DNA from: Anadara kagoshimensis
Lineage: Eukaryota > Mollusca > Bivalvia > Arcoida > Arcidae
NCBI GenBank assembly: GCA_021292105.1
Contig: CM037867.1
Span: 39,549,343 to 39,613,342, forward strand
Length of the DNA: 64,000 nt
Direction: 5' to 3'
The notes beneath the pieces were generated by a model that made no database searches, was not told where the DNA came from, and saw only the letters and a program-made list of their open reading frames with translations. Both the position numbers and the translations under genes were made by a program. Positions within the stretch are counted from its first letter, which is position 1. Every line of letters starts with the position of its first letter. Shown here piece after piece: positions 1 to 64,000 of this stretch.

Positions 1-13
1 TGGGACCTGCATG

Positions 14-277
14 GCTCCAGTTTCACAATCATTCCTTAATCAAGATTTTCCTCAAATTAAATTTCACAAATGTTGGCAATCTCTGTTAAAACTATGGATG
101 TGGATTTTGACGAGAGTAAATGCAGGGGGGGGGGTGGGTTGGGTTGGGTTGTAAGCTTAAAATGATCTTCAAAATGACACCAATCATGTATTAACAATTC
201 ACAAAATTATTGTTTTCAAATTGAAAAAAATTAAGTGAAGGAAAATATAGTCACAAAATGATTGTGAAATTGGGGCC
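14..277. mobile_element. M1 MITE-like element
   Basis: Long terminal inverted repeats: AGTTTCACAATCATTCCTTA at the left, ATGATTGTGAAATTGGGGCC at the right. The centre is AT-rich and holds a G-run (124-137) followed by TGGGT repeats. Confidence 0.7.
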
Positions 278-286
278 TGGTAAATT

Positions 287-493
287 ACTGTAAACATATT
301 TAATTTCGAGAGTATTTATTTTCGCGGTATAGAGACTTTAGACATATCCGCGTAATTAAATTTCGCGTTTTGAAATTTGAACTATAAAACAATAAGCATA
401 ATATAATTTTCGCTCGATATTAATTTTCGCGCAAAACAAACGACGCGAAATAAGCGAAAATTAGTACACCGCGAAAACTGTATTATAATACAG
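287..493. mobile_element. M5 MITE-like element rich in TTTTCGCG
   Basis: The ends contain GTAAACATATTTAATTTCG and GCGAAAACTGTATTATAATA. Internal TTTTCGCG motifs occur on both strands. A related copy in the other orientation is at 26944-27142. Confidence 0.5.
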
Positions 494-545
494 TAAAGTA
501 TCATTTTTTATATTTTAACTAGTAACTGCTCCTACTAAACAATAA

Positions 546-929
546 AGAGGGCGCGGTGGCCTAATGAATAAGACGTCAGTCTTCAAATCCAGGGTCTCTC
601 ACCGCTGTGAGTTCGAGTCCCGCTCGGACCACATGAGGGAAAGTGAATTTTCCTTGCCGTTGGCCTTTACTGATTCACCTGGTATCAGTATAATGGACTG
701 GGGGAGTGGTACGCTTGTCTGCGGCGTACTGACTCTGTGAGCTAGCACGGTAAAGTCGCCCTGAGTGCGCGCTAGTACAAGGCAGACCATACAACACACT
801 CGCACTTCACATGCATACACAAAAATTGTTCATAGATTAATCCATAAAGATTAATTAAATAGTTCTCGTCGCGAATAGCTGAAAAATTGCTGATGCGACG
901 TTAAAGCAACATTCAACCAACCAACAAAA
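546..929 (+). mobile_element. S1 SINE (tRNA-headed), full length
   Basis: The head GGTGGCCTAATGAATAAG (box A-like) and GAGTTCGAGTCCCGCTC (box B-like) resemble a tRNA gene, followed by a roughly 300-bp body and a CAACCAACCAAC tail. It is flanked by an exact 15-bp target-site duplication CCTACTAAACAATAA at 531-545 and 930-944, so it is a genuine retroposition product. Confidence 0.9.
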
Positions 930-1013
930 CCTACTAAACAATAATCACATCTCTAAAACCAGACCCTATCACTTAGATTTTCCTGACAAGTTCGGCAATA
1001 TTTTATGATATAG

Positions 1014-1275
1014 GCCCCTTGTTTCACAATCATTCCTTAACTAAGACTTTCCTTAGCTTAAATTTAGCAAAAGTTTGAATCTTTAAAATTCTGTTAATTT
1101 TTCAGACATTCAGGAATGTAAGGTGTCATTTTTAAGATCAAGTCTAGATTAAAACATATGCATTTAGTTTTGAGCAAAATATTTTTAAGTAGTTCCAAAA
1201 AGAGATAACCAAAATTTGCTAAATTTAAGTTAAGGAAAATCTTAGCTAAGGAAACATTGTGAAACTGGGCCAGGT
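1014..1275. mobile_element. M1 MITE-like element
   Basis: Left GTTTCACAATCATTCCTTAA; right AAGGAAACATTGTGAAAC, with the inverted match extending about 50 bp inward (TTAGCTTAAATTTAGCAAA against TTTGCTAAATTTAAGTTAA). Confidence 0.75.
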
Positions 1276-1357
1276 TCTACAAATAAGTCTAAACAAAATG
1301 ATACGATAGCGACCTATAAATGACACATTAAACTTACTAATATCTTCAAAACTAACA

Positions 1358-1596
1358 GGCACCGGTTTCATAATCATTCCTTGACTAAGATTTTTTAACT
1401 TAAGTTTAGCAAATTATTAACAATGTTTTTTTTTTTAAAAAAATTGATATGACAAATTAGAATTTTCATAAGCTTGAAATGATCTTCAAAAGGAGACTTA
1501 AATTTCAGAATTAACAAAATTATTAAGGTCTGATATTTTGTCAGATTTAAGTTCAAGGAAATCTTAGCTAAGGTATTATTGTGAAACCGGGACCAG
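1358..1596. mobile_element. M1 MITE-like element
   Basis: Left CCGGTTTCATAATCATTCCT and right TTATTGTGAAACCGG. A further solo M1 right end lies just downstream at 1618-1675 (AAATGATTGTGAAACTGGGG), so three M1 pieces are clustered. Confidence 0.72.
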
Positions 1597-2121
1597 AATT
1601 ATTAAAAGTTAAATTTGGCAGATTTGAGTTAATGAAAATCCTAGTTAAGAAATGATTGTGAAACTGGGGCTTGGTTCACCTAACCAATAATCCCATTTGG
1701 ACCATATGTAAAACCAGACCCTATCTTATGATTCTATTTAAAGATTTCCAGAAGTACCTGTTCATTACTGGAATCACTGTTTTATGTTTTATTATTTGTT
1801 TGTGTAATTCTAGCAAGATGTCATCACACAAAACCACCCACCATGTTAAAAACGTATTAATTTTATTGTTCATCATATTGTTTGTTACAATGCCGGTACA
1901 ATATGATGGGTAACATGATACGTAACACACGTCATTATTTTACAAAACACGCGAACCATATTGTAATCGAACCCAGTGTGTAAAATCTAACGAACACTTA
2001 ATTAATCTTAATTGTTACAAAACACACAGGTGTCTTAAAATAAATCTGGCGTTCTGTTTATAAAAGTTAAAACGTAATTTATGAGTTTAAATTGTAAATA
2101 AAAATATTACACTATGCTGCT

Positions 2122-2461
2122 TTATAGGTCGTCCACGATCTGATGGCAAATTATACAGATATTAGGGTAATTTTAACGCGTGCGCCGGCGTGATTATACA
2201 TATACGGAGTTTCGATTCTTACACCTACAATCCAACCTGCCTTTATAAGGGTTACCTGCTTATAAAGACCAGTTGAATTGTTTCCCAATTGTTCTTTATT
2301 CATATTATTTGAACCTGTATATAAAGATCACCTATACATGATAAAGGCCACTTTTACTGGTTCCCTTGGGTGGCCTTTATAAACAGTTTCGACTGTATAT
2401 GCGCTTTAAAACCCGTCCGTGTTTATAAACACTCTGCCATCAGATCGTGGACGGACTATAG
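2122..2461. mobile_element. Inverted-repeat element carrying a nested M3
   Basis: Terminal repeats GTCGTCCACGATCTGATGGC (about 2128) and GCCATCAGATCGTGGACGGA (about 2435) are inverted, with TATA at both outer edges. An M3 element lies between them (2228-2398, minus orientation). Confidence 0.72.
2228..2398 (-). mobile_element. M3 MITE, nested
   Basis: Ends ATCCAACCTGCCTTTATAAG and AACAGTTTCGACTGTA, with the family's internal GGTTCCCTTGGGTGGCC. It sits inside the inverted-repeat element at 2122-2461. Confidence 0.7.
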
Positions 2462-2494
2462 TTAGAATGTTACTAAGTACACTGAGAAAAAAAA

Positions 2495-3010
2495 CCTGTC
2501 TATAAAGTCCATGCAGTGTAACCTGTCTATTAGAACCATCTGCTGCAACCAGTAAAAGTGGCCTTTATCGACAGGTGGACCTTATATACAGGTTCAAAAA
2601 CATGAATAAAAAGCAACTGGGATAAAAATTCGGAAAGAGTTCGATTTGTACTCTCCACTCAAGTTTTAATTTCGACTAAAAAGCGTAAAAATGACGGAAT
2701 CAAGCAATTTTAAACATTTCTGTGGGAAAAAAATTCAAAATTTTTACATAGAATGTATATCATAGAAAGTGGGGGTACAAAAGCAGATATAACAAAAAAT
2801 ACATTGGCATTTAAAAGCAGATGGACCTTATTTAAAGGTGGTCTTTATGAGCAGACGACACTGACAGGTTCAAATAATACGAATAAAGCGCAACTAAAAT
2901 ACATTTTTCCTGGATGATAAAAGCAGGTGGACCATATATAGAGGTGGTCTTTAAGACAGGTTTGACTATTTCTAGTTCCTCGTCGGCGGTCTTTATATTC
3001 AGGCGTTACT
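2495..3010 (+). mobile_element. Degraded M3 copies
   Basis: Two or three broken M3 fragments: AGTAAAAGTGGCCTTTATCG near 2551, GCAGATGGACCTTATTTAAA near 2817, and GGTGGTCTTTAAGACAGGTT near 2943. Confidence 0.55.
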
Positions 3011-3196
3011 GTATGATCTAGAAATGTGTCGATTTTTAATTTTTGTTTAAAGGAAAGTTTAGGAATATTTCAAGACAGCGATACATGTATTTTACTTTCC
3101 ATTCATGCTTTTCCTGGAAGGTTAGGGGTGTCTAACGTACGTGCACTGACACGTTTTGATAACAACATAAAGGGGATTTTTTGTAGTCTAAAACTC

Positions 3197-3228
<32 letters not shown>

Positions 3229-4205
3229 GAATATCCATGCAAATTTTGAGCGTTTTCGTGTATTTTTGCATTTGGCTGATACACAACAATCATAGAACAT
3301 TTTTTATGTAGATGTTGTGTGGTTTAACGGTTAAGAAAGAATAAGCTATAAATTTTTTTTGATACCTGATAATGTAAACTGTCTCTGGTTGAATGTGTTC
3401 AGAGTATTTCGTCTATTTCGAGGCGGTCAGATCAGGGATGCTGGAGGAAGTGGGGGGGGGGGAGGGGGGAGGGGGAGAGAAACACCGACTATCGTCAAGC
3501 GACAGAACAGACATAATAGCGCATTTATTTATCTTTGTGACCATTTTCCGAAAATACTAGAAATATGGTATTTGCTTAATGATAATGATAATAAAATTAG
3601 CGTTATGGACAAATTCCCTTTTTGTTCGACTGCCATTTCAAGGTAATAAAGCGGTAGAAACGCCCATATGTAAAGGGGAAAAAACATCGACCAATACGGG
3701 ACTCGATACTAGCGTGACACTCTACCCAGACACCTCTCGAGGCTGTATTCAGAAAATGTCCTCAACACAACAGGGGATGCACTAAATAAGACAAAACCAA
3801 CCGAAACAGGTATTTGAACAAGGCAACCAGAGTTGTCTTTCCTTATTTGTCACCAACTGTATTATATGCTTCAATTTTTACTTAAAGTAGCCAAATTTCC
3901 AAAAATCGTGAAAATGTAGTCACTCTGGTGTCATGTGGCTCAGAATTCCAATGACTTCTTAAAGTTGCTTGGCGAAAATTTTACCCGTTTTCAAGGACAG
4001 ACCAGACAAAGGTTCGAACACAGAAATGTGAAACAAATCCCGTTACCCACGACCTTTTCCTTTGCTGTTTTACAAATGATTTTTATTTCGTTGGCAAACA
4101 CCCTTGTACAATCTTTTAAACGATGTATCCGCATCCAAAAAAGTTCTAAGAGTAAATGAGAGTTACTCTTCTTTCGATAATGAAGCTTAATCTGCAATCA
4201 TTACT
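3011..4205. other. No gene seen; homopolymer and G-run
   Basis: Holds an A-run at 3199-3225 and a purine tract with G-runs at 3451-3478 able to form a G-quadruplex. Open frames across them are low-complexity. Confidence 0.5.
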
Positions 4206-4210
4206 ACATA

Positions 4211-4320
4211 GGCCGAACGATCTGCCATAATGATGATAAGTTACTTTTGATATTTGTTGTACCATCGATGGTAATAATATACAAAAGTAACTTACCTTCT
4301 CTATGGCAGATAGTTCGGCC
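4211..4320. mobile_element. 110-bp perfect-ended hairpin element
   Basis: The arms GGCCGAACGATCTGCCATA ... TAAGTTACTTTTG and CAAAAGTAACTTA ... TATGGCAGATAGTTCGGCC pair along almost the whole length around a CATCGATG centre. Only copy seen; a MITE-like foldback is the simplest reading. Confidence 0.7.
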
Positions 4321-4712
4321 CAATTCCTGCACGCATCTCTTTATTGAAAATACATTTATTTTTCTTCTAATAATCTGATCAAACCTTGGTTTGTTTAAAC
4401 AATAATCTAACAGTTTTTGCCGAGTTGGTAACTTCTTTTGGCCCATCATTAGGGTTATCTCGAAAGGTTTTCGGCAGCCGATATCTACCTCTAGGTAGCT
4501 CTTGGTAATCATATACCTGGTATATCTAGATCACTTGGCAGCCGGACTTCGATTCCCTGTCGCTTAGTCAGCGTTAAACTTTCGACAGGTCTGTATACTC
4601 TTATTTTCTCTGCTCATAAATTAATTTTTATTAAAAACGAGGAGATGAAACTATCACTTTTTCATTCATTCACTATATTAGACACATTTAGTAAGTTTTC
4701 TAGGTTTGTAGA

Positions 4713-5068
4713 ACCACTGCGGTAGCTCAGTTGGTAAAATGCTCGCTCATTAAGTTGGACGTCGGGGGTTCGAACCTCCGACCGGATCCGACTCAAGACT
4801 TGAAAGTGGACAGTGTCTGTTCTTTTGCCAAGCACTCGGTATTACGAAATGGAAATCATATCACGGTTCTTTCGGATGGGAACTTAAAACTTAAAATAAA
4901 CGAAGTCCCGTGTCACGGTAGGCGTGGCACGATAAAGAACCCTGCTGTATAATGCCAACAGCGCAACACATGGGCAAATTTTCTGCACCTCCGCTTATAG
5001 TTGGCGACGTCTCGATATAAGTGAAATTATTTTTGACTGGGACGTGAAACACTATTAATAAACTCAAC
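4713..5068 (+). mobile_element. S2 SINE copy (diverged)
   Basis: tRNA-like head GCGGTAGCTCAGTTGG, box B GGTTCGAACCTCC, and a body ending TTGACTGGGACGTGAAACAC. The head has several substitutions compared with the copy at 29461. Confidence 0.82.
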
Positions 5069-5075
5069 GTTTGTA

Positions 5076-5420
5076 AGGGTACAATTCAATCTTTGCACTG
5101 TGGTACTAGCGTCAGCCAGATCACAATAGGCTTTCCCGATGTGACTATGGTTGGCAGTGTACATTATATATGTGCGTTTGCTTTGTAACAGCGCACGCTC
5201 AAGGCAGTCAAATGCTAGCTCATCGAGACAGCAATTAAAGAGGTTGCAGTCCCATCGGACCATTATCCTGACACCGGGTTAGGAATCAGCAATGTGAAAT
5301 GAAGTAAATCACTTTGGGTCACAACATGCATCCGTCGAGATTCGAACCCACGACCCTTGTACATGAAGTTGGGAGCCCGACGCTCTACCACTCTCATGAT
5401 GCTGGCAAAGTGGTCTTAAG
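5076..5420 (-). mobile_element. Third tRNA-headed SINE type (S3)
   Basis: On the minus strand a tRNA-like head (AGAGTGGTAGAGCGTCGGGC, then GTCGTGGGTTCGAATCTC) is followed by a body unlike S1 or S2. It abuts the S2 copy at 4713-5068 tail to tail. There is only one copy in the window, so its limits are approximate. Confidence 0.55.
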
Positions 5421-5464
5421 CGCTCGCTTATGGATCACACTGTCTCTCTGTCTTCCAAAAACAA

Positions 5465-5815
5465 AAAGGCAGCTAAAATTAATGGTGTATCAATGCAAAA
5501 ATGTTAGATGGGATTTCAAATTTTAGTAAAAGTTGGTAACATGAATTATTTACATAATTTGAGGATCCCGGATTCACATATGGCGGATACTAAGCTCAAT
5601 ATTGAGTTTTTGAACCCATAATTCCAAAAGCAAAATGGCGACTTATAATGTACCAATGCAAAAATGTTAGTTGGGGTTTCAAATTTTAGTAAAAGTTGGC
5701 AATATGCTTAATTTAACATACTTCGAGTTTGCTGTATTTCAAAAATGAGTATACCAAGTAAAATTTTGAGCTTTTGAACCCATAATTAAGAAAACAAAAT
5801 GGTGACTGTTTAAAT
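5465..5815. repeat. Tandem repeat, period about 163 bp
   Basis: CAATGCAAAAATGTTAG, then TTTCAAATTTTAGTAAAAGT, recurs at 5491 and 5654, and TTTTGAACCCATAATT at about 5609 and 5774. Just over two copies. Confidence 0.75.
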
Positions 5816-5829
5816 TTTTTGGCATATAA

Positions 5830-8800
5830 TTTCTCAGTGTTGTTTAAGTTGCATGTTTTAGCAAAAGATGATACTTTCTAAAATTGCAGCATAACTTGCA
5901 GACTTTAGGTTGTTACATTAAAATGAAAAAGGCTAAACTGAAGTATAAATGTTTAAACAAAATTTAAAACAATTTATGAAAATAAAGTGGTGACAATAGT
6001 TAATTGTTTGTTTATTATGTGTGGCTTTTGCATAATACACTAAATAAATCTACATGACTAATAAACTAAGTTCATAACCAAAACCATACTGAAATACTGC
6101 TCATGGTGTGGAACTACAAGTCAAAATCGAAACTTGTGTTTGAAATGCAAAAAGAGCATATTCCAGAACACTCTTTTATATAGAGTTTGCCACATGTTCT
6201 TGCAAAATAGTATGTAGAACCCGTGGTTGTCAATGTCAAAATACCAAATTACTATGCGTGTCATCATGCGTCAAACTTTTAAGAATGATGTAGCTTTAAT
6301 AGGTAGAATCACAATCATTATTTAAAAACATATATCGATTGATACGGTTGTGAACCTCATATGTAGTGGTTTGAATTTTGCCGGTAATATTGCATTATTT
6401 TACAACATAGTATCGGTCTCTATACAGTTTTGCCAGCGATGTTTAAGGAGCTCAATGCAACTTTTAAATAATTCATTTTCCTTGAAAATTCAGAAAGTCC
6501 TCCAATGAATGTATAACATCATCATCTTACTATAAAACTGGGTAATGTAAATAGCAAGACTGATGTGCAAGCTTAAGCAAAAAGTTGGCCACTCAATTTA
6601 AAGCCACAATCGTTAATTGCAGTCAAGGCAATGGTAAAATTGTGTCAGTGGACCAATACACCTTTACTGAGTTTTTCCACCACATTTGAGTTGAATATTT
6701 TTCCGTAACAGCCCGAAAAGTAATACAAATTATGTGCCATTTATTTTTGTCCCTTTTGGAAATAATCTACATGTACTATCAGAATACCATCAGTATCTAA
6801 GTTAACTGTGGTGATGGAACAGTCTTTCTCTGCCTTCTTTGGCGGAGATGAACCAGGTGATTCAATTGTTTAGACTGTTATTTGGGCTCAGGGATGAAAT
6901 AATGTCCCGCTTTGCCTCCATAGAAACAAAGCTCTTATGGGAGCTAGCAGAATATACCACTAAAATGTTTAGATTAACACGCGACTAAGTGCATCTTGTG
7001 TGCTTCTGATTTAATTGCCAGAAGCCCAACAGACCCAAGGCTTTGTTATTGCAAGATATCAGAATAGAATGTACTGTTCTCTGAGAAATGCCGTCAACTC
7101 ACTCACATTAATGTTCTGCTTGTCCTGTTCATAATCCGCCATCCACCTTTTTACTCTTACCTATGAAGGGGCATGTTGCTATCATATCAGTATGGATAGC
7201 CTTAGGTGCCTAACCGTTTTTGTGCAAATATTGGATCCTGCTCTTTCACAATTTTTTTCATTTGCCAAGTCACTAGTTCCATTTATTTAAGAGTAATACC
7301 TTGTTGATATTAACTTTCAAAATTACACTGGTCTTTGGATACACGGATTTAAATAGGGATAGAAGGGTTGAAAAGGGACATCGGCTCTTATCTCCTTTAA
7401 CAGAAGGCTCACGGTACATCATTCAGCCATCTTACCTCTTACCAGTTTTAAAAAAAAACAAATGTAGTATTACTTTTGCTATAGAATATCAAACTTCACA
7501 TAAGCATTTTGTAGTGCAAGTTCACTTTTTTAGCAAATAGTCAGCTTAAAGTTGCTGGGTGATGACTTAGTATCCCTAAATAGGTTTGGAAGGCCAGTGT
7601 AGTTACATTTACTTTGATCTTCCACCGCAAAAAAAGAAAAATTCTTAAGCATTTGGTGCAAACACAGGTTTCAATTTTGTAAGCTATTTCATTCACACTC
7701 TAGACTACATATATCAGTGTTTTAGCATGTTATGTGTCATACTTAATTCATTGAATTAAACAGAAACCTACAGTCCTATGTTCAAATTACGAAAAAAGCG
7801 AAAACCTTTAAAACCGGCTAAAAAACTAAGTAGCAATGTTTGTAAGAATACGATGATCCATAAAGGAGTTGTTACCCCTGGAGTATAATTTTTTGCGAAT
7901 TTGTGTTTTTGACCATTTTTTACAGAATATTATAAATAGATAACAACACCAAGTTGCAAAAATAATCAACATGCCAAGACCTAACTTCGTAGCAAATTTT
8001 GTGTATGATATTTAACGAAGGTGTTGTTGTCCCTAAATTTTCAGTATCTTTTAAATGTTTTCAGGTGAGCAATAAGGCCCAGGTATTTTGTTTAAATTTT
8101 CTGTTCATTAACACCCAAGTAAGCCTTGAAATATTACAATCTTTGATTAATAGCTGCTTGTTGCTACCAAAACAACTTCTAGATCAACTTTTATGCAAAA
8201 AAGTATTTTGATTTTGGCGGCCATTTTGTATTTAAATTTTGACCTACTTAGAGCAATTTTTCAGCTTGGTATCCGCCATTTTCAGACTCAGCACACCCAA
8301 ATTAGGTAAGAATGGTATATGGTTTGCTTTTACTAAAAAATGCCTCTTCCTCTTTAAAACGACGTCTTTTCTGAACATGTGCCTAGTCTATGACGTTGGT
8401 TTTCATTTCCGCCACGTCAGACTAAAATGATACAATTTTGGTCGTTATGCTTTCTGACCAAAAGAAGTCGAAGACGTTTTTTTTATGATTTTATTAAAAC
8501 ATGATTACCTTCGAGATAATGTTTGTGCTGAAACGTTAGGACTGTATTGTTTTTATAGTAAATGAAATCTCATTTATAAAAGTTCTTGTGATCCCTCAAA
8601 TAACCTTTAACAAGAAATTGCGAGGAAAACGTTTTCCATAACGTTCCACACAACAGTTACGTAAATTGATCAAATGACATGTATGTGATCAACACTGAAT
8701 CATACAAATTCACAGCTGTCCTGAGTTAGTTTAAAAATGGGGTCAAACACCAGGACCCACCTCAATATGTGTCAAAGAATATAACCAATCTGCCTTTGTG

Positions 8801-9470
8801 GATGTCCTCGAAGACAGAAGCGCTTCAGGAAATAGACCACCTGATGGGGTGAACGACTGCGCACCTTTGAAATTATCACTTATCGGTCAATTATCAATAA
8901 TTAACGTGTTGACCAAAACAAATAAGATTGAAAAATCCTTGAAAACTGTTTTTCCTGCTTCACTTTGGCAGACAACATAATGTACGTGCGCCACTTACAT
9001 GCAAAGGTACACATTTTGATGATCGGTTTTTGCCCGTTTCAGAAGCAAGTGCTCACGCTACGTAAGGCCATTCTAGTTTTTTCTTTTTTAAGCGTCCGCT
9101 GGCCGGTAGATTTTGGGACTTTAAACGTGAAAAAAAACCTTTTTCGAATTTATTGGTTTTGTTTGTTTGTTTTTTTTTTTTGGGGGGGGGGGGGGTTGGG
9201 GGCATCAATCATTTAAAGGTTTAATTAATTTTACATTTTTGTTTTGTTCTTCGTAAACATCACAGTTAGTTTTTACCATTACATTGTTCATGCTATATGT
9301 TCATTGGACTGTTTATTAAATGTCAAATTCCATATTTTTTATTAAAAGAGGTTATTTTTTAAAATTTTTTGTCTTATGTTTTTTACCCAGATAAGGTAGG
9401 TTTTTGAAGATAAGGTGGACGCTTAACAAAGCAAAAAAACTGGTACGGCCTAACATAACAGGGGAGCTAC
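5830..9470. other. Unassigned, no gene recognised
   Basis: About 3.6 kb with only short open frames on both strands and no repeat family shared with the rest of the window, apart from a T-run/G-run at 9170-9195. It may hold old, decayed sequence (7000-7250 is less AT-rich), but nothing is nameable. Confidence 0.4.
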
Positions 9471-9629
9471 ATGTGTTCAACAGTATCGAACTCTTTTTAA
9501 TTAATTAGATCTACAAAATACCAAAAATGTCGTCAAAGTTCTACATTTTAGCATCTAACTTTTGTTAGATCTACAAAAATGTGTTTAATGACTGTTTCAT
9601 TACAGTATTAAAATAGAAAAATACAAAAA

Positions 9630-9745
9630 TGTCTTTTTTCAAATTAATGCAATATTGTCTATTGTCTGTTGATTTATGAAGCCGGGTAGCTCGATTTTAT
9701 TCTTTGTATTTTCTTGTTGTGAAATCTTGTTTGTCGAACATTCGG
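9630..9745 (-). pseudogene. Remnant of K+ channel C-terminal coding end (copy E)
   Basis: A second short fossil of the same C-terminal segment (GTAGCTCGATTTTATTC then TTTTCTTGTTGTGAAATC). Its flank at 9478-9630 matches 10705-10955, so copies E and D are parts of one older duplication of about 300 bp that now brackets the 58-bp minisatellite. Confidence 0.6.
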
Positions 9746-9906
9746 AAAAAATAAATCATTTTAATATTTAATTTATTGTTAACGCTTTATGTTCTTTAGC
9801 TGATAGGTAGGTAGGTTTTTTAAACTAAGGTGGGTGGAGGCTTAACAAACAAACCGATGTATAGAAAATGTGGGACCGATATGAAGCTGCCGATGAAACC
9901 CAAATT

Positions 9907-9952
9907 CGTTAGCTTAGTGTAAAACTTTCGACAGGTCTGTACTGTAGCCTAT
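9907..9952. mobile_element. Solo M2 terminus
   Basis: Starts TTCGTTAGCTTAGTG and ends CGACAGGTCTGTACTGTA, one end of the M2 family. A second solo end lies at 4560-4598. Confidence 0.6.
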
Positions 9953-10292
9953 GTGTTAAGCATTAGGAACATTCACGCAATTTTATCTTTCCTTATCCCT
10001 TTTCAATTAAAGGACCTGCTTATTTTTTAGTTCAGATAAAATGCAATGGACGTTCTACATTTACAGTATAGACCACTTTTTTAAGATCTACAAAAATGTG
10101 TTTTAATGACGTTCTACATTTACAGTATAAAACTCTTCATAGTTTCACAAAATACTTAAAATGTGTTCAATGGATGTTTTTAATAACAGTATCAAACTCT
10201 TTTCTTAGATCTACAAAAATACAAAAATGTGGTCAATGGATGTTTTTAATTACAGTATCGAACTCCTTTCTTAGATCTACAAAATACTTAAA

Positions 10293-10698
10293 ATGTGTTC
10301 AATGGATGTTCTACATTACATTGTCAAAATCTTTTCTTAGATCTACAAAAATGTGTTCAATGGATGTTCTACATTACATTGTCAAAATCTTTTCTTAGAT
10401 CTACAAAAATGTGTTCAATGGATGTTCTACATTACATTGTCAAAATCTTTTCTTAGATCTACAAAAATGTGTTCAATGGATGTTCTACATTACATTGTCA
10501 AAATCTTTTCTTAGATCTACAAAAATGTGTTCAATGGATGTTCTACATTACATTGTCAAAATCTTTTCTTAGATCTACAAAAATGTGTTCAATGGATGTT
10601 CTACATTACATTGTCAAAATCTTTTCTTAGATCTACAAAAATGTGTTCAATGGATGTTCTACATTACATTGTCAAAATCTTTTCTTAGATCTACAAAA
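10293..10698. repeat. 58-bp minisatellite, 7 near-perfect units
   Basis: The unit starts ATGTGTTCAATGGATGTTCT and ends CTTAGATCTACAAAA. Units start at 10293, 10351, 10409, 10467, 10525, 10583 and 10641, with degenerate units on both sides (about 9470-10290 and 10699-10930). The same motif occurs singly in the 3' flank of each K+ channel copy (for example 13040-13100 and 12275-12325, also 11334-11395), so the array derives from that flank. Open frames through it are artefacts of a period that is not a multiple of three. Confidence 0.92.
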
Positions 10699-10954
10699 AT
10701 GTGTTCCGTTACAGTATCGAACTCTTTTCAATTAGATCTACAAAATAACAAGAATGTCTTCAACGTTCTACATTTTAGCATCTAACTTTTGTTATATCTA
10801 CAAAAATGTGTTCAATGACTGTTTTAAAATACAGTATCGAAATAGTTTCTTAGATATACAAAAATCCAAAAATGTGTTCAATGACCGTTCTAAATTAGAG
10901 TTTCGAACAGTTATTCTGACTCGAACCCGTTTTCTATGATCTAGAAAAATACAA

Positions 10955-11085
10955 AGATGTCTTTTTTTCAAATTAATGCCTTTTTCCTTATTCACGGTTT
11001 CATAAAGGTAGCTCGACTTTGTTTTTTGTATTTTCTTGTGGTGAAATCTTGTTTGTCGAACCTTCCCTTTTCTACATTGATAACA
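10955..11085 (-). pseudogene. Remnant of K+ channel C-terminal coding end (copy D)
   Basis: Matches the last coding segment of the intact channel (the block around GTAGCTCGACTTTG and TTTTCTTGTGGTGAAATC on the plus strand, and the TTTTCTACATTGATAAC stretch) but is short and full of substitutions. It breaks off near 11085. No functional frame remains. Confidence 0.65.
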
Positions 11086-11396
11086 GGGGTTACTGTAAAG
11101 ATCATGTAGCACTCCTAGGCATGTAAATGGATGCTGCAGTATTTTATTCAAGATATCAACATATTAATTATATGATTGTCTAATAATCCACACTTAACAA
11201 TAAAACAAATATATTCAACTACATTCATTTCCAGGGTGCACCATTCCCGATGCGCACTAATTTCATGGTGAGGTGGACTGTCACCAAACTCTAGGTGACG
11301 GCCATGTAACCTCTACGCTGTGCTACACCGTACAAAAATGTGTTCAATAGGCGTTCTACATTATCAAACTCTGTTCTAAGATCTAGAAAACACATT

Positions 11397-11571
11397 ACAT
11401 TCAAACCTCTCTATAAAGACCGCCTAGGGAGACAGTAAATTGGCCTTAATTGGCAGGTGGCCCTTCAATACAGGTTCATTAACATGAAAAGCATTTGAGA
11501 TAAAAAAAATTACTGGTCTTTAAAAGCATGTGGTCCTTATATAGAGGTAGTCATTAAGGCAAGTTAGAGTA
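11397..11571 (+). mobile_element. M3 MITE inserted in a K+ channel 3' flank copy
   Basis: Diverged M3 (TCAAACCTCTCTATAAAGAC to GGTAGTCATTAAGGCAAGTT). It interrupts the 3' flank of truncated channel copy A, which continues at 11334-11395, so it inserted after that duplication. Confidence 0.65.
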
Positions 11572-11591
11572 TATTGTTTATTGATGCATAA

Positions 11592-12052
11592 CACATAGTG
11601 AGTCAAGTGACTCGACTTTGTCATTTGTCACATAATTTTCCTGTGGTGTAATCTTGTTTTTAAGACCTTAATTTTTACGTTTGGAATAAGTATGCAAAAA
11701 CTATTTTCTACACTGATAATGGAAATAATGATTCGCAAAGTTTGAAGCAATCACAACAATAGGTAGTGCAAATATCAAGATACCGCAGACACTATTTACA
11801 GAGTGCGCCTATGAAATATCCGACAGCAGTTATTGATTGAAAGTCGCCGTAGCCAACCGTTGTCATGGTAACAGTTGCCCACCACATGGTAACGAATATG
11901 TCGTAATATAAGGATTCGTTTGACATTATTTCCCCGTAGAATATTAAGCTTGAAAATACTTGAATTGCCGACAACAGAAATCTGAAACCTGAATCACAAC
12001 AGAACTCTGAAACCTGAAACCTGAAACCTGAACCATCACAAAGAAACGGCAA
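11592..12052 (-). pseudogene. Truncated K+ channel exon copy A (decayed)
   Basis: Distal copy of the same fragment. It keeps GEIMSNESLYYD and TMTTVGYGDF, then degrades: the residues after the filter differ from the parent (QSITAVGY), a small insertion near 11795 shifts frame right after GALC, and the parental Trp after QCRK is a stop (TAG). Matching sequence continues to about 11592 in a shifted frame. It shares with copy B the same S5-side deletion and (GTTTCAG)n run, so that deletion predates the second duplication. Confidence 0.82.
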
Positions 12053-12358
12053 AGGGAGCTCTAGACGGCGTTATAGTACTTCTACAACTCTCTAAATGCA
12101 ATCTTTAAACTGGATTATATATTTTAATGGACAGTCAATAACCTAAAACACCGGAATACGGATCACAGGATCCGTCTGGTTCGAATCCGAGTGAAAAAGT
12201 TTGTTAGTCGTTTGACTGGAAGAATCTTCATTAGTGGTACTTATAAGACTTGTGTATTTTATTTACATCAAATGCAATGAACATTCTACATAACAGTATC
12301 ATAATCCTTTCTTAGATCTACAAAATTACAAAATAATCTATTTTTTCAAATGAACGCA

Positions 12359-12820
12359 TTATTGTTTTTTGATATCAGAAGGTGGTGGCTCGACTTTGGT
12401 CTGTGTATATTCTTGTGGCGCAATCTTGTTTGTAAGGCCTTTCTTTTTACGTTTAGAATAAATATAAATAAACCTTTTTTTACATTGATAACATGAGTAA
12501 TGATTCGCAAAGTTTGAAGCAATCACAGCTATAGGGAGTGCAATGATCAAGATACTACAGACAGAACAGAGTGAGCCTATGAAATATCCGACAGGAGTTG
12601 TCGGGTGAAAGTCGCCGTAGCCAACCGTCGTCATGGTAACAGTTGCCCACCACATGGTTACGAATATGTCGTAATATAAGGATTCGTTTGACATTATTTC
12701 CCCGTAGAATATTAAGCTTGAAAATACTTGAATTGCCGACAACAGAAATCTGAAACCTGAATCACAACAGAACTCTGAAACCTGAAACCTGAAACCTGAA
12801 CCATCACAAAGAAACGGCAA
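12359..12820 (-). pseudogene. Truncated K+ channel exon copy B (end of S5, pore, S6, tail)
   Basis: An open frame almost identical to the intact channel from late S5 (FSSLIFYGEIMSNE) through TMTTVGYGDFHPTTPVGY, S6 with ALPIAVIASNF, to the terminal SDIKKQ. There is no S1-S4. Just upstream of S5 about 56 bp are missing, joining S5 directly to the S4-S5 linker region (ATTGCCGACAACAGA on the plus strand). This is followed by a short (GTTTCAG)n run and unrelated sequence. There is no start context and no T1 exon. It is most simply a partial tandem duplicate, non-functional as a channel, although its frame is still open. Use as an alternative 3' exon cannot be excluded from sequence alone. Confidence 0.8.
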
Positions 12821-13025
12821 AGGGAGCTCTAGACGGCGTTATAGTACTTCTACAACTCTCTAAATGCAATCTTTAAACTGGATTATATATTTTAATGGAC
12901 AGTCAATAACCTAAAACACCGGAATACGGATCACAGGATCCGTCTGTTTCGAATTCGAGTGAAAAAGTTTGTTAGTCGTTTGACTGGAAGAATCTTCATT
13001 AGCGGTACTTATAAGACTTGTGTAT

Positions 13026-13031
13026 TTTATT
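13026..13031 (-). promoter_or_regulatory. polyadenylation signal of the minus-strand K+ channel gene
   Basis: AATAAA on the minus strand about 96 nt after the stop codon of the K+ channel exon. The same signal is copied in the tandem unit at about 12249-12254. Confidence 0.45.
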
Positions 13032-13126
13032 TACATCAAATGCAATGGGCATTTTACATAACAATTTCATAATCCTTTCTTAGATCTACAAAAATACAAA
13101 ATAATCTATTTTTTCAAATGAACGCA

Positions 13127-14023
13127 TTATTGTTTTTTTATATCAGAAGGTGGTGGCTCGACTTTGGTCTGTGTATTTTCTTGTGGCGCAATCTTGTTTG
13201 TAAGGCCTTCCTTTTTACGTTTGGAATAAGTATGAATAAACCATTTTCTACATTGATAACATGAGTAATGATTCGCAAAGTTTGAAGCAATCACAGCTAT
13301 AGGGAGTGCAATGATCAAGATACCACAGACAGAACAGAGTGAGCCTATGAAATATCCGACAGGAGTTGTCGGGTGAAAGTCGCCGTAGCCAACAGTCGTC
13401 ATGGTAACAGTTGCCCACCACATGGTTACGAATATGTCGTAATATAGTGATTCGTTTGACATTATTTCCCCGTAGAACATTAAGCTTGAAAATACCAGAA
13501 CCACCATGAAGAAACTGAGAACCATCAGCAGTAGTTCTCGCAAGCTGGCTCGAATTGCCAACAACAGAACTCTGAAAGCCTTGAACTGTTTCGCTAACCT
13601 AAAGATTAGCAGGATTCGGATCATATTGCATGACTTGATAACGAGGTAGAAGTTAGTCGCAGCTGAATTTTCCATGATCAAATCTTTTTCGATTTCTAAG
13701 ATCAACGTCATTAACATTATTATAATCAAAATAATAGTGATGACGCTCAGAGGTTGTTTAAGGAACTTGTGGCGATTCGGACAAAAAATGAGATGTAATA
13801 TAAGTTCTGTTGTGAAAACCAAAAGACAAAATATCTCCAAGGCGAACAAAACCGGAAGTGGATCTTCAAAAAGTAAATCCTTTAGTTTCGTATTTTTTAT
13901 TTCGCTGATGTTGTGGTCTGACAAGTCCGATAAGTATGAATCCGCTCTCAGTTCTGAAATAGTTGCCAAACAATATACCAATGTACTCAATGCCACTACA
14001 AACAGGTAGAAGTAATGCCATGC
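13127..14023 (-). CDS. Shaw/Kv3-like K+ channel subunit, exon 2 (S1-S6, pore, C-terminus)
   Basis: Last coding exon, 298 codons plus TAA, residues 153-450 of the predicted protein. It starts after a good acceptor (pyrimidine tract then CAG at 14024) and opens with AWHYFYLFV, the start of S1. S2 has the FTTE charge-transfer motif and CPN; then S3, an S4 with basic residues at 288, 294, 297, 300 and 303, the linker IRASLREL, S5, the pore TMTTVGYGD (filter 362-367), S6 with ALPIAVIASNFANHYS (about 391-406), and a short basic tail ending SDIKKQ. Family knowledge: LRAS after S4 and SNFAxxYS after S6 are Kv3/Shaw-like. Oddities: S3 has SVIT where Kv channels have NIID, so the gating-centre Asp is absent; the S4 lacks several arginines; the PVP hinge reads PIA. 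The protein should sit in the plasma membrane as part of a tetramer. Whether it conducts alone is doubtful. The 3' end has decayed tandem copies downstream. Confidence 0.9.
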   Translation of the reverse strand, partial: AWHYFYLFVVALSTLVYCLATISELRADSYLSDLSDHNISEIKNTKLKDLLFEDPLPVLFALEIFCLLVFTTELILHLIFCPNRHKFLKQPLSVITIILIIIMLMTLILEIEKDLIMENSAATNFYLVIKSCNMIRILLIFRLAKQFKAFRVLLLAIRASLRELLLMVLSFFMVVLVFSSLMFYGEIMSNESLYYDIFVTMWWATVTMTTVGYGDFHPTTPVGYFIGSLCSVCGILIIALPIAVIASNFANHYSCYQCRKWFIHTYSKRKKEGLTNKIAPQENTQTKVEPPPSDIKKQ

Positions 14024-14064
14024 CTGAAACAGAAAAAAAAATTTTAAGTATAGTTAAAGATATA

Positions 14065-14243
14065 TACAGTCAAACCTGTCTATAAAGGCCACCCAAGGGA
14101 ACCAGTAAAAGTGGCCTTTATAGACAGGTGGTCTTTAGATACAGGTTAGAATAATATGAATAAAGAACAATTGGGGTAAAATTCTACTGGCCTTTATAAG
14201 CAGGTGATCCTTATATAGAGGTCACCTTTAAGTCAGGTTGGAA
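14065..14243 (+). mobile_element. M3 MITE in the K+ channel intron
   Basis: TACAGTCAAACCTGTCTATA at the left, GAGGTCACCTTTAAGTCAGG at the right. It lies within 45 bp of the acceptor of the minus-strand channel exon 2. Confidence 0.75.
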
Positions 14244-14479
14244 TGGGTTTTTGAACCGGAACCACGCAACTTACTGTCGGTAAATCGGGATTTTTTGGCG
14301 TCAGTTTCTTTAGTGAATTTTGAAAAAACATCTATATATAATAGCAAGAATGCAAAAGAGAAACTATTCAAGACTAAAATGAATGGAGATGTGCGGATTC
14401 AGATGTCGACAGACGGACAACGGCTAACTATATATAGCCGTTCTTTGGTATAATAACTAGATACACAATATTAGATATC

Positions 14480-16500
14480 GAAGATGGATAGTAGTCCACT
14501 CGACCATCCCCAATAGAATAGATAAATAATATTGAAATTATGTAAAATTAAAATCGATATTAAGCGATTAAATATTTAAATGGAATCCAATATGTTTTCA
14601 TTAACATCAAACACGTTTCAGATGGATAGTTCATTAACTCTTAATGCTGCAATAAAAATACATTAGGGACAATTTGTTCAATATTAAAGCAAGCTGCTCG
14701 CGAATAAATTGTTTATTCAGGGATGCCACAAACTTTGGCTTATCAAGCCCCTCACAAAAGTTTTATAGTCGTCCTCTAATATGGCTGTCATCACAGTATT
14801 GTTGAAAAGTATTACATCTCTGCATCCAAAATTATCCTGCATATATTTGACGTCCTATAATTATTTCATGGTCCTCTGAATTCACAACTTCTGTAACACC
14901 TACCCTTCCGGAGCACCCGGACTCACTTCCCTGGTGGAAGTTCACACATTTAACTTAATTTACCATTTGCAAAGTTTTTACTTTGCTTTCGGAATGCGAT
15001 TTTGACATGGAGGCATAGATTGATATGTTATGGTTGTTAATGACACGCTGTACCAATATTGACATGATGTAAATTGAAGATCGATAATTAAGAATTAACT
15101 ATTTAAGTGGAGTTCAATATGTTTTCATCAACACCAAAAACGTTTCGTTGATTAATTCTTTATACTTGTAGTAGTATGGTCAATAAAAATACACTTAGGG
15201 GCAAATTGGTCAATATATAAAGTGTCATGTGCTGATTTTGAATTTTTATTAGAAATAATGCATTCAAAATCAGTTGTCATGTGCTGATTTTGAATTTCTA
15301 TTAAAATAATGCATTCAAAATCAGTTGTCATGTGCTGATTTTGAATTGTCATGTGCTGATTTTGAATTTCTATTAAAATAATGCATTCAAAATCAGTTGT
15401 CATGTGCTGATTTTGAATTGTCATGTGCTGATTTTGAATTTCTATTAAAATAATGCATTCAAAATCAGTTGTCATGTGCTGATTTTGAATTGTCATCTGC
15501 TGATTTTGAAATTTTATTAAAAATAATGCATTCAAAATCAGTTGTCATGTGCTGATTTTGAATGCATTATTTTTAATAAATATTCAAAATCAGCAGATGG
15601 CAAAAGCAAGCTGTTCGCAAATAAACTGCACGTTGTCTCGATGATATTGCAAGCCTGGACTTATCAAGGTCCTCAAAAACATTTTTATGGTCGTCATCAC
15701 TATATTGATGACAAGTATCATGTCTCTGTCAGTCTGTATCCAAAATTATCCTGATTTTTGTTTGTTTGTTTGTTTTTTTTTTTTTTTGACGTCCAATAGT
15801 TCCACGTTCCTTTGATTTCACAACTAGCCAGACAGGACCGGAGCTCCCGGACTCGCACCCAATGCAAGGTGGAAGTGTTTAACTAAATTTGCCAGTTTCA
15901 AGGTTTTTACTTTGATTTGTGATTCGGACATGGATTGCTCGACCATATTTGCACATTGAAGTCATTCCCCCGATAGAATTGATAAACATTATGCGGTAAT
16001 AATATTTAAATGATGTAAAATGGAAATTGATATTTATAAATTAACAATTGAAGTGGAATTCAATATGTTTTTTTCAGTAACATCAAAAACATTTCAGATG
16101 AATTGTTGATTATCTCTTAATACGAACAATTTAGTCAATATAAATTACACCAGGGAAAATCTGGTCAATATATAAAGCAAGTTATTTGCAAATGTATTGT
16201 TAATTCATGGATATTACAAGCCTAGGTTTATCAAGGCCCTTAAAAACTTTTATGGTCGTCATCACTATATTGCTTGTAAGTATGGTGTCTCTGTTTGACG
16301 CCCTATAGTTTCATGTTTCTTTTATTCTCAAATTCATATTTTATTTTGGCGCATGTAGCTAACTAGACAGTAGGAGCATGCACTTCCGGAGCACCCGGTC
16401 TCACTTCTAAGGTGGAACCCCACATGCTTAGCTTCATTTGCTGGTTTTCAAAGATTTTACTTTGCTTTTGCGATTTTGATTTGGACATGGATTAGAATTA
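14480..16500 (+). repeat. Three-unit tandem duplication in the K+ channel intron
   Basis: Units at about 14480-15024, 15060-15938 and 15950-16500 each contain a TTCAATATGTTTT leader (TCCAATATGTTTT in unit 1) and then an R1 copy. The middle unit is longer only because of the H array at 15223-15602 and a T-run at 15761-15787. The divergence between units is considerable. Confidence 0.8.
15223..15602. mobile_element. H element expanded into a hairpin array
   Basis: A run of roughly 50-bp and 21-bp modules built from GTCATGTGCTGATTTTGAAT and its complement, starting TGTCAT and ending ATGGCA. Flanked by AAAG at 15219-15222 and 15603-15606. The uninterrupted site (ATATAAAGCAAG) is seen in the neighbouring tandem unit near 16170-16182. 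Confidence 0.8.
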
Positions 16501-16671
16501 TGTTTCACGGTGGTTTTTAAGTTTTGGTTATCTTAACAACAGGTTAAAGTAGAAAACATCTTAGTTATCTTTAGCGTTTTTGTTGTTATAATTTTGGTTA
16601 GAGAGAGAGAGAGAGAGAGAGAGCACCAGAAGTCATTGTTAAGCCCACACTAATTTTATATCATATCTTAC

Positions 16672-17127
16672 CAATGCAAAATTAGAATGCCCTGGGTTTT
16701 CTAAATTTTTCCATATTTCATTGCCAGTTTCCATGCCATTGTCCCGCCCGTGTTCGGACTCGTATATCTCTACTTCTTGTTTCAGGTTCTGTCTAATTTC
16801 CTTTTCCTCTTCGAACTGACAAAACACTTTCCAGCAACATTCTGAAACTATATCTGATGGGATTTCCCAGAATTCCATTTCCTGTCGTATTATTGCGCTA
16901 CAGATGTGCATCGGCATGTGTAATTCGCCGGAAGAAATGGCGTTTATTATAACGTTAAACGCTTCCGGGTCACGGTCAAAGAAATATTCCTTCTCCACAG
17001 TATCATAGTAATCCGATAGTTGACTTAAATCCCTAAGCTTGGTATTGGGTAAATTTTCTAATGTCGACTGAAGAACTATGAAGGAGCGTCCACGTATGTT
17101 GAATTTGATTCGTTTATCTTTTGTCAT
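16672..17127 (-). CDS. Shaw/Kv3-like K+ channel subunit, exon 1 (N-terminus and T1 domain)
   Basis: First coding exon, 152 codons, of a voltage-gated K+ channel alpha-type subunit whose second exon is at 13127-14023. It encodes the cytoplasmic T1 (BTB-like) tetramerisation domain: the IRGRSF core at about residues 11-16, EYFFDRDPEAFN at 47-58 and a FWEI strand. H70, C76, C97 and C98 form the HX5CX20CC zinc motif typical of non-Shaker (Kv2/3/4) T1 domains. I chose the methionine at 17127 because it matches the length of the homologous plus-strand gene at 23617; an in-frame ATG at 17157 would add 10 residues. The exon ends after a TTG codon with donor GTAAGA at 16671-16666, a phase-0 junction identical in position to the plus-strand paralogue. 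After the zinc motif comes an acidic linker (about residues 105-150) leading to S1. No frame disruption is seen. Promoter elements are not recognisable. Confidence 0.88.
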
Positions 17128-17159
17128 TTTTTTTAAGATTAAGGAGCCACGATTCATGT

Positions 17160-18397
17160 ATTCATTTTCTGAAGTTGAAGTCGACAGTTGTCAAAACAAT
17201 CACGAACACTGCAAACAATAAAATTTAAGAAATTAGTTTTTTCAGAAATGAAATTATTTTTTTCTTATTGTTATGAAAAAATGAAAGAATTAGACACTGC
17301 GTAATTTACATTTTTCCAAATCAATTAAAAAAAAAAAAAAAAAAAAAAAAACTTTTTATAAAAAATACAGTCGTATCAAGCAACAAAATGCATCGTTCTG
17401 GCGTAGAGATGCAGATGTTTTTGTGCGACATCCATAATAGCATGACGTCACTGAGACCCAATCATTCATGCAAAAATAGAACCTTTGGTATTTACCCCGT
17501 CAAACTTACCAAAACACCAGCCGCTTTGCAACATCAGCAAAAACGTGGAATAGAATATTTAAAATTGATACACTTCTCATTTCACATTATGTATCAAATT
17601 ATAACTACAATGTATTTAATTTAAATAAAAATCGTAGAGTAATGTGTCTAACACCTCAGTCAATATTATTTCAGTCATCGAAACGTGGAACTGATTCATA
17701 TAAAATAAAACTGAAGAAAAAATACACAATAAAAACATACCAGCGCCAAATTTTGAAAACACCAACCTTCCAATATCTATGGGGTGTGTTAAGTTTTATA
17801 AAAAAAAAACAAAATTAAAAGACATCGATTTCTAAAATAAAACATACTTTTCTAGTTTTTCTGATAAAGTGGTGAAATTATGACATAACAATACAACTAA
17901 ACAAACTCTCTCTCTCTCTCTCGCTCTCTCTTATATTTTCATACCTTTGAAATTAATGACCTCTCTGTCTTTTGTCCGTGTCCTGTAGTGTCTTGTCTTC
18001 ATACCCGAAATAAGAGTTTCTATAGAAATGTATCGCATATAAAGGACAGACAACTCTGTTATCGATCACAAACATTTGTGTGACAAAGATCCAAGTCAAT
18101 AAATGCTTTTAACTCTGATAATAACTTAGATGAAGGTACTTTAATTTCCAGTTGCTTCGTCCCTGGGCTTTTAAAAATGAGGTAATTTATTTGTTCAAAC
18201 ATAATTTATTTGATAATCAAAGGATGCAAATAGGCAAACAACATTGACCTGTCCGCTTGACCTTTTATTAGCAACATTCATATAAGATGATCCATCTAAT
18301 ACATGGGTAGTGTTAGGATTTCCAGTTAATACATAAACAATGCATGTTTCCCTATGATGAAGACGAAAAAACAACTGTGTTTCCCTATGTATAAATG
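17160..18397. other. Upstream region of the minus-strand channel gene
   Basis: AT-rich, with an A-run at 17329-17350 and a CT microsatellite at 17908-17930. No promoter motif can be assigned with confidence. Confidence 0.4.
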
Positions 18398-18790
18398 AGA
18401 GTCCGCGATAGCCTAATGGATAAGGCGTCGGTCTACAAATCCAGGGTCTCTCACCGCTGTGAGTTCGGATCCCGCTCAGACCACATGTGGGAAAGTAGAT
18501 TTTCCTTGCCTTCTTGCCGTTGACCTTTACTGGTTCACTGGTATCAGTATAATGTGACTGGGGAGTGATACGCTTGTCTGCGGCGTACTGACTCTGTAAG
18601 CTAGCGCCTTAAAGTCGCCCTGAGTGCGCGCTAGTACAAGGCAGACCAAAAACACACTCGCACTTCACATGCATGTATACACAAAGTTGCCACGTTTCAT
18701 TGATTAATCCATAGAAATTATTTAAAGCAGTTCTCGTCGCAAATAGCTGAAAAATTGCTGATGCGACGTTAAGCAACATTCAACCAACGA
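18398..18790 (+). mobile_element. S1 SINE copy
   Basis: Same head, body and CAACCAAC tail as the copy at 546-929. The target-site duplication is imperfect (ATGTATAAATG-like before, ATACATAAATG after). An M1 element begins about 20 bp further on. Confidence 0.85.
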
Positions 18791-18811
18791 ACTTATACAT
18801 AAATGTACTGG

Positions 18812-19052
18812 TCCCGGTTTCACAATCATTTCTTAGCTTAGATTTTCCTTAACTTAAATCTGACAAATTTGAAAAAAAGTTATAATTTTGTTAATTTTTA
18901 AATATTCAGGAATTTAAGGGTGTCCCTTTGTAGATCAGTCAAAGCTTATTACAGCTATAATTCAATTTTATCAAAAATTTTAATTGTAGTACCATTAAAT
19001 GTTGCCAAAATTTACCAGCTTAAAGTTAAGGAATGATTGTGAAACCGGGGCC
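18812..19052. mobile_element. M1 MITE-like element
   Basis: Inverted ends CTGGTCCCGGTTTCACAATC and GATTGTGAAACCGGGGCCAG define the outer border of the family. No clear target-site duplication. Confidence 0.75.
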
Positions 19053-19070
19053 AGGTCCTCAATAAATATA

Positions 19071-19415
19071 ACCACTGCGGTAGCTCAGTCGGTAGAGTGC
19101 TCGCTCCGTAAGTGGGAGGTCGTGGGTTCGAACCCCGGCCGGGTCTGACCCAAGACTTGAAAGTGGGTAGTGACTGTTCTTTCGCCAAGCACTCGGCATT
19201 ACGAAATGAAAGTCAAGGTTCTTTCGGATGGGAACTTAAAATAAAAGAGGTCCCGTGTCACGGTGGGCTTGGCACACTAAAGAACCCTGCTGTATAATGC
19301 CATAAGCGCAACGCACAGGCAATATTTCTGCACTTTCGCCTATAGCTGGCGACGTCTCGATATAAGTGAAATATTCTTGACTGGGACGTTAAACACCATT
19401 ACTAACTCACTCACT
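19071..19415 (+). mobile_element. S2 SINE copy
   Basis: Well-preserved head (GCGGTAGCTCAGTCGG; GTGGGTTCGAACCCCGG), full body and a tail with CTCACTCACT. It directly follows an M1 element. Confidence 0.88.
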
Positions 19416-19696
19416 TAATAAAATAAATAAAAGGTCAAGAAGACAAGTCAATGTTGTTTGCCTATACCCTTCCACTTACAACAAACACACAGTTACCGGT
19501 AGACAAAGGATTCAGAAACTAGTGTATTATTATTATATCTCTCGAGAAAAAAAGAAATCAATATTTTTTCAAAAAGAATTGACACAAGTATATTGTTTCA
19601 AGTAATTATTTAATAACCGTTATATAACAAGTAATAAAACATACTTTTATAACAAAATCGTTAAAACAACTACCGGTATTACCCGGAAGATGTATA

Positions 19697-19900
19697 GAAC
19701 AGGTTCCGGTTTTACATTCATTCCATAACTAGATTTTCCTGAACATAAATTTAGCGAATTTGTCAATCTTTTATGGAACCCGAATTACAATTTTTTTGAC
19801 AAAACTAAAATAGATGTTATTCTTCAAAATTACATCTTAAATTATCAAATATCTTGAAATGAAAATCTAATTATAAGTTAAGGAATGATTGTGAAACGAA
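19697..19900. mobile_element. M1 MITE-like element (diverged)
   Basis: Left GGTTCCGGTTTTACATTCAT and right AAGGAATGATTGTGAAACG. Confidence 0.65.
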
Positions 19901-19973
19901 GTGAGTGAATTATTGTTTAAAGCCGTATCAACTCTATTGCAGCTATTCGCGGCTGATTGTGAAACGGAGACTA

Positions 19974-20295
19974 AGTCCCAATTTCACAATCATTCCTTAA
20001 CTAAGATTTACCTCTTAATAAATTTTTAATGGGGGTCGCCGCTGTATCACGTGATCAATACCTCTTAACGTTTGTGCACAATATCCCAAATTCCCGGAAT
20101 GGCGTCGTTTTCACTTGAAAACATAATCTTATTCGATTCCATATCCATTGGAAATAACTTAAGTGTTCTGCACAAACATTAGAGGGTATCACGTTAGTTC
20201 TCACAAAAATGTACTTTCATAACACCAAAGAAAATTGCCAAAAATTACTAAATAGGTGTAGGAAAACCTTAAATGATTGTAAAAATAGAGCTTGG
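19974..20295. mobile_element. M1 MITE with nested foldback
   Basis: M1 left end (CCCAATTTCACAATCATTCC) at 19976 and a degraded right end (AATGATTGTAAAAATAGAGC) near 20290. Inside at 20040-20190 is another foldback: TATCACGTGATCAATACC with ACGTTTGTGCACA against CTGCACAAACATTAGAGGG. Confidence 0.55.
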
Positions 20296-20879
20296 TAAAG
20301 CACAATTTAACTTCCGGTGTAACTTGGAACTCGAGGTGGAGAACAGGTCAAGTTCCGGTAGACCTTTGAGTTGTAGAACAGGGATAGACCGACACAAATT
20401 TGTTCAAGGTGGAGAACAGACAAAGTTCTGGTATAGATTTTAGGTGCAAAACATGCTATATGACAATCTTCAATAACATTTTTCCTAACTAGCGCTTTCA
20501 TGCTTTATGATAATTTTCAGGTGATATTAATTTTAAATGGTTTTTAGCATAAATAAATAATGACGACACGCTTTTTGCATCAGGATGGCGGAAACTGTTA
20601 TGTAAACAATTATGGAGACCCGCGCTATACAGTAAACGAAACGGAAAATTCTCTCCGGCAACAAAAAGACCGATTATTTATTAATATATAAAAACCAACT
20701 TTAAAAAGATAAATAACATTATTTAATCATTGCATCTTCACGCCTATCGGTCGTTCATAATCGGATAGCGGTGTTTACAACGAGTTGATTGAAATATAAC
20801 CAAGAAAAAAGTGGGTGGCGTAACTACGGCAGCGCAGAAGTGATATGAACATATTGTTCATATTGCATGCTTACACCAA

Positions 20880-21660
20880 AGTTATCGCATGTGATTCCAT
20901 ATCCAAATGGAAAAATTGTTCCGCGAAAACTGTAGGAAACACATTTTCGTTGCAAATTCACAAAACAAGGTCATTTTACTGGACAATACGTTATTGTACC
21001 ATGAGAGCAATGTCTTTACTCTCCGTGCAAAACGTTTTGAAAAAATAGTTGCAAATTTACGGAATAAGGTCATTTTTACAGGAAGAACGTCAACTGGCGT
21101 GATTCCATATTCAATAGTATTAATGTTCAACGCAAACTTTGAGTGGAAATATTACGTTGTAAATTTACAGAATATCTGGGGAAAAAAACGTCAAATGATG
21201 GCATTACATATCCAATGGAAAGAATTGTTTTGCGCAAACTTTTGGGGTCATCAAATTATTGTGAACCCAGTGCTGCCATTGCTGCAAGAACTTGGCTAAT
21301 ACCTTTAGAACTGTTTTGCGCTTTAGGGGGAAGTCACATGGTACGCCCGTGAAGTCATTGCTACCAGAAATCACCGACCATAACCTATTTCGCGAGCCCA
21401 TTGCTTTCAGAACTCAATTAATTAAAGCTTATATAACTGTTTCGCGCTTGCAAACGTTTGGGAGTGTCACCTGGCACTCCCGTAAAATCATTGCTGTCAG
21501 AACTCAGTTTGTGCTCATATAACTCCTCCGCGTGTTTAGAGAACTCATTGCTGCTAGAATTCGACCAAAACTTATTATATAACTGTTCTGTGCAACTTCA
21601 TTGGTACATATCACATGGTACCCCCGTGAACGCATTGCTGACAGAACTGGACTAATCCCA
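20880..21660 (+). repeat. Degenerate tandem repeats
   Basis: About eight diverged units with recurring GATTCCATAT, GTTTTGCGC-like, CCCGTGAA and CATTGCT motifs, with spacing of about 80-120 bp. Related wording appears at 20040-20190 and 35910-36480. A 130-codon open frame crosses it but follows the repeat, so it is not called. Confidence 0.55.
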
Positions 21661-21853
21661 TACCAAAAGTTAATTGTGTTGATCGGATCAGTCTTTATTT
21701 ATTGACTTATAAAACTTTAATTTTGGACACAAGAGAAGCTTTGTGATTTGAACTGTTAGTCGGAACATTTGCATATAAATAATTAAATAAAATATTGAAA
21801 AAGAAATCAATGGCTATATACTTCGAATATGACGTTTTTGATTTGATGACAAT

Positions 21854-22013
21854 TACAGTACAGGCCTGTCTAAAGTTTAGTACCAAGCTAACGAATTAGT
21901 GCCGAAACATTCCTGGTTAGCTTATATTTCCGCAGCTTTAATCTACAGTACAGGCCTGTCGAAAGTTAAACACTCAGCTAACGAATTATGGGTGAATCGG
22001 TAGCTTATTCCAG

Positions 22014-22079
<66 letters not shown>

Positions 22080-22317
22080 AGCTCTATATATCCACAGTTC
22101 CACTATCTCTCGGCAGCTTCATGTCCGCTAGCTATTAATATATCAGTCACTTTGCAGCCGAAGCGCGACACGTTTTCGTTCAGTGTTTAACTTCCGACTG
22201 GCTTGTACTGTAGAAAACTTCAAACGGTCACTTGTTCTCCATACTCCAGCCACTCAGCAGCTAAGCTTTCACTGCTTTTCGTTAACTTAGTGTTAAACTT
22301 TTGACAGGTCTGTACTG
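21854..22317. mobile_element. M2 MITE pair
   Basis: Two left ends (TACAGTACAGGCCTGTC at 21854 and 21943) and one right end (GTTAACTTAGTGTTAAAC ... GACAGGTCTGTACTG at 22317). The right part includes a long (GA)n tract at 22017-22082. Confidence 0.65.
22017..22082. repeat. (GA)n microsatellite
   Basis: Interrupted GA repeat inside an M2 element. Further GA/CT tracts lie at 16602-16623, 17908-17930 and 35284-35313. Confidence 0.9.
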
Positions 22318-22331
22318 CGAGTTTTTAATAT

Positions 22332-22389
22332 TGCCATGTGGTACTTTTGAATTTTTATGAAATAATACATTCAGAAGTAGCACATGACA
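22332..22389. mobile_element. H element: 58-bp foldback transposon
   Basis: TGCCATGTGGTACTTTTGAA pairs with TTCAGAAGTAGCACATGACA. Flanked by the 4-bp duplication ATAT (22328-22331 and 22390-22393). TG...CA ends of TGTNR type with a 4-bp duplication resemble Ginger1-type transposon ends. Confidence 0.7.
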
Positions 22390-22429
22390 ATATCTTTATT
22401 GTCAATTTATAATAGCTACAAATGTTAAG

Positions 22430-22696
22430 TACAACACAGGTCTGTTAAAGGTTTAACACTGAGCTAACGAAAAGAAGTTGAAGTTGGGCTACCGAGCGGT
22501 CAAGATATGGACAGCAGTTGCTGTAAAGCTGTTGGAAGATAGCAGCTGAGCAGCTGCAGATACAGAGTGTCCCATAATACATGCCAGTCACACTTTCAAC
22601 TTCTGGGGCCGAGATAAGCTAAAAATTCGGCACTAATTCATTAAAACTGGTATAATATGTAATTTAGTGTTAAATTTTCGACAGAACTGTACTGTA
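22430..22696. mobile_element. M2 MITE
   Basis: TACAACACAGGTCTG and CGACAGAACTGTACTGTA at the ends, bounded by TA on both sides, as for mariner-type elements. Confidence 0.75.
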
Positions 22697-23091
22697 TTCT
22701 GTCCTTTTATCCAGAGCAATTACCGTTAATTTTTGAACACAAAACTCGATAAAACCGAGTACAAATGGATATTTTGCTTAATGCATATAATTTTGTTTAT
22801 GTAACGGCTAACCCGGACTGTTCGAACTCGTATAAATATTGGTATTCATTTATTGATTTTGTTAAAATAAAATGTACAGATTTGTAGCTTTATTCTGAAA
22901 TATTAAACTATGTCTGTAAAATCCACTAAAGTAACATTAAATAAAATTTTCGCCTTTCTATATTTACAAATGAAAAGGTTTTCATAAGTTTGAAAAGAAT
23001 TAAATAACATAGTTTTAAATATTTAATAGGTATTTTAAAATCTTTAATCCCCATCCGACGTCCTGTATGAAAGATTTGGAATAATTCCATG

Positions 23092-23311
23092 TACAACACA
23101 GACCTGTCGAAAGTTTAACACTCAGTTAATGAGAAGAAGCCGAATCTTGACTGTCGAGTGGCCGAGATACGGATTGCTTATGGCCGAAAAACTGCTAAAT
23201 ATATAGATACCAGCTGCTGAAATTCTAAGGAGATACGGGTGACGAGATGAGCAGCCGATTCGGTGCCAATTCTTCAGCAAAGTGTTAAACTTTCGACAGG
23301 TCTGTACTGTA
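23092..23311. mobile_element. M2 MITE
   Basis: TACAACACAGACCTGTCGAA at the left and TTCGACAGGTCTGTACTGTA at the right. It lies 300 bp upstream of the plus-strand channel start codon. Confidence 0.78.
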
Positions 23312-23616
23312 GACGGTAATTGTTATTATATTTTAAATAAATAAATAAATCATAATTTGACCTGTGCAGAATAGAATGTAGGCAAGCATGTCTGGTGTCC
23401 AGTAGATCACTGACTGCTTATTGTGTATTAATTTGGTGTCAATTTCAATCTTTTTCGATTAAAAATGTGTCTAAGTTGAAAAGTTAAGAATTATATTATA
23501 ACATAAATAGACATCAATTTCAAGCAGGAAGTAGGAAATCATATTTCAATGAAGATTTGAAACTATAAATTATGTGCAAAGCCAAGTAGTTTCTGAAATT
23601 TTGGAATTAACCGGAA

Positions 23617-24068
23617 ATGGATACGGTGACACTTAATCTAAGAGGGAAGCGGTTTGAAGTGACTCCGGATTTATTGAGAGCTATTCCGTACACCACTTTA
23701 GCAAGATTGGACAAATCTTCGGAATATTATAATGTAGACAAAGACGAGTACTTCTTTAACCGAGACCCGGAAGTCTTTAACGTCATTTTAAACTATCTGG
23801 TTCTAAAGAGCTCCACATACCGAGGCACATTTGCGGAGGTATTATCCGGCAAGAATTCAAGTTCTGGAGAATTCAAGAACAGAACATCTCTCAATGTTGT
23901 TGGCATACATTTTATTCTTACCATGAGGATAAAAGTATTTTCGAGAAACTAGAGAACTTGATGATCACAGATGAAACAAAAGAACACCATGAGAAATTTT
24001 GTGACGGAGGCATTAGGATGACGTTATGGAAAACTTTGACGGAGCCTAGCCATTCGATTGTAGCAATG
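23617..24068 (+). pseudogene. Second Shaw/Kv3-like K+ channel gene, exon 1 (T1 domain), frame-shifted
   Basis: Encodes the T1 domain of a paralogue of the minus-strand channel. It starts MDTVTLNLRGKRFEV and has DEYFFNRDPEVFNVILNYL. At about 23799-23801 one base is missing relative to the family; in the next frame the homology resumes with KELHIPRHICGG and FKFWRI, and continues to the exon end. The zinc motif HX5CX20CC (H-IPRHI-C ... CC) is fully conserved across the shifted part. The exon ends with ATG and donor GTGAGA at 24069, the same phase-0 boundary as the minus gene. With the missing base counted it is 151 codons. The lack of other damage suggests either a very recent pseudogene or a sequencing/assembly indel. 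Confidence 0.8.
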
Positions 24069-24429
24069 GTGAGATAGCATTTACCTCTATATAACATTGA
24101 TGAATGTTAATAATGATGTTTACGAACTGACAATCATTCTTACGCTAGGATCTTGCCCGGCTGTCATGAATATCAGGGCGCCGTGGCTCAAAAGCGCACG
24201 TTTAGACCACTTGTCCACCAAAACCCTGATTCTTTACTTTAAAATACATAGCAGTGATATTCGAAATTCAGTTCTAGGCCGAGTTTTAAAAAGATTTTTT
24301 AAAAATCCATATAAATTAACTGCAGATTAATTTTGTGAGGAGTTTTGTCACCATTAAGGTTTTATAGATAGTGACTTTAAGATGTTAGTGAAATGATCTT
24401 GGTTTGAGCACAAAACAGTATTGCACCAA

Positions 24430-24913
24430 CCACAGTATAAGAAAAAAAGCAACTCAAACTACGACCTGGCAACAGCCGAACACAATTCAATACAAGTCAA
24501 TGATGAACAGCCGAATATGGCCAGACCAAAAAGGACAAGTACTTATTTGGACCACTTAACACTACACAATACAAGTCAGTGCTAAAACAAAAAAGTCAAC
24601 AGCCAACGAAAACAAGAACACAAAAACACGACAAGCCAAGACAAAACAAAATACAAACAGATATTTGGATAAATTAACACAACACAATACAAGTCAATGA
24701 TAAAAAAGTCACAGCCAACATAACATTGTAAGACATAAAAAAAGGCAAACACGTATTGGGACCAATAACACAAACTAAAACAAGCCGATGATAAAACAGT
24801 TAAACACGACAAGCCAATACAAAACAAAAATACAAACAGATATTTGGATAAATTAACACAACACAATACAAGTCAATGATAAAAAAGCCACAGTCAAACA
24901 TAACATTGCAAGA

Positions 24914-24961
<48 letters not shown>

Positions 24962-25340
24962 AACACGTATTGGGACCAAGAACACAAACTAAAACAAGCC
25001 GATAATAAAACAGTCAAACACGACACGCCAAGACAAAACAAAAAGGACAAACACAAATGGGAACAAATTAACAGAAAATAAGACAATACAATGATAAAAC
25101 AGCCACTGGCAAACAAAACATAACAAGACAAAAATACGAAAAATTAGGACCAGTTAACACAAAACAATACAGGTCAATGTTAAAACAGCAACACAAAACA
25201 AGACAAAAGGGAAAAAATACATATTGGAACAAATTAACACAAAACAATACAAGTCAATGATAAAACAGCCACAGCCAAACAAAACAAGACAAAAAAAAAG
25301 ACGAACACATATGGAGACCAATTTACTATAAATGTATTTT
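24430..25340. repeat. A-rich degenerate tandem repeat in the plus-strand channel intron
   Basis: A unit of about 100 bp around AATTAACACAACACAATACA and GTCAATGATAAAA is repeated roughly eight times, with a 43-bp A-run at 24915-24957. Fragments of the same family lie at 40800-40870 and 62340-62510. Long reverse-strand hydrophobic frames here are by-products. Confidence 0.75.
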
Positions 25341-25351
25341 TTATTTTCCAG

Positions 25352-26350
25352 ATATGGCACTACTTCTTCCTACTTGTTGTGTTTATGAGTTCCGTGGTAT
25401 TCTGTTTATGGACACTTCCGGATTTCCGAGTCCCGCCATATTTGTATGAACCGCCACCATGCCTCCCCGGATCCGAACTCCACCAGTATTCTGAACGAAA
25501 AACTGTTACACCTTGTTATTTTTGACGCTATACCGGAAATAATATTTTGGAAGGAATTTGTTTATTTATTTTACCTTTGAATTGTTCCTGAATTTTATCC
25601 TTTGTCCGGATAAAACTAAGTTCTTCAAGGATTCATTGAATATTATACATATAGTTGTATTCGTCATAATGGGCGGCGCATACAGCATGGAATTTCTTAA
25701 AGGTCAGATGGCGGGAAAACCAGAGTTGGGATACGTGTACTTTGTCGTGAAAGGCCTAAACATGGTCCGGATATTTTTGTTTATAAGGTTCGAGAGAACC
25801 TTTCAGGCTTTCAGAGTGTTGTTGCTTGCTCTGCGAGCTAGTGTCAAAGAACTTTGCCTGATGTTTCTGGGGTTCGCGGTTCTAACGCTGTTCTTCTCAA
25901 GTGTCATATTCTATTTAGAAATTTATGGAGATACTTTCTACAATATATTCATTTGCATGTGGTGGGCCATTATTACCATGACAACGGTTGGTTATGGCGA
26001 TGTTTCACCAACGACAACAGCCGGATATATAATTGGCGTTTTGTGCGCAACTTCCGGTATTCTACTAATCTCGATGCCAGTGGCGGTAATTGCATCGAAT
26101 TTTTTCTTCGTATTACTTGGTGCATCATGACATCACGATGCACAAAGAATCGGTAGCCAGAGGGGCCAAGAAGAGCTGTTTGGAAAAACTAGTAAGGAAT
26201 TTACACGGACAGACACTGAATTGTATGCAACTTCTACCCATGCAACTGAAATATCCTCGGATGAAAACAAAAAGCCGAAAGATGAAGCGAGTCAAAAGAA
26301 ATCCGCAAACAGCAAACGGATCAGCTAAACCTCCGCTTCCGGAACATTAG
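25352..26350 (+). pseudogene. Second Shaw/Kv3-like K+ channel gene, exon 2 (S1-S6 and tail), three indels
   Basis: Begins after acceptor TTATTTTCCAG at 25351 with IWHYFFLLVVFMSS (S1). The frame shifts at an A-run (25498-25502), a T-run (25569-25572) and a T-run (26100-26105), each consistent with one extra base. Between shifts the homology is continuous: FDAIPEIIFWKEF, FTFELFLNFILCPDKTKFF (S2), NIIH in S3, an S4 with R, L, R, R, Q, R at three-residue steps, LALRASVKELC, S5, TMTTVGYGDVSPTT, S6 with ISMPVAVIASNF, and a hydrophilic tail ending near 26350 (an alternative frame stops at 26328). The filter is intact; the S3 Asp and the second hinge proline are missing, as in the minus-strand paralogue. 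As given, no full protein can be read. All indels in exon 2 sit in homopolymers, which fits a base-calling error as well as decay. Confidence 0.82.
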
Positions 26351-26395
26351 TGTGAAATGATGTGTTTTGAATGTGTGTGAGGATTTGTAGAATTT

Positions 26396-26481
26396 TTTTA
26401 TTTATTTATTTATTTATTTATTTTAATATGTGAATATTTTGCGTTTTTTTTTTAAAAAGGGTGCATTTGAAAATACAACCT

Positions 26482-26532
<51 letters not shown>

Positions 26533-26535
26533 TTG
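26396..26535. repeat. (TTTA)n microsatellites
   Basis: Two tetranucleotide runs, 26396-26423 and 26480-26534, in the 3' flank of the plus-strand channel gene. Confidence 0.9.
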
Positions 26536-26699
26536 TTGTTGTTTTAAGGGTTTACAACAATGCCTCACTTGTTGTTTTGTAGAGCAGGCTTGGAGAAACT
26601 ACAACGTGTCTTTCTTGGTTTTTATTTTCTAGACCAATGCAACGATGAAGTTAGATTCTTGACTTGTATCCAAATAACACGTGCTTAGTTCAAAGGTAT

Positions 26700-26945
26700 G
26701 GAGGTCATTTGTACGAAGCCCGTAAGATGTACGAAAATTCAAAATATTCGAAAATATGAAATAACTATTGCAAATGTAAGAAATAATTATTGCGAATATA
26801 CAAATACTATTTTAAAAATAAAAATACTCGAAAAATGAAATACTATTTCGAAAATATGAAATAATTACTGCGAGTGTACGAATTAATTTTTCGAAAATAT
26901 GAAATGATTTTTGTGAATATTATTTCGAAAATACGAAATATTACT
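26700..26945. repeat. Short degenerate tandem repeat
   Basis: Units of about 27 bp around CGAAAATATGAAATAATTA and TTGCGAATATAC, downstream of the plus-strand channel gene. Confidence 0.6.
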
Positions 26946-27142
26946 GTACCGTAAACGTATTTATTTTCGCTATGTCCTATTTTTCGCTAATTTCGCGGTC
27001 ATTTGTTTTGCGCGAAATTTTATAATTTTTTGCTTATTATATAGTGTATATTTTAAAAAAGCAAAAATTTAACTGCGTGGATATGTCGAAGTTTCATATA
27101 CCTAAAAAATAAATACACCCGAATTTAAATACGTTTATAACA
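26944..27142. mobile_element. M5 MITE-like element
   Basis: Left CCGTAAACGTATTTATTTTC, right AATTTAAATACGTTTATAA, with TTTCGCGG and GCGCGAAA inside. It lies about 600 bp downstream of the plus-strand channel gene. Confidence 0.5.
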
Positions 27143-28826
27143 TCTCAAAATTTTGACATAACTTAATTTCACATGTCATATCATGGCCTCCGTACATTCA
27201 TTCCGTCTGTTTGTATATTTTACTTGATTTTATAAATCAGTGTTAATAAACTTCTGTTATTGAAACGGTTTCTTTTTGTCTGTAGTTTTATGTACAAAGG
27301 TACCTGGCATGGAATTATTGTGTTTGTCGAGATGGTCTGTTCTAGGAGTGTAGGAAACAGAGTGCCTGGAAATACTGACAAACTTTCTCACACTGGGATC
27401 CCAAGTGTGATTTAAATCTAGGCGGTGTTGTGATTCGTAACCACACATTTTCTGACTCAAATAAGCTGAAAAACACTAAAAATATACAAAAATGCTTAAT
27501 TTACTTAAATCTATAGTGTATTTTTGTATCTGAAAATCTCGTTTCATTCATTTTTAAATTTATTTTTGAGTTAGAAAAATGTGCATTAATTAAATAAAAA
27601 ATACCTACTTGATACCAAGCAACTACCGTTTTGTACAAAATGCTCAGAAATTGTTAAGGCATTAGTTTATTTGTTATATTGTTAATTTTTTTAATTTCCC
27701 GAATGAAATTTTCACAAATTTATAATATGGCAAATTGTTTGGTAAAACAAGTTTTATTATAACATATTGTTTATTTAACGAGTAGGTAGGTTTGGGAAAT
27801 CTCCAATAACATTATAAAATAATCTTAACCTTACCAATAGGTATTATTTCATTAGGTACATCGCCCGTCCAAAGTCGTGAGTTTTGAAATGTGTAATCTA
27901 AGTACATGCATTATGTTTCATTTTTTCACATTCCATGTGTCTGTTGTTTCGTATTCTTTGTTACGTTGGCTATTTCCAAATGTTGACTTCTTCTACTAGA
28001 AATCAACCTGCCATAACGGTTATCAAGTTCTAGGGTGGTTTAGAGTCATGTGAAACCAAATAGAAATTTGGATATCATTTTTAAATTACCCATTTTCGGT
28101 ATACACATTTCAAACGAAATAATATTCCGGGGATTTTATACTAAAACCTGAAGTAACGTTTGAAATGAATTCCAGCAGACTCTTGCCAAATTCAGGGATA
28201 CTTGATATTTTTTAACAAATTGTTGCGTTAATATCCCCAGATAAAACACGTGTCAGTGGCCAGTACATACGTACCTAAGTCAAATAAGCATTTTTCGTAA
28301 TCACGGCTTATATAATCCGAATTCGGGGTTAATGCTTAACAATATACACGTCATTATTAAAGTTTCAAATATGCAAGATTCACTAAAAATATTTTTTTAG
28401 GTTTTTTTTTATTTCTGAAAAACTATTCTAGGGCAAAGTTGCTTGGATGTATATCGTCTTATATCTATGTTTACTTTAATTGTGTGGTCCAAATCGCCAT
28501 ATAACTATTAAGCCAAATCTTATTTTAGACATTGTTAATCGTTTAACCAAATTAAAAATCAATCTCAAGTGGGTAGACATTGCCAAATATTGAATTAAAA
28601 TTGAGCATTAAATCTTTGAATTTATTTTTAAAAATAGATCGTCGGATAAAAACTCATTGTTTGGACAAACTGGCAGTAATCAGATTGCGAGTGACTTACT
28701 CACATTGACAAATTCACGCTAATCTGTATTTTTTTTAACTATGATATATAATATACTCGCGAGTACATTTTGTCTCTATTGAACGGAAAAACAATACCAT
28801 TAGGTATGATTTATTGAATGGGTTTT
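27143..28826. other. No feature recognised
   Basis: AT-rich sequence with no shared repeats and only frames shorter than about 70 codons. Confidence 0.4.
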
Positions 28827-28960
28827 TGAGTCCCAGTCAAGAATTTTTCACTTATAAGCAATACGACAGTGGCAGAAATTTGAACCTTTGTGCGCTTGAC
28901 CGGGGATCGACCCCACGGGTTCTCACATACGGGGCTTATACCAACTGAGCTACTGTAGTG
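28827..28960 (-). mobile_element. Short S2-related SINE variant
   Basis: The minus-strand head AGTAGCTCAGTTGGTATAAG and box B GGTCGATCCCC differ from S2, but the body ends with the same TCTTGACTGGGAC motif and is much shorter (about 60 bp). It is a related family sharing the 3' domain. Confidence 0.7.
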
Positions 28961-29460
28961 AAACTTGTCTTGACTATAGTGTTATCTTTCTCAGATTTGG
29001 AACTGGAAATTGTCTGGATTATAAATGTCAAATAAATTACTCATATCAGTAATCTGTACACAAGTTTTAATTAAAATTATTACATTGCATTTTTATTCCG
29101 TTCCGAATGATATGAAAATTAATACTAACCGAAATGCATGTTGCCAACAGCTAGTTCCATAATTTATTAAAACCATCTATTCAAATTATGTCTTTGAGAA
29201 TTTATGGATCTATGAATCTATGGCGAACTACCTTACATCAATGACTGCGAGTGAACGCGTCAATTGTGCGGACAGTCACTGGTGCATGGTGTTGTCGCCA
29301 ATGCGAAAGCACACACAGATTCTGTTAGACTGACATCGGATCGAAAGTGTTCTGATCTGGTGATTGTTTATCGCTAATGAAAGGAACATATAGGCAATAA
29401 ATATACAATATATGTATTTAGTACAGTATAACATGTTATAGCGACACTCCTATTAAAATA

Positions 29461-29796
29461 CCACTGCGGTAGCTCAGTTGGTAGAGCGCTCGCTCCGTAA
29501 GTGGGAGGTCTTGGGTTCGAACCCCGGCCGGGTCTGACCCAAGACTTGAAAGTGGGTAGTGACTGTTCTTTCGCCAAGCACTCGGCATTACGAAATGAAA
29601 GTCACGGTTCTTTCGGATGGGAACTTAAAATAAACGAGTTCCCGTGTCACGGTGGGCTTGACACGCTAAAGAACCCTGCTGTATAATGCCATACGCGCAA
29701 CGCACAGGCAAAATTTCTGCACTTTCGCCTATAGCTGGCGACGTCTCGATATAAGTGAAATATTCTTGACTGGGACGTTAAACACCATTACTCACT
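29461..29796 (+). mobile_element. S2 SINE, full length
   Basis: Best S2 copy: an intact tRNA-like head with TGGGTTCGAACCCCGG box B, body ending TTGACTGGGACGTTAAACAC and an (ACTC)n tail. A 16-bp target-site duplication CACTCCTATTAAAATA lies at 29445-29460 and 29797-29812. Confidence 0.92.
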
Positions 29797-30468
29797 CACT
29801 CCTATTAAAATACTAATCTGCTATAACTATAACCACAATATAGAACCACTATATAAGTTGCTTTATAACACTGTCTATAAAGTCTTTTTGTCTAAGTTCC
29901 CATGGATGATTTTTTTTATATACGAGGTTTTACTGTTATACTCTAACGTCAAATAAGAACACACTACAAGAGAATAAGTTATCAGAAATGTGCAAGTTGC
30001 AATTGACAAAACAACCAGAAACACTCTAAAATATATAAAAACATCAAAAACATAAATGGAGCCCATTAACTGACAATAGGGGAAAAAGTATATTCAACAA
30101 ACTTGGAAGCCATGAGCTAATTCTTTACTTTTTCTTAATAAGCACAGGTAAGTAAGCATTTTGTCAAGCATTACAAATTTACAATCGGATTTCTCGGATT
30201 TCTGGTCATCGCGTGAAAACGAAAGAAAGATAACTCTAGTTGTCTTGTATGAATATGTTTAGATAATTATAATTATCGAAATATTTTATTTCTTGTAACG
30301 TAACTAAAATACGTCTAAATTCGTTAAAATTAAGCTACGTTTAAAACAATAAAAACCCTTAATGTAATCAAGTACCTAATACACACCGACTCTGTTTTAT
30401 TTGGAATTGTTCATTTAGCTGGTGACAAAAATCGTCATATCCTTTATACTTACAAAAAAAGCTTAAGT

Positions 30469-30642
30469 ATGAAGTTAATGACAGATACGATGAAGTATTT
30501 CTATGATGATCTGCACACTGCCATTGATGGTGGGGAAAACCAGAGCGCCAGTAGAAAATCACCGATCTTCGGGAAGAGAGTTTTGGACAATTTTCCCTCA
30601 CTAGGTTTTGTCCCGAGATGTGTAACTAAAACTGGTGAGTAG
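30469..30642 (+). CDS. Short unassigned open frame ending at a donor-like site
   Basis: An ATG-initiated frame (MKLMTDTMKYFYDDLHTAID...) of 57 codons, open further upstream, ending at ACTG/GTGAGT (30634/30635), which resembles a 5' splice site. The residues after the start are of ordinary composition (NFPSLGFVPRC near the end). No family is recognised. The following 500 bp also hold short open frames on both strands that I cannot join into a gene. Confidence 0.2.
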   Translation: MKLMTDTMKYFYDDLHTAIDGGENQSASRKSPIFGKRVLDNFPSLGFVPRCVTKTGE

Positions 30643-31304
30643 TTGATTAGAGGCACCGTGACTTGTAAGTTGACGACAAAGCCTTCGAGGTCTCACAAAC
30701 TCTTGCAATGATTTCTAACAAAAAGTACCCTTCTGTAGTGGTATGACATGAAAACAATATAATCATGTGAACGCACAACGGACCACCCGCATTATCAAAG
30801 TGGACTTGGAAAAAATTGTAGTCAAAAATGTTAACATCACAGAGGTCTATCACCCACCGAAACAGAGCCTACCCACTAGATCCATAAAAAAGATTCAAAT
30901 GTTGGTAGCAGTCCGGAGCTTGGGGGTATCGTCCAAAATGGTCCCTGCAATTTGATGTTAGAGCACAAACGTCTCCGTCGTGTCAGTTACCTCAAACAAT
31001 CCAACAGTCGTATTCGACTGGTAGGTTTTGTTGATCAACAGATTTACGTTGTCAACAATTTCATTCGGCTGAATTCATTGTCATTCGCCATGGGCAACGG
31101 ATGCAGATTTTTGTTCAGCGATAAAACTGTGACGTGATTTCTCACCACGCCGACTGTTCTAGGATCCTATACCAAAAAATTGCAAAGTCACGTTTATCAC
31201 ATAACGATACTGACAAAGCCTACACCCAATACAACCACCAAAACATACAATACACGAAAGAATTAAATATAACATATTTAGAAACATGTTAACGATTTAA
31301 CTCA

Positions 31305-31700
31305 ATCAAAAACAAACGTGCTAATCCATGACCGAATCACAATCTAGAAGCAAAGTAAAAACTTTGAAACTGACAAGTCAGACAAGTGAACTACCACAAG
31401 GGAAGTGAGACCGGATGCTCCGGAAAAGCAAGCACCTCCAATTTAGCTAGCTACACCCACCACGTGTGTAATCAAAATTGTGTGAAAGGAACAGGGAACA
31501 ACTGAGTGGGGTGAGTTAAGAGATTTGATTACACAAGTGGCGGGTGTAGCTAGCTAAACAGGAGGTTTACCCTTCCGGAACACCTGGCTTCATTTCCCTG
31601 GTGGATGTTCACGTGTCTACTAACCTAACTTGTCAGTTCCAAAGTTTTTACTTTGCTTCTGGATTGTGATTCGGACATGGATTAGTATGTTTGTTTTTGA
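31305..31700. repeat. Two R1 copies in inverted head-to-head array
   Basis: Minus copy 31305-31500 and plus copy 31520-31700, meeting near 31510. The two can pair along most of their length (CAAAGTAAAAACTTTG against CAAAGTTTTTACTTTG), so this stretch is a large imperfect palindrome. Confidence 0.82.
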
Positions 31701-31844
31701 CGAATACCACAGTTCTCCTAGGCATGACAGGGGAAACTGTAGTACCCAGAGAAAACCATCGTCATTTGACAAGCGTTCACACATACTAGAACCTGTCCGA
31801 CTGAGATTCGAACCTATCCATAACAGTGAGTTGAGAAATATTTT

Positions 31845-32166
31845 TAAACGTCCCGGTCAAGAATATTTACTCATATCGAGACGTCGCAAGCTAAAGGCGA
31901 AGGTGCAGAAATTTTGTCTGTGCGTTGCGCTGATGGCATTATACAGCAGGGTTCTTTAGCGTGTCAAGCCTAACGTGACACGGGACTTCGTTTTTTTTGA
32001 GTTCCCATCCGAAAGAACCGTGACTTTCATTTCATAATGCCGAGTGCTTAGCGAAAGAACAGTCACTACCAACTTACAAGTCTTGGGTCAGACCAGGTCG
32101 GGGTTAGAACCCATGACCTCCCACTTACGGAGCGAGCACTCTACCAACTTAGCTACCGCAGTGGTA
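31845..32166 (-). mobile_element. S2 SINE copy
   Basis: Reverse-strand S2 from tail (TTAAACGTCCCGGTCAAGAA) to head (CTGAGCTACCGCAGTGG-like, with substitutions). Body full length. Confidence 0.85.
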
Positions 32167-32239
32167 TTAGTACGATAAGAGGTACCGTGGTCGGTAAACA
32201 TGTATTTTGTACCACTGACGTCCCAGTTAGAATAATAAT

Positions 32240-33370
32240 AATAATGGTGATGTATATATAGAATGATGTTTCACGGCTGAAGGAGTAAAGCTTATCATAT
32301 GCCATCATGTATAATGAAATTGATTATATCGCCATTTCTGCTAAATTTCGGAACGTCTTTCAGGAAACTCAAGACTAGTGCGCTCATTTCTGGAATGGCG
32401 GGGTACTCTGGAGTATCTAGACATAACCACTATCCTTTGGCAAAAAAGTGGAAACAATTCTTACTAAGAATGTAAAAGGGACTCAAACCTAGACGGTAAA
32501 AGGCGCTGTGATCCGGAACCGACAATTTAGACTGATTGTTTACCTAGGATCCATTATCCGCACCTAAGGTTTATGTTTGTTTATATTTCAACCAGACAAG
32601 GGACATTAGTTTATATACGAACGTAATTTTTATACGCATTTAACGAAATTAACTGTATCGAAATTAACTAATTCGCCATTTCTTATATCTCGGAACTTCA
32701 TTTACTGGGTAACTCAAAATTATTGCGATCAGTTCAGGAATGGCGGAGGAAACTGGAGTCCCCAAAGATAACCACCATCTTTTTGGAAGGAAAGTGGGGA
32801 AAATTCTAAGTAAGAATATTAGTAGGATTCAAACCTAGATGAAAAAATCGCTGTCATCCGAATGAGTGAGTGAGTAATGGTGTTTAACGTCCCAGTCAAG
32901 AATATTTCACTTATATCGAAACGTCGCCAGCTATAGGCGAAGTGCAGAAATTTTGCCTGTGCGTTGCGCTGATGGCATTATACAGCAGGGTTCTTTAGCG
33001 TGCCAAGCCCATCGTGACCTCGATTATTTTGAAGTTCCCATCCGAAAGAACCGTGACTTTCATTTCGTAATGCCGAGTGCTTGGCGAAAGAACAGTCACT
33101 ACCAAATTCAAGTCTTGGGTCAGACCCGGCTGGGGTTCGAACCCACGACCTCCCACTTACGGAGCGAGCACTCTACCAGCTGAGCTATCGCTGTGATTCC
33201 GTACCCGACAATTTAGGTTGCTTGTTTACCTAGGATCCATTATCCGCACCTAAGGTTTATTTTGTTACATTTTAACCAGGCAGAGTCATTAGTTTATTTA
33301 AGTATAATTACACACGAATATGAACTTTATTGGTATTTAATGAAAGTAATTATAGCGCCATTTTCTTAAT
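32240..33370. repeat. Tandem repeat, about 360-bp units
   Basis: TTTACCTAGGATCCATTATC with GCACCTAAGGTTTAT recurs at 32541 and 33216. GAATGGCG-type blocks recur at 32391 and 32736. The second unit is interrupted by an S2 SINE (32861-33190). Confidence 0.75.
32861..33190 (-). mobile_element. S2 SINE copy inside a tandem unit
   Basis: Reverse-strand S2 with a (TGAG)n tail. Flanks ATCGCTGTCATCCG before and ATCGCTGTGATTCCG after look like a target-site duplication. The site falls inside the second unit of the tandem repeat at 32240-33370, whose first unit shows the uninterrupted sequence near 32507. Confidence 0.85.
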
Positions 33371-33732
33371 CGAGGATTTTCTCCCAGGAATTCTTTTACT
33401 CGGAAACTCAAACACTGATAAACTCGGAATAACTCCCAGGAATTTCTTTACACCATGAAACTCAAATATGGATACAATGCCCTTACAATTCATTCAGAAA
33501 GACAACGATCCGTCCAACTCGATAAATACCAAAAGGTTACACCTGTAATTTTACCTGTAATTAAGATCAGGTAAATATTTGAAGTTAAAAAGGTTATGGT
33601 AAAGGTTTGCTGGACCAAAAACAGTAAACTAATACCGTTATGCTTGATCTGGACTGTTGGTATTCAGCGTTGCGGAGGGAATGAGTGGGTTTGTAAATAC
33701 GTCTTCGGTGCAAACTCAAGAACTAACTAGAA

Positions 33733-33876
33733 TTCAGGCCCGTCGAAAGTTTAACACTGGACCAACAAAAAGGGGTCTAAGCTAGACTGTTGAGTGACCG
33801 AGATATGGACAGCTAGTGAAGAGTTGTCGTTTCTGCACTAATTCGTTAGTTTAGTGTTAAACTTTCGACAGGCCGA
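33733..33876. mobile_element. Short M2 MITE
   Basis: CAGGCCCGTCGAAAGTTTAA at the left and TTAAACTTTCGACAGGCC at the right, only about 144 bp. An H element follows 22 bp later. Confidence 0.7.
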
Positions 33877-33897
33877 TTTAGTATGATTGAACTGGTG

Positions 33898-33956
33898 TGT
33901 CATATACCATTTTTTGAATGTATTTTATGATTAAATTCAAAAAATGGTATATGACA
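33898..33956. mobile_element. H element: 59-bp foldback transposon
   Basis: A perfect 22-bp stem begins TGTCATATACCATTTTTTGA and closes with ATGACA. Flanked by GGTG on both sides (33894-33897 and 33957-33960). Confidence 0.75.
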
Positions 33957-35264
33957 GGTGTACAGTTTACTGGACAATAACATATGTCAGATCGGAGTAA
34001 TTACATTTTTAAAATATCAGTGCACTAGGAAGGACTTTGAATGTTTACCCTTCACTAAGGCATATTGATTTGACTGAAAAGCCTATTTTTTTTTAGAATG
34101 GAGCCATTTTAAATATTTCTACGATGACAGAATTAAAATTGTCGGGGTTACAAAAGGGAGTCCTACTGCTCACTGTTTAGAATGTTTGATGCATAACAGT
34201 GTAAGTTATAAATAGATTTAGTTATTTAAAAACAGCCTTTACAGAATGTAATAGAATGAAGAAATAGGGCTTCATGTCAAGATAAGATTCTTTCACTTAT
34301 ATCGAGTCAGTTTTTGGATGGCGAAGGAAACCGGAGTGCCCGGAGAAACCCAAGTGGTCTCTGGCCAGTGAACTGGGAAAAAAACTTCCTCACACATGCT
34401 CCTTAAACTATTGGGAAGGTAAGTGTCACATGTAAAGCTTAGATCAGACTGATACAAATAGAACAAACAATAAACACCAAAACAACAGTCGTGTACAATG
34501 GAAAACAAACGCGTCTCAATGGCCTTTTTATAGAAAGTAATGACATGACGCCCACAAAACTTTAAAGAAGTCATAATTCAAATAGTATTAATAAGTATTT
34601 CATATTCGCATTGTTACCGACGTTTTTTTATTTCATATTTGCAATCAAAGGCAGTGAATTAATTTGTCTACCCTTAACGCTCCAAAAAATGCAAGGCATC
34701 CATTGGCATAATTAGGACAATGTCCCGCCGAACGCAGCCAGTTTTACACACAGGGACGTACATATTTTACATAGTTAAATGATGTGTGTTAACATACATA
34801 ATTGTGTTGCTTTCATCTCGGTCAGAGAAATGATGGATATGAGTTGACAAATATTTGTTTTATCTAAATAAAAGGTAATATCGGTGTAAATGTCAAGGGT
34901 CGGTACAGTTGCGATTCCGTGCCAAACGATTGCATTATATTTTTCATGGATCGCCTTGTGTACTGTGATAATATTTAATTTGGCCATGGATTTAAAAATT
35001 CGCCTGTTACCTGTCTGTAGAAAGCACTGTAGACTTTTGGCTTCTCTGGCCCGTTTTAAGCCATCTGTATCATTACAAAAATCGCTAAGATAAGTACACC
35101 ACTAAATTAAATACATTTATAGTATTTCATTCTTTAACTTAAAAAATAGCGGATTAACTGTTTTTGACACCCTGTTGTTTTTTGTTTTTATATCTAGGCT
35201 ATGGCGGAAACCAGAATGCCGAGAGAAATAGGTAGCGACTCGGTGGCGAATATTGCGGGGGTTG
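33957..35264. other. No gene; one repeat scrap
   Basis: The only recognisable piece is GGATGGCGAAGGAAACCGGA near 34315, similar to blocks at 32391 and 32736. Confidence 0.35.
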
Positions 35265-35480
35265 CAACCCCCTTTGAAAAATTTCAGAGAGAGCGAGAGA
35301 GAGAGAGAGAGAGCTAGCTATTGACTTATTATTTTCTTAGCCCCATCGGGGCTCTGCCCTAGACCCCTCGTCTCTGGAAGCTCGCACCTAGCATTGATAT
35401 TATTTTCAACCCCCCCCCTTTAAAAAAAAATCCTGGATAATTCTCAACCCCCCCCCCCCCCTTTCAAAAAATCCTGGATC
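35265..35480. mobile_element. GC-rich transposon fragment with C-runs
   Basis: GTTGCAACCCCCTTTGAAAA, two C-runs at about 35409 and 35446, and two copies of AAAAATCCTGGAT, the second continuing CCGCCCCTG. The AGGGGCGGATCCAGGA-type end is reminiscent of hAT-type termini, but I cannot confirm this. Confidence 0.35.
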
Positions 35481-35487
35481 CGCCCCT

Positions 35488-35680
35488 GGCGACTGTTCTT
35501 TCGCCAACCACTTTGCATTTGGAAATGAAAGTCAAGAACGTCCTTCGGAAAACCTAAAAACAGAGCGTGGCTTGTAAAGGAATCCTACCTGCACATTGCT
35601 TTAAGCACATGCAAAAAATGTTGCCACTTCACCTAAAGTAGGTGGCGTCTTGATAGTAGTGAAATATTCTTGCCCCATTC
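35488..35680 (+). mobile_element. Headless S2-like SINE body
   Basis: Starts GCGACTGTTCTTTCGCCAAC and ends AGTGAAATATTCTTG; the tRNA-like head is missing. It abuts a C-rich fragment containing TCCTGGATCCGCCCCTG at 35470. Confidence 0.65.
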
Positions 35681-35909
35681 AATTAATTAATTAATTAATC
35701 AATCAATCATGGGATCTTCCGGAAGAAACTTTAAAACACCAATGCCCTGTGAAATCAATCAATCAATCTTTAGATGGATATGCCATTTAAAGCAGATTTG
35801 ACTTCATGTATTTTTATGTTCCTGTATGTTATTCTCCTGAGTCAAAATGATCTTTTTTATTCAGAAGTATCAAATTGCGCGGTTATGTCACCAGCAATGG
35901 TAACTGTTT

Positions 35910-36480
35910 GCCGCTGTTTCACGTGATCAACGCCCCTTAACGTTTGTAAAATGTTTACTTCGCCAATTCCCGGAATAACGACGGTTTTAACGATAAAGCG
36001 TGAACTGATATGATTCCATGTCTAACATATCTAATGGAAATAACTGTTCCACTCCAACGTTGGTGGCATTGCGTGTCACAGCGTCAAACCGCATTAAACT
36101 CATGATTTAGAAATGGGTTTCGCCAGCTTTCTATGTAATGAACACCCCTTAACTTTGTGCGGAACGTTTTGGAAAAGGTTTATGTGGAGATTTCATGGTT
36201 TATACGATAAAAAGTGAACTGATATGATTCTATGTCTAATATATCTAATGGAAATAACTGTTCTGCTCAAACGTTGGTGGTATCGCGTGTCACAGCGTCA
36301 AACCGCATTGAACTCATGATTTAGAAATGGGCTTCGCCAGCTTTCTATGTAATGAACACCCCTTAATGTTTGTGCGGAACGTTTTGGAAAAGGTTTATGT
36401 GGAGATTTCCTGGAGTAACGTCATATTTATATGGGAATGATTATATATCCACCCGCTCAAACGTTAGAAGGCTATCACGT
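35910..36480. repeat. Tandem repeat, period about 214 bp
   Basis: ACTCATGATTTAGAAATGGG recurs at 36098 and 36312. GGAACGTTTTGGAAAAGGTT and CTAATGGAAATAACTGTTC recur in step. A more diverged third unit begins at 35910 (GCTGTTTCACGTGATCAACG). Confidence 0.85.
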
Positions 36481-36733
36481 GATACAGCGGCGAACCAAAA
36501 TTGCTTTAGTTGAACTCATGGGCTTGAATGTGTCAAATATTCTCGTATGTTTTAAAGTTCAACGTATTGCTATTTTAGCAAGTTATTTCTTCAAAGACAA
36601 TCGACAGATATTTTTATTCTCCCTGAGACCGATTGGCATATTGTTTGTAATTATTTTGAAGATAACCTTCGATCGAACTGAATTTATTTCTACAGTAAAT
36701 GGTAAGAAAATATAATTGTAAATTTTCTAATAC

Positions 36734-36947
36734 CTACAGCACAGGTCTGTCGAAAGTTTAACACTAGGCTAACGAATTAGTGCCGAATCTACATTTTATC
36801 TTGATCCGATACCTAAGCCGCTGTTCGACAGGCAGGTGTTATCTATCTCTCGACAGCTTTTCAGCCACTTGCTATCCACATCTCGGAAGATCGACAGTCA
36901 GGCTTCGACTCTTTTTTGTTAACACAGTGTTAAACTTTCGACAGGTC
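36734..36947. mobile_element. M2 MITE
   Basis: TACAGCACAGGTCTGTCGAA at the left and TTAAACTTTCGACAGGTC at the right. The outer right tip is lost. Confidence 0.72.
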
Positions 36948-37396
36948 ACATCCGATGTCTCGCATGTCGGTATATCATTATCCTTGATTTCAATGACAAT
37001 ATTGGTGTAGCTTTTGATAATTTACCTCCGTGGCTATTTTTGGTTAACTATCATTTTTACTAATCCTCTTGGCAATTGGTAACAATTTCATTTCAGAGTT
37101 CAGTTAACCACATCCTCCTTCTCGTTTTGTTATAAGCAAAGCAGACGATAATGACGTAGTCGGTAGAGCAGACGTCAATGACGTAGTTGGTAGATCAAAG
37201 TATTGACGTTACTTAAGTGTAAAATATTTACGAGGTATAATAATACACGTTTCTTCGAGTATCTTAACTTCGTGGTAGGATCAAGGTCGTGGCATTTGGT
37301 TTATACCGGACATCATTTACAGGAAGTGCATGTTTTAAACTATTAAATGCATATTGAAATATCGAGAATCTTACTTTATAGCAGGTTTCACCAATC

Positions 37397-37720
37397 AAAA
37401 ACAAACATAACAATATGTGTCCAAATCATTTAAAAAAATAAAGTAAAACACGCAAATTTCAAACAGGGAAGTGAGACAAGGTGTCCCTGAAAGGAAAGCA
37501 GTAAGTGCCTCCTGTTCAGCTACCTACATCCGCCACATATAAAGGAAATTAAGAGGAACATAGAACTATGGAATATGAAAAATATCCAGGGTAATTTTGA
37601 ATACACAGAGACATCATATTTTATACCAACAACATGGTGGCCATAAAATATTTTGAGGGTCTTGACAAGCCTGGTCTTGCAATATTCTTGCTTCAACCAT
37701 TTATATGTAAGCCGCTTGCA
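37397..37720 (-). repeat. R1 copy, diverged
   Basis: AAAACAAACATAACAATATG to GTAAGCCGCTTGC, with the GGCCATAAAATATTTTGAGG core. Confidence 0.8.
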
Positions 37721-38140
37721 AATTATTCTTAACACTATCTATTGTAGGTAAACTGTAAATGAATGGAGTTTCAGGCGTATTTCTCTTCTCTTCATTTCAA
37801 GTAAACAAGTTTTGAGCAAATCAAAATCCTGTGGCACTTACGCTAATTACTACATGTATTTGTAACTGTATAATATGATGTAATAATTCAATATTCCTTT
37901 GTTTTGAGCATTTTGATTGGTCAGATCTTTTCCGTTAGGTGTGCATGAATTGATTGACCCTCGGTGTCTTCATGTCATTGTGGACGCACACAGAGATATT
38001 TGAATTCCTACACTATATAGCGATGTTATTATTTTCCTTGCTTCGTCTGTATTGTTGTTTACATTGTCGACTTATTGTTTGAAAAAAATCTTCAAATTGA
38101 ATTTAAGAAATCAAAACAATTTTTCTTTTTTTTATGGAAA

Positions 38141-38322
38141 TACAGTCAAACCTGCCTTAAAGGCCACCTCTATACAAAGGCCACCTGCTTATAAAGGCAG
38201 TAGAATTGTATCCCAATTGTTCTTCATTCATATTATTTGAACCTGTATATCAAAGGCCACCTGTCCACAAAGGCCAATTTTCTGGTTCCCTTGAGTGGCC
38301 TTTATAGACAGGTTTGACTGTA
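38141..38322 (-). mobile_element. M3 MITE, complete
   Basis: TA-flanked inverted ends TACAGTCAAACCTG and CAGGTTTGACTGTA. Internal GGCC-TTTATA motifs give extra palindromic structure. A TA duplication with such ends fits a Tc1/mariner-type non-autonomous element. Confidence 0.82.
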
Positions 38323-38937
38323 CATGTATGAAAGAATTGGACATTTAACACAGGTACGCCATTTGAGTAGCGATTTATGTTGTATGCATGTTTCCATAAT
38401 ATAAAGAAATATTATTTTCATTTCTTTAAAACAAAGTGAAATCCTCATGTTATGCCAGAAAAATTAAAATATTTTTTTTTAAATCAAACAAGAAGTCAAT
38501 TAATTTTTTTCAGGCCATATGTAAAAGTTAAACTCATCATGTTACCTGTTATTATACGGCTTAAATGAACTTAAAAATCCCTCGGGATGTCAGCCCTGCG
38601 TAAAGTTTTTAAACCATATGCCACGTCTTTTTATAAACTCTATATGCATATACATTGACCATTTTGTGCCAAATTACACACGATGCGGGTACTAAGATGG
38701 ATGACTATGTGAAGTAGTCACACATCCCTATGGATATTAAAGTCCATGTTAGTTTTGTAGCACCTTACAAAAATGTCATAAGTATTTCCGCATTTTTAAA
38801 GAAAAGTGAAAAAAATGTCAACATAATTTAGTTATCATTGTACTTCCTTCTTGAAATGGATTTTGATTATTGATATTTTGATAAAAAATAATTGTTTTTA
38901 AATATACAAATGTATCAGCCAATGTTTTGTTTGTGAT

Positions 38938-39120
38938 TTGTCTGTGGTGTAACTTGATCCTGTCGGTTTGATATTAACAAGCTAAACAAGATCTGCTTAA
39001 CCTTCCGGACCAACCGGCCTCACTCCCCTGGTGGAAGTTCACGTGTTTTACCTAAGTCAGTTTCAAAGTATTTATTTTGCTTTGGGGTTGTGATTTGGGC
39101 ATGGATAGGTATGTTTGTTT
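38938..39120 (+). repeat. R1 3' half
   Basis: Core CGGCCTCACTCCCCTGGTGG and terminal GGATAGGTATGTTTG. Confidence 0.75.
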
Positions 39121-39372
39121 TTGATTTTGTGGTATCGTTGTCAACGCAATAATTGGGTAACTGTAAGAATGCAGATGCATTATATGGCATACTTATTGAA
39201 ACCTAGACTCTCGCAATAACCAGGGTTTGAGTGTATATCAAGCACTGTATTCGTATTTTCTTTATTTGTTGTTGTAGCCATTACCAAGTAAAATGTTTTC
39301 AAACGATGATTGTGTATATTCCATTGCATCATGTCCTTTGATAATAAGTTCTCACAACTTGTTCGATTTGGT

Positions 39373-39555
39373 TACAGTCAAACCTGTCTATAAAGGCCAC
39401 TCAAGGGAACCAGTAAAATTGGCCTTTGTGGACAGGTGGCCTTTATATACAGGTTCAAATAATATGAATGAAGAACAATTGGGATACAATTCTACTGGCC
39501 TTTATAAGCAGGTGGCCTTTGTATAGAGGTGGCCTTTAAGGCAGGTTGGACTGTA
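39373..39555 (+). mobile_element. M3 MITE, complete
   Basis: TACAGTCAAACCTGTCTATA at the left and GGCAGGTTGGACTGTA at the right. Same family as 38141-38322 in the opposite orientation. Confidence 0.82.
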
Positions 39556-39746
39556 TATAAGGGTATTAATGAATACATGCGAGTTTACGAAACACGACAC
39601 ATTGGTGTTGGCGCCTCGCATACAAGTTGGTAAAAAGAAAGCACAGTAAGATCATGTTAGCTTGGAACAGTGGTGATATGGACTTTAGAAGCAATAGTAG
39701 ACTAACCCAATGATTGAATATGCTTAGATTACATTCTGAATTTTGA

Positions 39747-39900
39747 CTCCTGGTCGTTTTAGCTAGCTAGACAGAATGTGCTTACTCTTCCGGAGCACCT
39801 GGCCACACTTCCCTGATGGACGTTCATGTGCTTATCTCAGATAGTAGTCACTTGCTTTCGGGATTGTGACTTTGACATGGGTGGGTATGTTTGTGTATGA
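39747..39900 (+). repeat. R1 3' half
   Basis: CTTCCGGAGCACCTGGCCAC to GGGTGGGTATGTTTG. Confidence 0.72.
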
Positions 39901-40904
39901 TTTACTAGTATACATAAAGCAAACCAGCCAATCAATTTTTTAAAGATTCTCAGAAATTGGGAGGGAATTATTACATGCGGGTTTACAAAACACAGTGCCT
40001 GAGTTCTAGGTAACGACAGACCGCCATACTGGTATAAATGCAGTACATGACTATCTGTTTAACAACAGGTGTTAGAATATACGTTTTTGTGTAAGGTTCA
40101 CAAGTGCAGATATTTCAAAACATGCAACTATGTGATCGAGTTTAGTCTGTTTTACGGAAACCAGTTTATGCCAGTCGCTTAACCTTTAAGAGCGCAAGTT
40201 TAACCACGACATAGCATACAGCCAAGAACGTTAAATTGGTCTTTTTATATTACGACAAATTACTAATTATTAAGAGACAAGAACGAGAGAGAGATGGAAT
40301 AGTTAGACACAGCATTTTAGTCGTAATTTTTCAATAATGACTCTACATGTATACCATATTTTTATAATTCATGTCAGACCCTAGTTATGTTTTTAGATAT
40401 ACAACAGTATTTTTGGATCTTTTACGTGACAATTGGAAATATCTCTGTCAGATACTAATATTTAATTTCCATTTTAAATGACACTACAATGTACTTAGTC
40501 TTGTACTCAGTTTGGATATCTTAATTTTTTTTAAATGTGAAAAGTAGCGCATAGGACATTTTAAAATACTTGGAACATTTTTCAGGAATGGTGTTACTTT
40601 TTTATGAAAGATTGCTTTTTCTAGATACTGACAAATCAAACATACATATAATATGTGTTTTAATATCGTGTGTGGTATCCAACACTTCTTGAAACATTTT
40701 TGGGGATAAAATTTAGGATTTTCATACAATTTTCACAAAATTAAAAATGAGGTAAGTCAATTGACTTTTTTTAAAATTATGCCCGCAAAAATTTTTGGCA
40801 ATAAATAACGCAAGCAAAAACACAACAAATCAATGACATAAAAAATAAAAAAACGCATATTGAGCCAACCGATTGTAAAACTACCGACAATGGATGGACA
40901 CTTA

Positions 40905-41055
40905 GTACTCGAAAACAAACATACCAACCAAAACCCTTTCCCAAATCCCGAAGCAAAGAAAAAAACCGCGAAACTGACAAATCATGTTCAACACATGAAC
41001 TTCCACTTAGGAAGTGAGATCGGGGGCTCCGGAAAGGTAAGTTAACTCCTGTTTT
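40905..41055 (-). repeat. R1 3' half
   Basis: AAAACAAACATACCAACC to GGCTCCGGAAAGGTAAGTTA. Confidence 0.7.
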
Positions 41056-41339
41056 AATACAAAGGACAGAGTGCAATGGTTCAAATATTTTTTAGAGACC
41101 ATCATACTTAATACAACAAGCAGTATCATTTAAATCTTTATAAAAATTATTTAATACGGATGATGTTTATATTTCTTAAAACATAATGTTGAAAACTGGA
41201 TTTTAAATATTTGAAAAGATTTGAAACATTACTTTGGGGTATTTTAGATATACGGATTTGAGTGAAACTATTAATTTTGTGCTTTAATAATTTTTATTTC
41301 TATCTGACCATCTAGTAAGTCTAGTTTGGTAAAAATCAA

Positions 41340-41455
41340 ATCAAATCAAATCAAAAATACACAAATCTATGTCAAAACCACAATCAAAAAGCATAGTAAA
41401 AACTTTGAAACTGGTGGGTAGTCAAATTTGAAAATCAAAGGAACATGAAACTATG
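41340..41455 (-). repeat. R1 fragment
   Basis: ATCTATGTCAAAACCACAAT, GTAAAAACTTTGAAACTG and AAAGGAACATGAAACTATG, with the middle deleted. Confidence 0.6.
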
Positions 41456-41794
41456 ATATTCACTTCTTTAGTTTTCACCATTTGTCATGAGACATTTATG
41501 ATTACTTGCTATAAGATACTGTATGCATCGTGACATAATTAGATTTTACAACAACTAAAAAAGACGAACGTCTCAAGAGTTGAAAAGAAAAATTACGGTC
41601 CTATTAAAACATGTACCTTCTGTAACCAATGTAATTAACAGCAATCACTATTGACTTTTATGGCAGTTATAAGCAAAAAAAAAAAAAAACAAAAAGTCTA
41701 ATTAACTTGGACATTATGTAAAACTTTCAGCATAACTAACATAACTAAGAATATCAGTACTTCAAAATGGACAGTATTTTTTAATTACTCATGA

Positions 41795-42425
41795 GGTACT
41801 TAACCCCTCTGGTCCATCTGACCTCGTTTCCTTGGTGGCAAAAGAAGTTTTTTTCTACTTAATTTGCCAGCTTTCCCGTTTACTTTGGGATTCTTATTTG
41901 GGCATGGATTGGTATGTTTGTTTTTACTTCGCTTTGGGATTGTGATTTGGACATGGATTGGTATGTTTGTTTTTACTTTGTTTTGGGATTATGATTTGGA
42001 CATGGATTGGTGTGTTTCTATTTACTTTGTTTTGGGATTATGATTTGGACATGGATTGGTATGTTTGTTTTTACTTTGTTTTGGGATTATGATTTAGACA
42101 TGGATTGGTAAGTTTTATATTGCTTTGGGGTTTTGGGATTGTGATTTCGACATGGATTGGTATGTTTGTTTTTACTTTGTTTTGGGATTTTGATTTTGAC
42201 ATGAATTGGTATGTTTGTTTTTACTTTGTTTTGGGATTATGATTTGGACATGGATTGGTATGTTTGTTTTTACAGTGCTTTAGGATTGTGATTTGGACAT
42301 GGATTGATATGTTTGTTTTTACATTGCATTAGGATTTTGGTTTGTACATGGATTGGTATGTTTGTTTTTACTTTGCTTTGGGAATGTGATTTGGACATGG
42401 ATTGGTATGTTTGTGTTTGATTTCC
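41795..42425 (+). repeat. R1 copy whose 3' end is a 49-bp tandem array (11 units)
   Basis: An R1 3' half (from CCTCTGGTCCATCTGACCTC) runs into units of TTTGGGATTATGATTTGGAC, ATGGATTGGTATGTTTGTTT. The GACATGG-type core recurs at 41902, 41951, 42000, 42049, 42098, 42150, 42199, 42248, 42297, 42346 and 42395, a period of 49 bp with one 52-bp step. Confidence 0.92.
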
Positions 42426-42944
42426 ACCCAGAATAAATAATATGCATAACTGTTTGATCCAACATAATCGAACCTTTGCCTACGCTAGATGTATTTCATC
42501 TTTGATCTCCTCCATTTTGTTGTCTGTGATTTTAATTTTAATGTAATTCCGTCACGATAAAACTACATTAAAGAATTTTCATGCAATCATCTGCACGAAA
42601 AATTAAGGAAACAAAAACAAGGATGATCAAACTAAAAATATGCAAATTTTATAATCATTTAAGAAAATTTTGTTCAAAATATAAAAGAAAAAACGAAATT
42701 TTTAGAATTTGAAATCATTGATAAACAAGACATATGTAAAACGATACCTTGCAAAATGTATGATTACTTGGGACAATTTTGTTGATAATGTAAAAGAATC
42801 GTGAGATATTTAGAATTTGAATAAAATTCATGATAAGCAAACATTTTTTCTGTACTTCATGCTTATCTTTTATTCATTTTATTTTTCATTTTACTATTGA
42901 AGTTAAAAACTAAAAAACGAAAAAAAACCATAATAACAACATAA

Positions 42945-43060
42945 TAATCCATGTCCGAATCACAATCCAGAAACAAAGCTGAAACTTTGACACTGACAAA
43001 TTAGGTTAAACAGGCGAACTTCCACCAGGGAAGTGAGGCCGGGTGCTCTGGAAGATTATT
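42945..43060 (-). repeat. R1 3' fragment
   Basis: AATCCATGTCCGAATCACAA to GTGAGGCCGGGTGCTCTGGA. A TTTCAG acceptor-like site follows at 43095. Confidence 0.75.
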
Positions 43061-43289
43061 TTTGTGTTGATTTTGTTATAAATATCATTTCAGACACGAA
43101 CCGGAGTAAATATCCATTGGTTTGATAAAAGTATCATTAGAGGGTCCTCTGATTATTTTTACAACCAGTCCTTTTATGAATATCCACATTTAAAATTTAG
43201 CCGTTGTTACCAAAATATTTAACTAAAATACTTGCATGAAAATGTTATCATTTATAAATCAAATGTAATTTAATAGTTTTATCAATAAA

Positions 43290-43490
43290 AAACAAACATA
43301 CCAATTTATGTCCAAATCAGAATTCCAAAGCGAAGTTAAAAAAAACTGGCAATTTCAGTTAAATTTACGTTAAACAATCGAACTTCCACAACGGAAGCGG
43401 GACCATGTACTCTGGAAGGGTAAACCCTTTCTGTTTAGCTAGTCACACCTGTCATGTGTGTACTTAAAACTGGGAATTAAAACTCTTCCA
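43290..43490 (-). repeat. R1 3' half
   Basis: AAAACAAACATACCAATTTA to CACACCTGTCATGTGTGTAC. Confidence 0.75.
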
Positions 43491-44488
43491 TGTATATGCG
43501 ACCCATACGCATTCACAAAATCAATGTAATTTACTAGTTCAACTGAAAGTTAATTGATCGATCTTTCAGACATAAAAAAGGTCGAGCTCCGAAATATCAT
43601 GATTATATATTTATTTTTTCCTCTTCTATACCTATCTCTATACCTAAATAAAAATAATTTCATTCATCATAATCTCATCAATGTTAATATCTTTTCAGCA
43701 TAACAGATTATTCTTAAAAATAAAAAAAATTACAAAAAATGTATACTGGTACATTGGTTTTGTGAATCCATCCATCCGAACACCTCCATAATCGAAAACT
43801 GATTCTTTTTTTTATAATTTCCCATGCGCATTTCAATTTGCAAACTTATTAATTATGTTAGTTTAGACCGAGATCTGATTTATGACCACGTCACAATGAA
43901 TCTTATAAAAGAAGGTTGATGCTTTGAACTAGAATATATTAATTGCATTCCTGGGATTGCCAGAAGACGGGTAGCGGGGTGGAAATGAAGAGATACGGTT
44001 GCTATATCATTAATTCATTTCGGTTTTAATTTCAGATTGCCTTTGAAATTTAAAAGTAACGTTGATATGGTATAGGATTAAAGACACTGTTCGGTTTTAT
44101 TGAGACGTCGGATAAGCTTCTAAATCAAATATATAGCTTAGAAGAGGTAAGTTGTTTTTAAGGCATTTTGTTCACAAAATTACTTAATTAAAAATTTAAA
44201 GTCAGCATGCTTATTTAAGTACTTAACTAACAGATTAATTAGAAAATCATTTATAGAAAAAAATAAAATGAAATAAAATAAAATTAAATTAATAAATAAA
44301 AAATTAGCTTAACAACATAGATTTTCGATGAACCTGTAATTTTTGTGTTTAAAGAGATATTTGTGTACTCGGTGTATATGAAGTTTCCAATCATAAAATC
44401 AACATTTTAATGACGTTAAATTAGAGAAGATGCATTTCTATTGATTTGTAGTTATATTTTTATGTTCGAAAATTCTTCTTTTAAATAC

Positions 44489-44757
44489 AAAACCTAATCA
44501 AGGCCCTTAAAACTTTTTATGGCCGTCATCATAGTATTGTTGATAAGTTTGATGTCTGTGTGCCTAGGATTGCCCTGATATATTTGACGTCCCTTAGTGC
44601 CATGTTCCTTTCACACAATTTTGATTACACACGTGGCCGGTGTAGCTAGCTAAACAGGAGGCGACTTACCCTTCCGGAGCACCCAAAGTCAGTTTCAAAG
44701 TTTTTACTAAGCTTCTGGATTATGATTCGGACATGGATTAGTATGTTTGTTTTTGAT
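44489..44757 (+). repeat. R1 copy with an internal deletion
   Basis: Lacks the segment between GAGCACCC and AAAGTCAGTTTC (about 40 bp of the consensus). The same deletion is found in the inverted copy at 51900-52010. Confidence 0.82.
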
Positions 44758-45534
44758 TATCTCTATTGGAACTATCTGATTTTTTTCTTTATCTTATAGC
44801 TAAATAAGTATATTACGATTATAGACCTTTGATTTACTCTTGGTTGTAAGACTGTAAGATGGTTTTGTTTTAATAACTCATTGCAATATTTAATTTGTTG
44901 AATGTGTTAGTATTTGTTCCAGTCTTAAAGGTATTGAATGCAAAAAAAGGTTATTTACAATTAATTGCTGGTCGACTTGCTTAGTTATATAAAGTTTCCA
45001 CATTGGGAACAGGCAATATACCATAAGAATACACCGTAAGCTGAAGAAGCAGTATTGCTGCATAGAAATCGAAAGTTGACAATAGAAAAATTGAGGTCAT
45101 CACGTTTATAATTTAGCTTCAAAGGTAGTCTTTAGTTGGCGTCATAATTGAAGTATAAGTCTAATTATGAAGCGGAACTGGAAGAACTGGTATCGTGTAT
45201 TTCAAGCACACTAAGAAGACAGATGACATTCACACAATTTAGCACTATTAAAAATAGAACGTCAGTTGAATGATATGATGACAGTCTTCTCTCCAGATTT
45301 AAAAAGATTCCATATCTATTCTATTTCATACGAATGTGTGCCCATTGGTAAACCGATGGTTCTTTAAAATATTATTATACCAAACACAACAAATATGTTG
45401 TCTATCAACACCTTTGTTGATGGAATCTTTAATAAATATTTTTGATTAGAGTCCATATTTTTCCCCTTAAGAAAACCTATTATCCGATGCTTAAATAGCA
45501 ATGATGATATACATGTATTTTTAAAAGCGAGGTC

Positions 45535-45690
45535 AGTTGCTCCGGCGGGGGAGGTACCTCATGTATTGCTAACTATACGGACACTCGTCTAATCAATATT
45601 GAGAATTAAAGAAACATGGAACTTTCATACGTAAAATATATCCATGATAATTTCGGAAACAGATGCGTACATAAGTTATTTTGTGATGAC
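45535..45690 (-). repeat. R1 fragment, diverged
   Basis: GAAACATGGAACTTTCATAC, AAATATATCCATGATAATTT and TGACGGTCAAAT match the R1 middle. Confidence 0.5.
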
Positions 45691-45699
45691 GGTCAAATC

Positions 45700-48030
45700 T
45701 ATAAGTAATAAAATTGTTTCATTGGTAAACTTGAAAGAACTAGATATTTTTTAATTTCTAATGACATTTTCCTAAAACAAATAACCAAAAAAACTATTAA
45801 TCATACAGAAATAAAACCAAATGAAATGAGTTTGCGTAAAAAAAAACTAACATTAATGATCTATTTTTATATAAAAAATCTATTAATAATATAGAAATAA
45901 AAGATTAAAAAACAAAAGCAGTCAAACTTGCAAATTATTATTTTTTAAATGCTACACAGAAAATACCCAACGTCATAGTTGTTTTATCTAGGTGATTTTA
46001 TTGTTTGACCAAACAGTGTTTATTTGTTATTAGTACAAAGTTAAGTCGTAATTTGTCATTTAAAAGAACAAAATACGCAAAACAGTTTTTTTAAATCACC
46101 ATGTTCTATCAGCTTTTTCACATTTTCTTTTTTAAATTTTGGAATAATTTTGCCTTCAATTTAAATTCTTTATTTGGACGCAAAACATTCAATCAATCAA
46201 TGATTTTTTCTTCAAAATTTGTTAATTATATTAAAACTATTGATATCAAGAATCTGCAAGTCTGGTATCTTTGTGTGTTTTTCTTTTGCTTGCTGATTTT
46301 TATTTTAGGTCGACAAAAAATAGACGGTAACTATCTAAACATTTTTTGTTTACATTAACGTTATCCAGATAATAATCAGTTCTGGTATTTATAGCTAGTT
46401 GTCCTAAGTCTAGTATTTCCTAGGTAATTTTTTGGTTAATATAAACAATTTCAAATGATTTTTAAGGAAGAGGTGTCCGTATCAACTAAATATAATTAGA
46501 ACAGTTTTCAAATGTCAGCTAAAGATATTTATCTGAACAACCTATCCATACTTGGGGGAGATTCTTTAGAATTAGACATGCGCATTATGTATGGTGATAC
46601 AATATATCGCTTCCTATAAAACGTTCACATTTCCCTGGTAATGACGTCAAACGGAACGCTCTTTAAATTATAATTACGTTCAACTTTCATATTTTGAGAT
46701 AAGAAATAGGCCTGATAATGTTTCACCTGGTTCTTGTTACAAACATCAGTAATACAATTGAGACACCGGAAGTGTCTTTATGAACTGGAGAAAGATAAAA
46801 AAAATTTGGAAATTTTAGGTTAAGAAAATATACTTTATCAGTGATTACATTTGTAATAAATATTGAATTATTAGTTCTTTTTGTGTATATGGTGTAATTT
46901 AGAATATTTGATATATCAGAACTAAAACAAATAGATGTAACGGTCATTGTAACCAAGAACAAGAAACAAATCACAAAATCAATAAAAAACGACGATGCAT
47001 AGGAAATACTAGTATATACTTCCTTGGATGGACACTGTCCAGTGGTGTGTTTATAGTATTAGTAGTTGGCAACCCCAAAAATACTGAATTAAAATTAATT
47101 CTTGTTAGCAACTAGCCAAGAAATCCTGCATGTTTACAATTTCAAAGAAACATACAATATTTTAATTTTAATTATTCACTATTTCAAAGAATGATATAAA
47201 TTGGATAATATGGTGGCCAAATGTACTATGTTTCAAGAAAACTACTAAAGTGAAACGTTTTAATAAGTAGACATAGAAATACGGGCATAAAGTTCAGCAA
47301 TAAGATGGGTTCCATCGTATTAAAGGGAAATAAAATTCATAATATTATATTAATTTGAAACCATTGTTTTGAACATCTTGAAATTGTCAAAATTGAAAAA
47401 GTAGCAATAAAGTTGCATTTTCATACATTTTTATTGAATCTTTATCTTAAATGTTTGTTAATTCCAATAACATTCCGCGCACTGGAAATCTGGTTAATAA
47501 AGCATGAAAAGAGATAATTGAAATCAATTGAAATCTGCATATTTTGCAGTGTGGAGGATGAGAACAAAAATGTTTCCCCATGTAAAATTGTTTTCTGAAC
47601 ATTATTATTCATTCATCTGAAATTTATCTCTCTATCAAATAAAAAAATTATGAAACACCTTTTTAAAATCTGGAGAGAAAACCCACCAACTCATTAAAAT
47701 CCACATATAGATATACAGATAAGATTTAATCATTGTATTAAACCTCATTTGGAGATGATGTGAGTAAATGTCATCTATCCTACTGATCTTGAAAAAGAGA
47801 AACGACTGATTCATATTTAAGCCGATACCTCATTTGTGGCTTCAACGAAAGACTTCGTTTAAAGCTGTATAAAAACCGTGGTGGGTTCAATTTTTCTATC
47901 GTCATCTTTGCTGTTCTGTTTTGCTTGCCTCTCCTGCTTATGGTATTTTTGTTTACCAATACGTTAAGAGAAAGCTTGTTGCCACCACGGAAACTTTACA
48001 TAGCAACGAAAGATGCTAAGAAATTAAATA
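45700..48030. other. No feature recognised
   Basis: Very AT-rich. The 85-codon frame at 46101-46358 is Phe/Asn/Ile-rich, as expected by chance, and no R1 copies were found. Confidence 0.4.
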
Positions 48031-48034
48031 CAAC

Positions 48035-48330
48035 GATATTGCAAGCCTAGGGTTCCTAATAAGACCTTCACAAAGCTTCATGGCCGTCATAGCAGTGTCG
48101 TTGGTAGGTGTGTTTGGAGTTGCCTTGGGTGTACTTGACGTCCCATCTTTTTCAGTTCCTATCATTCCCAATTTTGATGGCACAAGTGGAGGATGTAGCT
48201 ATCTAGCCCTTATCTTTACAGAGCACCCGGCTTTAATTTCCCGATGTTAGTTCATGTGTTTAACTTAATTTGCCAAGTTCAAGTTTTAATTTGCTTTGGG
48301 ATTGTTATTTAAACAAGAATTTGTATGTTT
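48035..48330 (+). repeat. R1 copy, diverged
   Basis: GATATTGCAAGCCTAGGGTT to TTTGGGATTGTTATTT, covering most of the element. Confidence 0.72.
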
Positions 48331-48664
48331 GATTCAAAGTGATTATGAAGTAAACATTCATTCTGCGTTTGCCTAATTGGGTTATCTATTTTATTTGATA
48401 CTTTACAAACAATGTTACATTTCTTGAAGCTTTGCTGCAATTTTTTATGCAGACTAATCGAAAAAGTTTTTCGTATTTGACTATGGTTTAAGTTTTTTAC
48501 TTAATTAACTATACACACCAAAATTATATTTCGTTGGCTAGAACCGAAGATAAAACCTATATATATCCAAGTAGGATTTGAACTTAGCGGCGCAAGGAGC
48601 TTTAGATCACTAGATCACCGAGGTCTTCAAAGCAAGCGGTATTACAAGTCCTAGTAGTCTAGTT

Positions 48665-49020
48665 GTATCAAAAACAAACACACTAATCCATGCCCGAATC
48701 ACAATCCAGAAGCAAAGTAAAAACGTTGGAACTGACAAGTAAGTGAACTTCCACCAGGGAGGTGGGGCCGGGTGCTCCGGAAGGGTAAGCACCTCTTGTT
48801 TAGCTAGCTACACCCGCCACGTATGTAATCAAAATTGTGTGAAGGGAACATGAAACTATGAGACGTCAAATATATCCAGGGCAATCCTAAACACAGAGAC
48901 ATCAAACTTATCAACAATACTGTAATGACGGCCATAAAACTTTTTGAGGACCTTGATAAGCCTAGGCTTGCAATATCCCCGAGTCAACAATTTATTTGCA
49001 AGCAGCCTACTTCGTTGTAC
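48665..49020 (-). repeat. R1 copy
   Basis: From AAAACAAACACACTAATCCA to TTTGCAAGCAGCCTACTTCG, nearly full length. Confidence 0.85.
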
Positions 49021-49649
49021 AATGTATAATATACTGGTTATTGATATCCTAAAAATCCGTTTGATAAATTGTAAGCAAGACAAAGACTTCACGAAAAATT
49101 ACTGGGACTACTTGTAGAATGTTTAGGTATACTTATTTCATTTTCATTGCCTATGCTATAAACAACTACACATGTTGAATTTTAAATAAAAGTCTGGTGT
49201 GTATAGTTTTAATTGATGTTTTTGTTGCAGCAGACATTTTGTTTGATTAGAGACAGGATTATTCACGAAAGTCTGAAATTAGTAATAATCTATATAATAT
49301 ACTTTCTTTAAACTTCATGTTTTTTTTAAAAAATGGGTGCAAAATCTGAACTTAATTTTCAATCCGTGACTTTTAACAATTATAAATTCTACTGGTTTTT
49401 ACAATAAAAAATAATTTCTTTTATCCATACAATTCTTTTGATGTTGGAGGACAATAGAAATTATTAAAATATTTGAATTGAGGATGAATATTTATCCTGT
49501 TATCTTAACTGCAAAGTTAAGTTTTAATGATTTTAAAGTTGCTGAAGAATAAAGAAGGAAGATCAAAGTATGTTCGATTTGATGTTAAATTGGTAGAATG
49601 ATCAAATTTCATTTAATGAATAAATTAATAAAGTATAAAATTGTTTGAA

Positions 49650-49925
49650 GAAAGCCCGATTAGATTACAATATTGTAGATAAGCATGATGTCTCTGTATC
49701 CAAAAATAACCTGTATATATTTGATGTACCATGGTTACATGTTCCTTTTATAACACACATGGTGGGTGTAGCTAGCTTAACAGTAGGTACTTACCTTTTG
49801 GGAGTACCCGGCCTCACTTCCCTTTTGGAAGTTTACGTGTTGAAACTCATTTGCCAGCTTCAAAGTTTTTATTTTGCTTTGAGATTTTTTTGTTTTGACA
49901 TGGATTCGTATGTCTGTTTTTGATT
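49650..49925 (+). repeat. R1 copy, diverged
   Basis: GATGTCTCTGTATCCAAAAA through GTGGGTGTAGCTAGCTTAAC to GACATGGATTCGTATG. Confidence 0.75.
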
Positions 49926-50189
49926 TTAAGTTTCGAAAAAGAAAAGGCACTTTGTGAAACAGTCGAATCAGATTGAACCTGTACAGTTCTTTCCTAAAAC
50001 ACAATTAACTTAATGTAGTTCTACTACTGTTCAGTATCGAAGTACTTTATTCCCCTAATTTGATCAAATTTCATGGACAGTAACTCCTCACTTCATCAAA
50101 TTTCATAAATTTGTTAACAAAGTAAGGCAATCCTATGTGTGATTATGTGTTTGAAGTTTCAATCTAAAACTGACAGATAGTGTTGATAT

Positions 50190-50345
50190 TATTCAAAATT
50201 ATCCTGGATATATTTGACGTTTCATAGTCCTATGTTTCTTTCATCCTAATTATGATTTTTCACCTGGCAAGTGTAGCTAGCTGAACAGGAAGTGCTTACT
50301 CTTCCGAAGCACCCAATCTCACTTCTAACATGGAAGCTCGCGGAA
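50190..50345 (+). repeat. R1 middle fragment
   Basis: CCTGGATATATTTGACGTTT to CCAATCTCACTTCTAACATG. Confidence 0.65.
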
Positions 50346-50536
50346 TGTTTGTTTTATTTATATGAATTGAAGATTTCATATTGTCAGCCAAGGTTACCAT
50401 TTCGTTTATGGTTCTACTTTTGAAAATATTTTAAAAACCCTTTCTTTATTATTTGTTATGACCAGTGGTCTCGATTTTAGCTTTAACGTCTTATTTTCTT
50501 GTTTCGTTAGTCAATTGTATCGATTGCTATTGTCTA

Positions 50537-50885
50537 TCAAAAACAAACATACTAATCCATGTCCGAATCACAATCCAGAAGCAAAGTATAAAACTTTAAA
50601 ACTGACAAGTTATGTAAGACACGTGAACTTCCAGGGGAGTGAGGCCGGATGATCCGAAAGGGTAAGTATCTCCTGTTTAGCAAGCTAAACCCGCCACGTA
50701 TGTAATCAAAATTGTGTGAAAGCAACATTGGACTATGGGACGTCAAATATATCCAGGGCAATCCTGGACACAGAGACATCAAACTTATCAACAATACTGT
50801 AAAGACTGCCATAAAACTTTTTGACGGCCTTGGATAAGCCTAGGCTTGCAATACCCCCGAGTCAACAATTTATTTGCAAGCAACA
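50537..50885 (-). repeat. R1 copy
   Basis: AAAACAAACATACTAATCCA to CAATTTATTTGCAAGCA, nearly full length. Confidence 0.85.
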
Positions 50886-51412
50886 TTTATTTCAATTTGT
50901 CATCAGTGTATGGAACCCAATAAAATACCATTACATACATTCTTATAAGACTGCCATAAATGCTAAGGCTACAAATTACTTTTGATATTTCTGTTTCAGT
51001 TCATATAACGGTCTATAATGTGGCCAGATATCTATGCGCAATTTATTCCGTTTTATCAAACAAGACCTTATATCAAAAATCCATAGAACATATTTATTAA
51101 AAACTCATCATTTCTTTATTGAGGTCAAACGAGATATTATGAGACAAAAAAGTGTATTAAGCAGACAAAAATGATATCAGCAACAATAGAAATAATTAGC
51201 ATTTATTGATGAACTATTTCTCTTATGTCTGTTTTAGTTTTTTTCCGAATCGTTCTTATTTTTCAAAAATTGCTTATTATATTGCAATACACATTGTGGA
51301 TGTCCAAAGCTATTACATTGCTGTTTAAATATGATGCGAGGTTATAAATTTATTTTCTTTGAACCTACACTGTTTTACTTATCGTCTAGTTTGTAGTGTA
51401 AAAGTGTGTCTA

Positions 51413-52255
51413 GAGTGATCGTTTAGGTTGGTTGGTTGGTTGAATGTTGCTTAACGTCGCATCAGCAATTTTCCAGCTATTCGCGACGAGAACTATTTAA
51501 ATAATTTCTATGGATTAATCTATGAACAATTTTTGTGTATGCATGTGAAGTGCGATTATGTTGTATGGTCTGCCTTGTACTAGCGCACTCAGGGCGACTT
51601 TACCGTGCTAGCTCACAGAGTCAGTACGCCGCAGACAAACGTACCACTCCCCCAGTCCATTATACTGATACCAGGTGAATCAGTAAAGGCCAACGGTAAG
51701 GAAAATTCACTTTCCCGCATGTGGTCCGAGCGGGACTCGAGCTCACAGCGGTGAGAGACCCTGGATTTGAAGACTGACGTCTTATCCATTAGGCCACCGC
51801 GCCCTCTACTCTTACAACCAAGAGTAAATCCAAGGTCTATAATCGTAATATACTTATTAAGCTATAAGATAAAGAAAACAAATCAGATAGTTCCAATAGA
51901 GATAATCAAAAACAAACATACTAATCCATGTCCGAATCATAATCCAGAAGCTTAGTAAAAACTTTGGAACTGACTTTGGGTGCTCCGGAAGGGTAAGCAC
52001 CTCCTGTTTAGCGCACTCAGGGCGACTTTACCGTGCTAGCTCACAGAGTCAGTACGCCGCAGACAAGCGTACCACTCCCCCAGTCCATTATACTGATACC
52101 AGGTGAATCAGTAAAGGCTAGCGGTAAGGAAAATTCATTTTCCCACATATGGTCCGAGCGGGACTCGAACTCACAGCGGTGAGAGACCCTGGATTTGAAG
52201 ACTAACGTCTTATCCATTAGGCCACCGCGCCCTCTTAAGTGAGTGATCGTTTAGG
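51413..52255 (-). mobile_element. Composite S1 SINE insertion with a 203-bp passenger
   Basis: In SINE (minus-strand) orientation the order is: S1 5' part (52236-52011), a 203-bp passenger (52010-51808), and a full S1 (51807-51428). The whole is bounded by a single exact 15-bp duplication GAGTGATCGTTTAGG at 51413-51427 and 52241-52255. The passenger is an inverted copy of 44650-44851. Confidence 0.85.
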
Positions 52256-53049
52256 GGGAAAACTTACATTTCAATTCCTTTTATATGGATATAAAAACCA
52301 ATTATGATTATTTTACTTCTTACAGTAATAGTGCTAATTTTCAGCCTGATTTAGAAAGTAGATGGAGTAGATGGGTTAAATTTCTCGTCTAGAAATTGGA
52401 CCCAGATCTTATATGTCTGGCATGTGACGTAGGAGCGTGTGTAATATCACGAAATAAATTATCTTACAAAAGAAACAAAAAAATATTTACCGGATTCTTA
52501 ACAAACATTAATGTTATTAATATTATTACTGGGTTGCCATTAGAAATGTTAAAAGGTTCCTATTTTCAAAAATAGAAAACTGGTATGATATGTAATTTTC
52601 ATATGATCGTCATGGTGACAGTGACGATGTAGATGCGAGATTTGTTAAATTACATGTTTCTCAAGAATAGTTTAGATTTGGCTGTCATTTGCTGTGGTAG
52701 GTAGGCACTCTTGGTTAAACATCGTATGTTTGAGTGTTTGAAACGAAGTCAGATTATGGTTCAGTTGATGCTCGAACATTTTTGTTTATAAGCATGTTTG
52801 TGGTCGATTTCAAATACTCATGTTCGGAGACCATTAATTTTAAAATGGCCATAAATTGACGTAATTTAACTCACTAGATGGGTGACATTTGTTCGTTACA
52901 TCCAGCCCACAAACAGAATTGAAGGATTTTAGTGACCGCGTTGTTCATGTGCTTTGTTTTGTTGTTGCGTTGTTCCTGTTTCCCTCCCCTAATAGGCGAT
53001 ACATTTAGAAGTTGCTAATTTTTACATGCCTTTGTGGATTGATTGCATT

Positions 53050-53150
53050 TACTAGTGGAAGTTCACGTGTTTAACTTAATTTGCCGGTATTCAAGGACTT
53101 ACTTTGTTTTGGGATTGTGATTTAGTCATGTATAGATGTGTTTGTCTTGA
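53050..53150 (+). repeat. R1 3' fragment
   Basis: TAGTGGAAGTTCACGTGTTT to ATGTATAGATGTGTTTG. Confidence 0.65.
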
Positions 53151-53374
53151 TTGTAACATTTGTTTACAGCGTCGCCTTAATAATGTTTAACCAACTTCTG
53201 AATTTTGCATTACAAGGTCCTGCCGAGATAGAAAACCCCAAGACGTACGAACATTACTTAATGAAAACACATATTTATTGTAGGGACTCAATATCAGTTG
53301 ACAAACTTTTGCCAGTTTTGACTGTTTTGAGATCGTAATTTGAACATTGTCTAGTATTTTGTGCTTAATGAAAA

Positions 53375-53505
53375 ATAAACATATTTAACCATGTCCAAAG
53401 CAAAACCCCAAAGCAAAGTAAGAAACCGGCAAATTAGGATAAGGTCAAACACGTGGAGTTCTAACAGAGAAGTGAGACTGGGTGCTCCGAAAGGGTAAGT
53501 ACCCT
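53375..53505 (-). repeat. R1 3' fragment just upstream of the peptide-precursor exon
   Basis: From ACCATGTCCAAAGCAAAACC to GGGTGCTCCGAAAGGGTAAG. On the plus strand it ends in a consensus 5' splice site (GTAAGT at 53495), 131 bp before the acceptor at 53625. Confidence 0.75.
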
Positions 53506-53625
53506 CCCTATCAAATGAAAATCTATAGTATTATTTTGTTACATTTACATATCTGGTATTATTATCAAGATTATTATTGATGTATTATTTAATTATTATT
53601 ATTTTTATTTTATTTATCGTTTCAG

Positions 53626-54071
53626 AGACGAAGTAACAAGAACTGTGACTAGTGAAAATTAATAAATACAACAATATGAAATTCCTTTCAAGTTTTGTGA
53701 TTATATTAACATTCTGTCTAACATCAGTTTTCTGTAGTGTCTTGCTTACGTTACTTGGAGACTTAAAGAATGATCTAAGAAAACATCGTATAACCACTGA
53801 CGACTTAACTTCGTCTGGGGAATCCGGGGAATCTAGGCCAGAGGAAGGCACGGGTTTTCGACCGTGGGGAGGAAAACGAGGAGTACACTTGGATAAAGAC
53901 GTTGATGTTTTAATTGATTATAATAGATTTAAAAGACGCAATGGACGTCGAGATGATGCGGATAAAGCGACATATACAGATTTACTTCACGTTTTACTAC
54001 TAAAATCATTAAGGCATAGTTATAATACAAATAATGAAAATGAAAGAATTTATAATCATCCTTACCACTGA
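53626..54071 (+). CDS. Candidate secreted peptide precursor (last exon; CDS 53676-54071)
   Basis: A 131-residue open frame starting at ATG 53676, preceded by a convincing splice acceptor (T-rich tract ending TTTCAG at 53625) and a 50-nt 5' untranslated segment. Residues 1-20 (MKFLSSFVIILTFCLTSVFC) look like a signal peptide. The rest is hydrophilic, with processing signals: FRPWGGKR at 61-68 (Gly before Lys-Arg, a possible amidation site), FKRR at 85-88 and NGRR at 89-92. Predicted products are an acidic spacer ending FRPWG, a peptide of about 17 residues (GVHLDKDVDVLIDYNRF) and a C-terminal segment of about 39 residues. There are no cysteines after the signal region, so it is not a disulfide-rich peptide. 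I do not recognise the family; a neuropeptide or hormone precursor is an inference from layout. A possible polyA signal lies at 54493. An upstream non-coding exon is expected. Confidence 0.55.
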
Positions 54072-54492
54072 TGATTTAAAATGGAAATTTAGCAAGTTGG
54101 ATGCTACGGGAAAATAATGACACAAAATATCATTTTGAAATTCAAATGAAAACAAAACCATTTTTTCTAGAAGGTACTTACGGGTTCTTACGAATGGAAA
54201 AAATGAAGAGAAAATTCAATACTCCAAAGTGAACTATTATAATTATGAACAAGACACATTCTTACGGGTTATCACAAAAGTGAACAAGTCAAAATACTTT
54301 AAACAGGTTCTTAAAGTGATCAAGACGAATTATTTCAAACGGGTTCTTAAGAGTGGTGATGAAAATAATAAAATTTTCGTAATACGAAACATCGAGAAAA
54401 AATGAACGAATTTTTCTCGACAGACTAAGAAATAACTGTATATGTATTTTAAATTTATTTTGGTTCTTTACAACGCCAGATGAAAATATTTG

Positions 54493-54498
54493 AATAAA
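54493..54498 (+). promoter_or_regulatory. Possible polyadenylation signal
   Basis: AATAAA about 420 nt after the stop of the candidate peptide precursor. It is a common hexamer in AT-rich DNA, so the assignment rests on position only. Confidence 0.25.
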
Positions 54499-54772
54499 TT
54501 AACGTAATTATATGTGGACTGTTAAGAAAAACATACTTATGGGCCCTTTTTAATTTTACTTGAAAATTTTTGTTCCTATTCAAACTATGAACTTTGAATT
54601 TCTGAAAGAGATGATATAAAAAATAAACACAGACAATTTATATTATGTGCAGAATCATGATTGAAAAAACGTTTACCAACCATTGAAAAACTTTTTACGG
54701 TACGAAAATTGCAACATTACGTCATCGTTTGGGAAAATAATTCCCCATGTTCTGATTCCTATTGACGTTTAT

Positions 54773-55165
54773 AATCAAAAACAAACATTCTAATCCATGT
54801 CCGAAACACAATACAAAAGCAAAGTAAAAAATTTTGAACTGACAAGTCATGTTAGACACGTGAACTTCTACTAGGGAAGTGAGGCCGGGTGCTCCGGAAG
54901 GGTAAGTACCTCCTGTTTAGCTAGCTACAGCCGCCACGTGTGTAATCAATTGTGTGATATGGAACATGGAACTACGGGACGTCAAATATATCCAGGACAA
55001 ACTTATGAACAATACTGTGATGACGACCATAAAACTTTTTTAGGACCCTTATAAGCCTAGACATGCAATACCCCCTAGACATGCAATATCTCCGAGTCAA
55101 CAATTTATTTGCAAGCAGCCTGCTTCGTTGTACAAAGTCCCCGTAGTGGGAACAAGCTCTATTGA
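54773..55165 (-). repeat. R1 dispersed repeat, near-complete copy
   Basis: Reference copy of the dominant dispersed family. In R1 orientation (minus strand here) it runs from GAAGCAGGCTGCTTGCAAAT, through GCCTAGGCTTATAAGGGTCC, ATATATTTGACGTCC and GCTAGCTAAACAGGAGGT, to CTTCCGGAGCACCCGGCCTC, and ends GGACATGGATTAGAATGTTT. No coding capacity, no clear terminal repeats and no target duplication were found; class unknown. It contains a partial local duplication at 55065-55090. Confidence 0.85.
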
Positions 55166-55396
55166 CGTCTACATTTATCCTAAATAATTTCATCCTGAAA
55201 TTGAGAATGCTGTACATTATCCTAAAATTTATATTCATGGAGACAGTGTGCGCAGATTCTTGACGTCAAATTTTCAGAACGGCATCAAATGAAATAATTG
55301 TGTTTTTCGTTTCACATATTAAATATATCAATAATAAAAAATATTTATATTTCAAAATGGATTCATAATAATTTCTATAAATACACTGAGTCTAGC

Positions 55397-55540
55397 ATGT
55401 CTTCACGTGAGATCAGACAAAGACGCAAAATATTTACAGAATGTCTGTGCGAATGGTTAAAAGGTAGGATTTCAATAGATCAATGCCATAAAACAGGCGG
55501 TAGTTTTACAAATGTGGATAATATATGCCATAAAAGATAG
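55397..55540 (+). CDS. Small basic four-cysteine open frame
   Basis: A 47-residue frame starting MSSREIRQRRKIFTECLCEW with four cysteines and no signal peptide, in AT-rich DNA between R1 repeats. Not recognised. Length and isolation make it most likely a chance frame. Confidence 0.12.
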   Translation: MSSREIRQRRKIFTECLCEWLKGRISIDQCHKTGGSFTNVDNICHKR

Positions 55541-55754
55541 ATTACCACTTAAAACTAATGACTCTCAATTAATTATCTTTAACCGCATATTAGAGTTTTT
55601 CAAATTGTGACCGATGCTTTTATAATTAGTCTCTTTGTATTTGGTTAACATTCCTTCTTTGAACTAAAGTCCTTAGTGTGTGTTGTGTAGGTATGTCAAT
55701 GTCATCTATGGTTGTTAGAAAGATCTAACAGGTATTCTTTTCATTTTTAGTTCA

Positions 55755-55955
55755 AATAAAAAACAAACAAACCAATCTATGTCCGAATCATAGTCCAGAA
55801 GCAATGTATAAGACTGTTGAACTGACAAGTTAGGTTAGACACGCGAACTTCAACCATGGAAGTGAGACCAGGTGCCCTGGAAGGAGAAGATCATCCTATT
55901 CAGCTAGCTACATCCGCCACGTGTGTAATCAAAATTGTATGAAAGGAACATGGAT
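55755..55955 (-). repeat. R1 3' half
   Basis: AAAACAAACAAACCAATCTA to GTATGAAAGGAACATGG. Confidence 0.8.
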
Positions 55956-56104
55956 TGTATTGCGGGTAATCATGATTAAGGAAAAGGCTATTTTAATCAC
56001 CACATACTACTTTTAAATATACTTAACTCTGTCAATAAAATACCTTTCTAGGCTAAAACATTTTTCGATTTAAACACATTAAAACTCACATTTCACAAAG
56101 TCCG

Positions 56105-56240
56105 ACGTGGCGGGTAAAGTTATGTGTGCAGGAGGTTCTAACTTGGTCTCGCATCCCTTTTGGAAGTCCGCTCAATTTACCAGTTATTTGCTTTTGAGAT
56201 TATGATTTGAAAATGTACAGGTATATTTATTTTTGATTGC
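56105..56240 (+). repeat. R1 fragment, decayed
   Basis: GTGGCGGGTAAAGTTATGTG and TTGGTCTCGCATCCCTTTTG to ACAGGTATATTTATTTTTGA. Confidence 0.5.
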
Positions 56241-57088
56241 AAACTTTAAAACTGTTAACTCACATTTTGTAAAGTCCCGTTTTATCTCTAACATTAACCC
56301 TACAATTAATTCGGGAAATACGGAATTATTTTTAATTAGTTCATTAACAACCATACAACAATTAACATGGTCTTAAAAATATCGTAGGAGTATCTAATTT
56401 TCATGCAAAAATTATTTAATCAAAATGATCATATGGTTGCGTTTTTTAAAATTAAAACCATGCTCTTGTAAAATGTTCAAAATGTTGATAACATTTAAAA
56501 GCAATTAATACTAAAATCATTTTATGTTAAAATAATTCTCCTATGTTGATCTTAAAACGTATTTGTCAATAATTATACAAGGAATATTCAATTTTCTCCT
56601 ACAAGAAGATTTTTTTATCTAATTAAGATAAAGGAGAAGAAAATTAACATTCAAGAAAAGACAAAATATAATAAAACAAAAATAATTGTATTTCCAGAAA
56701 ATTAAACCATATTATTTACAAAAATGTCACACAAACATCCTAGATCACGTGGTTAAACTATATGAACGCCAAATTAAGGAGTCGCATTTAAGGACTTAAT
56801 TTGTTAAAACAAGGCGGAAGTATATCGTCTAATAAAGAAAAATCTCGTTAATTTTAGGAAACTACCTTTAAAGAGGTGCTAACGCCGAAGCATACAACAA
56901 TTTTATGACTTTAAGCTAGGATACTTTCAATTAATTACGTCGTCCAATAATTTTCTAGGAGACAATTTTTATAAAAATTGAATTAGAAGCTTCCCAAAAT
57001 GTTTGGAATTTAAAGACGTAAAGGTTAATGTTCACGTTCACAGCAATAACAAGTTTTCTAGAAATACATAAAAATTGTTTACGTTTAG

Positions 57089-57279
57089 TTGCCTTCTTTT
57101 GCGAACTTCAACAATATTATATGTAAAATTGGGTACACTAATTTTTGTAAGCAAGGGTGGTACGTGTTGATTTCGTCAAATGGGAGTAAGTACATTCCGA
57201 AGACATTTATGTACTACATGAACAGACATGACGAGCCGTTTGGGGTGAATATACCATGCGTAGATTTATTTATATCTTT
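57089..57279 (+). CDS. Possible orphan internal exon
   Basis: A 191-nt open stretch with an acceptor-like TTTACGTTTAG at its start and a strong donor GTAAGT at 57280. It encodes a mixed-composition segment (FCKQGWYVLISSNGSKYIP, then MNRHDEPFGVNIPCVDLF) that looks more protein-like than the surrounding AT-rich frames. No family is recognised and no neighbouring exon was found. It may be an exon of a gene extending beyond this region, or chance. Confidence 0.22.
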
Positions 57280-57619
57280 GTAAGTAATTATTACTTGATA
57301 ATTTATTTATCATTCTGTAAATTTCGAAGTTGTATATTGCAACATATTTGTTCCCCGTCAACCGTTGAAGTTACTTTTTTCGATGCTACTAAAATCTATA
57401 GCACAACATTTATATTCATATTTGTGTCCTCAGACAAAATTTTAATTGCATTATCAGACAATAATTGCCATTCAACGTGCAACTGGCATACATATGACGC
57501 AAACAATACATCAAGTAACGCCATCTCATAGAAACCTAGCTTTTAGTTAGTGACGTCAAACATGTTGTCATTTATCACGGCGTAAAAGGCGGTAATTTTA
57601 AATTTAAAACATTGCAACT

Positions 57620-57865
57620 ATTTTATTGAGGATCTATATAATTTAGATGTCTCTGTGTCCAGGATTTCCCTAGGATCTCATAGTTCATGTTCACTCAATT
57701 TCACATGACATGTGTAGATACCTAAACAGGAAGTTCTTACACTTCAAGAGCACCCGGCCTCACTTACCTGGTAAAAGTTCATGTGGTTAGCCTAACTTGT
57801 CAGTTTAAAAAAGTTTTACTTTGTGGATTTTGATTCAGACATGAATTAGTATGTTAGTTTTTTAT
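57620..57865 (+). repeat. R1 copy, diverged
   Basis: GATGTCTCTGTGTCCAGGAT to ACATGAATTAGTATGTTAG. Confidence 0.72.
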
Positions 57866-58064
57866 TAAAATATAAACATTTGACAGTAAGCGGTTTTGAT
57901 TTGTGTTTATTGTCGCTACTTTATTTGCATGGTATTGTAAATCAAATGTTCATATTAAAACAGACGGAATTTTAAACAAAAATGCATTATTAAATTGCAA
58001 TGGATATTACATATTCAAACAGAACATAACGCGTTTGTGTATAACAAGATGTAATAAAGTGGGT

Positions 58065-58285
58065 TTGTTGGGGTTCCATGATCAAACTCTTAGTTTTATG
58101 GCCGTCATCACAGTACTGTTAAAAAGTTTGATGAGTGTGTCCAGGATTGACCTGGATATATTTGACGTTCCATGTTTCTTTCAGCCAATTTTGATTACAC
58201 ACATGGCGGATGTAGCTAGCTAAACAGGACGGAGTACCCGGTCTCATTTTCGTGTTTAACCTTACTTGTCAGTTTCAAAGATTAT
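58065..58285 (+). repeat. R1 copy, 3' truncated
   Basis: TATGGCCGTCATCACAGTAC to CCTTACTTGTCAGTTTCAAA. Confidence 0.75.
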
Positions 58286-59249
58286 ACATCCATGGTCGGG
58301 AAATGTATTATAAGTGGTCCCAATATTAATTTGTCTTACGTTTATTTTTTTTTGTATCTGTTTGTACCGCAGTGGTTCCATTAACTGTTGATGTGTATAT
58401 TTTTAAAAAACATTGTTTCTTCTTCAAGAAATTTTTTATTATATCTGCACCGCATAATTTTATTACAATATTTAAATTTAAAACAAACCTTTGCTTTTCA
58501 ATCTCGATATAAAGCTAGTATTTTAATAACATTATTGTTTCTTTTCTATGGTTTAGCTCTATCAAACAACCCCTGGTTTGATGTTTATTCCAAAATAAAA
58601 AGGTTGTAATATGATGTCAATATATAATTCTTTAAGTTTTTGTGGTATGTTGTTTTATCATCCCCGTCACGATAAATATGTTGAGCCTATAGAAAACCCA
58701 ATACCACGATAGACGGTGTACGTGTGTCTGTTGAATACGAAGTTGTCTTGGATGTTATTAATTTATGCCAATCTCAAAAACATTTTATACAAATTTTGTA
58801 ATTTGATTACATGGTCTTCTTAGTCTGAATAAAAGTAATTAGCATATTAGTTATTCTAAGGTTATAAAAATGGAAAGAAAACAATTAAGAGGAAAGTATG
58901 AAGAAACAATACACCCTGTTTTAATCTAATATACGAATTTTCATTTTTTTTTCCGATTGTATTAGGATTTTTCTGGGGTTTTTTTTGTCTTTGAAGCCAT
59001 AGCAAAAGCAGACATCGGGCGTCCTGTTTATAGCTGACCGAATAAACACTTTAAAACTTTATATTTTCTAAGGTTTACACTAACAGATGACAACCCTTGA
59101 AATCCGAAACTGTTTATTCACTTATTGAAAATTTAACCATTACCAACCAAACAACACTAATCAAACCATAGATTTTGACAGATCTTTTGCCACGATCTAC
59201 TCAACTCAGTCTCTCTCTGTTCCTTTTTCTTCCATTTATATAACTAAAC

Positions 59250-59560
59250 AAGTTGCTTACAAATAAATTCTTGGGATATCGCAAAGTTTGGCTTATCTAG
59301 GTCCTTAAAAAGTTTTTGGTCGTCATCACATTACTGTGTAATGTCTGTGTATCCAAAATTATCCTGGATATATTTGACGTCCTATAGTTCCATTTCCCTT
59401 TCATTCAAATGTTTTATTAAACACGTGGCGGGTGTTGGTAGCTTATCAGGACGTACCCTTATGGAGCACTTAGACTCACTGTTTGATGTTTAATTTTAAC
59501 ATTAACTTACTTTGCTTTGGGTTCATGATTAGGACATGGATTGTTATGTTTGTTGTTATG
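59250..59560 (+). repeat. R1 copy, diverged
   Basis: GTTGCTTACAAATAAATTCT to GGACATGGATTGTTATGTTT. Confidence 0.75.
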
Positions 59561-60489
59561 ACTACTATTTGGACCATACCGTATCGAACAGGAACATTGT
59601 CTAATTTAAAAAAAGTATGGGTATTGAGGAAATAAAACGTTACTTACGTCATTCATAATCTGAGAAAACAAGTTTAGCTTTCAATACGGCGTTATTTTCG
59701 ACAGATGTGCAATGGTAACTTTCAACATAAAAAAGATTATAGATCATTGCCGCAATTAATTTGGGTTTTATACTTACCTATAATATACAAGTCATAACCA
59801 CAATAGATTATTGCACAAATGAAAAAAATACAAACACAATATGTCGTAAAATGAGTTTGCACTAAATACTTGTTTCAGGACATTTCTTCCGTCTTCAATT
59901 AAGACTAAGCGCTTAAACTTCACAATTTAACTAGTTCCCTTACCCAGACCATTCGTCATTTAAATTATCAAAATTGGGCGTATTTAAAATTCTTAATTGT
60001 CTATATATAATATATGTTTTCCTAATCCATCTATGTACACTTCTGTATTCAAAGGGAGGTAACACTAATTACAAAATGTATTTATATGTATAATTAATGT
60101 AAAAATAGTCATGTAGTAAAATATATATAATTGATTCTTTTGTGAAAACGTACAAACATAAATTAACTCTGTATCGCCAAATATTTTTATATTTCAAATT
60201 AAGAATATGTTTTTGTACGATAATAAGGAATTACTTTATTCAATTTCCGCTTATTAATTAAAATTAGAGCTAACAACTAACTTCAATTTAACTTTATATG
60301 CGATTAGCTTAAATGAGCTTTGTTAGATAAAAAAAATATTTGATCAGGATACTTAACTTTTTATGGAATGAGCTCTTAAGAATTTGAAGGAAAAATAAGA
60401 AAGCATCATGTAGAGATAACCTAACATGAAAAAATAAGAGGCATGAAATAAGAAAATATAAATATATCGAAAACAAATTCCGAAAAATT

Positions 60490-60645
60490 ATTAAAACTTT
60501 GTGAACTTCCATAAAGGAGGAAAGAACGGGTGCTCCAGAAGGGTAAGCATCTCGTCACATGTGTGATCAAAATGGAGAATACAAATAACATGGAAGTACG
60601 GGACGTAAAATATATCTAAGATAAATTTAGATATAAACATTCTTA
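60490..60645 (-). repeat. R1 fragment
   Basis: AGGAAAGAACGGGTGCTCCA to AAATATATCTAAGATAAAT. Confidence 0.6.
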
Positions 60646-60904
60646 TCAAAAATTAATTATAAATGGCTTGAAAAACATGTATAAATTTCAAAACATTTGT
60701 ATAATATGAAGATAAATAAACCGTCATCCATAGTTAACAGACAATCAATAAAAATATTTGTTTTTCAAAAGTCAAATTCTCGGTCAATCAAATACGATAA
60801 CAAAAACGATTTAATAGTGTTTACAACATTCCAGGGCTTTATCAAGTTTATGTTGTAACGACTCTCTTTATAATAGTTGAATCCTATTTCATATCGTGAT
60901 AATC

Positions 60905-61015
60905 ATCAAAAACAAATATACTAATCCATGTCCAATCGAAATCAAGAAGCAAGAAAAAAACTTTGAAACTAACAAATTATGTTAAATATCTAAATGTCCA
61001 CCAGGGAAGGCTAAG
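60905..61015 (-). repeat. R1 3' fragment
   Basis: AAACAAATATACTAATCCAT to TGTCCACCAGGGAAGGCTAA. Confidence 0.68.
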
Positions 61016-61094
61016 AACCTCTGAAAACATTATACAGGTGATTATCAACAAAACTTGACGACGTCCATAAATGGTGTTTGGTGATGATGGCATA

Positions 61095-61485
61095 CTAAAA
61101 AACAAACATACTAATCCATGTCTGAATCACAATTCAAAAGCAAAGTAAAAATTTTGGAACTGACAAATTAGTTTAGACACATAAACTTCCACAAGGGAAG
61201 TGAGGCTGGGTGCTCCACAAGGGTAGGCACCTCTTGTTTAGCTAGCCACATCCGTCACGTGTATAATCAAAATTGTGTAAAAGGAACATGAACTTATGGG
61301 ACATCAAATATATCCACGGCAATCTTGGACACAAACTTATCAACATAACTGTGATGACGGCCATAAAACTTTTTGAGGGCCTTGATCACCCTAGGCTTGT
61401 AATGTCCTTGGGTCAACAATTTATTTGCAAGCAGCCTGCTTTGTTGTACCATGTTCTCGCAGTGGGAACAAGCTATACCCTAGCG
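61095..61485 (-). repeat. R1 copy, near-complete
   Basis: From AAAACAAACATACTAATCCA to GCAGCCTGCTTTGTTGTACC, followed by TTCTCGCAGTGGGAACAAGC, which marks the 5' limit of the family. Confidence 0.85.
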
Positions 61486-61489
61486 TTAT

Positions 61490-63910
61490 AATTGGGAAAC
61501 AAATTAAAATTAATAAATGATTATTACACATTATCGTATTTGAATAAAAATGAAAATCAAATACCTTACATTTCACAGTATGTGTAATATAATTTAACCG
61601 CTTATGTTGACAATTATTATTAGAGCTTCTATACTACTATACTATCCTTGTGGGAATTGGTAGGCACTTGATATCACAAGACAAAAAGTCGGCTTAAAGG
61701 CGAAACAACGCGGTTTTAAGATAATTTAACTTTTTTTATTTAAGCCCACTCTAAGATGCTTAAAGGTGGATTATAATCACTGTTAAGCTCGACTTGCTTA
61801 AAAATTGTTTCCGGGCAGAATTTTAAAGATTTTTAAATTAAATTTTAAGCATTGTAAATTTTTGCTTTTCATTAAGATTAAGAAGTTATTGATTCATAAT
61901 TTACGCTTGTAATGGATTAAAGAAGCTGAAAGTGGATGTTTCACATGCCCGTGTGCTTATTTACGAATATTCTTTCAAACAAACAAAACGTAGGCACAAT
62001 TAAACACAAATAGATGAAATCATATTGATGGAGTATTGCTATTTTACAATATTATTCTTAATTTGTACAATCTTCAATCTTAGTAACATATTTCATTGTA
62101 TATTGGCTAAATTCTGTATATGTTCATCACCACTATTTATTTTCTCGTAATGTATTTTACTTTAATTCTTCTTAAACAATGGTAAAAAAAACATGTTTCC
62201 GTTGGTGTAATGTATGTATTTTTTTCCGACGGGAGACAGGTATAATTCTGATACGGTGTCAGATGAAGCAGCATAATTAAAAACTTTTTTGGGGTTTTAA
62301 AAGTGAAATGTGAACTGAAAAATATGGACGTGATCAAAACAGGAATCAATATAAGTCAATGTTTAACAGACAAACAAGGCATGGAAAGAAAAAAAAAGAA
62401 AAAGAATTGAAAAAAATTTTGTACTGAAAAATATTTATTCAGCATATGCCAATAGAACCAAAACAAAACAACAAAAGACAAAGGCATATTGGGACTTTTG
62501 ATTAAAAAAACCAAACTTTGGACGAACATGGGTATAATGTTCAGTTGTGTGATAATAATACTCAGGAAGGGCTTTAACATTCAAATTATTTTACAGCCGG
62601 TAGTCCATAAATACGAAATTTAAATTTAAAAAAAAATATTTTAAGAAACAATGAACAAAAATGCCCTACATATGTTATACATTATTCGTCCTTATGTTTA
62701 AAAGAAAACATCAAGCAAGCTAGAAAAGGACATATCCACTTCGGAAGGTTGATAGGATGGGTGATTTTTATAGAAGCTTTTACATCACCAATTCTTCTGT
62801 AGACATAGATTCCATTAAATCCAAACATATTTAATGTTTTGTTCACCAAGGGTTTAGAGTAGAGATGCGTTTAACAATTACATGTCTACATCAGGGTAGT
62901 GTGGATAATTGTGGCCGGCACAGGTTTAACCAACTTCTATACAAACTTGAAATACTAGTAATTTGTTTATATAATCTATTAACATCTGATGTAAAGTAGG
63001 TCTACTTTTGATTCCCATGGTAAATGCAAAGGAAAATATTTGAAACTAAATAAAAAGGCAAATATTTAACGTAAGGAAATAAAAACAATTATATGCCTTG
63101 AGATTTTCTAAAAACACGGATAAAATAAACTAGTGACGATAAAAGCAAGAAAAGAAATACTACGCTAACACTAGTTGTATAGAACCAAAGAATACAATAT
63201 ATACAATCTGGCGAATAAAATTTCATTGTGGGTTTCACACATTTCGACTAAAAATTGTAAAGAGGCGAAGTTTTACTGTTTACCATTATTCTTGTAAATG
63301 TGTCAATCGATGACAATTTTAATGCGAGTCTCTACCGAAAACTTGAAAGCTTAAGTATTATTTGAAACTGATCAATCTTACTGCGCAAAAAATTACAAAT
63401 AAAGGAAAGAGAATGGTGTAATAATTGTCGACAGAAAGCATTGGTAACCAATCTAAATTATACTAATGAAAACTCTGTTATTGAGAGGTGTGTGTATATA
63501 TACTGCAAATTGTGTTCACATGGTATGATGCTTCTTATGATAAATAGCTGTTCTAGCATTAAGGATCACATGTTTTTCACATTCAAATGTATTATTACTC
63601 TCCAAATGTAACTTTATGATTACAAATATGTATAGAAATATATTGAATTTCGCAAAAATTTACTTGGCAATAATTAGAAAAACTAAAACTAAAGTTCAAT
63701 TTTAGGACAAAATGATATATAGCGATGTTTTCAAGAGAGTTTCTTATCACCTCAAATATCAAGTTTTCTATAAATATAAGCAATATATGTTTGTAGAATG
63801 GTTTAACAAAATTAAGACAAGGTATGTGTAATTTATGAAATTTTGACCATATAGTTTCTGTTTTACGAGTCCGTCTAAATTGCCTAGACAAAGTTACGTG
63901 AAAATCCAAT
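61490..63910. other. No gene recognised
   Basis: AT-rich, with one fragment (62340-62510) of the A-rich repeat found in the plus-strand channel intron. Open frames are short and low-complexity. Confidence 0.4.
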
Positions 63911-63914
63911 AAGA

Positions 63915-64000
63915 AAGCAAGGCTGGGTGCTCCAGAAGGGTAAACACCTCCTGTTTAGCCTGCTACATCCGCCACGTGCACTCAAAATATAGAATGAAAG
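63915..64000 (-). repeat. R1 fragment cut by the window end
   Basis: AGCAAGGCTGGGTGCTCCAG to TACATCCGCCACGTG; continues beyond the window. Confidence 0.65.

Follow-up and report, generated by a model that had tools for sequence, protein, structure and literature searches.

Two divergent Kv-type channel genes belong to a fifteen-gene clade that lost the second hinge proline once

Two divergent Kv-type channel genes, here called A and B, lie in the window (the whole stretch of 64,000 nucleotides that we analysed), and both belong to a class of 15 genes in the same genome that lack the second proline of the PXP hinge in S6. In a tree of 36 Kv transmembrane ORFs from this genome and five reference channels, these 15 second-proline-less genes form one clade (support 100/99), and when the trait columns of hinge, S3, S2 and S4 are masked the clade is found at 100/100. 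At the base of this clade the second proline disappeared in a single event, and its absence was then conserved. The PXP hinge is described as highly conserved and important for Shaker-type gating, and mutations in the human hinge have been linked to severe epilepsy (PMC9331732). The original prediction had seen in A and B a divergent pair that might represent a distinct Kv class; the class does exist, but it is far bigger than a pair. Our leading explanation is a modulatory one, in which the subunits would be silent or weakly voltage-dependent, akin to Kv6.4.

Gene A is a two-exon Kv subunit of 460 aa with a phase-0 GT-AG intron between its exons and an AATAAA hexamer 95 nt 3' of the stop; Pfam finds BTB_2 (E 5e-21) and Ion_trans (E 1e-31). 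The ATG at 17127 (MTKDKR) is more likely to be the true start than the ATG at 17157, because a 1-bp indel between the two copies of gene A sits between both ATGs; the second copy diverges mostly at the C-terminal tail, and has a one-base difference upstream of the second ATG. A match to the Rfam family K_chan_RES over the pore/S6 codons was read as coding similarity, and an AlphaFold model of exon 2 (three window rows) had a mean pLDDT of 44.6 and was not used. The coordinates of all features are collected in Table 1.

Table 1. Features of the two genes and of the partial duplicates in the window; coordinates of single residues and of motifs are derived values.
Feature	Position	Strand	Remarks
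Gene A exon 1	16672..17157	-	T1/BTB domain, HX5CX20CC then W
Gene A exon 2	13127..14023	-	S1-S6, TVGYGD filter, PIAV hinge, short C-terminus, stop
Gene A residue 258	13736..13738	-	S3 Asp position, Thr
Gene A S4 residues 295 (R2, Asn) to 301 (R4, Leu)	13607..13627	-	
Gene A hinge P-I-A, residues 403-405	13295..13303	-	
Gene B exon 1	23617..24068	+	T1 with HX5CX20CC-W; one frameshift at about 23800-23805 in the window copy
Gene B exon 2	25353..26350	+	S1-S6, TVGYGD, PVAV; open in the second copy (L010)
Gene B S3 Asp position	25648..25650	+	His
Gene B hinge P-V-A	26077..26085	+	
Partial duplicate of gene A 3' end	12362..12736	-	late S5 to stop; without T1 and S1-S4
Second partial duplicate of gene A 3' end	11611..11965	-	decayed; frameshift and stops
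Short remnant of gene A C-terminal coding sequence	11006..11085	-	

Gene B has the same two-exon plan and is of the same Kv type as gene A. Its frame is broken in the window, a point that had been overlooked before: exon 2 carries frameshifts near 25460, 25544, 25569 and 26100 and in the C-terminal tail, and frame-aware alignment to gene A places a single frameshift in exon 1, three in the interval between S1 and S2, and one or more past S6. Our first reading, that gene B is a pseudogene, was discarded once an intact second copy turned up. The A-B region recurs on this contig (C11) at a distance of about 0.66 Mb, and in that second copy gene B, at 38.91 Mb, is open in both exons. The two copies of gene B are 99.6% identical in exon 1 and 98.2% in exon 2; relative to the intact copy, the window copy shows a single 1-bp indel in exon 1, whereas exon 2 has six indels of 1 bp and one difference of 2 bp, and for the most part these length differences are missing bases (two more listed differences are alignment ends only and were left out). 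Two aligned in-frame blocks, of 235 codons together, contain 11 synonymous and no nonsynonymous differences. A long-dead allele should show nonsynonymous changes, and we thus consider an assembly error the likeliest cause of the frameshifts in the window.

Both genes were aligned with Kv1.2, Kv2.1, Kv3.1 and Kv4.2, and with a provisional Drosophila Shaw sequence. By alignment and motif match, the TVGYGD filter and the T1 zinc motif are present in both, as had been proposed, with HX5CX20CC followed by W in the T1 of each. The S2 residues that we take to be E226, F233 and E236 in Kv1.2 numbering are kept in gene A and in the intact copy of gene B. The predicted loss of the S3 Asp is seen in both genes, with Thr in A and His in B, and so is the replacement of the PXP hinge, by PIA in A and PVA in B. 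For S4 the earlier description needs one correction: the R1-R6 positions read K-N-R-L-R-K in gene A and K-N-R-L-R-R in gene B, so that N and L do occupy basic steps (R2 and R4), but the Asn said to replace the outer Arg is at R2, and the outermost position, R1, stays Lys. The alignment of gene A with Kv3.1 is gapless from R2 to the RAS motif of the S4-S5 region.

Among the 77 columns that are invariant in the five references, 50 are kept by both A and B, 12 are changed to the same residue in both, and seven are changed to different residues; three more are changed in gene A only and five in gene B only, one of the latter being a gap at the end of a piece. The changes common to both genes are more than chance would give. 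In the S4-S5 linker region both have AF for GL and A for T, and in S6 both have A for P and A for V; the last of these lies three residues past the hinge Ala and could be compensatory. Overall, the identity between A and B is 46% across 383 columns, and in four aligned blocks synonymous sites are near saturation (pS 0.76-0.84), with pN between 0.20 and 0.38, the pore-S6 block being the most conserved (pN 0.20).

The class was delimited in the source genome, which comprises 1.115 Gb in 36 contigs. Searches gave at least 79 matches to the protein of gene A exon 2 and at least 149 to Ion_trans, and only the best candidates were scored; the 36 ORFs are thus a sample and not every Kv gene, and were obtained from 51 Kv transmembrane ORFs by removing 15 near-identical or shorter second copies. 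Left out of the set were a Shal exon without S6 (L024), L044, L047, L061, L067 (PVPI), and L068 and L069 (both without the first proline), together with fetched loci without a usable Kv ORF; the S4 start of L045 and the partial rows L029 and L060 reflect exon borders. Altogether, 30 of the 36 distinct ORFs deviate from PXP. The second proline is absent from 15 (PXA, PXS or, in L053, which has neither proline, LIA), another 15 lack the first only (TIP, TVP, SVP, VIP, MIP, IIP, LIP or VVP), and PXP is kept in six (L001, L002, L004, L019, L029 and L045), as PVPV in L004 and L019.

On the masked tree, the second proline changes once over 40 readable rows, while the first proline and the basic R2 each need three changes over 40 rows. 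A non-basic R4 is seen in four of 41 rows and a non-acidic S3 residue in four of 38 readable ones; in both cases the rows are A, B, L040 and L034, which form a sub-clade (96/96) on which each of the two losses requires one change. All four have Leu at R4 and a neutral R2 (N, N, N and T, respectively), and in L034 the S2 Phe position, too, is occupied by Leu, while 11 of the 15 class genes retain both the basic R4 and the acidic S3 residue. That both losses fall on one branch suggests the co-loss of a charge pair; it is one event and not a replicated correlation. T1 exons were found for all 26 of the genome's own genes that were tried, and the zinc motif is present in 13 of the 14 class T1 exons found, the fourteenth (L053) being cut at the exon end.

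Comparison of recent copies demonstrates that the class genes are maintained protein genes under strong purifying selection. With the ends of each pair trimmed to runs of 8 identical residues, seven near-identical class copy pairs pooled give 82 synonymous differences over 1377.5 sites and 32 nonsynonymous differences over 5069.5 sites (pN/pS 0.106); the copy pair of gene A exon 2 shows 12 synonymous changes and one nonsynonymous change. For L041/L058 and A/L040, which were computed and left out of the pool, dN/dS is 0.18 and 0.11. Outside the class, three pairs have dN/dS of 0.09-0.20, and a fourth shows no difference over 383 codons. L078, a second copy of the T1 exon of L016, is a short ORF of 82 aa without the full zinc motif. 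The original prediction that the shared losses are ancestral and constrained, not signs of decay, is upheld by their single-branch origins in the masked tree and by the selection seen in the copy pairs.

This selection, and the tracing of the losses to single ancestral branches, contradict the view that the genes are decaying and that the losses are simply a product of decay, which we regard as very improbable. That view could draw on the several frameshifts in the window copy of gene B and on the decayed partial copies that adjoin gene A, but gene A is open, gene B is intact in its second copy, and synonymous changes outnumber nonsynonymous ones by 12 to 1 and 11 to 0 in the respective copy pairs.

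The position of the class among Kv families was studied with a tree of T1 plus S1-S6 (31 rows, with 14 class genes, all except L056, for which no T1 exon was taken), which is unrooted, has long branches, and again includes the provisional Drosophila Shaw row. Kv1.2, Kv4.2, Kv2.1 and the genome's own Shab are split at 98/99 from the 27 other rows, which are Shaw-like genes and the class; Kv2.1 and this Shab, L001, are paired at 100/100. When the class is joined to Kv2, Kv4 or Kv1, the AU p values are 0.031, 0.008 and 0.019, in three tests without correction, and joining it to L004, L019, Kv3.1 and Drosophila Shaw alone gives 0.159, or 0.211 when four first-proline-less genes are added; these last two groupings are neither demonstrated nor rejected. 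The tree does not point to descent of the class from Kv2 (Shab), although the p value of 0.031 is weak if corrected for three tests. With the references alone, the best tree has A and B on the Kv3.1/Drosophila Shaw side at 52/91, but joining them to Kv2.1, Kv1.2 or Kv4.2 is not rejected (AU p 0.552, 0.441 and 0.400). The original prediction had named nesting among ordinary Shaw channels as the outcome that would speak against it; we did not find such nesting, L004 and L019, which are canonical Shaw-type genes, being placed outside the clade.

In PDB, the best match of the gene A T1 is the Shaw structure 3KVT (78.5 bits), presumably from Aplysia, followed by Kv4.3 (76.2); whole gene A matches Kv2.1 (205.9) and Kv3.1 (205.8) at the same level, and the S2-S6 piece of gene B matches Kv1.3 best (116.1), with Kv3.1 at 110.1. 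Of 36 Shaw-diagnostic columns, gene A matches only 5 and gene B 4, and gene A shares 21 of 125 Kv2.1-only residues vs 12 of 120 Kv3.1-only ones; such residue counts either say little or speak against Shaw. The zinc motif HX5CX20CC is not specific to Shaw, since Kv2.1 and Kv4.2 carry it too. With 3KVT the genome's own Shaw T1 exon shares 91% identity, and with the provisional Drosophila Shaw sequence 90%, two values too close to decide the phylum. No plasmid match was found for the T1 exon of gene A. A fair label for the class is Shaw-side, outside canonical Shaw.

The domain plan, the K+ filter, the losses, their single origin and the constraint are observed features of the class, and for their explanation we suggest, at about even chances, that its subunits work mainly as modulators, with weak or silent homomers. 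By their Shaw-type T1 they would form tetramers with one another or with a conducting Shaw partner, for example L004 or L019. Lacking the second hinge proline, a homomer would open poorly or not at all; in the A/B sub-clade, two of the R1-R4 charges and no S3 counter-charge would make for a voltage sensor with less charge; and in a heteromer, activation or inactivation might be shifted and flattened, as by Kv6.4 on Kv2.1. Assembly of A and B with conducting Shaw subunits is a guess, because the identity of their T1 to the Shaw/Kv3 references is only 31-36%, which is no better than to Kv2.1 (34 and 31%, respectively) and far under that of L019 (56-66%). We also note, against the modulatory explanation, that 15 genes are many for pure helpers, and that 11 of them keep R4 and the S3 acid. 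The Drosophila Shaw2 mutant P410A reportedly still conducts, but none of the papers listed in our search mentions it and we give it no weight here.

Published channels support the modulatory explanation by analogy. According to PMC3440756, all vertebrate silent subunits are without the second proline, and alanine in the hinge is poorly tolerated. Kv6.4, with Tyr in place of R4, shows a hyperpolarised shift and 1.8 apparent gating charges vs 3.0, and for Kv2.1/Kv6.4 the inactivation shift is -40 mV (PMC3355112). Hinge mutants of Kv1.1 and Kv1.2 are reported to cut current, with Kv1.1 P403A (first proline) and Kv1.2 P405L being dominant-negative; Kv1.1 P405L gives no measurable current, while Kv1.1 P405S conducts, with reduced current and a depolarised shift (PMC9331732). 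The original prediction was right that silent Kv subunits share the loss of the second proline (PMC3440756), but the loss does not always silence a channel, as P405S conducts (PMC9331732).

The class could instead consist of conducting K+ channels, homomeric or assembled within the class, in which a re-tuned, weakly voltage-dependent gate gives low-threshold or leak-like behaviour and the loss at the hinge is compensated elsewhere in S6 and in the S4-S5 linker. We hold this to be possible, if rather doubtful. A and B retain the filter, the S6 glycine and the E/F/E residues of S2, the S4-S5/S6 interface has changed on both sides together, the class has 15 conserved members, and the P405S mutant is an example of a channel that conducts in spite of its hinge (PMC9331732); what weighs on the other side is that vertebrate silent subunits have second-proline loss in common (PMC3440756), that the A/B sub-clade is without R4 and the S3 acid, and that the canonical Shaw-type L004 and L019 are both PVPV.

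For the A/B sub-clade, a cation leak via the voltage-sensor (gating) pore would be a further alternative, and an improbable one. The model for it is the flatworm channel N.at-Kv3.2, likewise an invertebrate member of the Kv3 family with a natural loss of S4 basic residues, which has H at R1 and G at R3 and shows an omega current and low selectivity (PMC2443804). A, B, L040 and L034 are indeed neutral at R2 with Leu at R4, but the lost positions are not those of N.at-Kv3.2: A and B keep the R1 Lys and the R3 Arg. That pore-S6 is the best-conserved A/B block (pN 0.20) would also be unexpected were the central pore unused.

Compared with known systems, A and B resemble Shaw/Kv3 in the HX5CX20CC-W of T1, the 6-TM Kv core, TVGYGD and their place on the Shaw side of the 98/99 split; they differ by the loss of the second hinge proline, R2, R4 and the S3 Asp, and lie outside the canonical Shaw/Kv3 rows. 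The loss of R2 is not special to them, since the genome's own Shaw ortholog L004 is also without a basic R2. With the silent KvS subunits (Kv5, Kv6, Kv8 and Kv9) they share the loss of the second proline and, in the case of Kv6.4 as described in the literature, that of R4; according to the literature, KvS belong to the Kv2 (Shab) family, to which joining of the class has an AU p of 0.031. An expansion of Shaw genes in lophotrochozoans is already known (PMC3519636): Lottia has 13 Shaw genes, a lineage-specific expansion according to a figure legend, and likewise represents an enlarged Shaw-type set in a mollusc. The main text of that paper makes no mention of proline, voltage sensor or gating motif, and among the listed titles and abstract openings our literature search found no description of such hinge classes, nor did we find electrophysiology of the relatives. 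The same source describes at least three origins of regulatory subunits, with silent ones in cnidarian Shaker and Shal and vertebrate Shab (PMC3519636); the cnidarian NvShakR and jShal-gamma are independently arisen regulatory subunits, silent alone, that came about via gene expansion in other families.

With somewhat less than even confidence, we propose that the class may be a further independent origin of regulatory silent Kv subunits, in the Shaw lineage of a probable mollusc, with 15 genes, four of them without R4 and the S3 counter-charge. In its boldest form, the proposal would be that the genes keeping only the first and the 15 keeping only the second proline are complementary half-hinge classes and obligate heteromers. 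With 30 of 36 Kv ORFs off PXP, in few ancestral steps and under selection, the genome offers a natural experiment on Kv gating with one proline, and the fact that R4 and the S3 acid went together in one step allows the charge-pairing model of the voltage sensor to be tested by exchanges between sister genes. The class hints at helper or unusually gated channel subunits.

Downstream of gene A, the minus-strand Kv subunit gene with the hinge PIA, the window carries partial copies of the 3' end of this gene arranged in tandem. The two larger of these are spaced 768 bp apart, measured start to start, and the nearer one has an open frame running from late S5 to the stop, without a voltage sensor. 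The unit of a 58-bp tandem repeat aligned to the gene A 3' untranslated region with a score of 61; the highest score reached by 200 shuffled units was 31. Within gene A itself, the match to RF00485 covers pore/S6 codons; it scores 53.2 bits, where the cut-off is 51, and probably reflects coding similarity.

Features of the window
Feature	Position	Strand	Remark
58-bp tandem repeat	10122-10706		unit resembles gene A 3' untranslated region
Partial copies of gene A 3' end	11006-12838		in tandem
RF00485, potassium channel RNA editing signal	13280-13393	minus	Rfam
~340-bp dispersed repeat	4713-5065, 19071-19411, 29459-29800, 31825-32166, 32865-33195		
140-aa ORF	53649-54071	plus	

The dispersed repeat is also found in L010, the locus with the second, intact copy of gene B. 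Two of its copies contain Rfam tRNA matches, yet no tRNA gene was found by ARAGORN, and we thus consider it probably a tRNA-derived SINE. The 140-aa ORF has no Pfam match; with its hydrophobic N-terminus and the sites WGGKR and RFKRR, it looks like a neuropeptide precursor.

In the same genome, many of the Kv ORFs occur twice on one contig (C4, C6, C7, C11, C13, C16 and C18), the copies lying about 0.02 to 6 Mb apart and having a protein identity of 93.6-100%; these pairs are either unpurged haplotigs or recent duplications.

The first hinge proline is lost and the second kept in 15 distinct Kv ORFs of this genome (loci L005, L006, L008, L013, L017, L023, L027, L028, L030, L031, L035, L036, L048, L060 and L095), where the hinge reads TIP, TVP, SVP, VIP, MIP, IIP, LIP or VVP. 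Mapped on the Kv tree, the first hinge proline requires three changes.
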